From assembly GCF_008801925.2 (NCBI RefSeq), contig NZ_CP062806.1, positions 186,001 to 250,000 on the forward strand: a stretch of DNA of 64,000 bases, read 5' to 3'. Position 1 is the first letter of the stretch; each line of letters opens with the position of its first letter. Under the pieces are notes generated by a model, which was given only the letters and a program-made list of their open reading frames with translations, was not told the DNA's origin and made no database searches. Origin of the DNA: Cupriavidus basilensis. Its GTDB lineage: Bacteria > Pseudomonadota > Gammaproteobacteria > Burkholderiales > Burkholderiaceae. The translations under genes and the position numbers were made by a program. Shown piece by piece: positions 1-64,000 of this stretch.

Positions 1-438
1 AGTGGCGCCGGCAAAGCCGCCGCACAGGCCGACATGCATCTCATAGACCACAGCCTCATGCCAGGGGCGGCCGCGCCAGTAAGGGTGGCACCAGGTATAG
101 GCGTGTGGGTCACAGACCATGCTGGCGCCATGGACATCGATGGCCTGGGCGCGCGAGGCGGGATCGGGCACGGTGCTGCCGTCGTCAAGCCGGAACCAGT
201 AGCGCGCCCCCGGGCAACAGGGCGCGATGGCTTCCAGCCAGCCCGAGCTTTCGTGCGGACCTGGCGCAGCGGCGCACATTGGCAATGGCCCTATGCCCGC
301 GATCTCCAGCCGGATGGGCTGTCCGCGGGCGGCGGCATCCGGCGCCCACAGCCGAAAGCGCATGCGTCCGTCCTCAAGCCTGCTGGGGCCGAATGACTGC
401 AACGGCGGCGGCGCCAGCAGCGACGATAAGGCATTCAT
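1..438 (-). CDS. treZ: Malto-oligosyltrehalose trehalohydrolase, N-terminal part (runs off window)
   Basis: TreZ cleaves trehalose from the end of maltooligosyltrehalose made by TreY. Only about 146 residues are in the window; the gene continues past base 1. The reading frame from ATG at 436-438 is open to the edge. It shows the family's N-terminal beta-sandwich pattern (SFGPSRLEDGRMRFRLWAPD), then VPDPASRAQ, followed by the start of the catalytic barrel (WHEAVVYEMHVG). A GGAGG ribosome site lies at 446-450, which fixes the start. It follows glgX by 37 bases on the same strand and is the fifth gene of the glgE operon. The catalytic residues are outside the window. Confidence 0.9.
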   Translation of the reverse strand, partial: MNALSSLLAPPPLQSFGPSRLEDGRMRFRLWAPDAAARGQPIRLEIAGIGPLPMCAAAPGPHESSGWLEAIAPCCPGARYWFRLDDGSTVPDPASRAQAIDVHGASMVCDPHAYTWCHPYWRGRPWHEAVVYEMHVGLCGGFAGAT

Positions 439-475
439 GATGTGGCCTCCTCCAACGGACTGGGGATAAGGGGGG

Positions 476-2611
476 TCAACTCCATTGCGAGTCCACCTTG
501 CTGGGCGACACGGCCAGGAGCAGAACGACCGCGTGCGCGTGCACGGTCACGGACGCGGCATCGACATCCGCCTCCGGCGCGTCGGGCTCGCTGCTGTCGA
601 GCAGCAAGCGCCAGTGCTGCATTGGCTCGGGAAAGCGAAAGGTGGCGTCGTCGCCGCCAGCGTTGAGCAGCAGCAGGGTCACCTGGATCCGGCCGTCCGG
701 GCCGGTGGCGGCACGCCGCATAGCCAGGGTGCGGCCGTCCGGGTTGGACCATTGCTCGGGGCTGAGCGCGTGGCCGTCGGTATCGAACCACGCAATGTCG
801 GGCAGTCCCGGTTCCAGTTCGCGGCGCCCGTGGGCAAAGCGGGCTTCGGTGAATGCATGCAGGCGCCCGCGCAGCGCCAGCAGGCGGCTGGCAAAGGCGG
901 TAATGGTGCGGCCTGCGGCGCTTTCGGCGGCGTCCCAGTCCAGCCAGGAGAGCTCGTTGTCCTGGCAATAGGCATTGTTGTTGCCGCCCTGGCTGCGGCT
1001 CCATTCGTCGCCTGCGGTGAGCATGGGCGTACCGTGGGAGAGCAAAAGCGTGGCCAGCAGCGCGCGTGCCACGTGTCCGCGCGTTTCCAGGATGAGGGGG
1101 TCCTCTGTGGGGCCTTCCACGCTGCCGTCCTGACTCCAGTTGGCGCTGGCGTTGTCGTCGGTTCCATCCCGGTTGTCCTCGTGGTTGGCTTCGTTGTGCT
1201 TGCTGCTGTAGCTGACCAGATCGGCCAGCGTGAAGCCGTCGTGCGCGGTGATGAAGTTCACCGAGGCCCAGGGCTTGCGGTGGCGGCGGTCGAACAGGTC
1301 GGCGGATCCGGTTAGGCGCGCGGCCAGATCGCCGCGCTGGCCGGCGTCGCCGCGCCAATAGCGTCGCGCGGTGTCGCGGAACTTATCGTTCCACTCGGCG
1401 AATCCGGGCGGGTGATTGCCCACCTGGTAGCCGCCGGGGCCAAGGTCCCAGGGCTCCGAGATCAGCTTGACCCGCGATAGCACGGGGTCCTGCAGGATGG
1501 CGTCGAAGAAGCCCGCGCCGGGATCGAAGCCGGTGCCTTCGCGGCCCAGCGTGCTGCCGAGGTCGAAGCGGAAACCGTCCACATGGAAGCACTCGACCCA
1601 GTAGCGTAGCGAATCCATTACCATCTGCAAGACGCGCGGATGCGACACGTTGAGCGTGTTGCCGCACCCGGTGTCGTTGATATAGTGGCGCTCGTCGCCT
1701 GGCATGAGCCGGTAGTAGCTGGCATTGTCCAGGCCGCGCCATGAAACGGTAGGGCCGAGCTCGTTGCCCTCGCAGGTGTGGTTGTAGACGACATCGAGGA
1801 TGACTTCGAGACCTGCCGCGTGTAGCCGGCGCACCGCCACCTTGAACTCGTTGAGCTGTCCGTTGCTGAGATAGGTCGGCTCCGGCGCAAAGAACGCCAG
1901 CGTGTTGTAGCCCCAGTAATTGCGCAAGCCGCGCTCCACGAGGAAGCGGTCTTGCAAGAAAGCATGCACCGGCAGCAGTTCCACGGACGTCACGCCGAGT
2001 TTGCGCAGGTGATCGATAAAGTGTGGGTCGCACAGCGCGGCGAAGGTGCCGCGCGTGTGTGGCAGCAGGTCCTGGCGCAGCATTGAGAGGCCGCGCGGAT
2101 GCACTTCATAGATGACAGTCTTCTCCCACGGCACGTCCGGCGCGCGGTCGTCGCCCCAGTGGAAGCTCTCATCCACGACCACCGCCTTGGGCATGGTCGG
2201 GGCGTTGTCGCGACGATCGGGAGTCAGGTCGGCGCGCGGGCTTTGGAGACGGTAGCCGAACAGTGCATCGGACCAGCGCACCGGGCCGCTCAATTGCCTC
2301 GCATAGGGATCGAGCAGCAGCTTGTGCGCGTTGAAACGGTGCCCGTGGGCCGGTTCGTAGGGGCCGAGAGCGCGGTATCCGTAGACGGTGCCGATTGCCG
2401 CGTGTGGCAAGTAGCCATGCCAGACCTCGTCGGTGCATTCGGGCAGCGTGATTCGCGCTAGTTCCTTGCGGCCGTTATCCGAGAATAGGCACAGGTCGAT
2501 GCGAGCGGCGTTGGCAGAGAACACGGCGAAGTTCACGCCAAGCCCGTCCCAGTGCGCGCCCAGCGGGTATGGTTTGCCGGGAAGCATGCGAGTGGCGGGG
2601 ACCAGTGGCAA
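476..2611 (-). CDS. glgX: Glycogen debranching enzyme GlgX
   Basis: GlgX hydrolyses the alpha-1,6 branch links of glycogen-type glucans after phosphorolysis has shortened the outer chains. The 711 residues match the family length: an N-terminal CBM48 region (PLGAHWDGLGVNFAVFSANA), then a GH13 barrel with DVVYNHTCEGNE, the nucleophile Asp in GFRFDLGSTLGR, the acid/base Glu in LISEPWDLGPGGYQVG and the HD pair in NFITAHDGFTLADLVSYS. The start is a TTG (2609-2611) immediately after the glgB stop, with AAGGAG at good spacing. The next ATG (2587) is 30 bases from that site. This tight junction suggests translational coupling to glgB. Known role from the family; start choice is inferred. Confidence 0.93.
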   Translation of the reverse strand: MPLVPATRMLPGKPYPLGAHWDGLGVNFAVFSANAARIDLCLFSDNGRKELARITLPECTDEVWHGYLPHAAIGTVYGYRALGPYEPAHGHRFNAHKLLLDPYARQLSGPVRWSDALFGYRLQSPRADLTPDRRDNAPTMPKAVVVDESFHWGDDRAPDVPWEKTVIYEVHPRGLSMLRQDLLPHTRGTFAALCDPHFIDHLRKLGVTSVELLPVHAFLQDRFLVERGLRNYWGYNTLAFFAPEPTYLSNGQLNEFKVAVRRLHAAGLEVILDVVYNHTCEGNELGPTVSWRGLDNASYYRLMPGDERHYINDTGCGNTLNVSHPRVLQMVMDSLRYWVECFHVDGFRFDLGSTLGREGTGFDPGAGFFDAILQDPVLSRVKLISEPWDLGPGGYQVGNHPPGFAEWNDKFRDTARRYWRGDAGQRGDLAARLTGSADLFDRRHRKPWASVNFITAHDGFTLADLVSYSSKHNEANHEDNRDGTDDNASANWSQDGSVEGPTEDPLILETRGHVARALLATLLLSHGTPMLTAGDEWSRSQGGNNNAYCQDNELSWLDWDAAESAAGRTITAFASRLLALRGRLHAFTEARFAHGRRELEPGLPDIAWFDTDGHALSPEQWSNPDGRTLAMRRAATGPDGRIQVTLLLLNAGGDDATFRFPEPMQHWRLLLDSSEPDAPEADVDAASVTVHAHAVVLLLAVSPSKVDSQWS

Positions 2612-2612
2612 A

Positions 2613-4890
2613 TCAGGCTCCTTCGGGTACGAGCCGCAGGACTAGCGTGGCCAGCGGCGGGATCGTGAGCGTGGCGCAAGCGGGCAGGCCGTGCGACGGC
2701 GTGGCGGTGGCTTGGACTTCGCCACCATTGCCCACATTGCTGCCGCCATAGCAGGCGGCGTCGGTGTTGATGCATTCCTGCCAGCGGCCCGCGAACGGCA
2801 CTCCCAAGCGGTAGCCCGGGCGCACCACCGGGGTCATGTTGACCACCGCCAGCACCACGTCGCGGCTGCCGGGAGCGGCGCGGCGCAGATAGGCGAAGAC
2901 GCTGTTGCGGCTGTCGTCGCCGACCACCCAGCTAAAGCCCTCTGGTCGATGATCGAGCGCATGCAGCGCAGGCAGGGCGCTGTGCAGGCGGTTCAGATCG
3001 CGCACTAGCGTCAGCATGCCGCGGTGCTCGGGCTGCTCTAGCAGCCACCAGTCCAATTCGGTGTCATGGTTCCACTCGCGCCATTGGGCGAACTCGGCAC
3101 CCATGTAGAGCAGCTTCTTGCCGGGGTGCGTCCACATGAAGCCGTAGTAGGCGCGCAGGTTCGCAAAGCGCTGCCAGTTGTCGCCAAGCGTCTTGCCGAT
3201 CATCGAGCCCTTGCCATGCACCATTTCGTCATGGGAGATTGGCAGCACGAACGCCTCGGACCAAGCATAGACCGTGCCGAAGGTCAGGTCCTGATGGTGC
3301 CAGGCGCGGTGCACGGAATCACGGGAGAGATAGCGCAGCGTGTCGTGCATCCACCCCATGTTCCACTTGAAGGTGAATCCCAAGCCGCCGTTCTCTACCG
3401 GCGCGGTCACGCCGGGCCAGGAGGTGGATTCTTCTGCAATGGTCATGGCGCCCCGGCAACGCTCGCGCACCACGGTATTGAGTTCGCGCAGGAAGGCCAC
3501 GGCTTCCAGGTTCTCGCGCCCGCCGAAGCGGTTGGGCAGCCACTGGCCAGGCTGGCGGCTGTAGTCGCGGTAGAGCATCGACGCCACCGCATCCACACGC
3601 AGTCCGTCGATATGGTAGTGCTCCAGCCAGTGCAGGGCGCTGGCCAGCATGAAGCCGCGCACTTCATTGCGGCCCAGGTTGTAGATCAGCGTGTTCCAGT
3701 CCTGGTGGAAGCCCTCGCGCGGGTCCTGGTACTCGTAAAGTGCGGTGCCGTCGAACTCGGCCAGCCCGTGCGGATCGGTGGGGAAGTGCGCCGGCACCCA
3801 GTCCAGGATCACGCCGATGCCGGCGGCGTGGCAGCGGTCGACGAAGGCGGCAAACGCCTGCGGCGGGCCCAGCCGCGCGGTGGGCGCGAACAGCGACAGC
3901 GGCTGGTAACCCCAGGAGCCGCCGAAGGGATGCTCCATCACGGGCAGCAGTTCGATATGGGTGAAGCCCAGTTCGCGCACATACGGGATCAACCGATCCG
4001 CGAGCCGTGCCCAGCCATGCATGGGATCGTTAATCTCGGCCAGCCACGAGGTGACGTGCATCTCGTAGATAGACAGGGGCGCGGCGCGCGCATCGGTGCT
4101 GGCGCGCCGGCGCATCCAGGCCTGGTCGGTCCAGCTATACGGCGGCGCCGACGTGCCCGGCCGCGCTACCACCGAGGCGGTGGCCGGCGGAGCTTCTGTG
4201 GCCAGCGCCACCGGATCGGCCTTGTCGGGCAACGGCTCGCCGAGCGCACCGAGCAGGTCGAACTTGTAGCGGCAGTCCGGCGCCGCGCCCATTGCCCCGG
4301 GAATGAACAGCTCCCAGATGCCCGCGCCGTGGCGCAGTCGCATCGGGTGGCGCACGGGATTCCAGCCGTTGAAATCACCGATCACTGAGACGCGCCGGGC
4401 ATTGGGCGCCCATACGGCAAAGCGTACGCCATCGATGCCTTCCAGGGTCTGCACCTGCGCCCCCAGGCAACTGCCAAGCTCGAAGTGGCGGCCCTCGGCG
4501 ATCAGGTGCAGGTCGAGGTCGCCCAACAAGATGCCAAAGGCGTATGGATCGGCACTGAGTTGCTCGCTGCCATCAGGCCAGCGCATCCCGATCCGGTAGT
4601 CGCGCGCGCCAGCGGTGCCGGCCAGGGTCCCGGCGAAGATGCCCCCGGGATGAAGCCGCTCCAGTTCGGCCAGGCGCGTGCCATCGGCGGCGGCCAGCCA
4701 CGCCGACAGCGCGCCCGGCAGGCAGGCACGTACCACGGTATGGTCACACGAAGGATGGGGCCCGAGCACGGCAAAGGGATCGACATGGCGCCCCGCCAGC
4801 AGGGCCTCCAGGTCGGGAATCGCCAGGGACAGAGGCGAGGCTGCGCGGGGCATGTGCTGGTCCTTCTGGCTGTCCCGGGGCTGGGCGGTT

Positions 4891-4904
<14 letters not shown>
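2613..4904 (-). CDS. glgB: 1,4-alpha-glucan branching enzyme GlgB
   Basis: GlgB moves chain ends to C6 hydroxyls and so makes the branches of the glucan that GlgE elongates. It has 763 residues, usual for the long bacterial form: an extra N-terminal module ([12 protein letters not shown]), a CBM48 module ([24 protein letters not shown]), and a GH13 barrel with [18 protein letters not shown], the nucleophile Asp in [18 protein letters not shown], the acid/base Glu in [13 protein letters not shown] and [14 protein letters not shown]. The C-terminal all-beta domain ends [13 protein letters not shown] at 4904 has GGGGAG upstream and overlaps the end of the treS fusion by 14 bases. An internal Met 18 is a weaker start. 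Confidence 0.95.
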
Positions 4905-8366
<3,462 letters not shown>

Positions 8367-8370
<4 letters not shown>

Positions 8371-11300
8371 GCCCGCCTCTCGCGCAGCGGCCGGACGTGC
8401 CACAGGGCAAACGGCAGCGAATACGGGTCCAGCCGGATATGCTGGTTCTTGCCCTGCCAGGTAAAGCAGCGTCCATGCATCAGGTCTTCAACGTCAAGCG
8501 CGCCGTGGTCGGGGAGTCCCCATTCCCACAGGGGGAGTTCGATTGCCGACTCGCGCGCCGCGCGCGGGTCCAGGCTGATCGCCGCCAGCAGCACGTCATC
8601 GCCGAAGCTGGTGGCGCGCTCGGCACTGCCTGCGGGGCCCGTTATTCGCGGCACGAAGCGGGCGAAGTACAGCACCGCGTCGTCGCTGGCGTGGTAGAAG
8701 CGCAAGCCGAGGTGGTTCTGAAGCGCCGGGTGGCTGGCGCGGATCGCGTTCAGCCGCGATATCTCCGCAACGATGTTGCCGGGTTGCTGCCAGTCCCGCA
8801 CGCGCAGTTGGTACTTCTCGGAGTCGAGATACTCTTCCTTGGGCACGCCGTCTTTCAGCATTGGCGTGCCTTCGCATAGTTCAAAGCCGCTGTACATGCC
8901 CCATAGCCCCGAGAGCAGGGTCGCCAGTGCGGCCCGGATCAGGAAGCCCGGCCGACCGCTGTCGTGCAGGAAGTAGGGGTTGATGTCTGGCGTGTTAACG
9001 AAGAAATGCGGACGGAAAAACTCGCGCAGCGGCCCTTGCGTGAGTTCGGTCATGTACTCGGTCAACTCGCGCTTGTGGTTCCGCCAGGTAAAGTACGTAT
9101 AGGACTGGTTGAAGCCCAGCTTGGCCAGGCGCCCCATCATCTTGGGTCGTGTAAATGCCTCCGCCAGGAACAGTGCATCGGGAAAGCGCGAGCGCACGTC
9201 TTCGATCATCCACTCCCAGAACGGCAGCGGCTTGGTATGTGGATTGTCTACGCGGAAGATGCGTACGCCTTGCTCGGCCCAGAACACCACGACGTCCCGC
9301 AATGCCAGCCACAGCGCGGCAGCTGCAGGGGGCTTGCAGTAGAAATCGACGTTGACGATGTCCTCGTACTTCTTCGGCGGGTTCTCCGCATAGCGCAACG
9401 AGCCGTCGGGCCGGTACGCGAACCACTCCGGATGCTCGCGCAGCCACGGATGGTCCGGCGAGCACTGGATGGCGAAGTCCAGCGCCAGTTCTAGCCCTTC
9501 GGCGGCGGCGGCCTCGCGCAAGCGACGGAAATCATCGAACGTGCCCAGTTCCGCGTGGATGGCATCGTGGCCACCTTCCGCCGCGCCGATGGCATAGGGG
9601 CTGCCCGGGTCGCCCGCCTGGGCCCGCAGGCTGTTGTTGCGGCCCTTGCGATGGGTGCGACCGATGGGATGGATGGGTGGGAAGTACAGCACGTCGAAGC
9701 CCATGGCGCGGATGGCCGGCAGCCGCGCGATTACGTCGTCGAAGGTACCGTGTCGGCCTGGGTCGCCACTCTGCGAGCGCGGGAACAGTTCGTACCAGCT
9801 AGCAAAGCGCGCCGTAAGCCGGTCCGCCTCTACTGGCAGCACTACCGGGTGGCGCGTTGCAAAGGCGCGCGGGTCGGCAGCCTGCATGGCGGCGCGGGTG
9901 CGCGGCGATAACAGCAGCTCCAGCCGACGCGCATCGCCGCCGGGGTTGTCGCGCAAGGCCTCCAGGTCGGTCGCGATGGCGTGCATCTCGGCATTGTCGG
10001 ACGACGCCGTGTCCGCCGCCACGGCTACTAGGCGCGCGCCTTCCTCGATCTCCAGCGTCACGTCCACGCCCGCCTGCTTCTTCTTGCCGACCTCGTCGCA
10101 CCAGCTGGCGAATGTATCCCGCCAGGCTTCCAATGTGAATTCGTGCCTGCCCAGCCCGCGCAGTGGGAAGCTGCCGCTCCAGCGATCGTTGACGCCCGGC
10201 TCCAGCGCGGATTGCTGCCAATCCTGCTCGCCTGGGCCGCGCCATAGCAGCACTGCGGCGAGCTTGTCATGGCCGTCCATCCAGATATCGGCTTCCACCT
10301 CCACCCGCTCCCCGAGCACGCGGCGTACCGCGAAGCGGCCACCCTCGCAAGCCGGCGTCACATTTTCTATGGCGATGCGCGGTGCGTTCAAGGCGGCGGC
10401 CACGCTTTTCTCCAGCGTGGCCCGTACCGCCGCCGCGATGCGCTTGCCGTTGCGTCGCGCAGGCGTGGTCTGCGCGGCGTTAGGCACCGGGTGGTAAAGC
10501 TGGATGCCAGCCGGCGCCAGCGCGATGGTCGCCATCGCGTCGAGTATTGCATCTGCAGGGTCCGCCCCACCGGGGCCTCCCTCGGCCGGCAGCAGCGCGC
10601 CCGCGCCCTGGGGCAGCGCGGCAAGGATGCGGTCGGCACCGAGCGTGGCCGCCTCCTGAGTATCGGGGTTGATCACAATGGCTAGCGCCGTGGGGTCCTC
10701 GCCCACGGTGCCGCCTGTGCGCGCCAGCACAGTCAATGGTGTGCTGCCGCCGCTCACCCGCCGAAGGCTGCGCACCGGGGCACAGCCACGCGCCGCCAGC
10801 CAAGCATTGGCGTGGATCAGTTCGTGGGAGAGATCGTAGGGCGGCGCGGCTTCGCCGTCGCCGCCGGTCTCGAATCCGGCGGGCACCATCAAACCGTCGC
10901 CAATCGCGGCGGCGGCCCACAGAGCGCGCCGCGCCACCAGCGCGTCGGTGCCGGCTGCATTCAGCGCCGGTGCAGCGAGCACGGCGCCGAAGGGCCGCAG
11001 GCGTGCAATTTCATCGGTAAGCCAGGCGCTGCGGTAATCCCACCACGGTAGCGAGCAGAAGGCACCGTCGAAGCCACAGGGCGTAAGGTCCTCGAGTTGC
11101 GCTGGCGCGAGCCCCGGGGCCCAGGCCAGGAAAGCCAGGCTACGGCCAGGCGCGGCGCGGCGGGCGCTAGCTATCAGTACCGCCCAGTGCCGCCCCGGCA
11201 CGCGTGCCGGCGCACGGCAGACGAAGCCGGCAATGCCAGCCGCGACTGGCGTGCGCAGGCGCTCGCTCCACCATGGCACCAGTGCGGCGGCGCAATGCGA

Positions 11301-11624
11301 ATCGTGCCACCGCAGGCGCACACCCGGTAGGTGGTTATCCGTGTCGCGCGGGTCAGCACCCAGGCCTGCGGGTTCGCGCCAGCACGGCTCCAGATTCGCG
11401 CTGCCGTCAGGGTAGCGGTCAAGTGCAAGCTCCAGCAGGCACGACAAGCCATGCGCGCTGCAGGCGGCCACGGCCTGAGCCAGGGCCTCCGCTTGCGGAT
11501 GCAGGACCGGCCAGCCCGCTAGCAGGACATGATCGAAGCCAAGTGCCGCCGCGCGGGCCAGCGCATCGTTGCTGGGGGCGCCGTCAGGCTGGGTGAGTGT
11601 CAGGTCTATTTGGCAGATTCGCAC
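8367..11624 (-). CDS. glgE: Alpha-1,4-glucan:maltose-1-phosphate maltosyltransferase GlgE, long form
   Basis: GlgE adds maltosyl units from maltose-1-phosphate to an alpha-1,4-glucan. The core (about residues 400-1085) carries DVLYFPPIHPIGRTHRKGRNN, LALDFAIQCSPDHPWL, YAENPPKKYEDIVNVDF, the nucleophile Asp in FRVDNPHTKPLPFWEW and the Glu in LFLAEAFTRPKMM. At 1085 residues it is about 400 longer than the usual 660-700. The N-terminal part (LTLTQPDGAPSND, ALGFDHVLLAGWP, ELIHANAWLAARG) reads like a worn-down glycosidase barrel lacking obvious catalytic motifs. The start is GTG at 11622-11624. It is first in its operon and is followed by treS with an ATGA overlap. Confidence 0.94.
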
Positions 11625-12512
11625 GTCTCATTCCCGCTTGTTGCCATCACGCCGGCGTGGGTGCTCACAGCTAAGCCGCGAACGGATCCGCCGGCACCTC
11701 GAAGCGCCGCTGCAGCGCGCCCTTGCAGGCGGGCTCGCTAGCCAGTGCGCTGGCGCGGCAGATCGGGGGCAAGAAAGCATCAGAAGCCGTGTGCCGCGCC
11801 TGGGTGCCTAAGCCATCGGGCACTGCGATAAATAGGGGGCTTGAACTCAAGGTGCACCTCCTTCGGAATCCGTTGCCAGATTACCGGGTGATGGAAAATG
11901 AGGATCTTGTGCCGCATCGATGGCACGGGACCGCGCGTCATCAGAGTGGCCCGCGTTGGCGAAGCGCTTTCTAATGCTGCTCAAGCCCTTTGCGGGAATG
12001 CGGCTGGACTCGTGCCTCAGGGATATGCGAAGCGTGTGCCAGGCATTGAACTGAAATTGAAGAAAAACCTGGATAGCAAGGCAGGCAAAGGGCGTGCGGC
12101 GAAAAACCGGCGGGCGCGTGGAGTGCGGCTTACGGCGCCGGGCGGGCAGACTGTGTAAAATCTATCGTTCTGGGGGTGGCAGAGCAGGCAGAAATGCGCA
12201 CGCACCCGCCGTGCGGTGGCACTTGCGGCCCGCGAGTTCCACCGCCGGCATCGCGGCCCGCTTGCAAGGAGTCTGACCATATGGCTCATCAGGTGCGGTT
12301 ATGCAGCCCCTTGAGACTGATGCCCACCGATGGCGCTGCCTGCCGCGCGCCGACGTCAACCGGGCCGGGCGTGGCCACCGAAATACGAAAGGAGGCCAAA
12401 CAGGTGCTGTAGGCCGGTGAGAGAATTTCCCGGGTGTGGGGGCGCGAGATGTCCGTCAGCACGCCACGCACGCGCTTTCATTCCGGGAACGTACCGCAAT
12501 CGTCCCGACGCC
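11625..12512. other. Intergenic stretch upstream of the glgE operon
   Basis: 888 bases between the glgE start and the end of the pfpI gene. It should hold the promoter of the trehalose-glycan operon, but I could not pick a convincing -35/-10 pair. One short plus-strand frame at 12281-12412 (43 residues, MAHQVRLCSPLRLMP) has a good AAGGAGT site just upstream, but its composition is not protein-like enough to call. Other frames here are short and look accidental. Confidence 0.4.
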
Positions 12513-13112
12513 CTAGCGCGCGCTTTCGTCCGCAGTGAACAAAGCCACCATCTCCCGGTTGAAGGCGGGAATGTCGTCTGGTTTGCGGCTGCTGACCCAG
12601 TTGCCGTCCCGAGCGACCTCGCGGTCCACCCATTCGCCACCAGCATTTCGGATATCGTCGGCCAGCGACGGCCAGCTGGTCAGGGTGCGTCCCTTGACCA
12701 GGCCAGCGGACACCAACAGCCATGCACCGTGGCAGATCACCGCGATCGGTTTGCCGTCAGCCTGGATTTTCTTGATGAAGCGCTGCGCCTCTGGCCTGGT
12801 ACGCAAGCTATCCGCGTTTATGACACCGCCTGGCAGCACCACCGCATCGAAATCGTCGGGCTGTGCCTCGGCGAGCACGGCCTGCACGCTGAAACGGTCG
12901 GCCTTGGCCGCGTGATGCGCACCCTGGACTTCGCCGTCTTGCGGCGCCACGATCACGGTGGTGGCGCCGGCTTGCTGCAAGGCCTGGCGCGGGCCGGTGA
13001 GTTCGACCTGTTCGAACATGTCAGTGACAAGCAGCGCAACGCGCTTGCCGGCGAGCGCAGTCGAGGAATCATCCGCATGCGGGGTCGGGAAGCGTTCGTG
13101 GTTCTTGTGCAT
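12513..13112 (-). CDS. PfpI/DJ-1 family protein (type 1 glutamine amidotransferase fold)
   Basis: A 199-residue cytoplasmic protein of the PfpI/YhbO group, which in characterised members has protease-like, deglycase or glyoxalase-type activity in stress defence. Visible parts: the first beta strand KRVALLVTDMFEQVELTGP, the conserved acidic residue in FEQVEL, DFDAVVLPGG, and the nucleophile-elbow Cys in AVICHGAWLLVSAG. It ends with FNREMVALF. ATG at 13110-13112 has AAGGAG upstream. The frame stays open further upstream, but that part looks like non-gene sequence or the ORF described next. The neighbouring catalase fits a stress role. The exact substrate is not predictable. Confidence 0.88.
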   Translation of the reverse strand: MHKNHERFPTPHADDSSTALAGKRVALLVTDMFEQVELTGPRQALQQAGATTVIVAPQDGEVQGAHHAAKADRFSVQAVLAEAQPDDFDAVVLPGGVINADSLRTRPEAQRFIKKIQADGKPIAVICHGAWLLVSAGLVKGRTLTSWPSLADDIRNAGGEWVDREVARDGNWVSSRKPDDIPAFNREMVALFTADESAR

Positions 13113-13527
13113 ATCTGGCTCCTTGGATCGAAGGCATTGAAATTGAGGGAGGGACGGCAATCGCCAGGGCGCCGTGTAGCTTTGGCGAACAGCGTGTAGA
13201 ACAGTCATGCTTGCGCGACGCATCGCCACTGTGGGCCTCGGCGCTTGGCGACGTGCCGCCGCTAGGGCCTGCGCTGCCAGGAGCTTCCACGGCCTTCTGC
13301 GGCAACTGGGTCGACGCGGATTGCGCCGCCGACCCGCCGCCCTTGCCAAAGCGAGCGGCCAGGTTGTCCTGGATTCGCGCCAGGACGTCGGCTTGGCGCT
13401 TCCTCGGCTTCCTTGGCCTTGCGGGCATCGGCAGTCTGTTGCTGCTCCGGCGTCGGCCGGGGCCGTCGTGCATGAAGCGCTCCGCAGGCGGGCCGGGCAG
13501 ATTGACGTTAATTTGGCGGACCTCCAT
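13069..13527 (-). CDS. Possible hypothetical protein between the PIG-L and pfpI genes
   Basis: A 152-residue frame beginning MEVRQINVNLPGPPAERFMHDG, with a basic stretch (PARPRKPRKRQADVLARIQDNLAARFG) and a low-complexity Ala/Ser/Gly tail. It fills the otherwise empty space between two minus-strand genes and overlaps the first 44 bases of pfpI. No clear ribosome site precedes the ATG at 13527 and I recognise no family. The N-terminal half has a plausible protein composition; the tail may be read-through. It could be a real small gene or only an open frame in GC-rich DNA. Confidence 0.3.
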   Translation of the reverse strand: MEVRQINVNLPGPPAERFMHDGPGRRRSSNRLPMPARPRKPRKRQADVLARIQDNLAARFGKGGGSAAQSASTQLPQKAVEAPGSAGPSGGTSPSAEAHSGDASRKHDCSTRCSPKLHGALAIAVPPSISMPSIQGARYAQEPRTLPDPACG

Positions 13528-13683
13528 AGACACGGCATCGCACGCAAAAATGGCTTGGTCAATCCCCAGTGGCAATATCCATGCCTCCGCTGGCGGCGGT
13601 CTATCGTTGCGCGGCGATCCCTTCGCCGCCGCATTCCAGCCGCGCCTGGGCCGAGCCGAGCATATGTCCGGCACGGTGCACGC

Positions 13684-14409
13684 TCAGGCGCACGCCGTGG
13701 TGACAGATGCTCTCGCCGTAGCCCAATGTCTGCGCTCCCACTGCCAGTAGCGCTCGGGCGCTGTCAGGTCGGCCAGTTGTTCCCCACCGAAAAGCGGATA
13801 CTGGCTGGCGTAGGCGGCCACGGCGCGGGCTTTGCGCAGCTTCGTCACAGGAAGCGAACGCAAGCCGGACGGTGCCGCAAGCGTAGCCACGATCCCTGCG
13901 TCGTTCCACGTCGCCAGTTGGCGGTCAAGGGCGCCTGGCGTGCGGCGGTGAATTGCATCCTCATAGAAAAACCAAGGCCGTGCCGAATCCCGTTCCCAGA
14001 CCACCGCGCATGCGGCGTGGACAATGCCGTGATCGCTATGATGCAGGCCGGCCGGTGCCAGTACGAGCGAATCGGTGAGTGTAAGCAGTACCGCCGACAG
14101 CGCCTCGGCCAATGCTGCCTGCGATGGAGACGTGCCATATTGTCCATCGAGGTAATCGAGCCAAAGTGGTTGCGCCTCCAGCATGGCGAGTCCAATGCGG
14201 TCTTCCTCCCGCCGGGCCAGTACCGCCTGGCGGGCGCTGGCAAAGCCTGCGGTGGCATCCCAGGGCGGCGCTGACATGGCGACGGGCGGCAGGCCCGCCA
14301 GCGCCGTGATCACGAGCGCGCCGGGTAATGCCGCCATCAGCTCGCCGCAGCTGAACACGGCATCGTCAAGGTGCGGCGAGATGACCAGTGCGCTCGGCTT
14401 CCGCATCAC
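13684..14409 (-). CDS. PIG-L family N-acetylglucosaminyl-type deacetylase
   Basis: 241 residues of the PIG-L/LmbE zinc deacetylase family, whose members remove acetyl groups from N-acetylglucosamine-type sugars in GPI, mycothiol or antibiotic synthesis. The zinc motif ISPHLDDAVFSCGEL stands at residues about 10-24 (family form PHxDD), with the second His region AGLHHSDHGIVHAAC. The ending YPLFGGEQLADLTAPERYWQWERR is typical of the subgroup found beside acyl-CoA dehydrogenase, methyltransferase and glycosyltransferase genes, which lie here at 17.6-20 kb on the other strand. It starts 7 bases after the catalase stop, so the two are probably co-transcribed. The acetylated substrate is unknown. 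Confidence 0.87.
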   Translation of the reverse strand: MMRKPSALVISPHLDDAVFSCGELMAALPGALVITALAGLPPVAMSAPPWDATAGFASARQAVLARREEDRIGLAMLEAQPLWLDYLDGQYGTSPSQAALAEALSAVLLTLTDSLVLAPAGLHHSDHGIVHAACAVVWERDSARPWFFYEDAIHRRTPGALDRQLATWNDAGIVATLAAPSGLRSLPVTKLRKARAVAAYASQYPLFGGEQLADLTAPERYWQWERRHWATARASVTTACA

Positions 14410-14416
14410 GCCTGCC

Positions 14417-16726
<2,310 letters not shown>

Positions 16727-17137
16727 GGCCAATCCTCGAAAAGGGAAGTCGACAGATAAACAGGAAGGCTTCATCCACGGCAATTAGCGTGCCAGCGCGA
16801 CTGCGTTATCCCCAAATGCCCCAGACGGTGGCCTGTGCCGCGCACTTGCGCTTTTGCGTGCCAACGGTTGCTCCGCTTTCCCCGCCTGGCAGGAAACGCC
16901 CATTGTTCATGGAGATGTAATTTTTGCAGCAAGGTGTGCCGATCCTGTAGGCACGCGCCGACAAGCATTCGCGCAACCTTCCTACAGCATACGAACGCGC
17001 GCATTCGTACTGTCGAGGGGTGGCCCGTGCAAGGTTCACAGGAGTGTCCGGTACCGGGTCCGCTTCACCGATACGTCGTCTTCACGGCGCCCTTCCATTC
17101 TGAATCTCTAAATCGCCTCACTTTGCTAGGAGCTGAC
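16727..17137. other. Divergent intergenic region katE / PA2169-type gene
   Basis: 411 bases between two divergent stress genes, expected to carry both promoters. The clearest structure is an inverted repeat at 16990-17009, arms TACGAA and TTCGTA separated by 8 bases, which could be an operator. I see no convincing small gene here. Confidence 0.35.
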
Positions 17138-17587
17138 ATGGCTGAGAAAAATATTTCCGTACTAAACGACCTGATCGAAGTTTCCCGTGACGGCCAGCAA
17201 GGGTTTCTCAAGGCAGCCGAAGACGCACAGAACCCCGAATTGAAGTCGCTATTCTCCAGCCGCGCTGCCGAGATTGCCGCGGCAGTGTCGGAACTTCAGG
17301 CGCAGGTGGCAGCGCTCGGCGGCAAGCCGGAGGAACACGGCAGCGTGGCCGGCGCCCTGCATCGCGGCTGGGTCAGCCTGCGCACCGCGGTGGCCGATCG
17401 CAACGACCTGGCCATCCTGGAGGAAACCGAGAAGGGAGAGGACCTAGCCAAGAAGAAGTACGCCGATGCGCTGCAGGAAACGGAACTGAGCTCCGACATT
17501 CTGGCGCTAGTGGAACGCCAGTACCAAGGGGTGCTACGCAACCACGACCTGATCCGCGACCTGCGCAACCGTTATCGCGCGGTCTGA
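17138..17587 (+). CDS. PA2169 family four-helix-bundle protein (DUF2383)
   Basis: 149 residues, soluble and helical, with the family's opening (SVLNDLIEVSRDGQQGFLKAAEDAQNPELKSLF), the middle AEIAAAVSELQAQVAALGGKPEEHGSVAGALHRGW and the ending LVERQYQGVLRNHDLIRDLRN. This ferritin-like fold is known in stress- and starvation-linked proteins; no enzymatic activity is established. ATG at 17138 has AGGAG upstream at 17128-17132. The upstream frame stays open but is not gene-like. The neighbouring katE is divergent, and the next gene starts 34 bases after the stop, so it may be co-transcribed with the acyl-CoA dehydrogenase-like gene. Confidence 0.88.
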   Translation: MAEKNISVLNDLIEVSRDGQQGFLKAAEDAQNPELKSLFSSRAAEIAAAVSELQAQVAALGGKPEEHGSVAGALHRGWVSLRTAVADRNDLAILEETEKGEDLAKKKYADALQETELSSDILALVERQYQGVLRNHDLIRDLRNRYRAV

Positions 17588-17621
17588 GGACTGACGCCGC
17601 GCCGGACGAGATAAACACGCC

Positions 17622-18725
17622 ATGGCAAACCGCATCTATGGGGAAGCCCACGTGGCCCGCCTGTTTCGGCTTTTGACGGAACAGGCGGGCGCACGCATTC
17701 ACGGCGGCATACCGCTGCCCGGCCGCGGCAACACTTGGCAACGGTGGATGCTGCTTGCACAAGTAGCGGCTAGGGATGTCTCCCTGGTCAAGTTGTTCGA
17801 AGCCCACACGGATGCGCTCGCCATCCTCGCCGAACTCGGCGCCTCTGCGCCGCAGGCCGGTTCGCGCTGGGCGGTGTGGGCCGCGGAGCCACCGGATGCG
17901 CGCGTGGCGCTGCACGTGGACGAGCACGCCGAATGCGGCGTTAGTCTGAGTGGCCGCAAGGCTTGGTGCTCGGGCGCGCCCCTGGTTACCCATGCCTTGC
18001 TCACTTGCTGGAACGCGCAGGGGCAAGCGTGCCTCGCCATCCTTGCGCTCGATGCGCCTGGCATCGCGATCGATGAAAGCGCCTGGCGCTCGCCAGCGAT
18101 GGTGGCGGCACGCACAGCAGACCTAGTGTTCGACGGCACGCCGGTGCGGTCGCTGGGGGAACCCGGCGCTTACCTGGACCGCCCCGGCTTCTGGCACGGC
18201 GGCGCCGGCATCGCCGCTTGCTGGTTAGGTGCAGTGGTGCCGTTTGTCCTTGCGCTGCGCGCGCAGGTGGCCCGCCGCGCCGACCCCCATGACGCCGTCC
18301 AACTGGGCGCGGCGGATGTTGCCTTGCGGGGTGCGTGGGCCATGCTGCGCGAGGCCGCGGCTTGGGTCGACGCGCATCCCGCAGGCGATGCGGTGCATGT
18401 CGTGCGGCGCGCGCGCCTTGCCGCGGAAACGGCGGCTACGCAGGTCATGGCGTATGCAAGCCGCGCCCTTGGCGCCGGACCCTTGTGCCACGATGCCGCC
18501 CTGGCCACACGCTTCTGCGATATGCAGGTCTTCTTGCGCCAGAGCCATGGCGAGCGCGACCTAGCCGCCCTCGGCACCGGACTCGCGGGTCAAGCGCAGG
18601 GCCGGGGCGCCGACCAAGGCTGGGCGCCCTGGTTGCCGCTCGGGCCGGACGACATGCAGGACAGGCAAGATGACTTCCTCACACACCTATTTAGTCATGA
18701 CTCGTCGCACTGTATCGGCAATTGA
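17622..18725 (+). CDS. Acyl-CoA dehydrogenase-like protein
   Basis: 367 residues resembling acyl-CoA dehydrogenases: a helical N-terminal part (LFEAHTDALAILAELG), a beta domain with LSGRKAWCSGAPLVTHALLTC (the family's G-K-x-W-x-S-G-A pattern), DLVFDGTPVRSLGEPGAYLDRPGFWHGGAGIAACWLG, and a helical C-terminal domain ending in MQVFLRQSHGERDLAALG. It lacks an evident catalytic Glu, and this subgroup is known only from clusters with PIG-L deacetylase, methyltransferase and glycosyltransferase. Its substrate may be carrier- or glycan-bound rather than a fatty acyl-CoA. The 3' end overlaps the methyltransferase gene by up to 56 bases, a sign of an operon. Confidence 0.82.
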   Translation: MANRIYGEAHVARLFRLLTEQAGARIHGGIPLPGRGNTWQRWMLLAQVAARDVSLVKLFEAHTDALAILAELGASAPQAGSRWAVWAAEPPDARVALHVDEHAECGVSLSGRKAWCSGAPLVTHALLTCWNAQGQACLAILALDAPGIAIDESAWRSPAMVAARTADLVFDGTPVRSLGEPGAYLDRPGFWHGGAGIAACWLGAVVPFVLALRAQVARRADPHDAVQLGAADVALRGAWAMLREAAAWVDAHPAGDAVHVVRRARLAAETAATQVMAYASRALGAGPLCHDAALATRFCDMQVFLRQSHGERDLAALGTGLAGQAQGRGADQGWAPWLPLGPDDMQDRQDDFLTHLFSHDSSHCIGN

Positions 18726-19362
18726 GCCGGCCGGCTCGCAGGCGCCTGGCAGTTCCGTGGCAGCAGCGGCCATTCCAGCCCATTTCGACGCCCTATATGC
18801 ACGCAGCGACGATCCGTGGTCCTATCGCAACAGCTGGTATGAGGCCCGCAAACGCAATCTCGTGCTGGCGCTGCTGGATCGGCCACGTTTTCGCTCCGCT
18901 TTCGAGCCAGGCTGCGGCAACGGCGAACTCAGCGCGGTGCTGGCGCTGCGCTGCGACAGCCTGCTCGCGGCAGATATGCATCCCCGCGCAGTCGACGTCG
19001 CGCGGCAGTGTCTGGCTAGGATGGCAAACGTGCACGTGATGCCATTGAGCGTACCAGCGGGGTGGCCAAGGGGCATTTTCGAATTGATTGTCATCAGCGA
19101 GCTTGCTTACTACTTGTCCGACGCCGGCGTCGAGCACATGGCGCATCGCGTGCGCCGTACGCTCGCACCGGGCGGCCTGCTGCTGGCCTGCCACTGGAGG
19201 CGCCCATTTGGCGAACGTATGATTTCGTCCGAGCGGGCCCACGAATTGCTGGGGCAGCATGCCGGGCTGGACTGCATTGCCACGCATGTGGAAGCGGACT
19301 TCCTGATGCAGGCCTGGACGCGGGGAGGACGCTCAGTGGCAGCACGGGAGGGTATCGCATGA
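18670..19362 (+). CDS. Class I SAM-dependent methyltransferase (NodS-like)
   Basis: 230 residues with the SAM motif I FEPGCGNGELSAVLAL, an acidic end of strand 2 (LLAADMHPRAVDVARQCL), and motif IV/post-IV IFELIVISELAYYLSDAGVEHMAHRVRRTLAPGGLLLACHWRRPF. The sequence FDALYARSDDPWSYRNSWYEARKRN before motif I is typical of NodS-type N-methyltransferases, which methylate amino sugars. Such a substrate would fit the nearby deacetylase and glycosyltransferase. ATG at 18670 has an AGG-rich upstream; ATG at 18697 is an alternative that shortens the overlap with the preceding gene. The stop overlaps the glycosyltransferase start (ATGA). Confidence 0.85.
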   Translation: MTSSHTYLVMTRRTVSAIEPAGSQAPGSSVAAAAIPAHFDALYARSDDPWSYRNSWYEARKRNLVLALLDRPRFRSAFEPGCGNGELSAVLALRCDSLLAADMHPRAVDVARQCLARMANVHVMPLSVPAGWPRGIFELIVISELAYYLSDAGVEHMAHRVRRTLAPGGLLLACHWRRPFGERMISSERAHELLGQHAGLDCIATHVEADFLMQAWTRGGRSVAAREGIA

Positions 19363-20042
19363 TTGGCGTAATCGTGCCAGTGCATAACGAAGAAGGCTGC
19401 CTTGCGGCCTGCCTGCACGCGGTCGCGCGAGCGGCCACTTGCCCAGGCTTGCGCGGCGAAGCGGTTCTGGCCATCGTGGTGCTGGATGCCTGCCAGGATC
19501 GCTCGGCGGCTATCGCAACCGAGCAGGGCGTGCTGACCCTGTGCATCGCAGCACGCAATGTCGGCATGGCGCGCGCGGTGGGTGCAGCGCACGCGCTGTC
19601 GCTCGGCATGCGCTGGCTGGCGTTTACCGATGCGGATACGATTGTCTCGCCGGACTGGCTCAGCACGCAGTTGCAGTTAGGCACCGACGCCGTCTGTGGT
19701 TGCGTGCGTATTGAGGACTGGCAAGACAACGCGGAGTCGGTGCGACGTCGCTACCTGGAACGGTATTACGAACAGGATGGTCACCGTCACATCCACGGCG
19801 CAAACCTGGGCGTGGCCGCGGATGCGTACGTGCGTTGCGGCGGGTTTCTTCCACTGCAACGTTGCGAGGATGTCGCCTTGGTACGTGCCCTGCAGGCCAG
19901 CGGCGCCAGCATCGCCTGGAGTGCGGCACCGCGCGTGGTAACCAGCGCACGCCGGCATGCTCGGGTGCGCGATGGCTTCGCGGGATACTTGCGCGCACTT
20001 GCCGATGAACCGCACTCGGGTCTCACCGGCCCGTCGGCATAG
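19359..20042 (+). CDS. Family 2 glycosyltransferase
   Basis: 227 residues with a GT-A fold: IGVIVPVHNEEGCLAACLHAV at the N-terminus, VVLDACQDRSAAIA, NVGMARAVGAAHAL, the metal-binding motif LAFTDADTIVSPDWL, and HGANLGVAADAYVRCGGF with CEDVALVRAL as the acceptor-side region. It would transfer a sugar from a nucleotide or polyprenyl donor in the cytoplasm; no membrane helices are seen. ATG at 19359 overlaps the methyltransferase stop by four bases. It is the last gene of the plus-strand set. Donor and acceptor cannot be told from sequence. Confidence 0.86.
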   Translation: MIGVIVPVHNEEGCLAACLHAVARAATCPGLRGEAVLAIVVLDACQDRSAAIATEQGVLTLCIAARNVGMARAVGAAHALSLGMRWLAFTDADTIVSPDWLSTQLQLGTDAVCGCVRIEDWQDNAESVRRRYLERYYEQDGHRHIHGANLGVAADAYVRCGGFLPLQRCEDVALVRALQASGASIAWSAAPRVVTSARRHARVRDGFAGYLRALADEPHSGLTGPSA

Positions 20043-20153
20043 GAGCTGACAACGTTGGGCTTCATTCCACGACGCCCGATTGGCATCGCGCTGGCAATGC
20101 CTTCCAAGATCTTATCGCCAGTCCAACTTCCGACAAAGCCCGCAGTGCTCCAA

Positions 20154-20282
20154 CTAGCTGGTGGCGCCGCGATCGGATGCCTCGGCCGCTTGGGGTTGAC
20201 GCACGAAACTGATCTTCCCGTGGCGCTCGACCACGATCCGCTCGGCGCCAGATAGAGACTCTTTCTGCAGCGACTGACGCAT
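20154..20282 (-). pseudogene. Relic of a DUF421 (YetF-like) gene, C-terminal 42 codons
   Basis: The minus strand reads MRQSLQKESLSGAERIVVER, then HGKISFVRQ, ending in a TAG at 20154-20156. This closely matches the C-terminus of the intact DUF421 protein at 28840-29361 (RESLQTESLSGVDRIVVER, then DGKISFVRR). The N-terminal membrane part is missing; upstream sequence no longer resembles the family. It is a leftover of a second, related copy. Confidence 0.7.
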
Positions 20283-20348
20283 GCTGGTCGGTCGGAAAGA
20301 GCAGCGCCGGCTCACCGGTAAAAATCTAAGGGGCGCGAGCGGCAGTAG

Positions 20349-20975
20349 CTAGGAGTTGCCCTGGGTGCGCTCCAGGTCCGCCGAGAAGAGGTCGTACAGG
20401 CACGCCGGCTGCTGGGGGCGGCAGGTGGGGTGCCGACGATAATGCCGGCAAAGCTGCCGTCGGCGTGCGACAGCCTGCGGCTAAGGCCGATCGACTAGCC
20501 AGCATCCGACAGGCGCGGCTGGAATGGCTGGCTGATATACAGCCCGACGGTGGCCGAATCGCGGTGTACCTTGAAGTAATCGCGGTCAGCGAGATTGACG
20601 GGACGGGGAGGGGTTGAGCGGGAGTCGAGCACGAGGTTGCCTTGCTCGTCCGTCACCAGCAGGGTACCCACGTCCGTCGCGGTCGTGAAGCGGTCAAACA
20701 ACACTAGCTGGCGGATGGCAGGAGACAACCGGAGAATCTTGGTGTCCTTGACGCCGTCGATCACGGCGTACATCGACAGTTCGTAGATTTCCAGATTGCG
20801 AGAGATATCGCGCTCCAGGATCAGCGAGAGATTGGCGGCCCCCCTCTTGTGCGCGTGCCAACGCGTCCTGACGCATTTTGAACAGTGCACAACCCCCTAT
20901 CGCGCGATGGCGACAGCGAGCGCAATGCTGCTGGCCACGAAAATACGGCGTGCCTTTAGAGTAACGTCTTTGACG
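20349..20975 (-). pseudogene. Broken membrane sensor gene (Cache/PDC-type sensor domain, probably once a GGDEF protein)
   Basis: In pieces the minus strand reads a basic then hydrophobic N-terminus (TLKARRIFVASSIALAVAIA), MRQDALARAQE, then GAANLSLILERDISRNLEIY, LLVTDEQGNLVLDSRS, LADRDYFKVHRDS, and after a TAG at 20495-20497 SIGLSRRLSHADGSFAGIIV and YDLFSADLERTQGNS. This is the order of an extracellular double-Cache sensor of diguanylate-cyclase-type proteins (family pattern GWSIGLSRR, suggesting TGG became TAG). At least three frame changes and two stops are present and no GGDEF or kinase domain follows. Clearly non-functional; the downstream output domain is an inference. Confidence 0.75.
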
Positions 20976-21254
20976 CGGGCCAAGGCTATCCGGATGTTCG
21001 TTTTAGGTTGTTACTCTACCCAAGCGCGAGCGCGCCGATTGTACTCACTCAACACCTGGCAACCGCGCGACCAGCGGCCTGAGGCCACCACTGGGCGGCC
21101 TACGAGGGTAGCCTGCGTTGTAGGACAGCGCCCGCTGAACCACTTGCGGCGTGCTCTATACAATGAAAGGAGAGCGTAGTTGGCGGCCAGGATTGAAAAT
21201 GAGCAAGCCAGCATACACACTGCTTCGGTTCGACAGCTCGCCCGCAATGCGCAG

Positions 21255-21500
21255 GTGGCGTGGGCTAAAACGGGCCCCCTCTTCGGCGCTTCTCCGAAAC
21301 GTGGCATCTGGTGATCAACACCAGCACCAACATAATCATCTTCCTAATGGTGTTCCTGATCCAGCAAAGCCAGAACAAGGGCGCTGTAGCTGTCGATCTG
21401 AAGCTCAACGAGCTGCTGGTCTTGCACAAGGAAGCAAGGAACATGCTGATCTCGAGCGAAGAGCGGGCACGGCAGTGTGCCGGGCCGAGCGGCGACGGCC
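21255..21500 (+). pseudogene. Relic of a low-affinity iron permease-type membrane protein
   Basis: Plus-strand pieces VAWAKTGPLFG, then in another frame FSETWHLVINTSTNIIIFLM, VFLIQQSQNKGAVAVDLKLN and ELLVLHKEARN match the second half of small low-affinity iron permease family proteins (pattern GPLFGFSDTWQLVINT, MVFLIQ). The first membrane helix is lost and a frame change of one base lies between PLFG and FSETW near 21285. Downstream codons diverge from the family before the topoisomerase gene. Confidence 0.65.
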
Positions 21501-21566
21501 CCGTAGCACAGCTGTGTCGCTCTCGGCCTCCCGTGCGCACCACTCTCGAAAAGGGAGGCGCCTTTC

Positions 21567-22625
21567 GTGGACAGTAACCTGCCCCCGTCCGGTATCGACG
21601 AAGCCATGCGCACGGGGCTGCGCGAGGCCGGATTGCGCTATGTCGATGATAATACGCCGGGCATCACGCGCCGCCGCTACGGCGCCGGCTTTGCGTATCT
21701 CGATGCAAACGGCAAGCCGGTGCGCGACGCCGCGACGCTGGCGCGCGTTGCGGCGCTGGCGATTCCTCCGGCGTATGAAGCGGTCTGGATTTGCGCTGAC
21801 CCGGCGGGGCACCTCCAAGCCACCGGACGCGACGCGCGGGGCCGCAAGCAGTACGTCTACCATCCTGACTGGGGTGCACTCCGGGATTCCGACAAGTACG
21901 CACGCCTGGCGACCTTCGGCACCGCGCTGCCGCGGCTGCGCGCGCGCGTCGCGCGCGACCTTGGGCGCAACGGCATGCCACGCGAGAAAGTGGTTGCGGC
22001 GGTGGTGCTGCTGCTCGATGCCACGCTCGTGCGTGTTGGCAGCCCGCGCTACGCGCAGCAGAACCGTACCTACGGTCTCACCACGCTGCGCCGCCGCCAC
22101 GTCACCGTGCGTGGCAGCCGCCTGCGCTTCCAGTTCACCGGCAAGAGCGGCATCAGCCACGACGTGTCGGTCAACGATCGTCGTCTGGCCCGCGTCGTGC
22201 GCAGCTGCGCCGACCTGCCCGGCCAGCTTCTGTTCAAGTACCGCGACAGCGACGGGCAGATCCGCGAAATCGGCTCGGCTGACGTCAACGGCTATTTGCA
22301 GGCGGCAACCGGCGGAGACTTCACTGCCAAGGACTTTCGCACCTGGGCCGGCAGCGTGCATGCGTTGACGATGCTGCGCACGGCCGGCGCGGACAGCAAC
22401 GAGACCGCGCGCAAGAAGCAAGTCGCGGAGGTCATCAAGGGCGTGGCGCAGCGCCTGCGCAATACAGCCGAGGTTTGCCGCAAGTGCTATGTCCACCCCG
22501 ACGTCATTGAGGCGTTCATGAAGGACGAGTTGTCCGGCTGTGCGCGCGTTGCCAACATCAGCCGGCTGCGCGTAGACGAAGCGCGGCTCTTGAAACTCCT
22601 CTCGCAACGGGCGGCGGCACATTAA
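21567..22625 (+). CDS. DNA topoisomerase IB (poxvirus type)
   Basis: 352 residues. Relaxes supercoils by nicking one strand through a 3'-phosphotyrosine. Seen: an N-terminal domain (GLRYVDDNTPGITRRRYGAGFAYLD), the catalytic domain with LLLDATLVRVGSPRYAQQNRTYGLTTLRRRHV, FTGKSGISHDVSV, KDFRTWAGSVHAL, and the nucleophile Tyr in CRKCYVHPDVIEAFM. The start is GTG at 21567 with AAGGGAGG upstream; the first internal ATG lies 39 bases in. Bacterial versions are sporadic and often sit among stress genes, as here. Intact, in contrast to the broken genes on its left. Confidence 0.9.
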   Translation: MDSNLPPSGIDEAMRTGLREAGLRYVDDNTPGITRRRYGAGFAYLDANGKPVRDAATLARVAALAIPPAYEAVWICADPAGHLQATGRDARGRKQYVYHPDWGALRDSDKYARLATFGTALPRLRARVARDLGRNGMPREKVVAAVVLLLDATLVRVGSPRYAQQNRTYGLTTLRRRHVTVRGSRLRFQFTGKSGISHDVSVNDRRLARVVRSCADLPGQLLFKYRDSDGQIREIGSADVNGYLQAATGGDFTAKDFRTWAGSVHALTMLRTAGADSNETARKKQVAEVIKGVAQRLRNTAEVCRKCYVHPDVIEAFMKDELSGCARVANISRLRVDEARLLKLLSQRAAAH

Positions 22626-23044
22626 CTGAACGGACCGCGTGGTCGCCCGGCCCGCTCGACGCCACAGGGGGGAAGGCGACCCACGTAGCTCGGCAGCGTT
22701 GGCAATGTGCGCAAGGCGGAATCCATGGGTAACCGACCGCGAAGTTGCGACGGGGCTCCGAGCGGGCCGTTGATGTGGCGGATTCCGGGGCTGAAGTGGG
22801 GGTTGTGGGTCTGGCCCCGATCAGCGGGCAAGCACATGTAGATTCGCCGTCGGGTGTGCAGATTTCGCACGCGACGGCACCGTCGCGTTTGTGATTCGCT
22901 GTGGGCGCAATGATAGCAAGCCTGGAACGGCATTTGCATCAGACGTCTTGAGCCCGCCGGCAGATGGTGGGCCCGATCAATGCCGCGGACATCGCATCTG
23001 CTATGGCACAAGCCGGATGACCGCTGGCAGTCATGGAGACGACC
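22626..23044. other. Intergenic stretch with a 20-base near-perfect palindrome
   Basis: 419 bases without a gene that I can support. At 22869-22888 arms ACGCGACGG and CCGTCGCGT flank a two-base centre, followed by TTTGTG. The loop is too short for an ordinary terminator, so an operator or a cruciform-type element is more likely. No small gene recognised. Confidence 0.5.
22869..22888. repeat. Inverted repeat, 9-bp arms with 2-base centre
   Basis: Perfect arms ACGCGACGG / CCGTCGCGT around CA, 157 bases upstream of the DUF6496 gene and about 245 bases after the topoisomerase stop. Candidate regulator site; no partner site found in the window. Confidence 0.5.
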
Positions 23045-23587
23045 ATGCCAAGAGCATCGAGCATAGCGCAAGCCAGGGCAGATAAGCGGGCTGGCAAGGC
23101 GCCGACCACCCAGGCCGGCCATTTCGTTCACGACGAGATCGAAGCAGTGCGCCGGGGTAAGCACGGCGTGCGCTCGGCCAAGCAGGCCATAGCGATCGGC
23201 TTGTCGGAGGCGCGCCGAGCAGGCGTTGATGTGCCGACGAAGAAGGACGCTACAAAGGTGGGGACCAAGTCCGCGAACACCACGACATTGCCCGCCAAGT
23301 CCGCCGCTATGGGTGGCGACGACAAAACGACGCCGCGACGGGTTAGTTCAGAAAGCAAGGCTACGCGCGCCCGCGTTGCCCTTGAGGCTCTCAAGCGGGA
23401 GGGCACAGCTGGTGCTTCGCATCAGGCGCTGTCTGCTCAGGCCAAGCGCGCGGCAAGCACACGTACTGCGGCCGATCGTTCCGCTTCCGCAAAGAAGGCC
23501 GCCGCAACCAAGGGGCCGACTGGCCGCTCCCAAGCGGCCCGCAAGGCCGCACGCACGCGTGCAACGAGACAGCAGGCAGGGCGCTAA
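23045..23587 (+). CDS. Basic, Ala/Lys-rich DUF6496-type protein
   Basis: About 180 residues, strongly basic. The N-terminal part (HDEIEAVRRGKHGVRSAKQA, IAIGLSEARRAGVDVP) matches the conserved DUF6496 region. The rest is a histone-H1-like tail rich in Ala, Lys, Arg, Ser and Thr ([20 protein letters not shown]). Probably nucleoid- or nucleic-acid-binding, judging by composition only. ATG at 23045 has GGAG six bases upstream, while the in-frame ATG at 23033 lacks a ribosome site. It stands alone between two gene-poor stretches. Confidence 0.8.
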   Translation: MPRASSIAQARADKRAGKAPTTQAGHFVHDEIEAVRRGKHGVRSAKQAIAIGLSEARRAGVDVPTKKDATKVGTKSANTTTLPAKSAAMGGDDKTTPRRVSSESKATRARVALEALKREGTAGASHQALSAQAKRAASTRTAADRSASAKKAAATKGPTGRSQAARKAARTRATRQQAGR

Positions 23588-24158
23588 CATCCCGTCAGCA
23601 GCCGGCCGGCAGGCGAGGGGACGGCGCCTCTCCGGCTGCGGGTTTCTGGCACAACTCAATGTACGGGGATGACACCTTCTTTGCCACAGTACCGTTGCGC
23701 GCGTGATCGGCGAGCCGCCCGAAGGCAACCTAGCTCGACACGGTTTCACCAAGATGCTGCTATCAGGTCGTCCAGATCGGTGCTCAGCATAAGACGGCCA
23801 AGGCCGAGGCGACGCAGGCCTTCTACACCGACCTTTCTTTTGACGGCTCTGCCAGTGCCGGGTGTTCCAGCTGCATGACCTGGCGCAAGTCAGCTTGACG
23901 GACTCTGTGCGGCGCGTGGGCCTGCACGCAAGGCGTGCTCCCACCAGTTTCTCACTCGTGAGTTCGGTCGGAATCGTCCGACATTAAATTCGGAGCCGGG
24001 CACCTGCTTGCGGTCGTGGTTACTATCTATCGTTGGTTCAGGGCGATTTGCAGGTACAGCACTTGCAAGCATGCACCGCCACCTTTGCACTCTGGCCCCG
24101 CAGCATGCCTCTGCGGGGCGCGGCAGCACGCCCAAGTTCCAACGAATAGAGGTGACAC
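23588..24158. other. Gene-poor stretch
   Basis: 571 bases with only short frames on both strands. One plus-strand frame contains GAQHKTAKAEATQAFYTDLS, which could be a protein scrap, but I cannot assign it. The last 30 bases carry the ribosome site (AGAGGTGA) of the following lipoprotein gene. Confidence 0.4.
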
Positions 24159-24929
24159 ATGTTCCGATCCTAGACCAATCTTATCCTTGGCCTAGCACTC
24201 GCCGCAACGGCAGTCCTCTCAGCGTGCGGTGGCGGGGATGACAGCATCGGTGCCCGCGTCGGCGTCAGTGAGCCGACTGTGCGCGTGATTTATGCTACTA
24301 CCGGCGGCCCTAATCTAGATGTGCTACAGAACGGCTCCAAAACCAACCTGCTGAACGAATTCGTTTCGAAGTACTTCGACGTGGATGAGGGAAATCAGAC
24401 GTTCTCGTTCAATGTTACCAACACGGATACGGAACTCGGTCGGACCACAGTGAGCACGCACACCGGCCACAAATACACGGTGGTTGCTCTGCCCGGTGCC
24501 ACTGCAGCGGACGTACTGCAGATCGACGACCCGTTTGAGAAGGACCTGTTCTCCGACAAGGCTCCTGTTCGCAGCCTGAACGCATCGTTCAATGCACAGA
24601 ATGTCGATATCTACCTGACCGTCCCGGCGGCTGACCTAGCAGCGGCAACGCCCACATTTGCAGCCGTCGCCTACAAGTCGGCTGTACCTGCATCGGGCAG
24701 CGATTCGATCAACCTGAATGGCGGCACCTATCGCCTGCGCATCACCACGGCCGGCACCAAGACCGTGATCTTTGACTCGGGTGCGCTGACGCTGGCGAAC
24801 AACGCAGACTGGCTGATCACCACAATCCCGGTCGACGGCATCGGTGCGACAGTACCGAACAAGATCAAGGTTCTCGTCGCCCGCGGCGATGACGAATCGC
24901 AAGCTGGGCTTGAGTTGGTTACCCAGTAA
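24159..24929 (+). pseudogene. DUF4397 lipoprotein with a stop codon in its signal peptide
   Basis: From ATG at 24159 (AGAGGTGA upstream) the frame reads MFRS, then TAG at 24171-24173, then TNLILGLALAATAVLSACGG, a clear lipoprotein signal with lipobox LSAC. The mature part is intact for about 230 codons: VRVIYATTGGPNLDVLQNG, VTNTDTELGRTTVSTHTGHKYTVVALP, VRSLNASFNAQNVDIYLTVP and SINLNGGTYRLRITTAG, two DUF4397 beta-sandwich repeats as in secreted or surface proteins. No start codon lies between the stop and the lipobox; the first later GTG codons (around 24273-24281) would give a protein without a signal. So the gene is probably silent or mislocalised unless the stop is read through. Confidence 0.8.
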
Positions 24930-25019
24930 GAGGCTTCATCTTTCGCGAGAGCCTGGACCTGCGGATCGGCCTTCTCTTGGGGACTTCGCCGATCTGCGGC
25001 AACAACTAAGGTCGCTTGC

Positions 25020-25337
25020 CGGACCTTAGCTTGACGCTCAACTATCCGCGTGAGCGACCAGCCAACGCAGCCATGGATCGCCTGCGCTGTCAGCCGGATG
25101 TGCTTGAGGCCGTCGGGGGGAAAGGTGCCGCCGGAAGCGACAGCTTACGGCCACCGCGTCGTCATCGAAGCCCTGCAGCCGGTAGGCGCAGATGGCGATG
25201 AGATGGGTCTAGCGGACCGAATAGCCGTGCACCTGCCGGGCGCCGTCGAACAGCGATTTCCCGTAGGCGACCCACTTGGCCTGTGCCGCAAAGGCATCGT
25301 CTTCATCTCCATGAAGTTTCCCGCCACGCCGTCCTAG
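25020..25337 (-). pseudogene. Frameshifted relic of an unrecognised protein of about 110 residues
   Basis: The minus strand reads GKLHGDEDDAFAAQAKWVAY, GKSLFDGARQVHGYSVR, a TAG, THLIAICAYRLQGFDDDAVA, and after a frame change GGTFPPDGLKHIRLTAQAIH, GCVGWSLTRIVERQAKVRQ. These are protein-like and continuous apart from one stop and one frameshift, so they look like a decayed gene rather than chance. I do not recognise the family. The surrounding 24930-25580 stretch has nothing else I can support. Confidence 0.5.
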
Positions 25338-25400
25338 CGTGGCGCCTCGCGGCCGGTTCGTGTCCGCCAGAAGCATTCCTCCCCTTACGCCGTCCTGTAG

Positions 25401-25904
<504 letters not shown>

Positions 25905-25933
25905 CCGCCACCGCTAACCTGAAAGGAGCAAGC

Positions 25934-26246
25934 ATGCCGTCGATCATTGCAGTGCGCTTCGATAGCTTCGCCGAGGCGAGACCACCGCCAGCCGCCTGCA
26001 GGTTCCGGGCCTCACCGAATAAGACCCCAGCCATTTCTATGTCAACCCTCCAAGGTAGTACGGGGAAAATCCGGTCGGTGGCAACCATGGCATCAAGGGG
26101 CACGAAAATCGGGAATCGGAGCGCTCGGCGGCGTACTGATCAGCACGGCGAACGGCGCCTACGTGAGATCCAGGTCGGTGCGCAGGCGCGCGACGGCCGG
26201 CGCAATCCGCGTGCCGGTCTGCCGTCGGTTCGCAATGCAGGCGTAA
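25934..26246 (+). pseudogene. Relic of a small stress-type protein with a glycine-rich membrane-like tail
   Basis: Begins MPSIIAVRFDSFAEA with a good AAAGGAG site, then in another frame TTASRLQVPGLTE, TAA, DPSHFYVNPPR, TAG, YGENPVGGNHGIKGHENRES, and in a third frame ALGGVLISTANGAYV. This resembles a Burkholderiales family with FYLNPPGQH and a Gly/Ala-rich tail. Two stops and at least two frame changes make it non-functional. The family name is not known to me. Confidence 0.65.
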
Positions 26247-26416
26247 TGTTTGCCGTAATGTTTGCCGCGCATGCCAGACGCAAGAACGACGAGCGGTTGC
26301 GGACCCCGCTGCACACGGGCGAAGCGGAGGACGTGGAGCGGGCAGATCGCGATCAGAGTCGACGCTCGTGAGCAGCAACATTGGGTCCAGGACTTTCTAC
26401 AAGCAAGGAGTTATCC

Positions 26417-26872
26417 ATGACGTCAGTCGAATCACACAATCCTGGCCTCGAGTCAGGCGCCTCCATTGTTGGCTGGGTTGACCAGAATTCTCCGGGCCCG
26501 GGCCCGTTCGTGATGGCGGCCGACACGCTGGAAGGCAACAAGGTGGTGGATCCCGCTGGTGAAAACATCGGCACCATCGACCATATCATGATCGACGTGC
26601 CAGGCGGGCGCGTAGCCTATGCCGTGATGACCATGAGCGGCTTTCTCGGCATCGGCGAAAAGCTGTTCGCGCTGCCGTGGTCCGCTCTCACGCTGGACAC
26701 TCGGCGCAAGTGCTTCGTGCTCGGGGTCGAGAAAGACCGCCTAAAGGCCGCACCAGGCTTTGACAAGGACCATTGGCCGAGCATGGCGGACTCGCGGTGG
26801 GCCACCAGCATCCATGAGTACTACGGAATATCGCCGTACTGGGAATCCGAGAATTACGACGCAAGGGGCTGA
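26417..26872 (+). CDS. PRC-barrel domain protein
   Basis: 151 residues. The PRC-barrel (about residues 35-110) shows MAADTLEGNKVVDPAGENIG, TIDHIMIDVPGGRVAYAVMT, FLGIGEKLFALPWSAL, then LDTRRKCFVLGVEKDRLKAAPGFDKDHWP and a C-terminal HEYYGISPYWE. Such stand-alone PRC proteins are common near stress genes in this order; they bind small ligands or proteins and have no established enzymatic role. ATG at 26417 has AAGGAG upstream; the in-frame codons before it are not gene-like. A hairpin follows the stop. Confidence 0.87.
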   Translation: MTSVESHNPGLESGASIVGWVDQNSPGPGPFVMAADTLEGNKVVDPAGENIGTIDHIMIDVPGGRVAYAVMTMSGFLGIGEKLFALPWSALTLDTRRKCFVLGVEKDRLKAAPGFDKDHWPSMADSRWATSIHEYYGISPYWESENYDARG

Positions 26873-26914
26873 CACCCGGGGAGCGAGAAGCAGTGAACAG
26901 GGGGGAGTGAGGGT

Positions 26915-26943
26915 GAAAGTCGGTGGAGTGTCCGCCGACTTTC
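26915..26943 (+). terminator. Likely terminator of the PRC-barrel gene
   Basis: Stem of 13 pairs with one G-U (GAAAGTCGGTGGA / TCCGCCGACTTTC), three-base loop, 43 bases after the stop codon. Only a short T run follows, so efficiency is uncertain. Confidence 0.55.
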
Positions 26944-27183
26944 TTGCGCTGTGGTTCTGCGGCATGAAGGGAAGGGGCTTCGCCGGATTGCGGGGAAGGT
27001 CTTTTTGAGATGCCGCTGGTTCGCCTTTGAGGTTGGGGCCTGCGGCTGGCTTCTATCGTCGCTCTGCGGCCCCGGCTTCGCTTTGAAGGGCGAGTCGCTT
27101 TTGTCCGAGCGAGCCGGTTATTCGGCGGAAAGCGGTATCTATTCTCCTCCTCCGAGGATTTCCCAGTAACGGTCCCGGCTTGC

Positions 27184-28143
27184 GGGTCCACCATCGAGCA
27201 ATCGGAGACGTCCACCGACGAATTGACGGCTTCCAATGAGGCGTTGCAAGCCATCAACGAAGAATTGTGGTCGGCCACCGAGGAGCTCGAGGCGAGCAAG
27301 GAGAAATTCCAATCCATCAATGAAGAGTTGGTTACGGTAAATACGGAACTGAAAGCCAAGGTAGACGAGACCGCCAAGATGAATGACGACCTGCAGAACC
27401 TGATCACGGCCAATGATATTGGCACCATCTGCGTTGAGCGGGACATGCGCATCAAGCGCTTCACTCCCCGTGCGGTGGATGTGTTCAGCATCATCCTTTC
27501 GGATGTTGGCCGGCCACCGTTCGACATCACGCACCGGCTTGAATATGACGGGCTTGCCTGGGATACGGCAGAAGCATTCAGCTAACTGCGCAGGATCGAG
27601 CGAGAAGTGAGGAGTACCCACGGACATTGGTACATTGTTCGCATCATGCCTTACCGGACGGCGGAAGATCGCATCGACGGTGCCGTGCTTACCTATATTG
27701 ACATCACCGCGCGATGGGAAGCCGAAGAGCGCTTGCACGAGGGCGGAAGGCGCATGCGCGTCGTGGCGGAAAACACCAAAGAGTACGCCATCATTACGCT
27801 TGATGAGAACGGCTTGATCGTGACCTGGAACGCGGGCACATCGCGCATGTTTGGCTTCGATGAAAGCGAGGCCATCGGGCAGCCCTTCGAATCTCTCTAT
27901 TCCCAAGACGACCGCGAACTGATCGAGCCGCAGAACGATTTGCAGCGGGCCCGCGATGAAGGCCGAGTCGATCAAGAGCGTTGGCATGTGCGCAAGGATG
28001 GTTCGCGTTTCTATTGCAGCGGCGTAGCCAAATTGCTGACGCGCGCGCCAGAGGCGCATAGAAGCCCGCAGGTGTCGTGCGCGGCCGAAAGGCATCGGCC
28101 GAATGCCGGTTCGATGCGAATGATACCGACAAAGCGAGCGTAG
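27184..28143 (+). pseudogene. Fragment of a CheB/CheR-PAS fusion protein
   Basis: The frame reads the coiled coil typical of CheB-CheR fusion receptors (TASNEALQAINEELWSATEE, SINEELVTVNTELKAKVDE), a first PAS (NLITANDIGTICVERDMRIK, RFTPRAVDVFSIILSDVGR), a TAA at 27583-27585, then in the same frame RTAEDRIDGAVLTYIDIT and a second PAS (YAIITLDENGLIVTWNAGTS, MFGFDESEAIGQPFESLY). The CheB methylesterase and CheR methyltransferase parts are missing upstream and no kinase domain follows. Sequence after SGVAKLL no longer fits. Decayed remnant of a signalling gene of more than 1000 codons. Confidence 0.8.
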
Positions 28144-28243
28144 TTCATTCCACACGACCCGCAAGGCCTGGACTTGGGCACGGATGTTGCATTTCGACCA
28201 AGTCGCATCTGACGATGCAAGCCGTGACGAAAAAGGGGAAATC

Positions 28244-28843
28244 ATGGGATCTCACACAACGGTGGCGCTGATAAAAGCGCTTCATCCGACCCAACTCACC
28301 TTGGGCATGGATCATGTGCGACAAAAAATGGACGCGAGCCGGGCTCACATGGCAACGTTCCAGGCGTTCATGGAGCGACATCCCATCAAGGCCGTTCTGG
28401 GTCCCAATGGTCAACTCTATATTATTGACCATCATCATTGGGCCCGCGCATGGCTGGAGCTCGGTAAGGAACGGACACCGATTGTTGTCGTGCGTGACCT
28501 GCACAAGCTTGGCAAGAGCGCATTCTGGCGACGAATGTCGGAGCTGGGCGACGTCCATCCCTACGACGAGCAAGGCGTTCACCGAGCCATCTCAGCGTTG
28601 CCGCCAACGGTGGAAGGAATGATAGATGACCCATACCGCAGCCTCGCGGCATTCGCGCGGAACGCAGGTGGGTACAGGAAGCCGAAATGCGCCTACGCAG
28701 ATTTTCAATGGGCGGCATTCTTCCGCAAACATGTGAAGGGCGATCTGCATACCATTCACGGCTTCGCCCAGGCGCTAGCTAACGCCACGCGTCTTGCGCG
28801 CAGCCGCACGGCCCGCAAGCTTCCCGGCTATCTGGGCGCCTAG
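28244..28843 (+). CDS. ParB-like nuclease-family protein (ParBc_2 type)
   Basis: 199 residues with the pattern of the putative ParB-like nuclease family: IKALHPTQLTLGMDHVRQKM, FQAFMERHPIKAVLGPNGQL, YIIDHHHWARAWLELG, VVVRDLHKLGKSAFWRRM, then FARNAGGYRKPKCAYADFQWA and GDLHTIHGFAQALANATRL. The HHHWARA stretch corresponds to the family's most conserved site. No partition ParA gene is nearby, so a plasmid-partition role is unlikely; the function is unknown. ATG at 28244 has AAGGGGAA upstream. Its TAG shares a CTAG tetranucleotide with the TAG of the convergent DUF421 gene. Confidence 0.8.
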   Translation: MGSHTTVALIKALHPTQLTLGMDHVRQKMDASRAHMATFQAFMERHPIKAVLGPNGQLYIIDHHHWARAWLELGKERTPIVVVRDLHKLGKSAFWRRMSELGDVHPYDEQGVHRAISALPPTVEGMIDDPYRSLAAFARNAGGYRKPKCAYADFQWAAFFRKHVKGDLHTIHGFAQALANATRLARSRTARKLPGYLGA

Positions 28844-29361
28844 CTATCTGACGACTCCGGCACATTGGCTCGACGCACGAAGCTGATTTTTCCGTCGCGT
28901 TCCACGACAATCCGATCCACCCCAGATAGCGACTCTGTCTGCAAGGACTCGCGGAGATTGGCGGCGAGATCGCGTTCGCTAATCTCGGTGCGTGCAAGTG
29001 CGTCGCGATCCAGCGTCCCCTTCGAAAGCAGCTCAATCGGATTGCCCCCGACGATGCGGTCGAACGCAGAGAATCGCGTGGCGAGCCAGCCGACAGACCG
29101 ATGCATAAGCACGAGGACAGCCGATGCACCCGTTGCGGTGCCCATGGAGGTCGCGCCCACCACGGCACGCGACAGAACTGCGCCCAGCAACAGCATGATG
29201 CACAGATCAAACGAGGTCTTTTGGGCAAAAGAACGACGCCCAGCCAACCGCAATAGCGCCCAGGCGATCACGAAGACGACTGCGGCGCGCAGCATCGCCT
29301 GCCACCAAATAGGATGCTGCGTGGCGGCGAACAGAGTCTCGAGAACATTTGCAGCGGTCAT
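28840..29361 (-). CDS. DUF421 (YetF-like) membrane protein
   Basis: 173 residues. Three hydrophobic segments in the first half (AMLRAAVVFVIAWALLRLA; TSFDLCIMLLLGAVLSRAVV; GASAVLVLMHRSVGWLAT) are followed by the soluble DUF421 domain with VGGNPIELLSKGTLDRDAL, SERDLAANLRESL and VDRIVVERDGKISFVRR. YetF relatives are membrane proteins of unclear role, linked to spores or stress in Bacillus. The gene converges on the ParB-like gene with stop codons sharing CTAG. A decayed copy of the same C-terminus lies at 20154-20282. Confidence 0.86.
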   Translation of the reverse strand: MTAANVLETLFAATQHPIWWQAMLRAAVVFVIAWALLRLAGRRSFAQKTSFDLCIMLLLGAVLSRAVVGATSMGTATGASAVLVLMHRSVGWLATRFSAFDRIVGGNPIELLSKGTLDRDALARTEISERDLAANLRESLQTESLSGVDRIVVERDGKISFVRRANVPESSDS

Positions 29362-29464
29362 CTGTGTGGGGTGTTTTGAGTTGCTCTACAGTCTCGCTAG
29401 TGAGTGCCATGGTCCAATTTTTTTCCCTTCGGGTGCGCTCGCAAGTCGTTTGGACCGCCTGCTT

Positions 29465-30497
29465 TTACGGGATGCCGGTTCCTCCTGATGAGCCAAAGAC
29501 CTGGCCGGTCACGTAGCTCGAATCCAACGCCGAGAGCTGCACGTAAAGCGGCGCGAACTCTGCCGGTTGGCCTGGTCTGCCCATGGGGGTGTCCGATCCG
29601 AATTTCTTCAGCTTCTCTACCGTTTGTCCTCCGGTGACTTGCAACACCGTCCAGAATGGGCCGGGCGCGACAGCATTGACCCGGATTCCGCGACTCGCCA
29701 TCTGTTTGGCTTGTCCCTTGGTAAAATTGGTAATCGTAGCCTTAGTCGCGGCGTAGTCGAGGAGGTTCTCAGATGGATCGGTGGCATTTACCGAGCTGGT
29801 GTTGATGATGGTGACGCCCGGCGGCAGGTGCGGGATCGCCGCCTTGGTTATCCAGAAAATGGCGTAGACGTTTGTCTTGAATGTCCATCAAATTGTTCCG
29901 TTGTGATATCAAGGATAGAGTCTGCACTGTGTTGCCGGCCGGCGTTATTGACCAGAATATCCAACCCTCCCAGGCCGCGCACAGCAGACTCCACGAGTGA
30001 ACGGCAGAATGCCTCGTCCCGGATATCGCCGGGCAGTGCGACTGCCTTACGCCCTGCCTCCTGGATCAACTGCACGACCTCCCTGGCATCCGGCTCTTCC
30101 GCGGGCAAATAGTTGATGGCGACATCTGCTCCTTCGCGCGCGAATGCGATCGCGGCCGCACGGCCGATACCGGCATGACCACCAGTGATAAGTGCCTTGC
30201 GTCCCGCGAGTCGCCCAGAACCCCGATAGCTTTCTTCGCCATGGTCGGGCCGTGGCGTCATTTTCTTCGCAAGTCCAGCCATTGTTGGGTCTGTTCGGAA
30301 AAGGGTGGAGCGGTATAGTCGCGCCTGGGATCGCGCAGACGCAGCGTACTTGCAGGGCCTTCGCCCACTGCGGCACTCGGCGCCTCGCCTTGCCTTGCCT
30401 TGCCTTGCCCCGCAGCATGCGCTATCGAGACCATCAGCGTGGCGCCCGCTCCCCGACGCAGCCGTCGCCGGGCCGGTGAGATATCGTCATTGGCCAT
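29465..30497 (-). pseudogene. Tat-signal SDR oxidoreductase with two frameshifts
   Basis: Starts [20 protein letters not shown] at ATG 30497 with GGAGG upstream (a twin-arginine-type signal), runs to [19 protein letters not shown], shifts frame near 30270, continues [53 protein letters not shown], shifts again near 29888 (a single missing base in [17 protein letters not shown]), and finishes with [27 protein letters not shown] and [12 protein letters not shown]. All SDR hallmarks (TGGxxGIG, NNAG, YxxxK) are preserved at the DNA level, so decay is recent, or the sequence carries errors. Family: YhdF/YghA-like NADP oxidoreductases. Confidence 0.85.
30387..30409. repeat. Pentanucleotide tandem repeat GCCTT x4.6
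   Basis: Four complete GCCTT units plus GCC inside the signal-peptide end of the broken SDR gene (encoding a GQGKARQ stretch on the minus strand). Unit length not divisible by three, so slippage would shift the frame, but the frame is correct across the repeat here. Confidence 0.8.
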
Positions 30498-31019
30498 GAT
30501 AGTTCCTCCGTTAACGTCGGATAGCTGCAACCTGCTTGCAGCCATACCTAGTTACCTAGTCGATGATTGACGACGTGCAATACCCAGGCCAGGTACATTC
30601 GACAGCAGGCAAAATCGTCCCATCTAAAAGTCGCTCGCTCGTAGCGATGGCCACTACGGATGGGATCATGCGTGTAGAAACTACGCGCCTAGGGAATCCT
30701 TGCAGGTAAAGGAGCGTGAATGGGCCGGACTAGAGGGGAGGGTGATCCGGCTTCGGCTCGTGGCGTTCGAGTTTACGGAGGGCGTCTTCATGCGCGAATG
30801 GCCTCAAGCTGGCGCGGAAGAAAGCTGCCGCAGACTTTCGGAGAGCTCGCAAGGCGGGGGAAAGTGCTTTCGGTATGGCCAGAAGAGAAACTCGCCGAAA
30901 CCGGTCTCCCCTGCCGCACATGCAGAGACCGCACACCCGCAATCAGCGCATAGGAAAAACAAGAAAAAGCCGGCACCCCGTAACCCGAAGTCTCGGCTCG
31001 CCAATCTCCGTAATGCATC
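30498..31019. other. Gene-poor stretch between the SDR and Gln-rich relics
   Basis: Open frames cross this stretch on both strands, including a plus-strand frame of about 200 codons starting at 30700, but none has a convincing composition or ribosome site. I see no RNA gene or clear terminator. Confidence 0.4.
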
Positions 31020-31315
31020 AGGGCAGCACCACATGTTGCTGCTACACGCCCCGGATAGAGCTGGCGCTTACGTTGGCGCTGGCCCCCTTGATAGCCCTGT
31101 TGACCGCCCCGTTGCGCGCCGCTGCGGTCCTGCTGTAACTACTGGCCCTGGCACTACTGGCCCTGGCCCTTGTCCTGATTGTCCATCTGGCCGCCACCTC
31201 TCCGCTTCTTGTCCTGGTCGCTACCTTGCTGGCCGGCGCGTTGGCCAGATTGCAACTGGTCTTTCTGCTTCTGGCCCGATTGCGGTTAACTTGATCGCTG
31301 TTGCTGCTGTCCCAT
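31020..31315 (-). pseudogene. Gln/Gly-rich low-complexity gene with three in-frame stops
   Basis: From ATG 31315 the frame reads MGQQQQRSS, TAA (31286-31288), PQSGQKQKDQLQSGQRAGQQ, GSDQDKKRRGGGQMDNQDKG, QGQ, TAG (31154-31156), CQGQ, TAG (31139-31141), LQQDRSGAQRGGQQGYQGGQ. The composition is constant across the stops, so it was one coding frame for a Gln/Gly-rich protein. Two copies of a GGGCCAGTAGT sequence hold the two TAG codons. The end of the gene is unclear. Confidence 0.6.
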
Positions 31316-31637
31316 GATCGTCTCCATGACGCGGCGGACTTGCCGCATCACCATAGCTGCAATCGGCGCGCCTGCCTGGTTGCCTCTAATAGCACAGCCG
31401 GCGTGCAGAGGCGGTGTTGGCTTCGATCGTGCGCTGGTCGGAATTACAAATTACTGCTCCGAATTACACATGTCGCAGCATAGCGGGGTGTGACATGCAT
31501 GGCAGTTTGCCGCTGCGTCGCTCCGTGTCGGGGAGGTACGCTTCTTGCGATTCGCGTTCATGCGGTTCACGAGGACTCATGGATTCAACTCGTGTGGCTG
31601 CTCATGCCGAACCTGACCACGCCATAAGGAGAGAGCG

Positions 31638-32084
31638 ATGAAAATTCCTGCACTTACCCTGCGCATGACCTGTGCCGCTGCTGCGCTGACGGTCGCGACT
31701 GCCAGCGCCTTTGCGATCGATACAGGCGGCTTCATGCGCGTCGCCGCCGACACCACAACGGCTGTGCTACCCAACTCGGGCCCTGGCATGCCGGCGCGCG
31801 CCGAAGGTGACCGCGACCAGCGGCCCGCGGCCACCACTGACGTGAGCGCAAACAAGGTCGAGCAATCCGTCGGCGACAGCGCCATTACAACCAAAGTGAA
31901 GACCAAGCTGCTTGCTACCAAGGACCTGAAGTCCACGGGCATTCACGTGAAAACCGAGGACGGCACGGTCAACCTGAGCGGCTCGGTGCCGACAAAGGCC
32001 CAGCACCAACTCGCAGTCGATGCCACGCGTAGCGTTGAGGGCGTGAGCTCGGTAAACGACAAACTGAAGGTGCTATCGCGCTAG
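31638..32084 (+). CDS. Secreted BON-domain protein (OsmY-like)
   Basis: 148 residues: signal peptide (MKIPALTLRMTCAAAALTVA, likely cleaved after SAFA), a linker, and one BON domain at about residues 78-147 (VGDSAITTKVKTKLLATKDL, IHVKTEDGTVNLSGSVPTKA, VEGVSSVNDKLKVL). BON domains bind phospholipid surfaces; OsmY itself is a periplasmic protein induced by osmotic and stationary stress. OsmY has two BON domains and this protein one. ATG at 31638 has AAGGAGAG upstream. It stands alone. Confidence 0.87.
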   Translation: MKIPALTLRMTCAAAALTVATASAFAIDTGGFMRVAADTTTAVLPNSGPGMPARAEGDRDQRPAATTDVSANKVEQSVGDSAITTKVKTKLLATKDLKSTGIHVKTEDGTVNLSGSVPTKAQHQLAVDATRSVEGVSSVNDKLKVLSR

Positions 32085-32506
32085 TCCGCAACCGACTTGC
32101 TCGGGGGATACCCCGCAGGACAGACTCACCTGAGCAGCGCGGAGCCTCAGTCTACGATCCGGGCCCCCAGGTTCTCGTGCCGCGCTTCCGTTTCCGCGGC
32201 CGCCCGCCTGGCTGAGGCGCTTCACGCACAACTCGTACTCGAGCGGCGCGCACCAGTGCGGTGGTCTACCATGGCGAGTGCCTGCTGCGGCCCGATCACG
32301 AGGTGTACGCGATGCCGGTCAAGAAAGGCGCGCGCCGGTACGGCGGGACGCAACATGTGATATGAGTCTCCTGCGCAACGTGATAACGCCGATGGTGAGC
32401 CGGGCGCAAAGCAGGGCGCCAAGTGGCACCGTCCGCTTGGCGCCCTCACGCAAGGTGATCGCGCGGGCGAAAACGCGCGGCGGCAGTTGTTGTTTAAGGG
32501 GTCCGG
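32085..32506. other. Stretch with a protein scrap and a strong hairpin
   Basis: No intact gene. At 32261-32365 the plus strand reads VVYHGECLLRPDHEVYAMPV, KKGARRYGGTQHVI and a stop, which looks like the end of a lost gene that I cannot name. At 32413-32446 a perfect 11-bp hairpin (AGGGCGCCAAG / CTTGGCGCCCT, 12-base loop) follows without a T run. Confidence 0.4.
32413..32446. repeat. Inverted repeat, 11-bp arms
   Basis: Arms AGGGCGCCAAG and CTTGGCGCCCT with a 12-base loop, 48 bases after the protein scrap that ends at 32365. Could be a factor-assisted terminator or a recombination-related site. Confidence 0.5.
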
Positions 32507-32875
32507 TCAGGCGAGACCGTGCCCGAACCCGCCGCCCAGCCGGAGCCAGAGGGGCGTGGCACGCGCAGACGGTTCTCCACTTCCAACACGCCACCAAGGC
32601 TGGCCGGCGGTCTGCAATGAGTCAGTGGTGCGCCACTGCGCCAGCTGGCTGCCGACACCCGCGATGTGATGGCGCCGGGCGCGCACACTTCCATCGGGCC
32701 GACGGTCGGCCGGGATTCCGGCCTTGTGCAGAGCTTCCAATTGCTCCGCGGCGCGCCCGTAACCGGTCGCCGCGATGATTTTTTCTCTGCTCAGGGTCAG
32801 TGATCCTATGCGCTTCTCCCAGTCCTGCCGGGTTGTCTCAAGCATACATTCCGCTGCTGCTTCCACTTCTGCCAT
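32507..32875 (-). CDS. Possible DUF4224-like phage protein, perhaps decayed
   Basis: 122 residues. The first half (WEKRIGSLTLSREKIIAATG, YGRAAEQLEALHKAGIPADR, RPDGSV) matches the DUF4224 pattern (an LT-G--R-A-Q---L---GIP----DG motif) found beside phage integrases. The second half, rich in Trp, Arg and Gly, looks like read-through after a frameshift. No integrase is seen nearby. Together with the relics at 34 kb it suggests an old prophage or integrative element. Family match by eye only. Confidence 0.4.
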   Translation of the reverse strand: MAEVEAAAECMLETTRQDWEKRIGSLTLSREKIIAATGYGRAAEQLEALHKAGIPADRRPDGSVRARRHHIAGVGSQLAQWRTTDSLQTAGQPWWRVGSGEPSARATPLWLRLGGGFGHGLA

Positions 32876-32995
32876 GTTTTACGCATCACACGGGCGAATG
32901 CGATTTCCGTATGTGGCCGGTAAACGCACGGACTAATCGGCACTTTTTCGGAGCGCATCGTGCTACGATGCGGCAAAAAAAAAGAAGCCCCCTGT

Positions 32996-33265
32996 ATGCC
33001 CGCCAAATTTTTCGACTATCGCGACTTCGAGGTAACTGTCTTTGCTGAGCAAAGCTTCACGGGCCTTTGGGTCGCCACGTACCACGCATTTCCCTTCGTT
33101 GGGAGCGCGTCGGAAAGCCCCGAGGAGGTCATGTCCTTCAGATTCCTCTGCGATGGCCGGGAGCACAGGCTGGTCCGGAACGCGCAGGAGGCGATCCACG
33201 AAGCCGAGAATTTCGCACGGGCTGCCATCGACACCAAGTTGTTGTGCGCTTCGCTGCGCACCTAG
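32996..33265 (+). CDS. Hypothetical protein, first of a small-gene cluster
   Basis: 89 residues: MPAKFFDYRDFEVTVFAEQS, FTGLWVATYHAFPFVGSASE, FRFLCDGREHRLVRNAQEAI, HEAENFARAAIDTKL. A compact alpha/beta-looking protein with a C-terminal helix. No signal or membrane segment. An ATG at 32960 would extend it, but that part includes a run of nine A and looks non-coding. The ribosome site is weak. It is followed by three more short genes on the same strand. I do not recognise the family. Confidence 0.6.
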   Translation: MPAKFFDYRDFEVTVFAEQSFTGLWVATYHAFPFVGSASESPEEVMSFRFLCDGREHRLVRNAQEAIHEAENFARAAIDTKLLCASLRT

Positions 33266-33301
33266 GTGTTTGCTCCCAGCCTTGTTATCCGCCGCCCCAA
33301 C

Positions 33302-33532
33302 ATGACGCAAATGGAAAAGTATTTCAGCAAGGAAGTCGCCGGCGCCATTGGCATTGGTGCCGCTCTCCAGGTCGCTGATCTCGCCAGGCTGATGCGTGAG
33401 ACGATGGATCGGTCCAACGCTAGGCTGATCGCTGCCGGACACCCCACCCTTCAGGAGCAGTGGGCCAAAGTTGAACAAAAGATCGCGTCCAGCAAACGGG
33501 GGCGCGAGAAGCCGCACGCGCTGCCATGCTAG
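33302..33532 (+). CDS. Hypothetical helical protein
   Basis: 76 residues, MTQMEKYFSKEVAGAIGIGA, ALQVADLARLMRETMDRSNA, RLIAAGHPTLQEQWAKVEQK, IASS and a basic tail. Strongly helical with charged faces; possible small DNA- or protein-binding helper. 36 bases after the previous gene and 27 before the next. No clear ribosome site was found before ATG 33302. Function unknown. Confidence 0.55.
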   Translation: MTQMEKYFSKEVAGAIGIGAALQVADLARLMRETMDRSNARLIAAGHPTLQEQWAKVEQKIASSKRGREKPHALPC

Positions 33533-33559
33533 GATTTCCCTTGACTTGGGAGGGAGACG

Positions 33560-33808
33560 ATGGAAGAGCAACGAAAAGGTGTTTATCGAGGCTTTGAAAT
33601 GTCCTCGACAGTCCATGGGGATCCCGCTGCCGGTTTTCACGTCATTGCCCAGCGAGTCCAACTCACGGCTCCAGGGACGTCGGTTCACGTGCCCATTGAC
33701 GATATCGCGGCCGCGCGATTCGTGGACATTGACAGCGCCCTTGTCGCCTCCTTCGCGTGCATTCAAGCCGCAATTGACAGGCACATCCAAGGATTGGAAG
33801 CACGCTAG
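33560..33808 (+). CDS. Hypothetical protein
   Basis: 82 residues: MEEQRKGVYRGFEMSSTVHG, DPAAGFHVIAQRVQLTAPGT, SVHVPIDDIAAARFVDIDSA, then FACIQAAIDRHIQGLEAR. Mixed beta then helix, no membrane segment. ATG at 33560 has GGGAGGGAG upstream, the best ribosome site in this small-gene cluster. The next (frameshifted) small gene starts 12 bases after the stop. Family not recognised. Confidence 0.62.
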   Translation: MEEQRKGVYRGFEMSSTVHGDPAAGFHVIAQRVQLTAPGTSVHVPIDDIAAARFVDIDSALVASFACIQAAIDRHIQGLEAR

Positions 33809-33820
33809 AGGGTTGTTACG

Positions 33821-34037
33821 ATGACTAAGGAAAAATCCTTCGACAAAGAGCTTGCTGACAAGGTTGGCGTAGACAAGGTGCACCATGTGGCTGTGCTGAG
33901 GGCAGGAGACACGCGAATGCCTTGAGAGGATCAATGTCGAGCGCGCATTGCTTGGCCTGGGCCCTGTTCAGGACCCGATAGACGCGCTTGTGGACTTCGA
34001 TAAAATCCTGAGTCTTCGTGGCGACCTGACCAAGTGA
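33821..34037 (+). pseudogene. Frameshifted fourth small gene of the cluster
   Basis: ATG at 33821 gives MTKEKSFDKELADKVGVDKV, HHVAVLRAGDT. Near 33915 the protein-like reading moves to another frame: ECLERINVERALLGLGPVQD, PIDALVDFDKILSLRGDLTK and a stop at 34035-34037. One lost or gained base explains it. Family unknown. It belongs by position to the three short genes before it. Confidence 0.5.
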
Positions 34038-34054
34038 TTCAGTGGTATGGCGCG

Positions 34055-34362
34055 TCATGCCGCGTTCCGAGGGAATCCATCATGCTGCACGCCGTCGAGC
34101 AGGCGCCCGGCAGCCTTCTTACCCACCCGGGCGGCGCCGATGCCATCGCCAAACTCGTGCACTTCGCGCCAGTTCAGCGCAATGCTTGCCGGGTCGGCCT
34201 TCCAGCTGGATAGGCGCACTGGATCGCGTAGACCAGTTCGTCGTCCAGCTGCCAGAGATTGGTCAGATCGAAGCCGCTGCACTCGCCGGCGTTCCACCAG
34301 GCGAGCAGGAAGTCCGCGACGCGGCGGGCCCGTTTGTACACACGCTGGACCACATCTTCCAC
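34055..34362 (-). pseudogene. Phage-like relics (DUF7673-type and Gp37/Gp68-type scraps)
   Basis: The minus strand first reads ARRVADFLLAWWNAGECSGF, DLTNLWQLDDEL (pattern of the DUF7673 proteins of Burkholderiales mobile elements), then in another frame LNWREVHEFGDGIGAARVGK, KAAGRLLDGVQHDGFPR (pattern of the C-terminus of phage Gp37/Gp68-type proteins). The two pieces come from different families joined together, so this is scrap from an integrated element. Family assignments are from memory of motifs. Confidence 0.45.
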
Positions 34363-34590
34363 TCGAGAACCAGGAAGGAAGGTTCAGGATAGACGCCGGC
34401 CGGCAATCGAAAGTAGCTGCGGTCGCTGCACGACTTCCGCCGGGTTATGACTCTATTCCGAATACATCATTGTGGTCCTGGTTTCCCTCCTTCAACATGG
34501 GCGCCCGCGGCCTGAACCGTGCAGGGTCGCACCCCATGCACATAAGGCGGCGCAGCGCTGTGCAGCCGCTTCGACAAGAAGGGAGACACC

Positions 34591-35040
34591 ATGCAAGCGC
34601 AATCTGCATCGCGCAGGACGGAAACCGTACGCAGTTGAGCGTGGTTAGCCGTGGCGCTGCTGGTGATGCCGAGGAGCGTATCGATGGCGCAAGGTACCGG
34701 CCAGCCTTCGGTTGTTGCCGAGGACGAAGTCATGCAGGGCTTTCCGCCGCCACCCGACACGCAAATCAGCCGCGGCAACGGCCTGCGCCCGCCGTATATG
34801 CGCTGGGTGTTCCCGCATGCGCGCGAGATGTCGTCAACTGTGGGCATCCAACATGCCAATTAGCCGCTGGTCCTGTCGGGTCAACCAGGCACGGAGCTGG
34901 ACGCCACCACGCTTGCCATAGCGGGCAATACCGTCCGGCTGGCCGACTACCTGCGCGATACGCATACCGATGGCTTTATCGTGCTGCATCAGGGCAAGGT
35001 CGTGTATGAGCGCCACTTTGCGGGCTTCTGTGTGCTTCGT
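34591..35040 (+). pseudogene. N-terminal remnant of a secreted serine hydrolase (beta-lactamase / 6-aminohexanoate hydrolase type)
   Basis: ATG at 34591 (AAGGGAGA upstream) opens a signal peptide interrupted by TGA at 34636-34638 (AWLAVALLVMPRSVSMAQ after it), then EVMQGFPPPPDTQISRGNGL, RPPYMRWVFPHAREM, TAG at 34861-34863, TLAIAGNTVRLADYLRDTHT and DGFIVLHQGKVVYERHFAGF. This is the N-terminal region of class C beta-lactamase-related hydrolases; the catalytic SxxK motif and everything after it are gone. Confidence 0.75.
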
Positions 35041-35173
35041 AGAGTGCCTCAGCAGGTGGGTCGTCTCCGAGGCCGTTGTTGGCTACCCAGAAGGATGCCG
35101 CACAGGGTTGGAATAGAAACCCGCGAGCGGGGTATCGCCGCCTCCAGAAAGTCTGGCTGGCAGGCAGGCGGAT

Positions 35174-36097
35174 CTATCGGCCGGAATGGTTCTGTGTGGG
35201 ATTTATCACCGTACCCTCCAGTTTCTCCACGAGAAATTCAGCGAGGACTGCTACCGCAGGCGGCACTGGCGGGCGGCTCGTGTAGACGAGTTGAAGCCCG
35301 AGGCCCGTGCTAGCGCGTCGATAGGTTGGTAGCACGCGCACCAATTTTCCCTGTGCGATGATGGGCTCAACCATCAGTTGCGGCAGTAGTGCAATACCCA
35401 GGCCAGCCGTACAAGCCTGCACCAGGACTCGCATGTCGTTGACCGTGAACCGGCCGTTGATCGACACCTCCTGAGTGCCGCGTGGGCCCTGCAGGCGCCA
35501 CGTGCTGCGACCTTGGCGACTGGAAATCGTCAGGCAGTCGTGCTCGGATAGTTCACGCAGCATGCGTGGTGCAGGGTGTATTTCCAGATAGGCCGGACTC
35601 GCCGCGAGGATCATTGAACTTGGCGCCAGCCGACGTACCTTGAAGCCACTACCGGTCTCGATGCCCATGCGCAACGCCAGATCCACGCGCTCGGCGATCA
35701 GGTCGGTTGGCGTATCGTCGAGCAGAAACTCGATGCTGATGTGTGGATAGCGCACGTAGAACTCGGCCAACCATTCCAGTCGAAAGAATTCGAACAGGCC
35801 AGCCATCGCGGTAACGCGAACCACGCCGGACGGTGCCTGCGCATCTTCATGGAGCCGCCCGATCTCGAGGATCTGGTCAAGCGCTGGGGCATAGCGTTCG
35901 AACAGGGCCTGACCTTCCGTGCTTGGCGCGAGCTTGCGTGTTGAGCGATGCAGCAGACGTGTGCCCAGTTGGCCTTCGAGTTGATCGATGCGCCGGCTCA
36001 GCGTATTGGCCGGCATGCGCAGACGCCTCGCCGCCTCGGAGAAGCTGCCGGCACGTACCACCTGGACGAACATAGTAAGGTCATTCAGGTCGAGCAT
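35174..36097 (-). CDS. LysR-family transcriptional regulator
   Basis: 307 residues. Winged helix-turn-helix at residues 1-60 ([40 protein letters not shown]), then the substrate-binding domain with [31 protein letters not shown] and [20 protein letters not shown]. It is divergent from the azoreductase gene with 159 bases between, the usual arrangement for a LysR regulator and its target, so it probably senses a quinone, azo or similar electrophile and controls azoR. The effector is not predictable. Confidence 0.9.
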
Positions 36098-36256
36098 TGG
36101 ATTGCTCCAAAAATGGATGAATCAAATCCAATCCTACCATCTAGTGTGAAGCGGATCTATTACCCATACTTGAGTCACCAGATAGCAAGCGGCCGTGAGA
36201 CCAAGCTCGATTTCGGCCGAAGCGCTCAATCAGTCACCCCGTTCGGAGAAAACATT

Positions 36257-36862
36257 ATGAAACTGCTACACGTAGATTCCAGCATCCTCGGCCAAGGCTC
36301 TGTCAGCCGTGATTTGTCGGCAGATGTCGTCGTGACTTTTCTCGGCCGTGATCCCGGCCTTGCAGTCACGCACCTTGACCTTGCCGCCACACCAATCGGC
36401 CATCTGACGGCAGCACACCTCGCGGCCGCGCAAGGTGCTCCGGTCGACGACGCGTTGAAGTCCGATGTTGCCATGGGGGAAATCGCACTCGAGGAGTTTC
36501 TGGCAGCCGATATCGTGGTCATCGGCGCGCCCATGTACAACCTTGGCATTCCCTCTCAACTGAAGGCCTGGATCGACCGTATCTCCGTCGCCGGGAAGAC
36601 GTTCCGATATGGCGAGCATGGCCCGGTCGGTTTGTGCGGCGGCAAGAAGCTCGTCATTGCCTCGTCGCGCGGTGGCGTCTACAGCGAGGGCTCGCCCGCC
36701 GCCGCCTTCGATCATCAGGAAACCTATCTGAAGGTCGCCTTCGGTTTCCTTGGCATCACCGATATCACCTTCATTCGTGCGGAAGGTGTAGCAATGGGGC
36801 CGGACGCGCGCAGTGGCGCCATCGCCTCGGCGAAGCAAGGGACTGCCGCGCTCGCCGCGTGA
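36257..36862 (+). CDS. azoR: FMN-dependent NADH:quinone/azo reductase
   Basis: 201 residues of the AzoR flavodoxin-like family, which reduces quinones and azo bonds by two electrons using NADH and FMN. Seen: [20 protein letters not shown] (phosphate-binding start), [20 protein letters not shown] (FMN loop), [34 protein letters not shown], and [23 protein letters not shown] at 36257 has GGAGA upstream; earlier in-frame codons belong to the promoter region. Divergent from a LysR gene, and followed by an RND pump relic and a pirin gene, a set typical for quinone or xenobiotic stress. Confidence 0.9.
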
Positions 36863-36898
36863 GGTGGCACCGCACGGGAGAATCCCCATGCGGAACAG

Positions 36899-37225
36899 GC
36901 AAGCGTGAGGCGATCCTGGAGGCGGCGGCAGTCCGGCTTCGTCCCATCCTCATGACGACCGCGGCCATGGTGCTGGGTAGCGCCATTGGTGTGGGCGACC
37001 GGTGCCGGAGCGGCAGGTCGCCACGACATGGGGCTGGTGATCTTCGCTGGTCTTGGTATCGGCACGCTGCCGACCTTGTTTCTGGTGCCGGCCATGTACA
37101 TGTTTGCGGGAAGCACGGACATGCGTGAAGCGATAGCGAAAGCACCGGGCCCGGAAATCGCGAGCGGCGCTCTCCAATTCCTGAGAGGAGGTACCCAACC
37201 ATGCCCGCCAATGCCAACTGCCTGA
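36899..37225 (+). pseudogene. C-terminal relic of an RND efflux pump
   Basis: One frame reads GKREAILEAAAVRLRPILMT, TAAMVLGSAIG; another continues WATGAGAAGRHDMGLVIFAG, LGIGTLPTLFLVPAMYMFAG. These are the last two membrane helices of an AcrB/MexB-type inner-membrane pump (family pattern REAI-EAA--RLRPI-MTT, then GAGA-GR--MG--I--G---GT). About 1000 codons of the N-terminal part are missing and the frame is broken near 36980. Confidence 0.8.
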
Positions 37226-37280
37226 CAACGCGCGTCACAGTGCCGCGCCAATAACAAGTCAATCACCTGGAGAACATCCC

Positions 37281-38135
37281 ATGAATGCCGTCATCCAGAA
37301 TTCGCCCACAGCCTTCGGCGGTGTTGGCCGCAACGTTATCTTCCGCACGCGCGGCCTCGCGCATGGTCCGGTCGCCCGCATGGTCAGTCCCGGCGACGTT
37401 GGCAAGATGATCAAGCCGTTCGTATTTCTTGATCTCATCGATACGCAGGAGGCGATCGGGGAACAGGGTTTCGGTTGGCATCCGCATTCTGGCATCGCCA
37501 CGTTGACACTGGCGATCGAGGGGGAAGGTCGATATGCCGAATCGACCGGCCACGAAGGAAAGATCGTTGCTGGCGACATCGAATGGATGTGCGCCGGCCG
37601 TGGCGTCTGGCACTCCGGCTTCGCCGTGCCCCCAATCAAGGCTTTCCAGTTGTGGGTCGCCCTGCCGCCAGAGCGGGAACTGGCTCCCGCTTTCAGCCAA
37701 CATCTTTCGGTCCGCGACATCCCGTCGGACGGACCGGCGCGTGTGCTGCTCGGCCGCAGTGGCGAGGCAGTCAGCCCGATCGATGCACCCTCGGGTGTCA
37801 ACTATTTCGTTGTACATCTCGAGGCTGGCCAGCGCTGGACTTACCAGCCTCCGCAGGGCTACCGGGTCGGTTGGGTCGCAGTGATGGACGGCGCCGTACT
37901 CACGCCAGACCGAGTCGAAAGAGGGGAGCTGGCCGTATTCGACCAGTCGGACGCGGCGCTCGAATTCGAAGCGTTGACCAGTACGCGCTTCGTGCTTGGT
38001 ACCGCAATTCCACACCCACATGATCTCCACCTTGGCTACTACTCGGTGCATACCACCCCCTCGGCGCTAATCGAGGGCGAGCGCGAGATCAAGCGTATTG
38101 GTCACGAGCTGCGCGCCAAGGGCGTGCTGGGCTGA
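37281..38135 (+). CDS. Pirin family protein
   Basis: 284 residues with the bicupin fold. The N-terminal cupin has FGWHPHSGIATLTLAIEGEG, IVAGDIEWMCAGRGVWHSGF; the C-terminal half has NYFVVHLEAGQRWTYQPPQG. Known pirins bind iron through His-x-His, a later His and a Glu; some bacterial ones degrade quercetin or respond to oxidants. Here the two His of HPHSG and the His of WHSG are present, but the usual Glu two residues after the last His is Gly. So metal binding may differ. ATG 37281; the ribosome site is weak (CCTGGAGAAC). Neighbours suggest redox or quinone stress. Confidence 0.88.
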   Translation: MNAVIQNSPTAFGGVGRNVIFRTRGLAHGPVARMVSPGDVGKMIKPFVFLDLIDTQEAIGEQGFGWHPHSGIATLTLAIEGEGRYAESTGHEGKIVAGDIEWMCAGRGVWHSGFAVPPIKAFQLWVALPPERELAPAFSQHLSVRDIPSDGPARVLLGRSGEAVSPIDAPSGVNYFVVHLEAGQRWTYQPPQGYRVGWVAVMDGAVLTPDRVERGELAVFDQSDAALEFEALTSTRFVLGTAIPHPHDLHLGYYSVHTTPSALIEGEREIKRIGHELRAKGVLG

Positions 38136-38219
38136 TCGATCGCCCTCGTGGCGCGATGCGACTCCACTCAATTTCGCCTCGCGGTTCTAAGCCGTATAGC
38201 TTCAGCTAGGAGCAATTCC

Positions 38220-39668
38220 ATGACACATGGCATCGACGCGCACAAGCGCTGGCTTGCCCTTATTGTGCTCTGCCTGGGCATGTTGATGATCGTTCTGGAT
38301 ACGACCATCGTCAATGTCGCACTGCCGTCCATCCGTGCAGACTTGGGCTTCAACGAAACTTCGCTCGTGTGGGTGGTCAACGCCTACATGCTGACCTTCG
38401 GCGGCTTCCTGCTGCTGGGCGGGCGGCTGGGTGATCTGTTCGGGCATCGCAAGCTGTTCCTGTTCGGCATTGCGCTGTTCACGTTGGCTTCTGCTGCGTG
38501 TGGAATGGCGAACTCACAGGGGTTGCTGATTGCGGCGCGGGCCGTTCAGGGGCTAGGTGGCGCGTTGGTGTCGGCGGTGTCGCTGTCGCTCATCATGAAC
38601 CTGTTCACCTCGCCGGCAGACCGCGCCACGGCGATGGGCATCTACGGGTTCGTGGGTGCAGGCGGTGGCAGTATCGGCGTGTTGCTGGGTGGTTTGCTGA
38701 CCAGCGCATGGAGCTGGCACTGGATCTTTCTGGTGAATTTGCCGATCGGCGTGGCGGTGTATGGCGCGTGTGTGGCGCTCCTGCCCGTGGGGAAGGCGCC
38801 GGCCAATCGCGGCAAGCTGGATGTGGCGGGTGCCATAACGGTTACCGCATCGCTGATGCTGGCTGTGTACGCCGTCGTGCACGGCAACGAAGCCGGCTGG
38901 ACGTCAGCGCAAACGATTCTCCAACTGGGCATTGCCATCGTGATCGTGATGGCGTTCCTTGTTATCGAATCGCGCGTATCGCATCCGCTCGTGCCTCTGC
39001 GCATGCTGACGCTGCGCAATGTGGCTACGGCCAACGTCGTGGGATTGTTGTGGGCGGCTGCGCTGTTCGCGTGGTCCTTCATCTCGGCGCTGTATATGCA
39101 GCGCGTGCTGAACTACAGCGCAATGCAAGTGGGGCTGGCCTTCCTGCCGGCCAGCATCATCATGGCGACGTTCTCATTGGGGGTGTCCGCCAGGCTGGTG
39201 ATGCGCTTCGGGATCCGCACGCCGTTGTCGTTGGGCTTGCTGGTGGCGGCAGCCGGGCTGGCGCTGTTTGCGCGTGCGCCGACCGATGGCAGCTTCCTGC
39301 TGGACGTGCTGCCGGCCATGGTGCTGCTTGGCCTCGGCGCGGGGTTTGCCTTCAACCCGGTGTTGCTGGCCGCAATGAGCGGTGTGGCGCCCGAGGAGTC
39401 AGGCCTGGCGTCGGGGGTGGTCAACACCTCGTTCATGATGGGCGGCGCGCTGGGCCTGGCCATCCTGGCGAGTCTGGCGGCCGCGCGTACCGATGGCTTG
39501 GCCGCTATGGGTGCCGATGCCATGACGGCGCTCAATGGTGGCTACCACGTCGCTTTCCTGCTCGGGGCCGTTGCGGCGGCAATGGCCTCTGTGCTAGCCG
39601 GGACCTTTGTGCGTACACACTCGCACGGCCAGGCGCGGGGTGCGACGTCCCCCGCTAGTCCCTCCTAG
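38220..39668 (+). CDS. MFS drug exporter of the DHA2 (14-helix, EmrB/QacA) type
   Basis: 482 residues, inner-membrane proton antiporter. Motif C-like start LCLGMLMIVLDTTIVNVALP, SLVWVVNAYMLTFGGFLLLG, motif A GGRLGDLFGHRKLFLFGIAL, then alternating hydrophobic segments to VAFLLGAVAAAMASVLAGTF. The D-x-T pattern in helix 1 is typical of DHA2 exporters. ATG at 38220 with AGGAGCA upstream; an upstream in-frame extension is less likely. 85 bases after the pirin gene on the same strand. Substrate unknown. Confidence 0.88.
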   Translation: MTHGIDAHKRWLALIVLCLGMLMIVLDTTIVNVALPSIRADLGFNETSLVWVVNAYMLTFGGFLLLGGRLGDLFGHRKLFLFGIALFTLASAACGMANSQGLLIAARAVQGLGGALVSAVSLSLIMNLFTSPADRATAMGIYGFVGAGGGSIGVLLGGLLTSAWSWHWIFLVNLPIGVAVYGACVALLPVGKAPANRGKLDVAGAITVTASLMLAVYAVVHGNEAGWTSAQTILQLGIAIVIVMAFLVIESRVSHPLVPLRMLTLRNVATANVVGLLWAAALFAWSFISALYMQRVLNYSAMQVGLAFLPASIIMATFSLGVSARLVMRFGIRTPLSLGLLVAAAGLALFARAPTDGSFLLDVLPAMVLLGLGAGFAFNPVLLAAMSGVAPEESGLASGVVNTSFMMGGALGLAILASLAAARTDGLAAMGADAMTALNGGYHVAFLLGAVAAAMASVLAGTFVRTHSHGQARGATSPASPS

Positions 39669-39737
39669 CCAGGCCTGTGGACTTTGCTTAGGATGAAGGC
39701 CGGAACGGGGTTGCCTTCTCCGGAAAATCTTCTATGA

Positions 39738-39751
39738 TCTTCCTCGTAAGA
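39738..39751. promoter_or_regulatory. Degenerate copy of the TCTTCC-N2-GGAAGA palindrome
   Basis: TCTTCC-TC-GTAAGA, one arm with a mismatch, 75 bases before the enoyl-CoA hydratase start. Possible weaker operator of the MarR regulator encoded at 40721-41407. Confidence 0.45.
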
Positions 39752-39825
39752 TGTTTTTGAGTGTATCGGGCCAGCAAACGCTGACACCGAACCTGGCAAC
39801 CCACGTCACACAGAAGGAAACCTGA

Positions 39826-40614
39826 ATGAAACCTGTTCGTTTCGAGCGTCACGATTCCGTTGGGCACATCGTGTTGGGGAACCCGCCGCTCAACCTTATT
39901 GCCACCGATTTCTCCGAAAGCCTGAGCGAGGCCATTCAAGAGGCCAGTGAATCGGAGATCCGGGTTCTTCTTATCCGTGCGGAAGGCCCGAACTTCAGTC
40001 AAGGCGGCGACATCCTCGACTTTATCGACAAGGAATTCAATGCCTGGCGCACCTTCATCAGCGATATGCATCACTCGTATCGCAAGATCGAGGCGCTTCA
40101 GATCCCAACCGTGTGTGCCGTGCGTGGCCGGGCGTGGGGCGGTGCGTTCGAACTCACACTCGCGTGCGACTTTATCGTGACCGCAGACAACGCTTCATTC
40201 TGCTGCATTGAGCCTTCAGTCGGTACTGCACCTGTCTGCGGAGGCGTGCAGCGGATAGCGGAACGAGCGGGACCCGCGCGCGCTGCACGCTACGTCATGC
40301 TAAGCGAGGTGATGTCAGGCACTACAGCCGGCGAGCTAGGCATCGCCGCATTTGTGGTGTCCGAGGACGACGTGGAAAGAACGGCGTTGGATCTTTCGAT
40401 CCGGCTTTCGAACGGCCCTACGCGTTCATATGCAGCCATCCGTGCGCTCCTTAAGGCTTGGGCGGCGGGTGGTGTGCCAGGCGCGGACCAGGTGGTGCTC
40501 GATCTCACGATGCCCCTGCACAATACCGAAGATGCGCGACGCGGGCGGACCGCGCGTGTCGAGGCGATGAAGCGGGGCGTGGAACCTGAACCTGTCACAT
40601 TCCTCGGGCGCTGA
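39826..40614 (+). CDS. Enoyl-CoA hydratase/isomerase family protein
   Basis: 262 residues of the crotonase fold. Seen: VGHIVLGNPPLNLIA, IRAEGPNFSQGGDILDFIDK (oxyanion-hole A-F-S-G-G-D variant, here N-F-S-Q-G-G-D), and VCAVRGRAWGGAFELTLACD (second oxyanion G), CCIEPSVGTAPVCGGVQRIA. The usual catalytic Glu pair is not complete: EP follows at the IEPSVG position, the other is unclear, so hydratase, isomerase or hydrolase activity cannot be decided. ATG 39826 with AAGGAAAC upstream. It converges with the MarR gene; a terminator lies between. Confidence 0.85.
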   Translation: MKPVRFERHDSVGHIVLGNPPLNLIATDFSESLSEAIQEASESEIRVLLIRAEGPNFSQGGDILDFIDKEFNAWRTFISDMHHSYRKIEALQIPTVCAVRGRAWGGAFELTLACDFIVTADNASFCCIEPSVGTAPVCGGVQRIAERAGPARAARYVMLSEVMSGTTAGELGIAAFVVSEDDVERTALDLSIRLSNGPTRSYAAIRALLKAWAAGGVPGADQVVLDLTMPLHNTEDARRGRTARVEAMKRGVEPEPVTFLGR

Positions 40615-40652
40615 TTCTGGTCTGGATTCCCCGTATACCGAGAGCTTCTGCC

Positions 40653-40684
40653 AAGCACCCCGGAAAGGATCGGGGTGCTTTTGG
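40653..40684 (+). terminator. Rho-independent terminator between hydratase and marR genes
   Basis: Ten-pair stem AAGCACCCCG / CGGGGTGCTT with an eight-base loop and a TTTT run straight after, 39 bases past the hydratase stop. On the other strand an AAGCACC stem with fewer T could serve the marR gene, which ends at 40721. Confidence 0.85.
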
Positions 40685-40720
40685 TTCAACGATGATTAGG
40701 TGAGCGAGACCGATACGTGC

Positions 40721-41407
40721 TCAACGACTGCGCGCGGATCGCCGGCCCGAGGGCGTCGATGCAGCGCGTGATGCCCCGTCTTCCTCATCGTCTTCCAACC
40801 CGGGAAGCACCATCTCTTCCATCAATGCCAGCGTCCGAAGGCAGAAGTCATTGCCAGCAGCACGCTCTTCCTCCGAGAAGCGCGCCATTGCCGGCGCAAT
40901 GGACGATTCGTTGGCCAGCTTCTCCACGGCTTGCTCTACCGTCTCAAGTCCCTTCTTCGTAAGATGAACGATGAAGCCGCCCGCGTGGCCAGGATCGATC
41001 CTGCGCTCGACCATGCCGTGGCCAGCCAGTCGATCGATTTTCTTGGTGATTGCACCCGAAGTCACGATCAGCGCGCGATAAAGATCCGTTGGGCGCTTGG
41101 CATAAGGTGGGCCTCCCCGGCGCAACGCCAACAGCACGCGCATGTCCGACCCCTTGATGCCCCAGGTGCGCTGACACATGCGGTCAAATGACCGCTCGAC
41201 GAGCGTGCCCAATCGCATGAAGTAGATCGCAAGCAGGAAGTTCGAGAGGTCGAGATCGGTTCGCTCGTGCTGCCACTGGAGGGAAATGAGGTCGATGTGA
41301 CTGCTGCCGGGCGCGCGCGGCTTGCGAGCCGATTCCACCGGTGTGGCGGACGCAGGTTTTTTTCGGGCCCGGCTGGAGGTAGTTTGCTTCGCGGCTGCGG
41401 AACTCAT
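40721..41407 (-). CDS. MarR-family transcriptional regulator
   Basis: 228 residues: a basic, disordered N-terminal 35 residues, dimer helices (LDLSNFLLAIYFMRLGTLVE), the winged helix (WGIKGSDMRVLLALRRGGPP, RPTDLYRALIVTSGAITKKI, DRLAGHGMVERRIDP) and the wing HAGGFIVHLTKKGLETV. Controls such as this usually repress catabolic or efflux genes until a ligand, often an aromatic acid or its CoA ester, binds. ATG at 41405-41407. A perfect TCTTCC-TT-GGAAGA site lies 8-21 bases upstream and overlaps the ribosome site, so autoregulation is likely. The same site recurs before the reductase, hemerythrin and porin genes. Confidence 0.88.
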   Translation of the reverse strand: MSSAAAKQTTSSRARKKPASATPVESARKPRAPGSSHIDLISLQWQHERTDLDLSNFLLAIYFMRLGTLVERSFDRMCQRTWGIKGSDMRVLLALRRGGPPYAKRPTDLYRALIVTSGAITKKIDRLAGHGMVERRIDPGHAGGFIVHLTKKGLETVEQAVEKLANESSIAPAMARFSEEERAAGNDFCLRTLALMEEMVLPGLEDDEEDGASRAASTPSGRRSARSR

Positions 41408-41414
41408 CGTATTA

Positions 41415-41428
41415 TCTTCCTTGGAAGA
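41415..41428. promoter_or_regulatory. Putative MarR operator at the marR gene
   Basis: TCTTCC-TT-GGAAGA, perfect arms, directly upstream of the marR start. Confidence 0.7.
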
Positions 41429-41554
41429 ATGCAGTTTTCTTGCTGGCCCCTGATCCGTCAAGTCCAGCCGCGCTCCATTGTACGTGAATTCAAACACGTG
41501 AAAATTGCTTCCGGCGTGCCAGGCCGAAGGAAAGAACCGGCCGTTGGCTCAGTA

Positions 41555-42411
41555 TCAGGTAGGCGGGTCGGTTTCCGCGGCATCGAGTCGACGCAGGTTT
41601 CCGAGCCCGCGCATTTCACTCGGCATGCCGGGGTTGCTCCACCCATACTCCAACTCCACCAGCCCGGTGTACCCGCGATCGACGAGCGTTCGCAGAACGC
41701 TCTCGAAGTTGATTTCTCCGCTCCCTTGTTCGAGGCTGCCCGAATTGTCGGCAAGCTGGACAACCTCTATGAAATTCCATGCCCGCTCCAGGTTGAATAG
41801 CAGGTCGCCGTCCATGCTCTGGACGTGCGCCGTATCGAAGATCAGTCGAACCGACGGGTGGTCGACGGCCCTGGCCATGGCGCAGGCGTCGTCAATATGC
41901 TCGAGCAGCATGCTGGGGGCGCTGCAGCGACTCAGCGTTTGCAGGCAGAGGACGACGCTGCTCTCAAATGCAGGTCGGCGGCATAGCGCAGGCTTTCGAT
42001 GAACGCGGCATGCTGCAGGGCGATCGGAACCTGATTTCTGGCGCCGCCAAGCACAGCGAGCCTGCGTGTGCCCAACCGTTTGGTGGCCGCAATGGCTTCC
42101 GCAAGCTCATTTTCAATCCATCTCCTGGCGTCGGCGCTTGACGTTGCCCAGCTTGTGTTGCGAAGCTGGTCGAAGGCTGTGTACAGCATACAACCTGCAT
42201 CAAGTCTGTGCCGCGCAAGCGCGTTACCGACACGCTCCTGTTCGGGCGCGCTTCGCATCCGGGCCGCCGCATAGAGAACTCCTGCGAACTGCCTCTCTGT
42301 CGCGAACGAGACATGATCGAAGGGGTCATCGCTCCCAACCGATGCCGTGAACAGCGGCTGGTAGGGAGGGCGGTAACCGAGATGCGGTGCGTAGCGTAGA
42401 TTCCAGGTCAT
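41555..42411 (-). pseudogene. Sugar-phosphate isomerase/epimerase-type TIM barrel, frameshifted
   Basis: Two pieces that together match the hydroxypyruvate isomerase-like family: the N-terminal piece (ATG 42411, MTWNLRYAPHLGYRPPYQPL, FAGVLYAAARMR, GTRRLAVLGGARNQVP) and, after a one-base shift near 41970, FESSVVLCLQTLSR, SMLLEHIDDACAMARAVDHP, VRLIFDTAHVQSMDGDLLFN, ELEYGWSNPGMPSEM. Metal-site residues (the His of DTAHVQ and the Glu of ELEYGW) are present at the DNA level. One frameshift is the only damage, so this is a recent loss or a sequencing error. 28 bases before the hydrolase gene's end in the same operon direction. Confidence 0.8.
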
Positions 42412-42439
42412 GGGCTGGTCAGGTTCCTGGCTGGCACGT

Positions 42440-43384
42440 TCAGGTACCGGCTATCGCGTTTCGCAGCATGTCGGCGACCTGGCGTTGGGCCACCGCGGCG
42501 GCATCGAGTTTGCCGCGCATGCTGTAGAACGTATGAAGCATTCCTTGGTAGCGTACGCATGTGGTGGGCACGCCCGCCTCAGCAAGTTTCATCGCGTAGG
42601 CCTCGCCGTCGTCGCGTACGGCATCGCATTCGGCGGTGACCACGAGTGCGGGCGGCAGTCCGGCATGGCTTGTGGCCAGCAGGGGCGAGAGTTTCCACTC
42701 CGACGGCGGCACGCCATGATCGAGCGCATACGTGCGGAATGCGTGCAGCACGTCTTCCTTGCGTTGCATGAATCCTTCCGCATAGCGCGACAAGGCGTCC
42801 GCTTGCAGGCGCGCATCGGTGGCCGGATAGACGAGTGCCTGAGCCAGCAGGGCGGGGCCCGCGTTGTCTCTGGCCAGCAGGCAGACGACGGCGGCAAGGT
42901 TTCCGCCCGCCGATTCGCCGAATACTGCCATGCGGGAGGTATTCAACCCGTGCTCATGACCGTGACGGGCGACCCAGTAGCTCGCCGCCCATGCATCGGC
43001 GATGGCGGCCGGAAACGGATGCTCCGGTGCAAGACGGTAGTCGACGCTGACAACCGCCAGGCCGGAGTCCCTGGCTAGGTTCCGGCAAACAGCATCGAAG
43101 CTGTCGAGGTTGCCCATCAGCCAGCCACCACCGTGGAATGCAACTGTTACGCCTGGCGCGTCTTTGGGGATGTACAGCCGCAATGGAATGTCGCCGCCAG
43201 GGCCCGGGATCGAAAGATCAAGGACCGTGTCGATATGCGGGCCTGGCAGACGTGCGGCGGTACGCGCGGCCATTTCGGCGCGTGATTCGTGGTGACTAAG
43301 CTGGGCCATGCCAGGCTTCATCGACGCCGCGGCCGCCAGTGGCCGCAGCGAAGGATGGATCTGATCGCTGGGAGAGGAGATCAT
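42440..43384 (-). CDS. Alpha/beta hydrolase, hormone-sensitive-lipase-type esterase
   Basis: 314 residues. Oxyanion motif VTVAFHGGGWLMGNLDSFD, VVSVDYRLAPEHPFPAAIAD, nucleophile Ser in MAVFGESAGGNLAAVV, catalytic Asp in VTAECDAVRDDGEAYAMKL, catalytic His in GMLHTFYSMRG. Hydrolyses small to medium esters in the cytoplasm; no signal peptide. It stands 11 bases after the SDR gene in the same direction and probably opens an ester or lactone intermediate of the pathway, by context only. ATG 43384 without a strong ribosome site suggests coupling to the preceding gene. Confidence 0.9.
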   Translation of the reverse strand: MISSPSDQIHPSLRPLAAAASMKPGMAQLSHHESRAEMAARTAARLPGPHIDTVLDLSIPGPGGDIPLRLYIPKDAPGVTVAFHGGGWLMGNLDSFDAVCRNLARDSGLAVVSVDYRLAPEHPFPAAIADAWAASYWVARHGHEHGLNTSRMAVFGESAGGNLAAVVCLLARDNAGPALLAQALVYPATDARLQADALSRYAEGFMQRKEDVLHAFRTYALDHGVPPSEWKLSPLLATSHAGLPPALVVTAECDAVRDDGEAYAMKLAEAGVPTTCVRYQGMLHTFYSMRGKLDAAAVAQRQVADMLRNAIAGT

Positions 43385-43395
43385 CGCACTCTAGA

Positions 43396-44223
43396 TCAAG
43401 GCGTTGGGGTTGTTGATGGGCCGAATGTGACCTTCGGGAACTTGGCCATGACACCGACACCGCCATCCACCTCGATGATTTCACCGGCCATGTGGGAGCT
43501 CAGATCCGAAGCGAGGAACAGAAGTGGGCCGGCGATCTCCGCTGGCGTTGCTGGCCGCCCGAGCGGAATGACATCACTGATGGTTTGCCAGGCTGATTCG
43601 TCGAGTCGTTGGTTCAGCCGTGGTGTTCTCACGAATCCGGGTGATACGGCATTGATGCGCACATTGTAGGGTGCGTATTCGACGCCAGCGCATCGCACCA
43701 GGTGATGCAAGGCAGCTTTGGACGTGGCGTAGACGACTTCATTGGGCACGGCGCGATTGCCGGCCAGCGAGCCAACGAACACGAGGCTGCCGCCCCCGTC
43801 GGCCTTCATCATCTCCCCGCCGATCTGGATGGCCAGGTATGCGTGGCGAACGACGATGTCGAACTGGCGGTCCCACGCTTCGTCATCGAATTCCGCGAGC
43901 GGCTTGATGCCTGCAACACCGATGATGTCGATCACACCGTGAACACGTCCAAACTGCTTGCGTGCGGTATCGAAGACGCGTTGAACGTCTGATCGCTGCG
44001 TGGCGTCCGCTACGCACGGGATACCTCCCACCTTGTCGGCGATTGCATGGGCAAGCTGCTCGTCGCGGTCGACGCACAGCACTTTGGCACCCGCCTGTGC
44101 GAGTGCGTGAACGGTTTGCTCGCCGATTCCCTGCCCGGCGCCGAGCACGATGTATCCGCGGCCGTCGAGGCGCAAAAGAGAGAGGTAATCTGGGGTGGCA
44201 TGAATGCTGTTTTCTATTGTCAT
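43396..44223 (-). CDS. Short-chain dehydrogenase/reductase
   Basis: 275 residues. Rossmann motif RGYIVLGAGQGIGEQTVHAL, LCVDRDEQLAHAIA (Asp after strand 2 suggests NAD), DIIGVAGIKPL in place of NNAG, GGSLVFVGSLAGNRAVP, catalytic YATSKAALHHL, INAVSPGFVRTPRLN and LFLASDLSSHMAGEIIEVDG. Likely oxidises a hydroxyl group, for instance a diol produced after Rieske oxygenation, by context. 11 bases separate its stop from the start of the Rieske gene at its 5' side, pointing to one transcript. Confidence 0.9.
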   Translation of the reverse strand: MTIENSIHATPDYLSLLRLDGRGYIVLGAGQGIGEQTVHALAQAGAKVLCVDRDEQLAHAIADKVGGIPCVADATQRSDVQRVFDTARKQFGRVHGVIDIIGVAGIKPLAEFDDEAWDRQFDIVVRHAYLAIQIGGEMMKADGGGSLVFVGSLAGNRAVPNEVVYATSKAALHHLVRCAGVEYAPYNVRINAVSPGFVRTPRLNQRLDESAWQTISDVIPLGRPATPAEIAGPLLFLASDLSSHMAGEIIEVDGGVGVMAKFPKVTFGPSTTPTP

Positions 44224-44234
44224 GATTGTTTCCG

Positions 44235-45503
44235 CTACGCTACCGGGGTTTCACGATGGGATGGCAGCAGCTCTTGCCATCTGGAGCCTTCCTCGAGTTC
44301 CGAATCGCAGGCGCCTACGCCGCGCAAATCGAGACCGAGCGCGCGAAGCGGCCCACCTTCGCCGGCGCGTTTTACCGCTTCCAGCAATATACGGCGGACG
44401 CGCGTCACGGCCTGGTCAGCGGGCACAAGGTGTTCGCGCGAGCGGTCATAGAGTGGCCCTTGCGACAGCCCGATTGCGGCGTCTTCCACCTCCACGCCGC
44501 GCAATCCGGTCCAGTTCTCCTTCATCAGCGCCCGGTCCTGGCCGAACGAGTCCGCCCAACTGGCAGTGAAGGTGCAGGATTGCCGGTTGTAGTAGTTCGG
44601 GTTGTCGAGGCCAAGCAGTTCGATGATGCGGTCCTCATTCACGGGCTCGTTCCCATGGATAACGAGGAAGGTGCTGGTATGAGTATCGTCCGCAGGAACC
44701 TCCAGAACAGTGAACTGGAACGCTGGCGCGGGAATGATGCGGCCATACGGGACGATGAACGGGACCACGCGGGCGTTCTGGACCCGTGGCGTGTTGGTCT
44801 TGCGGAGCGCGACATAGTGGAAGCCGAACGCCGTATCCTCGATCTTCAGCGTCGGCTCCAGATCGTTGGACGCAAGTGCTGCCGGGTTGGTTACATCAGG
44901 ATTTCGTGTAAACGAGTCGTCCTTCCACCCCGGGCGCGCCATGTTGGTGTGCAGCACACCCACGTGCGAGCTGTCTTCACCACCTTCGACGAGTTGCAGG
45001 TAGTTGCAGCCCACGTTGATGCGGAGGACAACACGGTGGCTCGGCTCCACATCCATGAACGCATAGCGGGAGAACGCCGGTTCCAGGTGCTTGGGGCCGA
45101 CGTAGGCCCAGACGACCCCGCCTTCTTCGCGGACCGGGAATGCAGGCGCTTTCAGGCGTGCAGCGTACTTTGTATCGGCGTGGTTCGGTGTCTCTAGTAC
45201 AGCGCCGGCAGCGCTGAATTTCCAGCCATGATAGAGACAGCGAATGCCGCCCTCCTCTACGCGTCCCAGCGCCAGCGATGCGCCGCGGTGCATGCACAGT
45301 TCCTCCAGGAAGCCGACCTGGCCACTCGAGTCCCGGAAGGCGACATAGTTCTCGCCCAGGAGCCGGACGCGAAGGGGGGGGCAATCTGGCTCCGGCAACT
45401 GGGCTGAGGTGCACGCCGGGTGCCAGAAGCGTCTCATCATCTCTCCACCCGGCGTACCTGGGCCGACGCGGCAAAGCAGTTCATTGTCTTCGTGATTCAA
45501 CAT
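44235..45503 (-). CDS. Rieske oxygenase alpha subunit (phthalate dioxygenase family), copy 1
   Basis: 422 residues. Rieske 2Fe-2S site CMHRGASLALGRVEEGGIRC, LYHGWKF (C-x-H ... C-x2-H) at about residues 70-92, followed by the mononuclear-iron domain with LQLVEGGEDSSHVGVLHTNM (two His ligands) and the bridging Asp in that region. Proteins of this type act as alpha-only trimers and add one or two oxygen atoms to aromatic or related substrates, taking electrons from an FMN/2Fe-2S reductase. ATG 45503 with AAGGAG upstream. It follows copy 2 by 30 bases and shares the reductase gene at 46874. Substrate not determined. Confidence 0.92.
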   Translation of the reverse strand: MLNHEDNELLCRVGPGTPGGEMMRRFWHPACTSAQLPEPDCPPLRVRLLGENYVAFRDSSGQVGFLEELCMHRGASLALGRVEEGGIRCLYHGWKFSAAGAVLETPNHADTKYAARLKAPAFPVREEGGVVWAYVGPKHLEPAFSRYAFMDVEPSHRVVLRINVGCNYLQLVEGGEDSSHVGVLHTNMARPGWKDDSFTRNPDVTNPAALASNDLEPTLKIEDTAFGFHYVALRKTNTPRVQNARVVPFIVPYGRIIPAPAFQFTVLEVPADDTHTSTFLVIHGNEPVNEDRIIELLGLDNPNYYNRQSCTFTASWADSFGQDRALMKENWTGLRGVEVEDAAIGLSQGPLYDRSREHLVPADQAVTRVRRILLEAVKRAGEGGPLRALGLDLRGVGACDSELEEGSRWQELLPSHRETPVA

Positions 45504-45533
45504 GCGGTACTCCTTTGTTCTAGAAATCTGTGC

Positions 45534-46835
45534 TTATTGGGCACGCCCCGCACGCGTGCGGGGCGAGGATGTGATTCGGTGGTGCGGCACCAGCCCGCGC
45601 CAGTCTTCATCGGGGCCAATCTCGCCTGACACGCCGACGGCTTGATCGATCTGTGCCCGCAGCGCGGGAATATCCTGTTGATCGCGTACGGCGCGCGCCG
45701 CTCCCAGCAGACATCGATGCAGGCGACCAATCGCGACGTCGGCGCTGCACAGCAGTTCCTGCGAGCGGTCTCGGATCTTGCCGCTGGAGACGCTGCATGC
45801 CGCATCCTCTTGCGTGATGCTGTCGAAGCCGGTGAAGTGCCCATCGCGCTGACACTGGCGATCCTGGCCGAATCCGTTGGCCAGGGACATCGCGTTTGGC
45901 GTGTCCCAGGTGTCGTCGGTCATGCCGTACTTGCGCAGCGTCGGTTCGTCGAGGCCGACGAACTTCAGTTGCTCGGAGCGTAGCGGTTCTTCTCCGATGG
46001 GCTTTTCGGCATCCCACCAGATATGGAAGAAGCTGCAACGCTCGTCGTTGATCGGTACGATAACCAGCAACAGGTCGCCATTGGCGTTGGCGATGAAGCA
46101 GGGCGTGATGAACGAAGTCACGCGCGCAATGCGATGTGCTTCGCCTTGGCGGATCGCCACATAGTGGAAGCCGAAATCGGTCTCGTCCGCTTCGATAATC
46201 GGCGCCGAGTCGAACTGCATGTGCGTAGTCTTCTTGGCGTAGTCGAGATCCGAGTCATTGGTCTTGGCCAACGCGGAGCTGTGCAGTACCGTGAGGTGCG
46301 AGGAGTCCACGAGGCCCTCGATGACCTGAACGTAGTTGCAGTTGACGATCGCGCGAGCATTGATGCGGTTGGTGTCCGGCAGATCCATGAACGGCCAATG
46401 GGGGAAAGGCGGCTCTTCTTCCTTGGGGCCCAGATACGCCCAGACGACGCCGCCAGCTTCACGTACCGGATAGGTCCTGCCCTTGATGCGGTCCTTGAAT
46501 TTCGGGTCCGCGACGTTTGGCGTTTCCAGTACCGTTCCATCGACCGCGAACTTCCAGCCGTGATAGATGCAGCGCAGGCCGTCGCCATCGGCGCGAGCGA
46601 GCTGCATCGACGCGCCGCGATGCAGGCAACCCTCCGCATACATGCCAGCGCGACCGTTCTGGTCGCGCCAGACGACGAACCGCTCGCCCAGAACTTCAAT
46701 GGTTTGCGGGTCGCCGTTCGGTGCCGGCATATCGGACGATTGTGCAACCGGCAGCCAGAATCGACGCATGGCGTTGCCCATCGCGGTATCCGGCCCGGTC
46801 CGGCAGATCAGCTCGTTATCTTGCCTGGTCAACAT
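45534..46835 (-). CDS. Rieske oxygenase alpha subunit (phthalate dioxygenase family), copy 2
   Basis: 433 residues with the same plan as copy 1: MLTRQDNELICRTGPDTAMG, the Rieske site GCLHRGASMQLARADGDGLR, CIYHGWKF, and the iron-binding part VQVIEGLVDSSHLTVLHSSA. Clearly paralogous to copy 1 but well diverged. ATG at 46833-46835 has GAGGA upstream; an in-frame extension upstream reads as intergenic sequence. It is 38 bases downstream of the reductase gene. Two oxygenases with one reductase could handle two steps of one pathway or two related substrates. Confidence 0.92.
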   Translation of the reverse strand: MLTRQDNELICRTGPDTAMGNAMRRFWLPVAQSSDMPAPNGDPQTIEVLGERFVVWRDQNGRAGMYAEGCLHRGASMQLARADGDGLRCIYHGWKFAVDGTVLETPNVADPKFKDRIKGRTYPVREAGGVVWAYLGPKEEEPPFPHWPFMDLPDTNRINARAIVNCNYVQVIEGLVDSSHLTVLHSSALAKTNDSDLDYAKKTTHMQFDSAPIIEADETDFGFHYVAIRQGEAHRIARVTSFITPCFIANANGDLLLVIVPINDERCSFFHIWWDAEKPIGEEPLRSEQLKFVGLDEPTLRKYGMTDDTWDTPNAMSLANGFGQDRQCQRDGHFTGFDSITQEDAACSVSSGKIRDRSQELLCSADVAIGRLHRCLLGAARAVRDQQDIPALRAQIDQAVGVSGEIGPDEDWRGLVPHHRITSSPRTRAGRAQ

Positions 46836-46873
46836 ATTGAGTTCCTCTTCTTTAGTAGTAATTGCGCGTGGAC

Positions 46874-47836
46874 TCAAAGGTCCAGCAGAAGTCGTGGCGA
46901 CTTTGCGCGCGAGCAGCAAGGCATGAAGCAGTCATTGCGTTCGTGTTCGTCACTCGTGAGGTACAGATCGCGATGGTCGGGGGTGCCGGACAAGACCCGC
47001 GTCATGCAGGTGCCGCAGACACCCTGCTCGCACGAAAGCTGCAGATCGAACCCGGCATCGAGCAACGCGTGGGCGGCACTCTCGTCTGCTGCAACCTTGA
47101 TGATTTGCCCGCTGCTTTTGATCTCTATCTCGAAAGGAGAATCGCCGGAGTTGTCAACGGGTTCGGCGGCGAAGTACTCGCGGTGTAGGTGTGGCTCATC
47201 CCATCCTAGTCCTCTCGCCGTGTCCAGGATGTGGTTCATGAAACCGGAGGGGCCGCACACATAGAGATGCCTGTCAGGACCTGGTGCACCAATCGCAGCG
47301 GCTGCGTCGAGTTGCTGGTCGAGAGGGCCATCGTCCACATGCACGTGGACACGGTCGCTGAAGCGCTCCACCTGCAGACGGTCGACGAACGCCATCCGGG
47401 CCGGCGTTCGTCCGCAGTAGTGCATCTCGAAGGCGCGTCCGTCATGCTCAAGTTGCTGCGCCATGCAGAGGATCGGGGTGATGCCGATACCGCCAGCGAA
47501 GAGAAGGGACGTTGCGTCGTCGCTGTGCAGTGCGAAATGATTGCGCGGTGCGCTGATCGAAAGCACATCGCCTTCAGATAGCGTGTCGACGAGCATGGCG
47601 GAGCCGCCGCGCGAATCCGGTTCTCGCAGCACGCCAATCCGGTATCGCGACTCCGCGGAGGGCAGGTCATACAGCGAATACTGCCTGATCAGGCCGCCCG
47701 GCAAATGCACTTCGATATGCGAGCCCGCCTCGAATTCCGGCAGTCCGGCTTCTGTTGTAGGGGTGAACTCGAGGCCGGCGATTCCTTCGGCAAGGAGAGT
47801 CTTCGCGGCAACCTTGACTTTGATTAACGTATCCAT
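46874..47836 (-). CDS. Phthalate-dioxygenase-reductase-type FMN/2Fe-2S oxidoreductase
   Basis: 320 residues in the order FMN domain, NADH domain, plant-type ferredoxin. Seen: FMN site LIRQYSLYDLPSAESRYRIG, NADH site TSLLFAGGIGITPILCMAQQ, HLYVCGPSGFMNHIL, and the 2Fe-2S loop CEQGVCGTCMTRVLSGTPDH with the fourth Cys in NDCFMPCCSRA. It passes electrons from NADH to the Rieske oxygenases. ATG at 47834-47836 preferred over an earlier in-frame start, because the operator at 47851-47864 lies just upstream. First gene of the oxygenase operon. Confidence 0.92.
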   Translation of the reverse strand: MDTLIKVKVAAKTLLAEGIAGLEFTPTTEAGLPEFEAGSHIEVHLPGGLIRQYSLYDLPSAESRYRIGVLREPDSRGGSAMLVDTLSEGDVLSISAPRNHFALHSDDATSLLFAGGIGITPILCMAQQLEHDGRAFEMHYCGRTPARMAFVDRLQVERFSDRVHVHVDDGPLDQQLDAAAAIGAPGPDRHLYVCGPSGFMNHILDTARGLGWDEPHLHREYFAAEPVDNSGDSPFEIEIKSSGQIIKVAADESAAHALLDAGFDLQLSCEQGVCGTCMTRVLSGTPDHRDLYLTSDEHERNDCFMPCCSRAKSPRLLLDL

Positions 47837-47850
47837 CGCAATTCCAAATA

Positions 47851-47864
47851 TCTTCCATGGAAGA
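47851..47864. promoter_or_regulatory. Putative MarR operator before the reductase gene
   Basis: Perfect palindrome TCTTCC-AT-GGAAGA, 15 bases upstream of the reductase start and 17 bases beyond the hemerythrin stop, so it should control the oxygenase operon separately from hemerythrin. Confidence 0.7.
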
Positions 47865-47881
47865 TTAAAGGGCAAAAAAAA

Positions 47882-48325
47882 TTAGCTGGCAGCAGTAGGG
47901 CGGCGCTGCAGGACGACCGGAGAACCGCCGAGCTGCTGCTGGATCAGCCAGCGCGCCAGCCCTTGATCCATGACGCGAACATGCTCGGGAAACCAGTCTG
48001 CCAACGCATGGGCAAACGATCGCACCACGTGGGTCTTTCCTGATTTCAGGATTGCGCGCACTTCCAACGCCGAATTGAGAACGGCGGTGTGCTCGTCGAT
48101 ATGGCATCCGGACGACCCGTAGGCCGACTCGCGCATCGCATCATCTTCTTCACCAAAGTGGCGACGCGCGTGTTCGATGAAGCTGTACAGTGCTTGCTCC
48201 AGTTCGGCGTCGTCAACTGTCAGCAGGGCGTGTACACAGTCGACGAACTCCCGATGCGTCTGGTCCATCGAGTGATGGTCGAGCGAAAAGTCGTCATGCC
48301 ACTTAAATCCGGGGGACTGATTCAT
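47882..48325 (-). CDS. Bacteriohemerythrin
   Basis: 147 residues with the hemerythrin di-iron ligands: FSLDHHSMDQTHREFVDCVH (H, then H-x3-E type), FIEHARRHFGEEDDAMRESA (H-x3-E), CHIDEHTAVLN (H-x4-H) and LADWFPEHVRVMD (last His and Asp). Binds O2 reversibly at a carboxylate-bridged iron pair; in methanotrophs a homologue is proposed to carry oxygen to a monooxygenase. ATG 48325 has GAGGAAG upstream. It sits between two copies of the MarR-type operator and next to the oxygenase operon, so O2 supply or storage for Rieske enzymes is a fair guess. Confidence 0.9.
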   Translation of the reverse strand: MNQSPGFKWHDDFSLDHHSMDQTHREFVDCVHALLTVDDAELEQALYSFIEHARRHFGEEDDAMRESAYGSSGCHIDEHTAVLNSALEVRAILKSGKTHVVRSFAHALADWFPEHVRVMDQGLARWLIQQQLGGSPVVLQRRPTAAS

Positions 48326-48464
48326 ATGCTTCCTCGATCACTGCTGCATCCGGGCCAGGGTGCGTCACTGTCTGCGCCGCAGATGCGATACGACATACAT
48401 CAATGCTGAGTGGCCTTCCACGAATGACGTCGCGTGCAGTCGCGCATGATGCTTCGTGAGAATG

Positions 48465-48478
48465 GCTTCCACGGAAGA
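48465..48478. promoter_or_regulatory. Putative MarR operator, variant, hemerythrin/porin region
   Basis: GCTTCC-AC-GGAAGA, one mismatch in the left arm, 140 bases upstream of the hemerythrin start. Confidence 0.55.
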
Positions 48479-48564
48479 ATACAAAGCAATACTTTGTATG
48501 TCGAGGTAGGGGAAACGCGGAGAAATCCATGCCGATAGATCGATATGGTCTCGATGACTAACAT

Positions 48565-48578
48565 TCTTCCATGGAAGG
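48565..48578. promoter_or_regulatory. Putative MarR operator, variant, hemerythrin/porin region
   Basis: TCTTCC-AT-GGAAGG, one mismatch in the right arm. Middle one of three sites in the divergent hemerythrin/porin interval. Confidence 0.6.
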
Positions 48579-48651
48579 TGTAGTTGGCGTGAGACAGATC
48601 AGGGAAACTATCTAACGATGGTCGATTGACTTTCTTCACTCCGTAAATCAA

Positions 48652-48665
48652 TCTTCCGCGGAAGA
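48652..48665. promoter_or_regulatory. Putative MarR operator upstream of the porin gene
   Basis: TCTTCC-GC-GGAAGA, perfect arms, 35 bases before the porin start. Confidence 0.7.
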
Positions 48666-48699
48666 CAAAAGATTACCCACAAACGGAGGAGACGAGGAA

Positions 48700-49866
48700 A
48701 TGAAACGAGAGTCGAACCGGCTCGTTGGTCGGATTCAACGATGGGCCGCTCGCTGTGGATGGGCGCTTGCGGCGGCAGTCGCCAGCAGTGCTGCACATGC
48801 CTACGATGGATCGGGGGCGCTGGCGCCCGGTCTCTTGCTGTATGGCCTCATCGATACAGGCATCGAATATGTGAACAATGTGGGGCCCCAGAAGTCGAGC
48901 GTCGTGCGCGTCCCTTCGCTGACCGGCTCGTACCCGTCACGCTGGGGGCTGCGCGGGATCGAGGATCTGGGCGCAGGGTACAAGTCAATCTTTGTGCTCG
49001 AATCCGGATTCGCGCCAGATACAGGCGGCTCGAACCAGAGTGGACGACTGTTCGGCAGGCAGGCTTACGTAGGGCTGCTCGGGCCTTGGGGCGCTGTTTC
49101 GGTGGGTCGCCTGTACTCGCAGATCTACTGGTCGATGATCGGTGACACGATGGGGCCGAATATCTTCGCGGCAGGGCTGCTCGATACCTATCTGGCGCAG
49201 GCGCGCGTCGACAACGCCATCGACTACACATTGACGATCGGCGGTTTCACGGCGGCGGCCACCTATTCCCTAGGACGTGATTCGGTAGCGCCGGCAGTGG
49301 CAGGTGGCTGTGCAGGAGAATCTCCTACCGACTACCGCGCTTGCAAGGCAATCTCGGCGATGCTCAAGTACGATGCGCAAACCTGGGGAGTGGCCGGTGC
49401 TTACGATCGGAACTACGGGGGTGCCGGCACGGGTTCCCCGCTGCCAAGCAGTTCGCAGACCGATACGCGCGAGCTTATCAACGGTTACGTGAAGTATGGC
49501 ACTGCCACTATCGGCGCAGGCTACCTTCATCGGATCAATCACGGGCTCGTCGCGCCCGGTGTCGTCAGCAAGACCAGCGACTATTGGTGGATCGGCGGCA
49601 CCTATCTGCCCACCGTACATATTTCGCTCGATTTGCAGTATGGACACCTGTCGGTCAGTGGCACCCAGCTTGGCGCATCCGTCATCGCTGCACGCGCGCA
49701 GTACCTGTTCTCCCAACGCTCTGCCTTGTACATCACGGCCGGTCGGGTGTTCAACCAGCGTGATTCGACCATTACGGTGGACGGTGGCGCGCTTCCTGGG
49801 TCTTCGAATCCCTTGCCCGGGGTGGATCAGAGCGGCGTCATGATCGGCATTCGACACAAGTTCTGA
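48700..49866 (+). CDS. Outer-membrane porin (Gram-negative porin family 4 type)
   Basis: 388 residues. A signal peptide (basic start, then WALAAAVASSAAHA, cut before YDG), a first strand ALAPGLLLYGLIDTGIEYVN, the burkholderial porin pattern SRWGLRGIEDLGAGYKSIFV, LESGFAPDTGGSNQSGRLFG, RQAYVGLLGPWGAVSVGRLY, and a C-terminal strand ending in Phe (MIGIRHKF), as required for outer-membrane insertion. ATG 48700 has GGAGGAGA upstream. Divergent from hemerythrin with three operator-like palindromes between them. Likely lets the pathway substrate cross the outer membrane. Confidence 0.93.
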   Translation: MKRESNRLVGRIQRWAARCGWALAAAVASSAAHAYDGSGALAPGLLLYGLIDTGIEYVNNVGPQKSSVVRVPSLTGSYPSRWGLRGIEDLGAGYKSIFVLESGFAPDTGGSNQSGRLFGRQAYVGLLGPWGAVSVGRLYSQIYWSMIGDTMGPNIFAAGLLDTYLAQARVDNAIDYTLTIGGFTAAATYSLGRDSVAPAVAGGCAGESPTDYRACKAISAMLKYDAQTWGVAGAYDRNYGGAGTGSPLPSSSQTDTRELINGYVKYGTATIGAGYLHRINHGLVAPGVVSKTSDYWWIGGTYLPTVHISLDLQYGHLSVSGTQLGASVIAARAQYLFSQRSALYITAGRVFNQRDSTITVDGGALPGSSNPLPGVDQSGVMIGIRHKF

Positions 49867-49921
49867 CCTGAACATCAATCGCCCGCATTTCCATATGAGA
49901 AGTGCTGAACCTGGAGAAAAC

Positions 49922-51190
49922 ATGCTCACACAACCTGTCAATCGATGGTGGAACGTGGTTGCCGGAGCGCTCTGTGCTGCTGTGGGTGCGGGCGTCGTTG
50001 GTGTCTACATGTTTGGCGTGTTTGCCAAATCGATTGGCGCCGAATTTGGGTGGTCGCGAGTATCGGTATCTTTGGGATTAACCGCCTTTGCGTTGGCGTC
50101 TGGCGTTGGATCCCTGACACTGGGGCTTGCCATCGACCGGTTCGGCCTGCGCAAGGTGACGTCGATCTACGTCCTTCTCTTCGGGGGATCCATAGCGCTG
50201 GTCCCGCTGTTGCCCGCGCGGCTCGACTACTTCGTGATGGCATTCGCCGTGATGGGCTTCTTTGGCTCGGCCGCCACGGTGCTGCCCTATGCGGCGGCAA
50301 TCTGCAACTGGTTCGACCGCGAGCGTGGCCTGGCACTGGGGCTGGTGAATGCCGGAACCGGTATCGGCGCGGCACTGATGCCGCTATACGCCAACTTTCT
50401 GCTGTCGCGATATGGATGGCGCGGCGGTTACTGGGGCGTAGCGGTGGTGGTCACCCTTATTCCAATCGTGGCCCTTGCGCTTTGGGTGCGACTCCCAACC
50501 GCACAGCGCGGCGCACGTAACCCGAAAGGCGACACCGTTCCGTTGTCGGCGATCGTGAAATCGAGCAGGGCCTTCTGGCTGATTGCGATTGCCATCTTTA
50601 CCGTTTCGGTTGCAACGTTCGGAATCATCTCCCAGCTCGTGCCGATTGCGACGGATCGTGGCAATTCACCGCTGGTGGCGGCGAGAATCCTTTCGACGGT
50701 GGGGATCGGATCACTGTTCGGCAGATTGGCAGCAGGCTATGTCATGGACAGGGTCTTTGCCCCCTACGTGGCGGCCGGCGTTTTCGTCCTGGCCATGATT
50801 GGCATGGGTATCCTGACTGCCGCAAACTCGGTGTTCGTGATGACGATCGCAGCAGTCATGGTTGGTGTCGCCGCGGGAGCGGAGGGCGACATCCTGACGT
50901 TTCTGGTCAGCCGCTATTTCCCGATGAACGCTTTCGGCAGCGTCACTGGGGCAATTTGGGTGACGTGGGCGTGGGGCGGGGCGCTGGGAACCTATCTGCT
51001 GGGATTCTCGTATGACGCGACGCATTCCTACGGCATCGCCATTGCTGGATTTATTGCTGCATTGGCGCTGGGCACCGCGGCGATCCTGAGTGTTGGTCCC
51101 TATGCCTTCGCGCTGCCTCGTACTGTAGCTGGCGAAGCAGAATCCGACGCAAAGGTGACCGCTTCGGTCCAGGATGCGTCGGTGTCGTGA
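49922..51190 (+). CDS. MFS transporter (oxalate/formate antiporter-like group)
   Basis: 422 residues, twelve predicted membrane segments. Start NRWWNVVAGALCAAVGAGVV, motif A-like region SLTLGLAIDRFGLRKVTSIY, CNWFDRERGLALGLVNAGTG and ALMPLYANFLLSRYGWRGGY are typical of the OFA/MCT-type carriers for organic acids. ATG at 49922 with GGAGA upstream, 55 bases after the porin stop, so porin and carrier are probably co-transcribed. Together they suggest uptake of an organic or aromatic acid that enters the Rieske pathway. Confidence 0.9.
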   Translation: MLTQPVNRWWNVVAGALCAAVGAGVVGVYMFGVFAKSIGAEFGWSRVSVSLGLTAFALASGVGSLTLGLAIDRFGLRKVTSIYVLLFGGSIALVPLLPARLDYFVMAFAVMGFFGSAATVLPYAAAICNWFDRERGLALGLVNAGTGIGAALMPLYANFLLSRYGWRGGYWGVAVVVTLIPIVALALWVRLPTAQRGARNPKGDTVPLSAIVKSSRAFWLIAIAIFTVSVATFGIISQLVPIATDRGNSPLVAARILSTVGIGSLFGRLAAGYVMDRVFAPYVAAGVFVLAMIGMGILTAANSVFVMTIAAVMVGVAAGAEGDILTFLVSRYFPMNAFGSVTGAIWVTWAWGGALGTYLLGFSYDATHSYGIAIAGFIAALALGTAAILSVGPYAFALPRTVAGEAESDAKVTASVQDASVS

Positions 51191-51250
51191 ATCGCTTTTG
51201 GATTGAACCGGACGGAGGTGGCCCACGCTGCGTATGCAGCGCGACTGCCA

Positions 51251-52237
51251 TCACATATCGTGCGTCCTCAGCCAGTCGGCATACTCGGCAATGGATTGCT
51301 CGATCGAGTATCTGGGCACGTAGCCAAGTTCGTCGCCGATGCGCGAAATGTCCATGTGGAAGTTGCCCATGTTGACTTCACGTCCAGGGCTTGTCGCTTG
51401 CGTGGCATGTGTGGCGGAGCGCAACTCGACCTTGAAGCCGGGAATGGCTTTTTCCACTGCGCGCGCAATCTCGCCGTAGGTTGTCGAGCGCCCGCTCCCA
51501 AGGTTGTAGACGCTGTGGTTCAGTTTCGGCGCGCGTACCACGAGCCCCATGCCGTGTGCGATGTCTTTGACATAGGTCTGGTCATAACCATCGTCCGCCG
51601 AAGGTACGCCGCCCTTTGAAAAATCGGGCGCCGTTCCTGCCAACCCGGCGCGGATGAGCCGGCTGGGAAGGTTCAGGAACGTGCGATAGCCGGGGCCGAA
51701 CATGCCGCTGCATCGGACCGTGACGATGTTCAGGCCTTCCTGGCGGCGGTACAGGTTGGCGACGATCTCAAGCGTCTTCTTGGCCCACGACTGCACAATG
51801 AAGTTGTCGTCGTCCTCCTGCAGAGGAACGGGCATGTCCTCTCTCAGCGGCAGGAATTCTGGCCCAAGCCCCCAGTACGCGTCCGACGAGCTGGTCAGCA
51901 CGACGCGGTCGACGCCATATAGCTTGGCCGCCTCGAGCAGGTTCAACTGTGCCGTCACCCGTGCCCGCACTTCCGCGGCAGGTCGCAGAAGCTTCGGGGC
52001 GTAACCGGCGGTGTCAATTATGACATCCGGTTTGTACCTGGCCACGAGACCCATGACAGCATGAGGGTCTGTCAGGTCGAGGTACTCGACGAAGACCTGA
52101 TTGCGCCTGATGGCGTCTGTCAACAAGGACGGCGTCTGCCGGCGCACACCGGTTACGACAACGGTCTGACCCTTGTCGACCAGTTCACGGGCGGTATGCT
52201 GTCCAAGCATGCCCGTACCGCCGAAGATGATGATCAT
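51251..52237 (-). CDS. NAD-dependent epimerase/dehydratase-like protein (extended SDR)
   Basis: 328 residues. Rossmann start MIIIFGGTGMLGQHTARELV, YLDLTDPHAVMGLVARYKPD, IIDTAGYAPKLLRPAAEVRA, DRVVLTSSSDAYWGLGPEFL, then NFIVQSWAKKTLEIVANLYR where the catalytic Y-x3-K of the family would be: the Lys remains but the Tyr position is Trp or Ser, so ordinary SDR chemistry is doubtful. Later VRCSGMFGPGYRTFLNLPSR and QTYVKDIAHGMGLVVRAPK are standard. Last gene of the importer operon, 18 bases after livF, converging with the MFS gene. Role in the pathway unknown. Confidence 0.87.
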   Translation of the reverse strand: MIIIFGGTGMLGQHTARELVDKGQTVVVTGVRRQTPSLLTDAIRRNQVFVEYLDLTDPHAVMGLVARYKPDVIIDTAGYAPKLLRPAAEVRARVTAQLNLLEAAKLYGVDRVVLTSSSDAYWGLGPEFLPLREDMPVPLQEDDDNFIVQSWAKKTLEIVANLYRRQEGLNIVTVRCSGMFGPGYRTFLNLPSRLIRAGLAGTAPDFSKGGVPSADDGYDQTYVKDIAHGMGLVVRAPKLNHSVYNLGSGRSTTYGEIARAVEKAIPGFKVELRSATHATQATSPGREVNMGNFHMDISRIGDELGYVPRYSIEQSIAEYADWLRTHDM

Positions 52238-52255
52238 GGCTGTATTCCCAAATGG

Positions 52256-53053
52256 TTAGGCGGAGACGCCGAGCAGGCGGTCGATCAGCGGTTGATTGCC
52301 GAGCAGTGCATGGCTTGGCCCACTATGTACTACGCTGCCATGGTCGATCACGACGCAGCGATCGGAATGGGCAAGGGCCAGGTCGTACTTCTGTTCGACG
52401 AGGATGATCGTCATGTCGCTGTTTCGCCGCATGCGATCGATGGCATAGAGCATTTCCTGCACGATCAGTGGCGCAAGTCCTTCAATGGGCTCGTCAAGCA
52501 GAAGCAGGGAAGGGTTGGTCATTAGTGCCCTGCAGAGTGCGAGCATCTGCTGCTCGCCGCCTGATAGCTGGTCCGCGTAGTTGCGACGCCGCTCCTTCAG
52601 ACGCGGAAACAGGCCATAGGCGCGCTCGACGTCCCATGGCCCCGGACGGCGTACCACGTCAAGATTCTCCTCGACGCTCAGCGATGGAAAGATTTCGCGC
52701 TCCTGAGGTACCCACGCAACGCCAAGCCGATTGCGCTGGTACGCGCGCAGGGTGTCGATGCGCTTGCCGTCGAACCAGATCTCTCCGGCGTGATGGCTCG
52801 TCAGTCCGATGATGGTTTCGATCAGGGTTGTCTTGCCGACACCATTCCGGCCGATCACGACGAGAGTTTCCCCGCGTTGCACCGACAGCGTCAGATCATG
52901 CAGGACACGAGCGGACTTGTAGCCCGCACAGAGTCCGCGTATGTCTAGGAGCGTGCGGGTCGACGCTGAAGCCGCACGCGATTCGATGGATTGCGGGCTC
53001 ATGCCGCCATTTGTCACGGCGAGCGGAGGTTCCGCCTCAAGCTTGGCTTCCAA
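52256..53053 (-). CDS. livF: Branched-chain-amino-acid-type ABC transporter ATPase, LivF
   Basis: 265 residues. Walker A LVVIGRNGVGKTTLIETIIG, Q-loop WVPQEREIFPSLSVEENL, signature YADQLSGGEQQMLALCRALM, Walker B PSLLLLDEPIEGLAPLIVQE, H-loop replaced by IILVEQKYDLALAHSD (Q, as usual for LivF). Energises import with LivG. The start is a TTG at 53051-53053 with GAGGAAGG upstream, overlapping the end of livG by 17 bases; an internal ATG at 53002 is the alternative. Substrates of Liv-type systems in this order are often aromatic or short-chain organic acids. Confidence 0.92.
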   Translation of the reverse strand: MEAKLEAEPPLAVTNGGMSPQSIESRAASASTRTLLDIRGLCAGYKSARVLHDLTLSVQRGETLVVIGRNGVGKTTLIETIIGLTSHHAGEIWFDGKRIDTLRAYQRNRLGVAWVPQEREIFPSLSVEENLDVVRRPGPWDVERAYGLFPRLKERRRNYADQLSGGEQQMLALCRALMTNPSLLLLDEPIEGLAPLIVQEMLYAIDRMRRNSDMTIILVEQKYDLALAHSDRCVVIDHGSVVHSGPSHALLGNQPLIDRLLGVSA

Positions 53054-53789
53054 GGTATGCCTTCCTCACGTGCTCGTTGGAACGGACTTCATCAGGCGTG
53101 CCTTGAGCGATGACGTCGCCGCCTGCGAATACAGAGACCCGGTCTGCATAGCGAAAGACAAGGTGCATGTCATGTTCGATAAAGAGCACCGATGTTTCGC
53201 CGGCCAGATTCGACAACTGCTCGAACAGCGCCACGCCCTGGGCGGTGGACAGGCCGGCGGCGGGCTCATCGAGGAGCAGGATGCGCGGGCGCATGGCGAG
53301 TGCGAGCACCACCTCCAGCACACGTTGCTCGCCGTACGGCAGTTTGTGAGTGGGAAGTCGAGCGGCACCAAGGAGACCAAAGCGTTCAAGCAGGTCGGTT
53401 GCCTCGTCGATCTGCCTCGTCATGCGGCGCACTGCTCGCCATGTAGGGCGCGTCAGGCCATCGCGTTCGCACAGCGCCAGAACCACGGACTCCAGCGGGT
53501 TAAGTGTGGGAAACAGCGTATTGGTCTGGAAGGTACGCACCAGGCCATGGCGCACGCGTTGCTGAGGCGTGGACGCCGTTATGTCGCGACCATCGACCAG
53601 CAGTCGGCCGCCAGTAGGTTTGAGCAGGCCCGTCACAAGGTTCACGAAAGTGCTCTTGCCCGCGCCATTCGGGCCGATGATCGCGTGCCGTTCGCCGCAG
53701 CGCAGCGAGAAATTGAGCCGCTCGAAAATCTGGAGGCCGCCAAATGACATCCTGAGTTCGCTGGTTTGCAGTACGAGGTCCGTGTTCAT
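53037..53789 (-). CDS. livG: Branched-chain-amino-acid-type ABC transporter ATPase, LivG
   Basis: 250 residues. Walker A HAIIGPNGAGKSTFVNLVTG, the LivG-specific RTFQTNTLFPTLNPLESVVL, signature region AARLPTHKLPYGEQRVLEVV (LPYGEQ instead of LSGGQ, normal for LivG), Walker B PRILLLDEPAAGLSTAQGVA and H-loop VLFIEHDMHLVFRYAD. ATG at 53787-53789 overlaps the livM stop (ATGA) with GGAG upstream, so it is preferred over an in-frame start 18 bases earlier. Confidence 0.93.
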   Translation of the reverse strand: MNTDLVLQTSELRMSFGGLQIFERLNFSLRCGERHAIIGPNGAGKSTFVNLVTGLLKPTGGRLLVDGRDITASTPQQRVRHGLVRTFQTNTLFPTLNPLESVVLALCERDGLTRPTWRAVRRMTRQIDEATDLLERFGLLGAARLPTHKLPYGEQRVLEVVLALAMRPRILLLDEPAAGLSTAQGVALFEQLSNLAGETSVLFIEHDMHLVFRYADRVSVFAGGDVIAQGTPDEVRSNEHVRKAYLGSQA

Positions 53790-54769
53790 GCACGCATCTC
53801 CTTCCATGCGTTCAGACGTTCGAGCAGGGTTGGCAGGATTCCCTTGCGGAAAGTCGCCACGATGAGTACTAGCAGGAGGCCAATCCAGAAGTACCAGTAG
53901 ATTGGATTGAACGTCGAGAGAAGGTCGCGGAGCAGGATAAATACGGCGGCACCGATGAATCCTCCGTACAGCACGCCCGTACCTCCAATTACTAGCATCA
54001 CGAGTACGTCCGCCGAGCGCGTGAATGCCAACGCTTCGGGCGACACGAACTCGGTGGTCTGCGTGAGCAGGGCGCCCGCAATACCCGCCAGCGCGGCGGA
54101 CATTCCGAAGACGACGGTGAGATCACGGTCCAGGGGCGCGCCCAGCATGATCATGCGCCGAGGGTTGTCCCGTGCCCCAAGCATCGACAGCCCGAACGAC
54201 GATTTGACCAGTGCACGCACCGCCAGAAAGCAGACCAGGACGACAACGAACGTGTAGACGTAGGCGGTCCGCCCGGCCATGTCGAAGCGGAATTGGCCAA
54301 GGAGGGGCGCGATCTCGATGCCTGGCAGCCCGTCGTCGCCGCCAGTGACGTCAGTTGCGCGGTGAACGGCATCGAAGAGGATCATGTTGAGGCCGAGAGT
54401 GACCATCAGCAGACCGACGCCATGCATGTTGCGCAAAATGCGCCCGGCGACCAGGCCGGCGAGACCCGCCAGCGCGCCTGCCATCAGCAGGCCGCTGATG
54501 GGCTCCGTCCAGCCGTACTTGCCGAGGAATGCGGCCGCGTAGGCACCGATGCCGAAGAACGCCGCATGGCCGAGCGAAGGGATACCGCGATATCCGAGCA
54601 GCAGGTCCAGGGACAGCGCGAACAGGCCCCAGATCATGATTTGGGATACGAGTACAAGATCGCTGCCCGGGCAGAAGAACAGGCCCAGCAACGTCGCCCA
54701 GAAGAGGAGCTCCAGGCGCCCGATGCGGGCCAGGGATCGAAAATGTTCGACAAAATTGGGACGAGTCAT
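53786..54769 (-). CDS. livM: Branched-chain-amino-acid-type ABC transporter permease, LivM
   Basis: 327 residues with about nine membrane segments and the LivM loop LLLGYRGIPSLGHAAFFGIG, GAYAAAF near residue 60-80, plus the EAA-type region LGARDNPRRMIMLGAPLDRD and IGGTGVLYGGFIGAAVFILL. Inner-membrane half of the import channel with LivH. Its start is one base after the livH stop region (54771), so the genes are coupled. Confidence 0.92.
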   Translation of the reverse strand: MTRPNFVEHFRSLARIGRLELLFWATLLGLFFCPGSDLVLVSQIMIWGLFALSLDLLLGYRGIPSLGHAAFFGIGAYAAAFLGKYGWTEPISGLLMAGALAGLAGLVAGRILRNMHGVGLLMVTLGLNMILFDAVHRATDVTGGDDGLPGIEIAPLLGQFRFDMAGRTAYVYTFVVVLVCFLAVRALVKSSFGLSMLGARDNPRRMIMLGAPLDRDLTVVFGMSAALAGIAGALLTQTTEFVSPEALAFTRSADVLVMLVIGGTGVLYGGFIGAAVFILLRDLLSTFNPIYWYFWIGLLLVLIVATFRKGILPTLLERLNAWKEMRA

Positions 54770-54770
54770 G

Positions 54771-55643
54771 TCAGACCTTCCTGCCTGTCAGGCCCTGCGG
54801 TCGCCACATCATGATGAGCACCGTCAAGGCGTAGATGAACAGTCCACCGGCCTCTGGCAGGTAGTACTTGCCTACCACGTCAGCCACGCCGATCAGGGCA
54901 GCCGCGAGCAGGGTTCCGGGAATGTTGCCCATCCCGCCGACCGAGACGACGATCAGTACATAGACGAGATAACGCAACGGGAAGTTGGGATCCAGGCTCA
55001 GCAGGTTGGCCGACAACGCACCGCCAAGCCCAGCCATTCCGCCGCCGAGCGCAAAGGTCCATGCGAAGATGGCGCCGGTATTCATGCCGCTGCCCGATGC
55101 GGCGCGACGGTTGTCGACGCACGCGCGTACCATGGCGCCAAACCGCGTGTACTCGATGCCCAGTGTCAGGGCGGCGCAAAGTAGCCCGCCAGCGACGAGC
55201 ACGAAGATGCGGTAGCACTCGAGGTCTAGCCCGAGCACCGAAACCTGGCCGCTGAGCCAGGCAGGGACCGAGACCGGGCGAAATGCGGGGCCCCAGATAT
55301 AGGCGACCGACGAGATGGACATGAAGACCAGGCCCAATGTCAACAATACGTGGGTCAGTTCGTCGGCTTCATAGAAGTGACGGAGCACCAGGCGTTCCAG
55401 TGCCAGCGCCAGCGCGCCCGCGGCGATGAACGCGAGCGGCAGGCTAGCCAGGAATGGAATACCCGTGGCATCCATCGCGCTGACCATGACATAGCCGCCC
55501 AGCATGGAGAAGCTGACCTGCGCGAGGTTGACAAAGCGCATCATCCCCATGGAGATGGACAGGCCAACGGCGATGATGAACAACAGCACGCCGTAGGACA
55601 GGCCATTGAACAGAAGCGTTGCGATCGTAGTAAGAGTGGTCAT
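54771..55643 (-). CDS. livH: Branched-chain-amino-acid-type ABC transporter permease, LivH
   Basis: 290 residues, about eight membrane segments. LivH pattern: FNGLSYGVLLFIIAVGLSIS, MGMMRFVNLAQVSFSMLGGY, ECYRIFVLVAGGLLCAALTL, YTRFGAMVRACVDNRRAASG (EAA-type cytoplasmic loop) and GMGNIPGTLLAAALIGVADV. ATG at 55641-55643; earlier in-frame codons overlap the end of the binding-protein gene region and are not conserved. 19 bases after the livK stop. Confidence 0.91.
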   Translation of the reverse strand: MTTLTTIATLLFNGLSYGVLLFIIAVGLSISMGMMRFVNLAQVSFSMLGGYVMVSAMDATGIPFLASLPLAFIAAGALALALERLVLRHFYEADELTHVLLTLGLVFMSISSVAYIWGPAFRPVSVPAWLSGQVSVLGLDLECYRIFVLVAGGLLCAALTLGIEYTRFGAMVRACVDNRRAASGSGMNTGAIFAWTFALGGGMAGLGGALSANLLSLDPNFPLRYLVYVLIVVSVGGMGNIPGTLLAAALIGVADVVGKYYLPEAGGLFIYALTVLIMMWRPQGLTGRKV

Positions 55644-55662
55644 GACTGTGCCCGCCCCCGGA

Positions 55663-56727
55663 TTACTTGGCGAGTACCGCCTTGAAGGTCTCGAACTCGA
55701 TGTTCTGCAACACCCCGTCACGCCGCTCCACGCGGCGGATGTAGACGTTCTGGGTCACATCGCCAGTGTTCTTGTCGATGGCCAGCGGCCCGCGTGGGCT
55801 TTCAAAGGAACGGCCCTTGGCGAAGGCCATGAACTTGTCCGGGTCAAACCGGCCCTGCCCCTGGGCAGCTAGGCCGTCGTAGATCAGCCGCATCGCATCC
55901 CACACGGCAATGCCTCCTGCCGCAACCCGAGGGGTCTTGCCGTACTGCGCGGCGTAGTCGGCGACGAACTGCTTGTTGAGTGCTGAATCGTGGGCGGAAG
56001 AGTAGACCCCCGCCGTTACGATCCCGAGGGCGGCGTCGCCTGCCGCGTCGATAAGGCTCTCGTCACTCATATCGCCAGTGCCGATGAGCCTGATCTTCCC
56101 GTTGTTGAGGCCCGCATCGGTGTAGGCCTTCAGGAATTGCGGTACCAGCTCGCCAATCGGAAAGAACGCGAATACCGCGTCGGGCTGCGTATCCTTGATG
56201 CGCTGCATGTAGCTCGAGAACTCGGGGCTGCGCACCGGCACCCGCGCCGTTCCAGCCACCTTGCCGCCCAGGTCCGAGAAGGTCTTGATAAAGGTGGCCT
56301 CAGTGTCGTGACCGGGCGCGAAGTCCGCAACTACGACGAACGGCTTCTTCATCCCGTTCTTGTACGCCCATTCCGCTAGCGGACGCACCGGCTGCGGGAC
56401 AGAAAAGAACGTGCGTGCGTAGTACGGCGACCTCGCAACGATGCCCTGTGTGGCGGCTCCTGTGATGATCGTGGGGACTTTGGCTTCGGTGACGAGCGGC
56501 GCAATCGCCAGCACATTCGGCGTGAAATCGGGCCCGACAAGGATGCTGACCTTTTCACGCACGATCAATTCCTGCGCCAGCCGCTTGACCAGTTCCGGGT
56601 TGGGGCCAGTGGTGTCGCGCTTGACGAACTCGATTCTCCTGCCGGCGACCGTGTTGCCGTTCTTCAGTTGGAAAAGCTTGATGACGTTGTCGGATATCCC
56701 GAGATCGACAGGCTGATGCACGTGCAT
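55663..56727 (-). pseudogene. livK: LivK-type substrate-binding protein lacking its N-terminus
   Basis: About 354 codons of a Peripla_BP_6-type protein are intact: DNVIKLFQLKNGNTVAGRRI, EFVKRDTTGPNPELVKRLAQ, VPTIITGAATQGIVARSPYY, WAYKNGMKKPFVVVADFAPG, PDAVFAFFPIGELVPQFLKA, and RRVERRDGVLQNIEFETF. But the frame begins MHVHQPVDLGISDN, with no signal peptide and without the first approximately 50 residues of the mature domain. At this point the DNA joins a thiolase fragment on the other strand. Without a signal the protein cannot reach the periplasm, so the importer has lost its own receptor. Longer open frames upstream are the shadow of the thiolase. Confidence 0.8.
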
Positions 56728-56729
56728 CA
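56714..56729. repeat. Perfect 16-base palindrome at the livK/thiolase junction
   Basis: TGATGCACGTGCATCA is identical to its reverse complement. It lies exactly where two divergent genes, both without 5' ends, meet. May mark the deletion break point or have been created by it. Confidence 0.7.
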
Positions 56730-57183
56730 CGCGGGAAACTCCTCCGGTATTGCAGACGGCGCTTCCGCGCTGTTGATAGGGGGGCGCCTGGCCGCCGAGC
56801 AGATGGACACGGCGCCCCGGGCAAGAATCCGGGCGATCGCGCAAGTAGGGATCGAGCCGTGCCTGATGCTGACGGGTCCCGTCGAAGCGAGTCGACGTGC
56901 CCTGGCCCGATGCGGGCTCGGACTCCAGGACGTTGATCTGTTTGAAGTCAACGAAGCCTTTGCATCCGTTGTCCTCTACTTCAACCGTCACGCCGGCGTT
57001 GATCCGGAGAAGGTCAATGTGAATGGCGGTGCCATCGCACTGGGCCATCCAATCGGCGCCACCGGGGGCATCCTGATCGGAACGCTGCTTGACGAACTTG
57101 AGCGCCGCAACGAACGCATCGGCGTTGCCACCATGTGCACGGGATTGGGCATGGCTGTCGCAACTGTGATTGAAAGAATCTGA
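56716..57183 (+). pseudogene. Acetyl-CoA acyltransferase (thiolase), C-terminal part only
   Basis: About 155 codons from AGNSSGIADGASALLIGGRL to the end: VDLFEVNEAFASVVLYFNRH, VNVNGGAIALGHPIGATGGI (catalytic His in GHPIGATG) and ERRNERIGVATMCTGLGMAV (catalytic Cys in the C-T-G-x-G-M loop). The N-terminal 240 or so residues, including the first catalytic Cys, are missing. The break coincides with the truncated livK. Non-functional as a thiolase. Confidence 0.85.
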
Positions 57184-57197
57184 GCATAGAGGCCGTC

Positions 57198-58046
57198 ATG
57201 ATCATTACTTCAACCGATTCGACCACCGGTATCGCGACGCTGACCTGGGACGTCCCGGGTTCACCGGTGAATGTCAAGAATAGGGCCGCAATCTTTTCTT
57301 TCATCGAAGCTGTAAATGATGTCGTTTCGGATTCGACAGTGAAAGGCATCATCGTCACTTCCGCAAAGCGCGACTTCATCTCTGGCGGCGATCTGTACGA
57401 ACTGCGCGCCGCACGCACGCCGGAGGCAGCCGGCGCGCTGGTCGCCGATATCGGCGCATGCCTGAGGCGGCTGGAGACGTCAGGCAAGCCTGTGGTTGCC
57501 GCGATCAATGGTTCGGCAATTGGCGGCGGTCTCGAGGTTGCGCTCGCCTGTCATCACCGCATCGCGACGGATGACAATGCCACCCGAATCGGCATGCCGG
57601 AGGTGACATTGGGGCTGATGCCTGGATCTGGCGGCACGCAGCGGCTACCGCGCCTGATCGGAATCCCACGCGCGGCATCGCTGCTTCTGGATGGCAAGCT
57701 CCTGCCGGTGAAAGAAGCGCATGCGCTTGGAATCGTAGACAAGATCGTTCCCGCCGCGGAGCTTCTTGATGCGGCGCGCGCCTGGTTGCTCGATGGCCTT
57801 GTCGCGAGCCAACCTTGGGATCGCGAAGGATACGCCCTGCCTGGCGATGATCCGCAATCGATGAAAGGGCGCATGTTCTTCATGGGCGCTTGGCCGAAGG
57901 TGCGTCGCAAGACGTCACCGGAGGATCCCGCGGCGGCTGCGATTCTGCAAGCACTCCACCACGGCCTGGAGCGAGGCATCGATGCAGGTCTGAAGATCGA
58001 AGCACGATTGTTCGCAGGCGTTGCCAGCTCGGATGCCCCTGCTTGA
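57198..58046 (+). pseudogene. FadJ-like beta-oxidation enzyme, enoyl-CoA hydratase part, followed by internal deletion
   Basis: 282 codons of the hydratase half of a FadB/FadJ-type protein: GIATLTWDVPGSPVNVKN, IIVTSAKRDFISGGDLYELR (oxyanion hole), VAAINGSAIGGGLEVALACH, MPEVTLGLMPGSGGTQRLPR (catalytic Glu of MPEV) and the linker AILQALHHGLERGIDAGLKI. The frame then ends in FAGVASSDAPA, whereas family members continue into a Rossmann domain. The hydratase part itself might still fold and work, so a truncated but active hydratase is possible. 14 bases after the thiolase fragment. Confidence 0.82.
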
Positions 58047-58815
58047 AATCGTGCGTGGCGAAGCGACCTCCGATGAAGCCGTGGCGAAGGCGCTCGATCT
58101 GGCAAGGGTTCTTGGCAAGACGCCGATCGTCGTGCGTGACGGGCGCGGCTTCTATACCAGCCGGGTGGTCGGCGCGTACACGCGGGAGGCACTGCTGCTT
58201 CTCGCCGAAGGCGTCCCGCCGCAGATCGTCGACAACGCAGCCATCAATGCTGGCATGCCGATCGGCCCGCTGGCGATGGCGGACCAGACATCGCTCGATC
58301 TTCTCTTCGATATTCTCGGCAGCCTGGCAGGGGAGGGTAAGGAGCAGGAACCATTCACTCGGGCCCTTGCCGTGCTGAATCGCATGGCGTTGCAACTGGG
58401 GCGGCCCGGTCGCAAGGCGGGAAAAGGCATCTACGACTACGAAGAGAACGGCGACAAGACCGCCTGGAGTGGACTGTCATCGGAGTTTCCGCGTACGGCG
58501 CCGCTGCCGAGCCCTCAAGACATCGAAAGGCGCCTGATGCACATTCAGGCACTCGAAACGATTCGGGCGTTGGACGAGCACGTTATCAATGACCCAATGG
58601 CCGCTGACGTCGCATCGGTGCTGGGATGGTCGTTCCCGGCCTTCAAGGGCGGTGTTCTCTCTTACGTCGATGGTATCGGTGCCATCGAGTTTGTCAGCCA
58701 GTGCAAGGTTCTGGAAGAACGCTACGGAGAGCGGTTCGCCCCCCCCGAGAGCTTGTGCCGGATGGCCGTCGAGGCACGTACGTTTCGGGATCTTGCGGGG
58801 GAAAGTCATGTTTGA
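58021..58815 (+). pseudogene. FadJ-like beta-oxidation enzyme, C-terminal 3-hydroxyacyl-CoA dehydrogenase part
   Basis: 264 codons from RMPLLEIVRGEATSDEAVAK, LGKTPIVVRDGRGFYTSRVV, INAGMPIGPLAMADQTSLDL, to MHIQALETIRALDEHVINDP and SFPAFKGGVLSYVDGIGAIE. The NAD-binding Rossmann fold and the catalytic His motif (HFFNPV-type) that normally precede MPLLEI are absent. Together with the previous entry this shows an out-of-frame deletion of about 0.5 kb within one gene of about 700 codons, joined near 58020. It may start from TTG 58021 or ATG 58033, but without the NAD domain it cannot be a dehydrogenase. Confidence 0.82.
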
Positions 58816-59248
58816 GCTTTCCTGTGCAGACCTGCAGGCAATATGCCGGCAAGTATTTCCACCGTTGGTTCAGTCCCTGGAGCTCGAGGTAACAAGCGCC
58901 AACGGCGGGGTTGTAGAGGTTCGGATGCCGATCACGAAGTATACCGCCAGGCCAGACGGGGTCATGTCCGGACAGGCGCTGTGCTCGCTGGCCGATACAG
59001 CGATGGTGCTCGCGCTGACCAGTGCAATTGGAGAATTCCGGCCGATCGCCACCGTTGATCTCCGCGTGACGTTCATGGGTGCGGTGCGTGACACGGATGC
59101 GATTGCGACAGCCACGGTGGAGCGAGTCGGCGCCAGCCTGGCCTTTGTTTCCATGGTCGTGACATCGCAGGAGGGACGCGTCGCGGTACGCGCCAGTGCC
59201 ACGTTTGCAATGCCGCGCGAGAGCGGTGCCAAGGAGAAAGCAGCATGA
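58808..59248 (+). CDS. PaaI-type hotdog-fold thioesterase
   Basis: 146 residues of the hotdog fold: VFPPLVQSLELEVTSANGGV, MPITKYTARPDGVMSGQALC, SLADTAMVLALTSAIGEFRP, IATVDLRVTFMGAVRDTDAI, ATATVERVGASLAFVSMVVT. The S-G-x-x-x-x-L-x-D-T-A pattern is that of PaaI/YdiI-like acyl-CoA thioesterases. Likely frees CoA from dead-end or product thioesters. ATG 58808 overlaps the end of the previous frame by 8 bases, and the stop overlaps the next start (ATGA). Confidence 0.88.
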   Translation: MFELSCADLQAICRQVFPPLVQSLELEVTSANGGVVEVRMPITKYTARPDGVMSGQALCSLADTAMVLALTSAIGEFRPIATVDLRVTFMGAVRDTDAIATATVERVGASLAFVSMVVTSQEGRVAVRASATFAMPRESGAKEKAA

Positions 59249-60444
59249 GTACGCGTCCGATCAAGGTGGTAGTGGCAGGTGCGGGGATTGGAGGGCTCGC
59301 TGCTGCGATCGCCCTCCGTCAGCAGGGATGCGAGGTGGTAGTGGTGGAGCAAGCGGCGGAGCTTGGCGAAGTTGGCGCAGGCGTGCAAATGAGCCCCAAC
59401 GCTGTCAAGGTACTGCGGGCGCTGGCCGTCGAGCCACTGGTTCGCGAAACCGCATGCGAGCCATTGGCGTTTACGGGGCGCGACTGGAAAAGTGGTCGTG
59501 TCCTGTACCGGACCCCAATAAAGGGTACGTTCGAGCGCTTGTACGGCGCGCACTATTACCACGTGCACCGGGCCGATTTGCATCATGCACTGTGCGAGCG
59601 GCTGGGCGACGCGGAACTGCGAGTTGGCCAGCGCGTGCTGGGCGTCGAACAGCATGGCGAGGTGGCAAGTCTGAAACTGGCCGATGGCAGTGCCGTGGAG
59701 GCGGATGTGGTCATCGGCGCGGATGGTATTCATTCGGCCGTGCGCCGCAGCATCGTGGGCGATGACAAGCCCCGCTTCACTGGCAACATCTGTTGGCGAG
59801 GGATGGTTCCAGTGGCGGCGCTGCCGAAGGGCCACGTGGAGCTTGCGTCGTCGAACTGGCTTGGTCCGAAGGGGCACGTCGTTCACTACTACGTCCGGGG
59901 CGGAGCCATGGTCAACTTCGTGGCGGTGTACGAGACTGACGAATGGAAGGAGGAATCGTGGTCCACGCCAAGCTCGGTCGATGAGCTACTTCAGACGTAT
60001 TCGGGGTGGAACGAGGAGTTGTTGCGGACTTTCCGTGCGACGGAGCGCTGTTTCAAGTGGGCGCTCTATGACAGGGATCCTCTCCCGCACTGGTCCGAAG
60101 GGCGAGTGACGCTGCTCGGTGATGCCGCGCATCCGATGTTGCCATTCCTGGCGCAGGGCGCTGCCATGGCGATCGAGGATGGCTACGAGTTGGCGACGAC
60201 GCTTGGCAAATTGCGCGACGGTGTGGGTGTCGAGGCGGCTCTGATCGCCTACGAGCAACGGCGCATTCCCCGAACGAGTCGAGTACAGCTCGGTGCGCGC
60301 GCTCGAGGCACGACGATGCATCTACGATCGCCGTGGGCCCGAATGAAGCGAAATCTCGGATTCATGCTCCGGAGTTTTCGGAAGCCCGAAACGACCACGC
60401 ATCGTGCCGAGTGGATCTACGGCTATGACGCCACGCAGGCCTAG
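59245..60444 (+). CDS. FAD-dependent aromatic-ring monooxygenase (salicylate hydroxylase-like)
   Basis: 399 residues. FAD motif VVVAGAGIGGLAAAIALRQQ (GxGxxG) with VVVVEQAAELGEVGAGVQMS, the dual-function DG motif VVIGADGIHSAVRRSIVGDD, and the GD motif VTLLGDAAHPMLPFLAQGAA, MAIEDGYELA. This class A flavin monooxygenase uses NAD(P)H to hydroxylate or decarboxylate phenolic acids. Family members include salicylate 1- and 3-hydroxybenzoate 6-hydroxylases; the substrate here is open. ATGA overlap with the thioesterase. Confidence 0.92.
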   Translation: MSTRPIKVVVAGAGIGGLAAAIALRQQGCEVVVVEQAAELGEVGAGVQMSPNAVKVLRALAVEPLVRETACEPLAFTGRDWKSGRVLYRTPIKGTFERLYGAHYYHVHRADLHHALCERLGDAELRVGQRVLGVEQHGEVASLKLADGSAVEADVVIGADGIHSAVRRSIVGDDKPRFTGNICWRGMVPVAALPKGHVELASSNWLGPKGHVVHYYVRGGAMVNFVAVYETDEWKEESWSTPSSVDELLQTYSGWNEELLRTFRATERCFKWALYDRDPLPHWSEGRVTLLGDAAHPMLPFLAQGAAMAIEDGYELATTLGKLRDGVGVEAALIAYEQRRIPRTSRVQLGARARGTTMHLRSPWARMKRNLGFMLRSFRKPETTTHRAEWIYGYDATQA

Positions 60445-60510
60445 GCAATGCAAGCGGATCATGAGTTCGCTCGCCATGAAGCTTTGTGAGTTGCGAACGA
60501 GGGAGAAAGA

Positions 60511-61521
60511 ATGAAAGCAGTCGCGTACTGCATGAAGGGTGGTGTCGAAGTGCTGACCGACATCGATTTGTACGATCCTGTTCCAGGAGCACGCGATCTG
60601 CTGGTAAGCGTTCGGGCGATCTCTGTCAATCCCGTGGACGTGAAGCGACGACATCGGGACGAACCTTCCGACGGCACATACCGCGTCCTCGGCTATGACG
60701 CGGCGGGCATCGTAAAGGCCGTCGGAAGTGATGTGACACGATTCAAGCCTGGCGATGCTGTTTACTACGCTGGCGCCAGGGACCGGCCCGGCACAAATGC
60801 GGAACTCCACCTCGTCGACGAACGGATCGTGGGCTGCAAGCCGAAATCAATCTCGTTTGCCGAGGCTGCCGCGTTGGCACTGACGTCAATCACGGCGTGG
60901 GAGATTCTCTTTGATCGCATGAAGTTGCCCTATGGACGTCGCGGTCCGGCGGGAACGTTGCTCGTGTTGAATGGTGCCGGCGGTGTGGGCTCGATGGTGA
61001 TCCAGCTCGCCAGGCGGCTGACCGGATTGACTGTCGTCGCATCTGCGTCACGTGCGGAATCCGCCGCGTGGGTGCGCAGTCTTGGGGCGCACCACGTCGT
61101 GAATCACAATCGACCGATCGATGAAGAAATCAGGGCGATCGGCCTGACGGGCGTCGATTATATGGCCGCACTTACCACGACAGCCGGCTGCGGTCCTAGT
61201 CTCGCGCGTGCTATCAATCCCCAGGGCCAAATTACCCTGGTAGATGACTTCAATGAAAGCATTGCGCCATTCAAGCAAAAGAGCGTCACGATATCGTGGG
61301 AAATGATGTTCACGCGATCGATGTTCGAAACCCCAGACATCGCGGCGCAACATGAAGTACTCAACGAGATCTCGGCGCTAGTAGATGCGGGAGTGCTGAG
61401 GACGACCCTTGCGCAAACGCTTGGCCCCATCAATGCGGAGTCCCTTCGCAAAGCTCATGATATCGTCGGGTCGGTCCGTACGATGGGCAAAATAGTGCTG
61501 GAGGGCTTTCAGGGTAGTTGA
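60511..61521 (+). CDS. Zinc-independent alcohol dehydrogenase / quinone reductase family protein (MDR)
   Basis: 336 residues of the medium-chain dehydrogenase family, YogA-like group. N-terminal GroES-type domain (AVAYCMKGGVEVLTDIDLYD, AISVNPVDVKRRHRDE, VLGYDAAGIVKAVGSDVTRF), then the Rossmann domain TLLVLNGAGGVGSMVIQLAR (GxGGVG). No zinc-ligand Cys/His cluster is seen, so it is probably an NADPH-dependent enone or quinone reductase. ATG 60511 has GAGGGAGAA upstream. 66 bases after the monooxygenase gene; probably last gene of this operon. Confidence 0.9.
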   Translation: MKAVAYCMKGGVEVLTDIDLYDPVPGARDLLVSVRAISVNPVDVKRRHRDEPSDGTYRVLGYDAAGIVKAVGSDVTRFKPGDAVYYAGARDRPGTNAELHLVDERIVGCKPKSISFAEAAALALTSITAWEILFDRMKLPYGRRGPAGTLLVLNGAGGVGSMVIQLARRLTGLTVVASASRAESAAWVRSLGAHHVVNHNRPIDEEIRAIGLTGVDYMAALTTTAGCGPSLARAINPQGQITLVDDFNESIAPFKQKSVTISWEMMFTRSMFETPDIAAQHEVLNEISALVDAGVLRTTLAQTLGPINAESLRKAHDIVGSVRTMGKIVLEGFQGS

Positions 61522-61663
61522 CCGCGGGACGGACGTTCCCAGGAATAGCCCGGGGTCGCCACGGGTAATCATCTTCCGGATACTGGATACCGGAATTGGG
61601 GAAGGCGAGTGCTCCTCTAGTTCAACGAGAAGATATCAACCCGAGCCTCTAAAAATCGCTGCC

Positions 61664-62264
61664 TTACGACGCCAGCAAGCCCATTGTGCCGGTGATGGAG
61701 GCGGTCACGACACCGCTCTTCATGGCAGTCAACGCATCGCTTCCCATTTCATTCAATAGTGGAACTGATTGCGTATGCGAAAACGCGCTCACTCTCGTAT
61801 GGCAGCACGGGCATCGGGAGCGTGCCACCCAAGCGTCGAGTCCTTGGCTCAGCAGACCGGGATGAAGCTGACGCACATTCCTTACAAGGAGGCATCACTT
61901 GCTGCTGTTGCGGTGGCCGCAAATGAGGTCAACCTGGCGGCTGGATCTCTTTCGTCACTACGCCCTTATCTGGAGAACGGAAAGATTCGGCTGATCGCGG
62001 TGACAACGCGGAGTCGATCGCCAGTTGTACCAAACGTGCCCAGCGTGGCGGAATCAGGTGTCGCAGGATTTGATGCGGCGGTCGGCATTGGATTTGCGTT
62101 GCCGCCTGGCGCGTCACAGGACGTCGCTAGTCGCCTGCATGAGAGCCTCACAGAGGCCATGGCGGCTCCTGGTGGGTTCGCAGCAGCAATACGAGCAACA
62201 AATCAGGAGTGACACAGCGAAATACCGAAGGGTGATCGATACAGCCGGATTGCATGTTGATTGA
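61664..62264 (+). pseudogene. Bug/TctC-type substrate-binding protein relic
   Basis: Pieces in several frames follow the order of the Bug family: YDASKPIVPVMEAVTTPLFM, AVNASLPFHSIVELIAYAKT, LSYGSTGIGSV, SVESLAQQTGMKLTHIPYKE, ANEVNLAAGSLSSLRPYLEN, GKIRLIAVTTRSRSPVVPNV, PSVAESGVAGFDAAVGIGFA, then in a new frame EQQIRSDTAKYRRVIDTAGL ending at 62264. At least three frame changes; the signal peptide and first quarter are missing. Receptor of a tripartite tricarboxylate-type uptake system, no longer functional. Confidence 0.82.
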
Positions 62265-62619
62265 GCAGGTGCATTGCTGACGGGACACAACCCTGGCATC
62301 GTTTGGCGCGACCTTGACAGCCTCGCGCTCGGCGCGTCCAACAGCGGTGCTTGCCATGGCACTGACCGCCACGCCGTGGCGGCCTTCACGCAACGTATTG
62401 GCCACGGGGCGTAGCTCACTGCCGGTCTTGCCCTGGCTTATTGGATGCTTAGTCGGGCGTAGATGGAGTTTTTTCGGGGCGTGCCGCCGGCGAATGGATC
62501 GAAAGTGCGATGACCCCGAAGCCAGGACGGCCTGACCAAGGGGATTGCTGCCCACCGGAACGGTCACCTGCGACTTCAGTTTGACCTGTTCCAGCAGGTT
62601 TCATCGTTGGATATTGCCG
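62265..62619. other. Gene-poor stretch
   Basis: 355 bases between the Bug relic and the convergent oxidoreductase gene. A minus-strand frame reads LRPVANTLREGRHGVAVSAM and similar sequence, but I cannot support it as a gene. No hairpin with a T run was noticed. Confidence 0.35.
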
Positions 62620-63264
62620 TCAGATCCTGACGAGGTTGACGCCGGCGAGCGAACCGAACGGCAGCCCGGACAGTGACCCGCCAACAGCCAGCGGACCCAG
62701 GTCCACCGGAAAGTAGCCGACCGCCTCGATCAGCTTGCGAACCTCGGCTTTTGCATCGACGTCGTCGCCGGAATAGAACAGCACGCGCTGTCCGCCGGAC
62801 GCGGTCGGTTCAGGCAGGACTCGGACGTCGAGATGATTGAATGCCTTGACGACACGCGCGCCAGGCACCGCCTCACCGACCACCTGGCTGGAATGCTTGC
62901 CGGCGAGATCGATGGCCTTGATGCCATAGGCAGCCAGTGGATTGTTCGGGTCCTTCGCGTCGGGCGAGTCCGCATCGAGAAACGCGACCGGATTCGTGCC
63001 ATCGATAACGATGCGCCGGTTCCAGGCGGGCAAGCCATTCAGCGCCTTTTCGATGTCGACCCAACGAACCGCCACCACAACGATGTCGGCGCTAGCCGCT
63101 TCTTGGACCGTGCCCGCCTTGATCAAGGGCTGGAGCTCTTCCGTGAGCGCTTTCAGCGACGCGGGGCCGCGGCTGTTTGCAATGGTCGCGGATAGTCCGT
63201 GCTTCGCAAGCAGTCGCGCAATATTTGAGCCGAGGGCGCCGGCGCCGATGATACCTATGGTCAT
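62620..63264 (-). CDS. NADP oxidoreductase, coenzyme F420-dependent reductase-type
   Basis: 214 residues with one Rossmann domain: MTIGIIGAGALGSNIARLLA (GxGxxG), ATIANSRGPASL (Ser/Arg for the NADP phosphate), SADIVVVAVRWVDIEKAL, RRIVIDGTNPVAF, and VVKAFNHLDVRVLPEPTASG, QRVLFYSGDDVDAKAEVRKL. Family members in non-F420 bacteria are usually NADPH-dependent reductases or dinucleotide-binding proteins of unknown substrate. The stretch upstream carries an operator-like sequence shared with the rrf2 gene, so expression probably depends on that regulator. Confidence 0.88.
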   Translation of the reverse strand: MTIGIIGAGALGSNIARLLAKHGLSATIANSRGPASLKALTEELQPLIKAGTVQEAASADIVVVAVRWVDIEKALNGLPAWNRRIVIDGTNPVAFLDADSPDAKDPNNPLAAYGIKAIDLAGKHSSQVVGEAVPGARVVKAFNHLDVRVLPEPTASGGQRVLFYSGDDVDAKAEVRKLIEAVGYFPVDLGPLAVGGSLSGLPFGSLAGVNLVRI

Positions 63265-63352
63265 TCTTTACTCCTCTTTGGTGATCTGGGGCAGAAACAG
63301 GTCCAGAGCCCCAACGCCCCAGTCGCTGGAAGTCCGGTTACTAATCATATGT

Positions 63353-63375
63353 GTGTCAGTGACATAGTTACATAT
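63353..63375. promoter_or_regulatory. Putative Rrf2 operator A, before the NADP oxidoreductase gene
   Basis: Reads GTGTCA, three bases, ACA-like (ACA at 63362-63364), three bases, TTACATAT on the plus strand. Seventeen of 23 positions match operator B at 63858-63880 and the two lie in the same orientation relative to the genes they precede. Local DNA is unusually AT-rich for this genome. Confidence 0.6.
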
Positions 63376-63392
63376 ATATTCAAATAAAAAGC

Positions 63393-63839
63393 TCACCACG
63401 CAGATGGGAGCGAAAACTTCCCGAGGCGTGCCACTTCTTCGGCGATATCGGCAATGGTGACCTTCGCCAGTTCTTCCTCAAGCGCTTTGCGCGCGAGTGC
63501 CAGCGCGGGTTGCATCGCGGCTACGATATTGCCGCCCACGGGACAGGTCTCGCTGGGCGGTGTCCGGTGCAGCGTAAAAAGCTCGGTGTCCTCGACAGCC
63601 TCGTAGACGTCCAGCAACCGAATCTTGTTCGCGGGCTTTGCGAGCAGGGCACCGCCGCCTGCGCCGAGCATCGACCGGGTCAAGCCAGCGTCATTCAGCC
63701 GCGACAGCAACCCCCGTATCACGACAGCGCTGGTATTGACGGAGTGCGCAAGGTCCTCGGATCGCAACGGCTTGCCGTCGCTGACGGCGATCGCAGCCAG
63801 CGCATGAATGGCAACGGCAAAGCGTGTACTGGTCGGCAT
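63393..63839 (-). CDS. Rrf2-family transcriptional regulator (YwnA-like)
   Basis: 148 residues. Winged helix RFAVAIHALAAIAVSDGKPL, RSEDLAHSVNTSAVVIRGLL, SRLNDAGLTRSMLGAGGGAL, then ETCPVGGNIVAAMQPALALA. Iron-sulfur Rrf2 proteins have three Cys; only one (in ETCPVG) is visible, so it probably senses thiol or electrophile stress, as YwnA- and YtxR-type members may. Located 129 bases upstream of the oxidoreductase gene in the same direction, with an operator-like sequence before each gene. ATG 63839. Confidence 0.9.
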   Translation of the reverse strand: MPTSTRFAVAIHALAAIAVSDGKPLRSEDLAHSVNTSAVVIRGLLSRLNDAGLTRSMLGAGGGALLAKPANKIRLLDVYEAVEDTELFTLHRTPPSETCPVGGNIVAAMQPALALARKALEEELAKVTIADIAEEVARLGKFSLPSAW

Positions 63840-63857
63840 GGCAATCTTAATGACTAA

Positions 63858-63880
63858 GTGTCACCAACACTATTACATAT
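63858..63880. promoter_or_regulatory. Putative Rrf2 operator B and promoter of the rrf2 gene
   Basis: GTGTCA, three bases, ACA, three bases, TTACATAT; matches operator A. On the minus strand a TTGACA -35 box lies just upstream (63890-63895), so the site sits within or just downstream of the promoter, a good position for self-repression. Confidence 0.6.
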
Positions 63881-63926
63881 GGCACTCCATGTCAAGGTAT
63901 GTTTGCCTGGGGCAGGGCGCAACGCG

Positions 63927-64000
63927 CTAGCGCGTCCGATTCAACGCTTCGAAGCCTGCGACGAGCGCATCGAGCAAATGACGAACAGCCGGAACCATGC
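63927..64000 (-). CDS. C-terminal end of a gene entering from the right, possibly LysR-type regulator
   Basis: The minus strand is open from the window edge to TAG at 63927-63929 and reads MVPAVRHLLDALVAGFEALN, RTR. The helical, charged end resembles the last helix of LysR-type regulators, but 24 codons are too few for certainty. The stop lies within a perfect 14-base palindrome (63922-63935). Confidence 0.4.
   Translation of the reverse strand, partial: MVPAVRHLLDALVAGFEALNRTR

Follow-up and report, generated by a model that had tools for sequence, protein, structure and literature searches.

The stretch of DNA analysed here, 64,000 nucleotides of Cupriavidus basilensis contig NZ_CP062806.1 (positions 186,001 to 250,000; hereafter the window), carries two divergent units beside a glgE-treS-glgB-glgX operon. 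Genes for a katE-type catalase and a PIG-L deacetylase lie on the minus strand, and genes for a DUF2383 protein, an acyl-CoA-dehydrogenase-like (ACAD-like) flavoprotein, a NodS-like methyltransferase (MT) and a GT2 glycosyltransferase on the plus strand (Table 1). An earlier note had singled out PIG-L, ACAD-like protein, MT and GT2 as an undescribed biosynthetic set, and all four open reading frames are present where it placed them. They do lie together at 13684-20042, but the "one block" of that note is not a run of four adjacent genes, since katE and the DUF2383 gene lie inside it. The overlap it described among the three plus-strand genes was found as well; the ACAD-like and MT genes share 56 or 29 bases, depending on which MT start codon is taken, and MT and GT2 overlap by ATGA, which sets the GT2 start at 19359. 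The DUF2383 gene (PF09537, 130 bits; TIGR02284, 164 bits) is separated by 34 bases from the ACAD-like gene behind it. On the other strand, PIG-L begins 7-10 bases past the stop of katE (PF00199, 602 bits; NF008422, 1049 bits, cut-off 1102), so that the two genes are probably co-transcribed as one operon. A scan of 13400-20600 found no sigma-70-like promoter. The window also holds a topoisomerase-IB-like gene (21567-22625) and a DUF421-like gene (28840-29361), both recognised by eye, with similar genes at one and seven of 80 related loci, respectively.

Table 1. Features of the four-gene set and its neighbourhood, with positions counted from the first letter of the window.
Feature	Position	Strand	Remarks
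PIG-L family deacetylase, window-type subfamily	13684..14409	-	start ATG 14406 or GTG 14409
katE-type catalase HPII	14417..16783	-	open frame; likely ATG at 16726
DUF2383 / PA2169-family four-helix-bundle protein	17138..17587	+	first gene of divergent unit
Acyl-CoA-dehydrogenase-like (ACAD-like) flavoprotein	17622..18725	+	GRKAWCSG and LRQSH motifs
NodS-like class I SAM methyltransferase (MT)	18670..19362	+	alternative ATG 18697
Soluble GT2 glycosyltransferase, GT-A fold	19359..20042	+	TDADT and CEDVAL motifs
Neighbouring trehalose/alpha-glucan operon	476..11624	-	open frames; names by eye and from the earlier note
glgX	476..2611	-	part of trehalose/alpha-glucan operon
glgB	2613..4904	-	part of trehalose/alpha-glucan operon
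treS	4891..8403	-	part of trehalose/alpha-glucan operon
glgE	8367..11624	-	part of trehalose/alpha-glucan operon

The ACAD-like protein has the ACAD fold across its full length. Its sole Pfam match is to Acyl-CoA_dh_M (PF02770), at 23.5 bits and below the cut-off of 33.3; the same scan gave no match to PF00441 in the window protein, and 6 of 25 family members match the C-terminal Pfam domain weakly. The catalytic Glu of ACADs stands in an EGT-type loop or at an alternative helix position. We aligned 25 members of the ACAD-like family with 12 ordinary ACADs from the same genome as a control, of which six have the loop Glu, four the helix-position Glu and two neither. In the sequence alignment, the helix position is Gly 193 in all 25 ACAD-like members, and none of them has an acidic residue at 302-310; this agrees with the earlier remark that an evident catalytic Glu is lacking, with the caveat that an acid (Glu or Asp) stands at residue 311, just beyond the loop, in 110 of 113 members. 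Gln 307 is invariant (113/113).

The flavin monooxygenases DszC, TdsC and MsuC were among the best PDB profile matches to the family (E 7.7e-12 to 1e-9). The CSG motif is common to the family, TdsC and MsuC, and a His of the N-terminal helix is also aligned. The catalytic residues of DszC are presumably the Ser of CSG, the N-terminal His and a C-terminal His; in the ACAD-like family, Ser 117 is kept in 111/113 and His 62 in 113/113 members, and His 309 near the C-terminus in 103/113, where the alignment to the DszC type is ambiguous. A DszC-type His391 is mentioned in a passage of PMC11134501. In a Foldseek search, KijD3 was the top match and nitrososynthases were among the matches; DnmZ and KijD3, both in the Foldseek list, lie outside the best 50 matches of a second alignment search, which is not informative. 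The missing ACAD Glu, together with the likeness to flavin monooxygenases and amino-sugar N-oxidases, makes the oxidation of an acyl or carrier-bound group, as first proposed, less likely, whereas the deacetylation, N-methylation and sugar transfer proposed along with it fit the nearest solved relatives. A role as a reduced-flavin/O2 monooxygenase or as a C-N oxidase is more likely than one as an acyl-CoA dehydrogenase.

MT matches the NodS Pfam profile at 38.2 bits (cut-off 24), and reaches 58.4 bits with the NodS equivalog NF041650, the cut-off of which is 300. Its nearest solved relative is 4isc, titled "Methyltransferase" (E 1.8e-40), followed in the PDB by NodS 3ofj (E 7e-11) and gentamicin N-methyltransferases. 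GT2 is a soluble protein of 227 residues (Glycos_transf_2, PF00535, 53.2 bits; cut-off 23.3), with its DxD and ED motifs intact in the alignment. Its predicted model (pLDDT 91.7) has the GT-A fold, with a broad range of neighbours that include wall-teichoic-acid and polysaccharide transferases, and this fold gives neither donor nor acceptor.

The window PIG-L protein (PF02585, 34.5 bits; cut-off 28.2) keeps the PHLDDA and SDH motifs and aligns over residues 6-95, at E 2.8e-6, with its nearest solved relatives, the Dbv21 and teicoplanin pseudoaglycone deacetylases. Among 113 PIG-L copies from 92 loci, the metal-binding residues His 17, Asp 20 and Asp 130 (open-frame numbering) are kept in all, and His 131 in 112. 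Fusions of PIG-L with a methyltransferase presumably exist in public annotation; none was seen among the loci examined or in the 120 of 1698 homologues listed. At Pseudomonas-type loci, a second PIG-L-like gene follows the set, and HPGDE replaces HPDDE in all 21 copies that pass the profile (L027, L028, L032, L044-L048, L054, L055, L057, L062, L066, L082, L083, L088, L092, L095, L098, L217, L219), a frame-split copy in L043 being left out of this count. The presumed catalytic Asp would thus be lost, and the protein is perhaps a non-catalytic partner.

The proposal had been tied to a conserved co-occurrence of the four families in other genomes, and such co-occurrence is present. A profile of 25 ACAD-like relatives (A1) separates the family cleanly from ordinary acyl-CoA dehydrogenases. 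With an order sample of 300 genomes (the window's own included), 11 scored at least 338 bits and one, a partial match, 141, and the other matches listed were at most 45 bits. ACAD-like matches at E 0.001 were found in 35 genomes of a phylum sample of 299, of which 22 exceeded 100 bits; these are the window, G009 and 20 loci that were read with 8 kb on either side, or less if the contig ended sooner. In this even phylum sample, MT stands next to the ACAD-like gene at 20/20 loci, PIG-L at 17/20 (all except L228, L233 and L234), and GT2 lies within 2.5 kb at 13/20 (all except L218, L219, L228, L229, L230, L233 and L234; at L230 a GT2 match lies farther off). All four families stand together at 13/20, and also in G009 (L185); GT2 is the least constant member of the set.

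Of the 80 best GTDB loci, in which a few genera are over-represented, all but L049 and L061 (78) include MT. It lies 6 kb from the ACAD-like gene in L027 (Pseudomonas anatoliensis), where several kilobases, at about 10.9-16.4 kb, part ACAD from PIG-L-MT-GT2 in an insertion-like manner. Among the plasmid loci tallied, six of seven hold all four families; at the seventh, a lone Methylobacterium homologue (L135), the three other families are missing. Five further plasmid records were scanned: two from Acinetobacter (L237, L240) have all four families, two from alphaproteobacteria (L238, L239) have ACAD-PIG-L-MT with glycosyltransferases around, and one from Cupriavidus (L137) has ACAD, MT and GT2 with no adjacent PIG-L. 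In L196 (G025), GT2 directly follows the ACAD-like gene and no MT was recognised. Actinomycetota also carry the set (L132, L051).

At least six gene orders occur among the loci. For example, ACAD-PIGL-MT-GT2 is found in Acinetobacter, Comamonas and Pandoraea (L130, L131, L133), GT2-ACAD-PIGL-MT in Sphingomonas (L134), PIGL-MT-GT2-ACAD in Legionella (L136), and ACAD-MT-GT2 followed by a window-type PIG-L in L090, L185, L187 and L188, while in L329-L333 ACAD-MT stands opposite a pair of GT2 and window-type PIG-L. The window has a sixth arrangement, with PIG-L behind katE and on the opposite strand to ACAD-MT-GT2. L328 and L334 are further variants, in which GT2 either flanks ACAD-MT on the opposite side or is parted from PIG-L by 6 kb, and Kitasatospora has all four families by profile. 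L328-L334 were chosen for closely spaced matches from 12 loci read in their genus, of which the remaining five (L335-L339) have ACAD-MT-GT2 with no PIG-L nearby; katE lies near the set in four of the seven. The four families thus share loci far above chance in several orders, and the keeping of membership under changing order argues for a shared function.

In most lineages PIG-L sits between the ACAD-like gene and MT, and the window PIG-L belongs to a second subfamily, distinct from that internal copy. Many loci in Paraburkholderia, Achromobacter and the window's genus have no PIG-L between ACAD and MT. Window-type PIG-L was found in 13/14 tested genomes without the internal copy, as compared to 1/8 genomes with it (Fisher 4e-4), although the two groups also differ in taxonomy; the 14 come from 16 such loci, the copy in L090 is the linked one and L087 has none. 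In the window's genus, it is present in 12/12 ACAD-bearing genomes versus 13/24 others (p 0.004), and in genus g175 in 48/48 versus 18/29 (p 5e-6), kinship being ignored in both tests.

Its distance from the set varies. Among the 11 other ACAD-bearing genomes of the window's genus, PIG-L lies within 2.5 kb of the set in four (G004, G009, G011, G013); in two (G010, G022) the window-type copy is about 12 kb away in another glycosyltransferase cluster, and in five (G005, G017, G025, G027, G028) on another contig or megabases off. Judged by eye, it also lies among other glycosyltransferase genes in genomes without the ACAD-like gene (L191-L194, L204), and the copies of G010, G022 and G017 (L189, L190, L197) have such surroundings too; some of these regions also hold a carbamoyltransferase-like gene. 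They possibly form a second glycoconjugate cluster, and the copies found there point to further uses of the subfamily, so part of its co-occurrence with the ACAD-like gene may be incidental. That PIG-L is a chance neighbour, beyond katE and on the opposite strand, would be in keeping with its presence in the 13/24 and 18/29 genomes that have no ACAD-like gene, but is unlikely in view of the co-occurrence and of the linked copies in other genomes.

The surroundings of the set recur as well. With the glg/tre operon genes of the window as queries, similar genes were found in Pseudomonas loci, where the set often follows glgX (glgX at 26/80 loci); L028 reads glgA-treZ-malQ-treY-glgX-set-glgB-treS (names by eye), with no GT2 by profile. 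The set lies between otsA and otsB in Comamonas, near otsBA and catalase on Acinetobacter plasmids, and near otsB and a GH65 gene in Legionella. As the routes to which these trehalose genes belong (OtsAB, TreYZ/GlgX, GlgE) are different and non-homologous, a physiological role in common is indicated. For a less biased count, we took 24 loci, made up of the phylum sample of 20 and four others from the order, and set them against 40 control stretches placed arbitrarily in 10 of the genomes; this gave smaller figures. Trehalose/alpha-glucan genes were present at 6/24 versus 1/40 (p 0.009), other stress genes at 7/24 versus 1/40 (p 0.003), and either kind at 11/24 versus 2/40 (p 0.0002), with a query list partly taken from loci read beforehand.

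The mobilizable Acinetobacter plasmids L130 and L240 carry a stress island with catalase, DUF421, DUF2171, the four-gene set, an MFS transporter and otsBA. L237 (A. baumannii) is annotated with genes for resistance to aminoglycosides, chloramphenicol and sulfonamides at 19419-24834, about 4.5-10 kb past the set. Genes of non-homologous end-joining (Ku and/or LigD) lie near the set in L053, L070, L086, L089 and L230, which come from several genera.

Published data on A. baumannii include an operon with the same four family names. Passages of PMC5660220 list ACICU_02432 (glycosyltransferase), ACICU_02433 (SAM-dependent methyltransferase), ACICU_02434 (LmbE protein) and ACICU_02435 (putative acyl-CoA-dehydrogenase-related protein) as operon "e", and in the RNA-seq data of its Table 2 the expression of all four is 31- to 62-fold lower in two colistin-dependent mutants. 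The 33 genes listed also include homologues of otsA/otsB, reduced 12- to 50-fold, and a catalase, reduced 22- to 31-fold, and lpxC disruption and LPS deficiency are discussed for the H08-391 lineage (PMC5660220). The operon, matched by name, has the families and the order seen in L237 (another A. baumannii record) and L130; the passages on these genes report them as down-regulated and propose no function (PMC5660220). We found no functional description of the four-gene set in open-licence PMC papers; the text available from PMC5967708 had no match to the set's terms, and that from PMC13118837 had nothing on the set. This, with the co-occurrence in several orders, upholds the idea of an undescribed biosynthetic set.

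These results indicate that the set is a real, conserved, stress-linked enzyme unit in soil, plant and hospital bacteria. It probably makes a modified amino sugar that aids stress survival, most likely an N-methylated, flavin-oxidised amino-sugar glycoside. The reading we favour, to which we give an even chance, is that of one stress-tied unit producing a small N-methyl amino-sugar glycoside or glycoconjugate alongside trehalose and catalase. GT2 would transfer an N-acetyl-hexosamine-type sugar to a small acceptor or carrier, PIG-L would take off the N-acetyl group, the NodS-like MT would methylate the freed amine, and the ACAD-like flavoenzyme would oxidise the N-methylated product. A more specific form of this proposal seems rather improbable to us, namely that the product is a trehalose-derived or trehalose-partnered N-methyl amino-sugar trisaccharide, possibly N-hydroxylated to a radical-scavenging hydroxylamine or nitrone, which protects from desiccation and oxidation in more than one phylum.

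Instead of making a free small molecule, the set could act on a carrier-bound sugar and modify a glycan that is linked to lipid or lies at the cell surface (LPS/LOS, capsule, glycolipid), which we regard as possible but doubtful. The extra glycosyltransferases at the alphaproteobacterial loci L238 and L239 and the transferases among the fold neighbours of the GT2 model would fit, but the set contains no flippase, polymerase or ligase at the annotated plasmid loci, and it is also carried by Actinomycetota, which have no LPS. The fall of the A. baumannii operon in colistin-dependent mutants, with LPS deficiency under discussion for the H08-391 lineage, would fit too, but these mutants also have lower otsAB and catalase expression (PMC5660220), a parallel that we read as a sign of a regulatory drop.

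It is unlikely that the ACAD-like protein does act as a dehydrogenase of acyl thioesters, its catalytic acid having moved elsewhere, and that the product is an N-acylated or unsaturated-acyl amino-sugar lipid. In the family, no acidic residue stands at either of the two Glu positions of ACADs, position 307 is always Gln, the C-terminal Pfam domain is matched weakly and in few members, and no acyltransferase, ACP or CoA ligase lies within the four-gene set. Very improbable, and rejected as the main reading since the same genes keep together in changing orders, is that independent stress genes cluster and move as islands with no shared pathway: unrelated stress genes do lie around (katE, DUF2383, CsbD, DUF421, Ku/LigD) and some window-type PIG-L copies lie elsewhere, but no tested stress gene is nearly as constant as MT (katE accompanies the ACAD-like gene at 2/20 phylum loci), and window-type PIG-L is kept in every ACAD-bearing genome of two genera.

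Many environmental bacteria carry this dedicated biosynthetic unit at their stress loci, among them the trehalose clusters of Pseudomonas and plasmids of Acinetobacter. A new stress metabolite could emerge from it, and an ACAD-like enzyme family with a probably changed chemistry would gain a function.

Known systems resemble the set in part. The rhizobial Nod-factor enzymes NodB, NodS and NodC act on glucosamine, and they likewise combine a deacetylase, an N-methyltransferase matched by MT and a GT2 enzyme; in contrast, the deacetylase of the set is of the PIG-L and not the NodB type, MT scores far below the NodS equivalog cut-off, GT2 is short and soluble, a flavoenzyme is added and NodA is absent from the set. 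The nitrososynthases DnmZ, KijD3 and that of Micromonospora, which act on amino sugars to judge by their PDB titles, share the ACAD fold with the ACAD-like protein at about 20% identity, but the likeness seen is one of fold, and the set has no dTDP-sugar genes. DszC, TdsC and MsuC resemble the ACAD-like family in the profile search, in the CSG motif (TdsC, MsuC) and in the aligned N-terminal His, but their substrates are sulfur compounds, and His 309 is less strictly kept than these residues. Trehalose biosynthesis by the OtsAB, TreYZ and GlgE routes has some loci and the Acinetobacter regulatory response in common with the set, while to our knowledge no member of the four families takes part in making trehalose.
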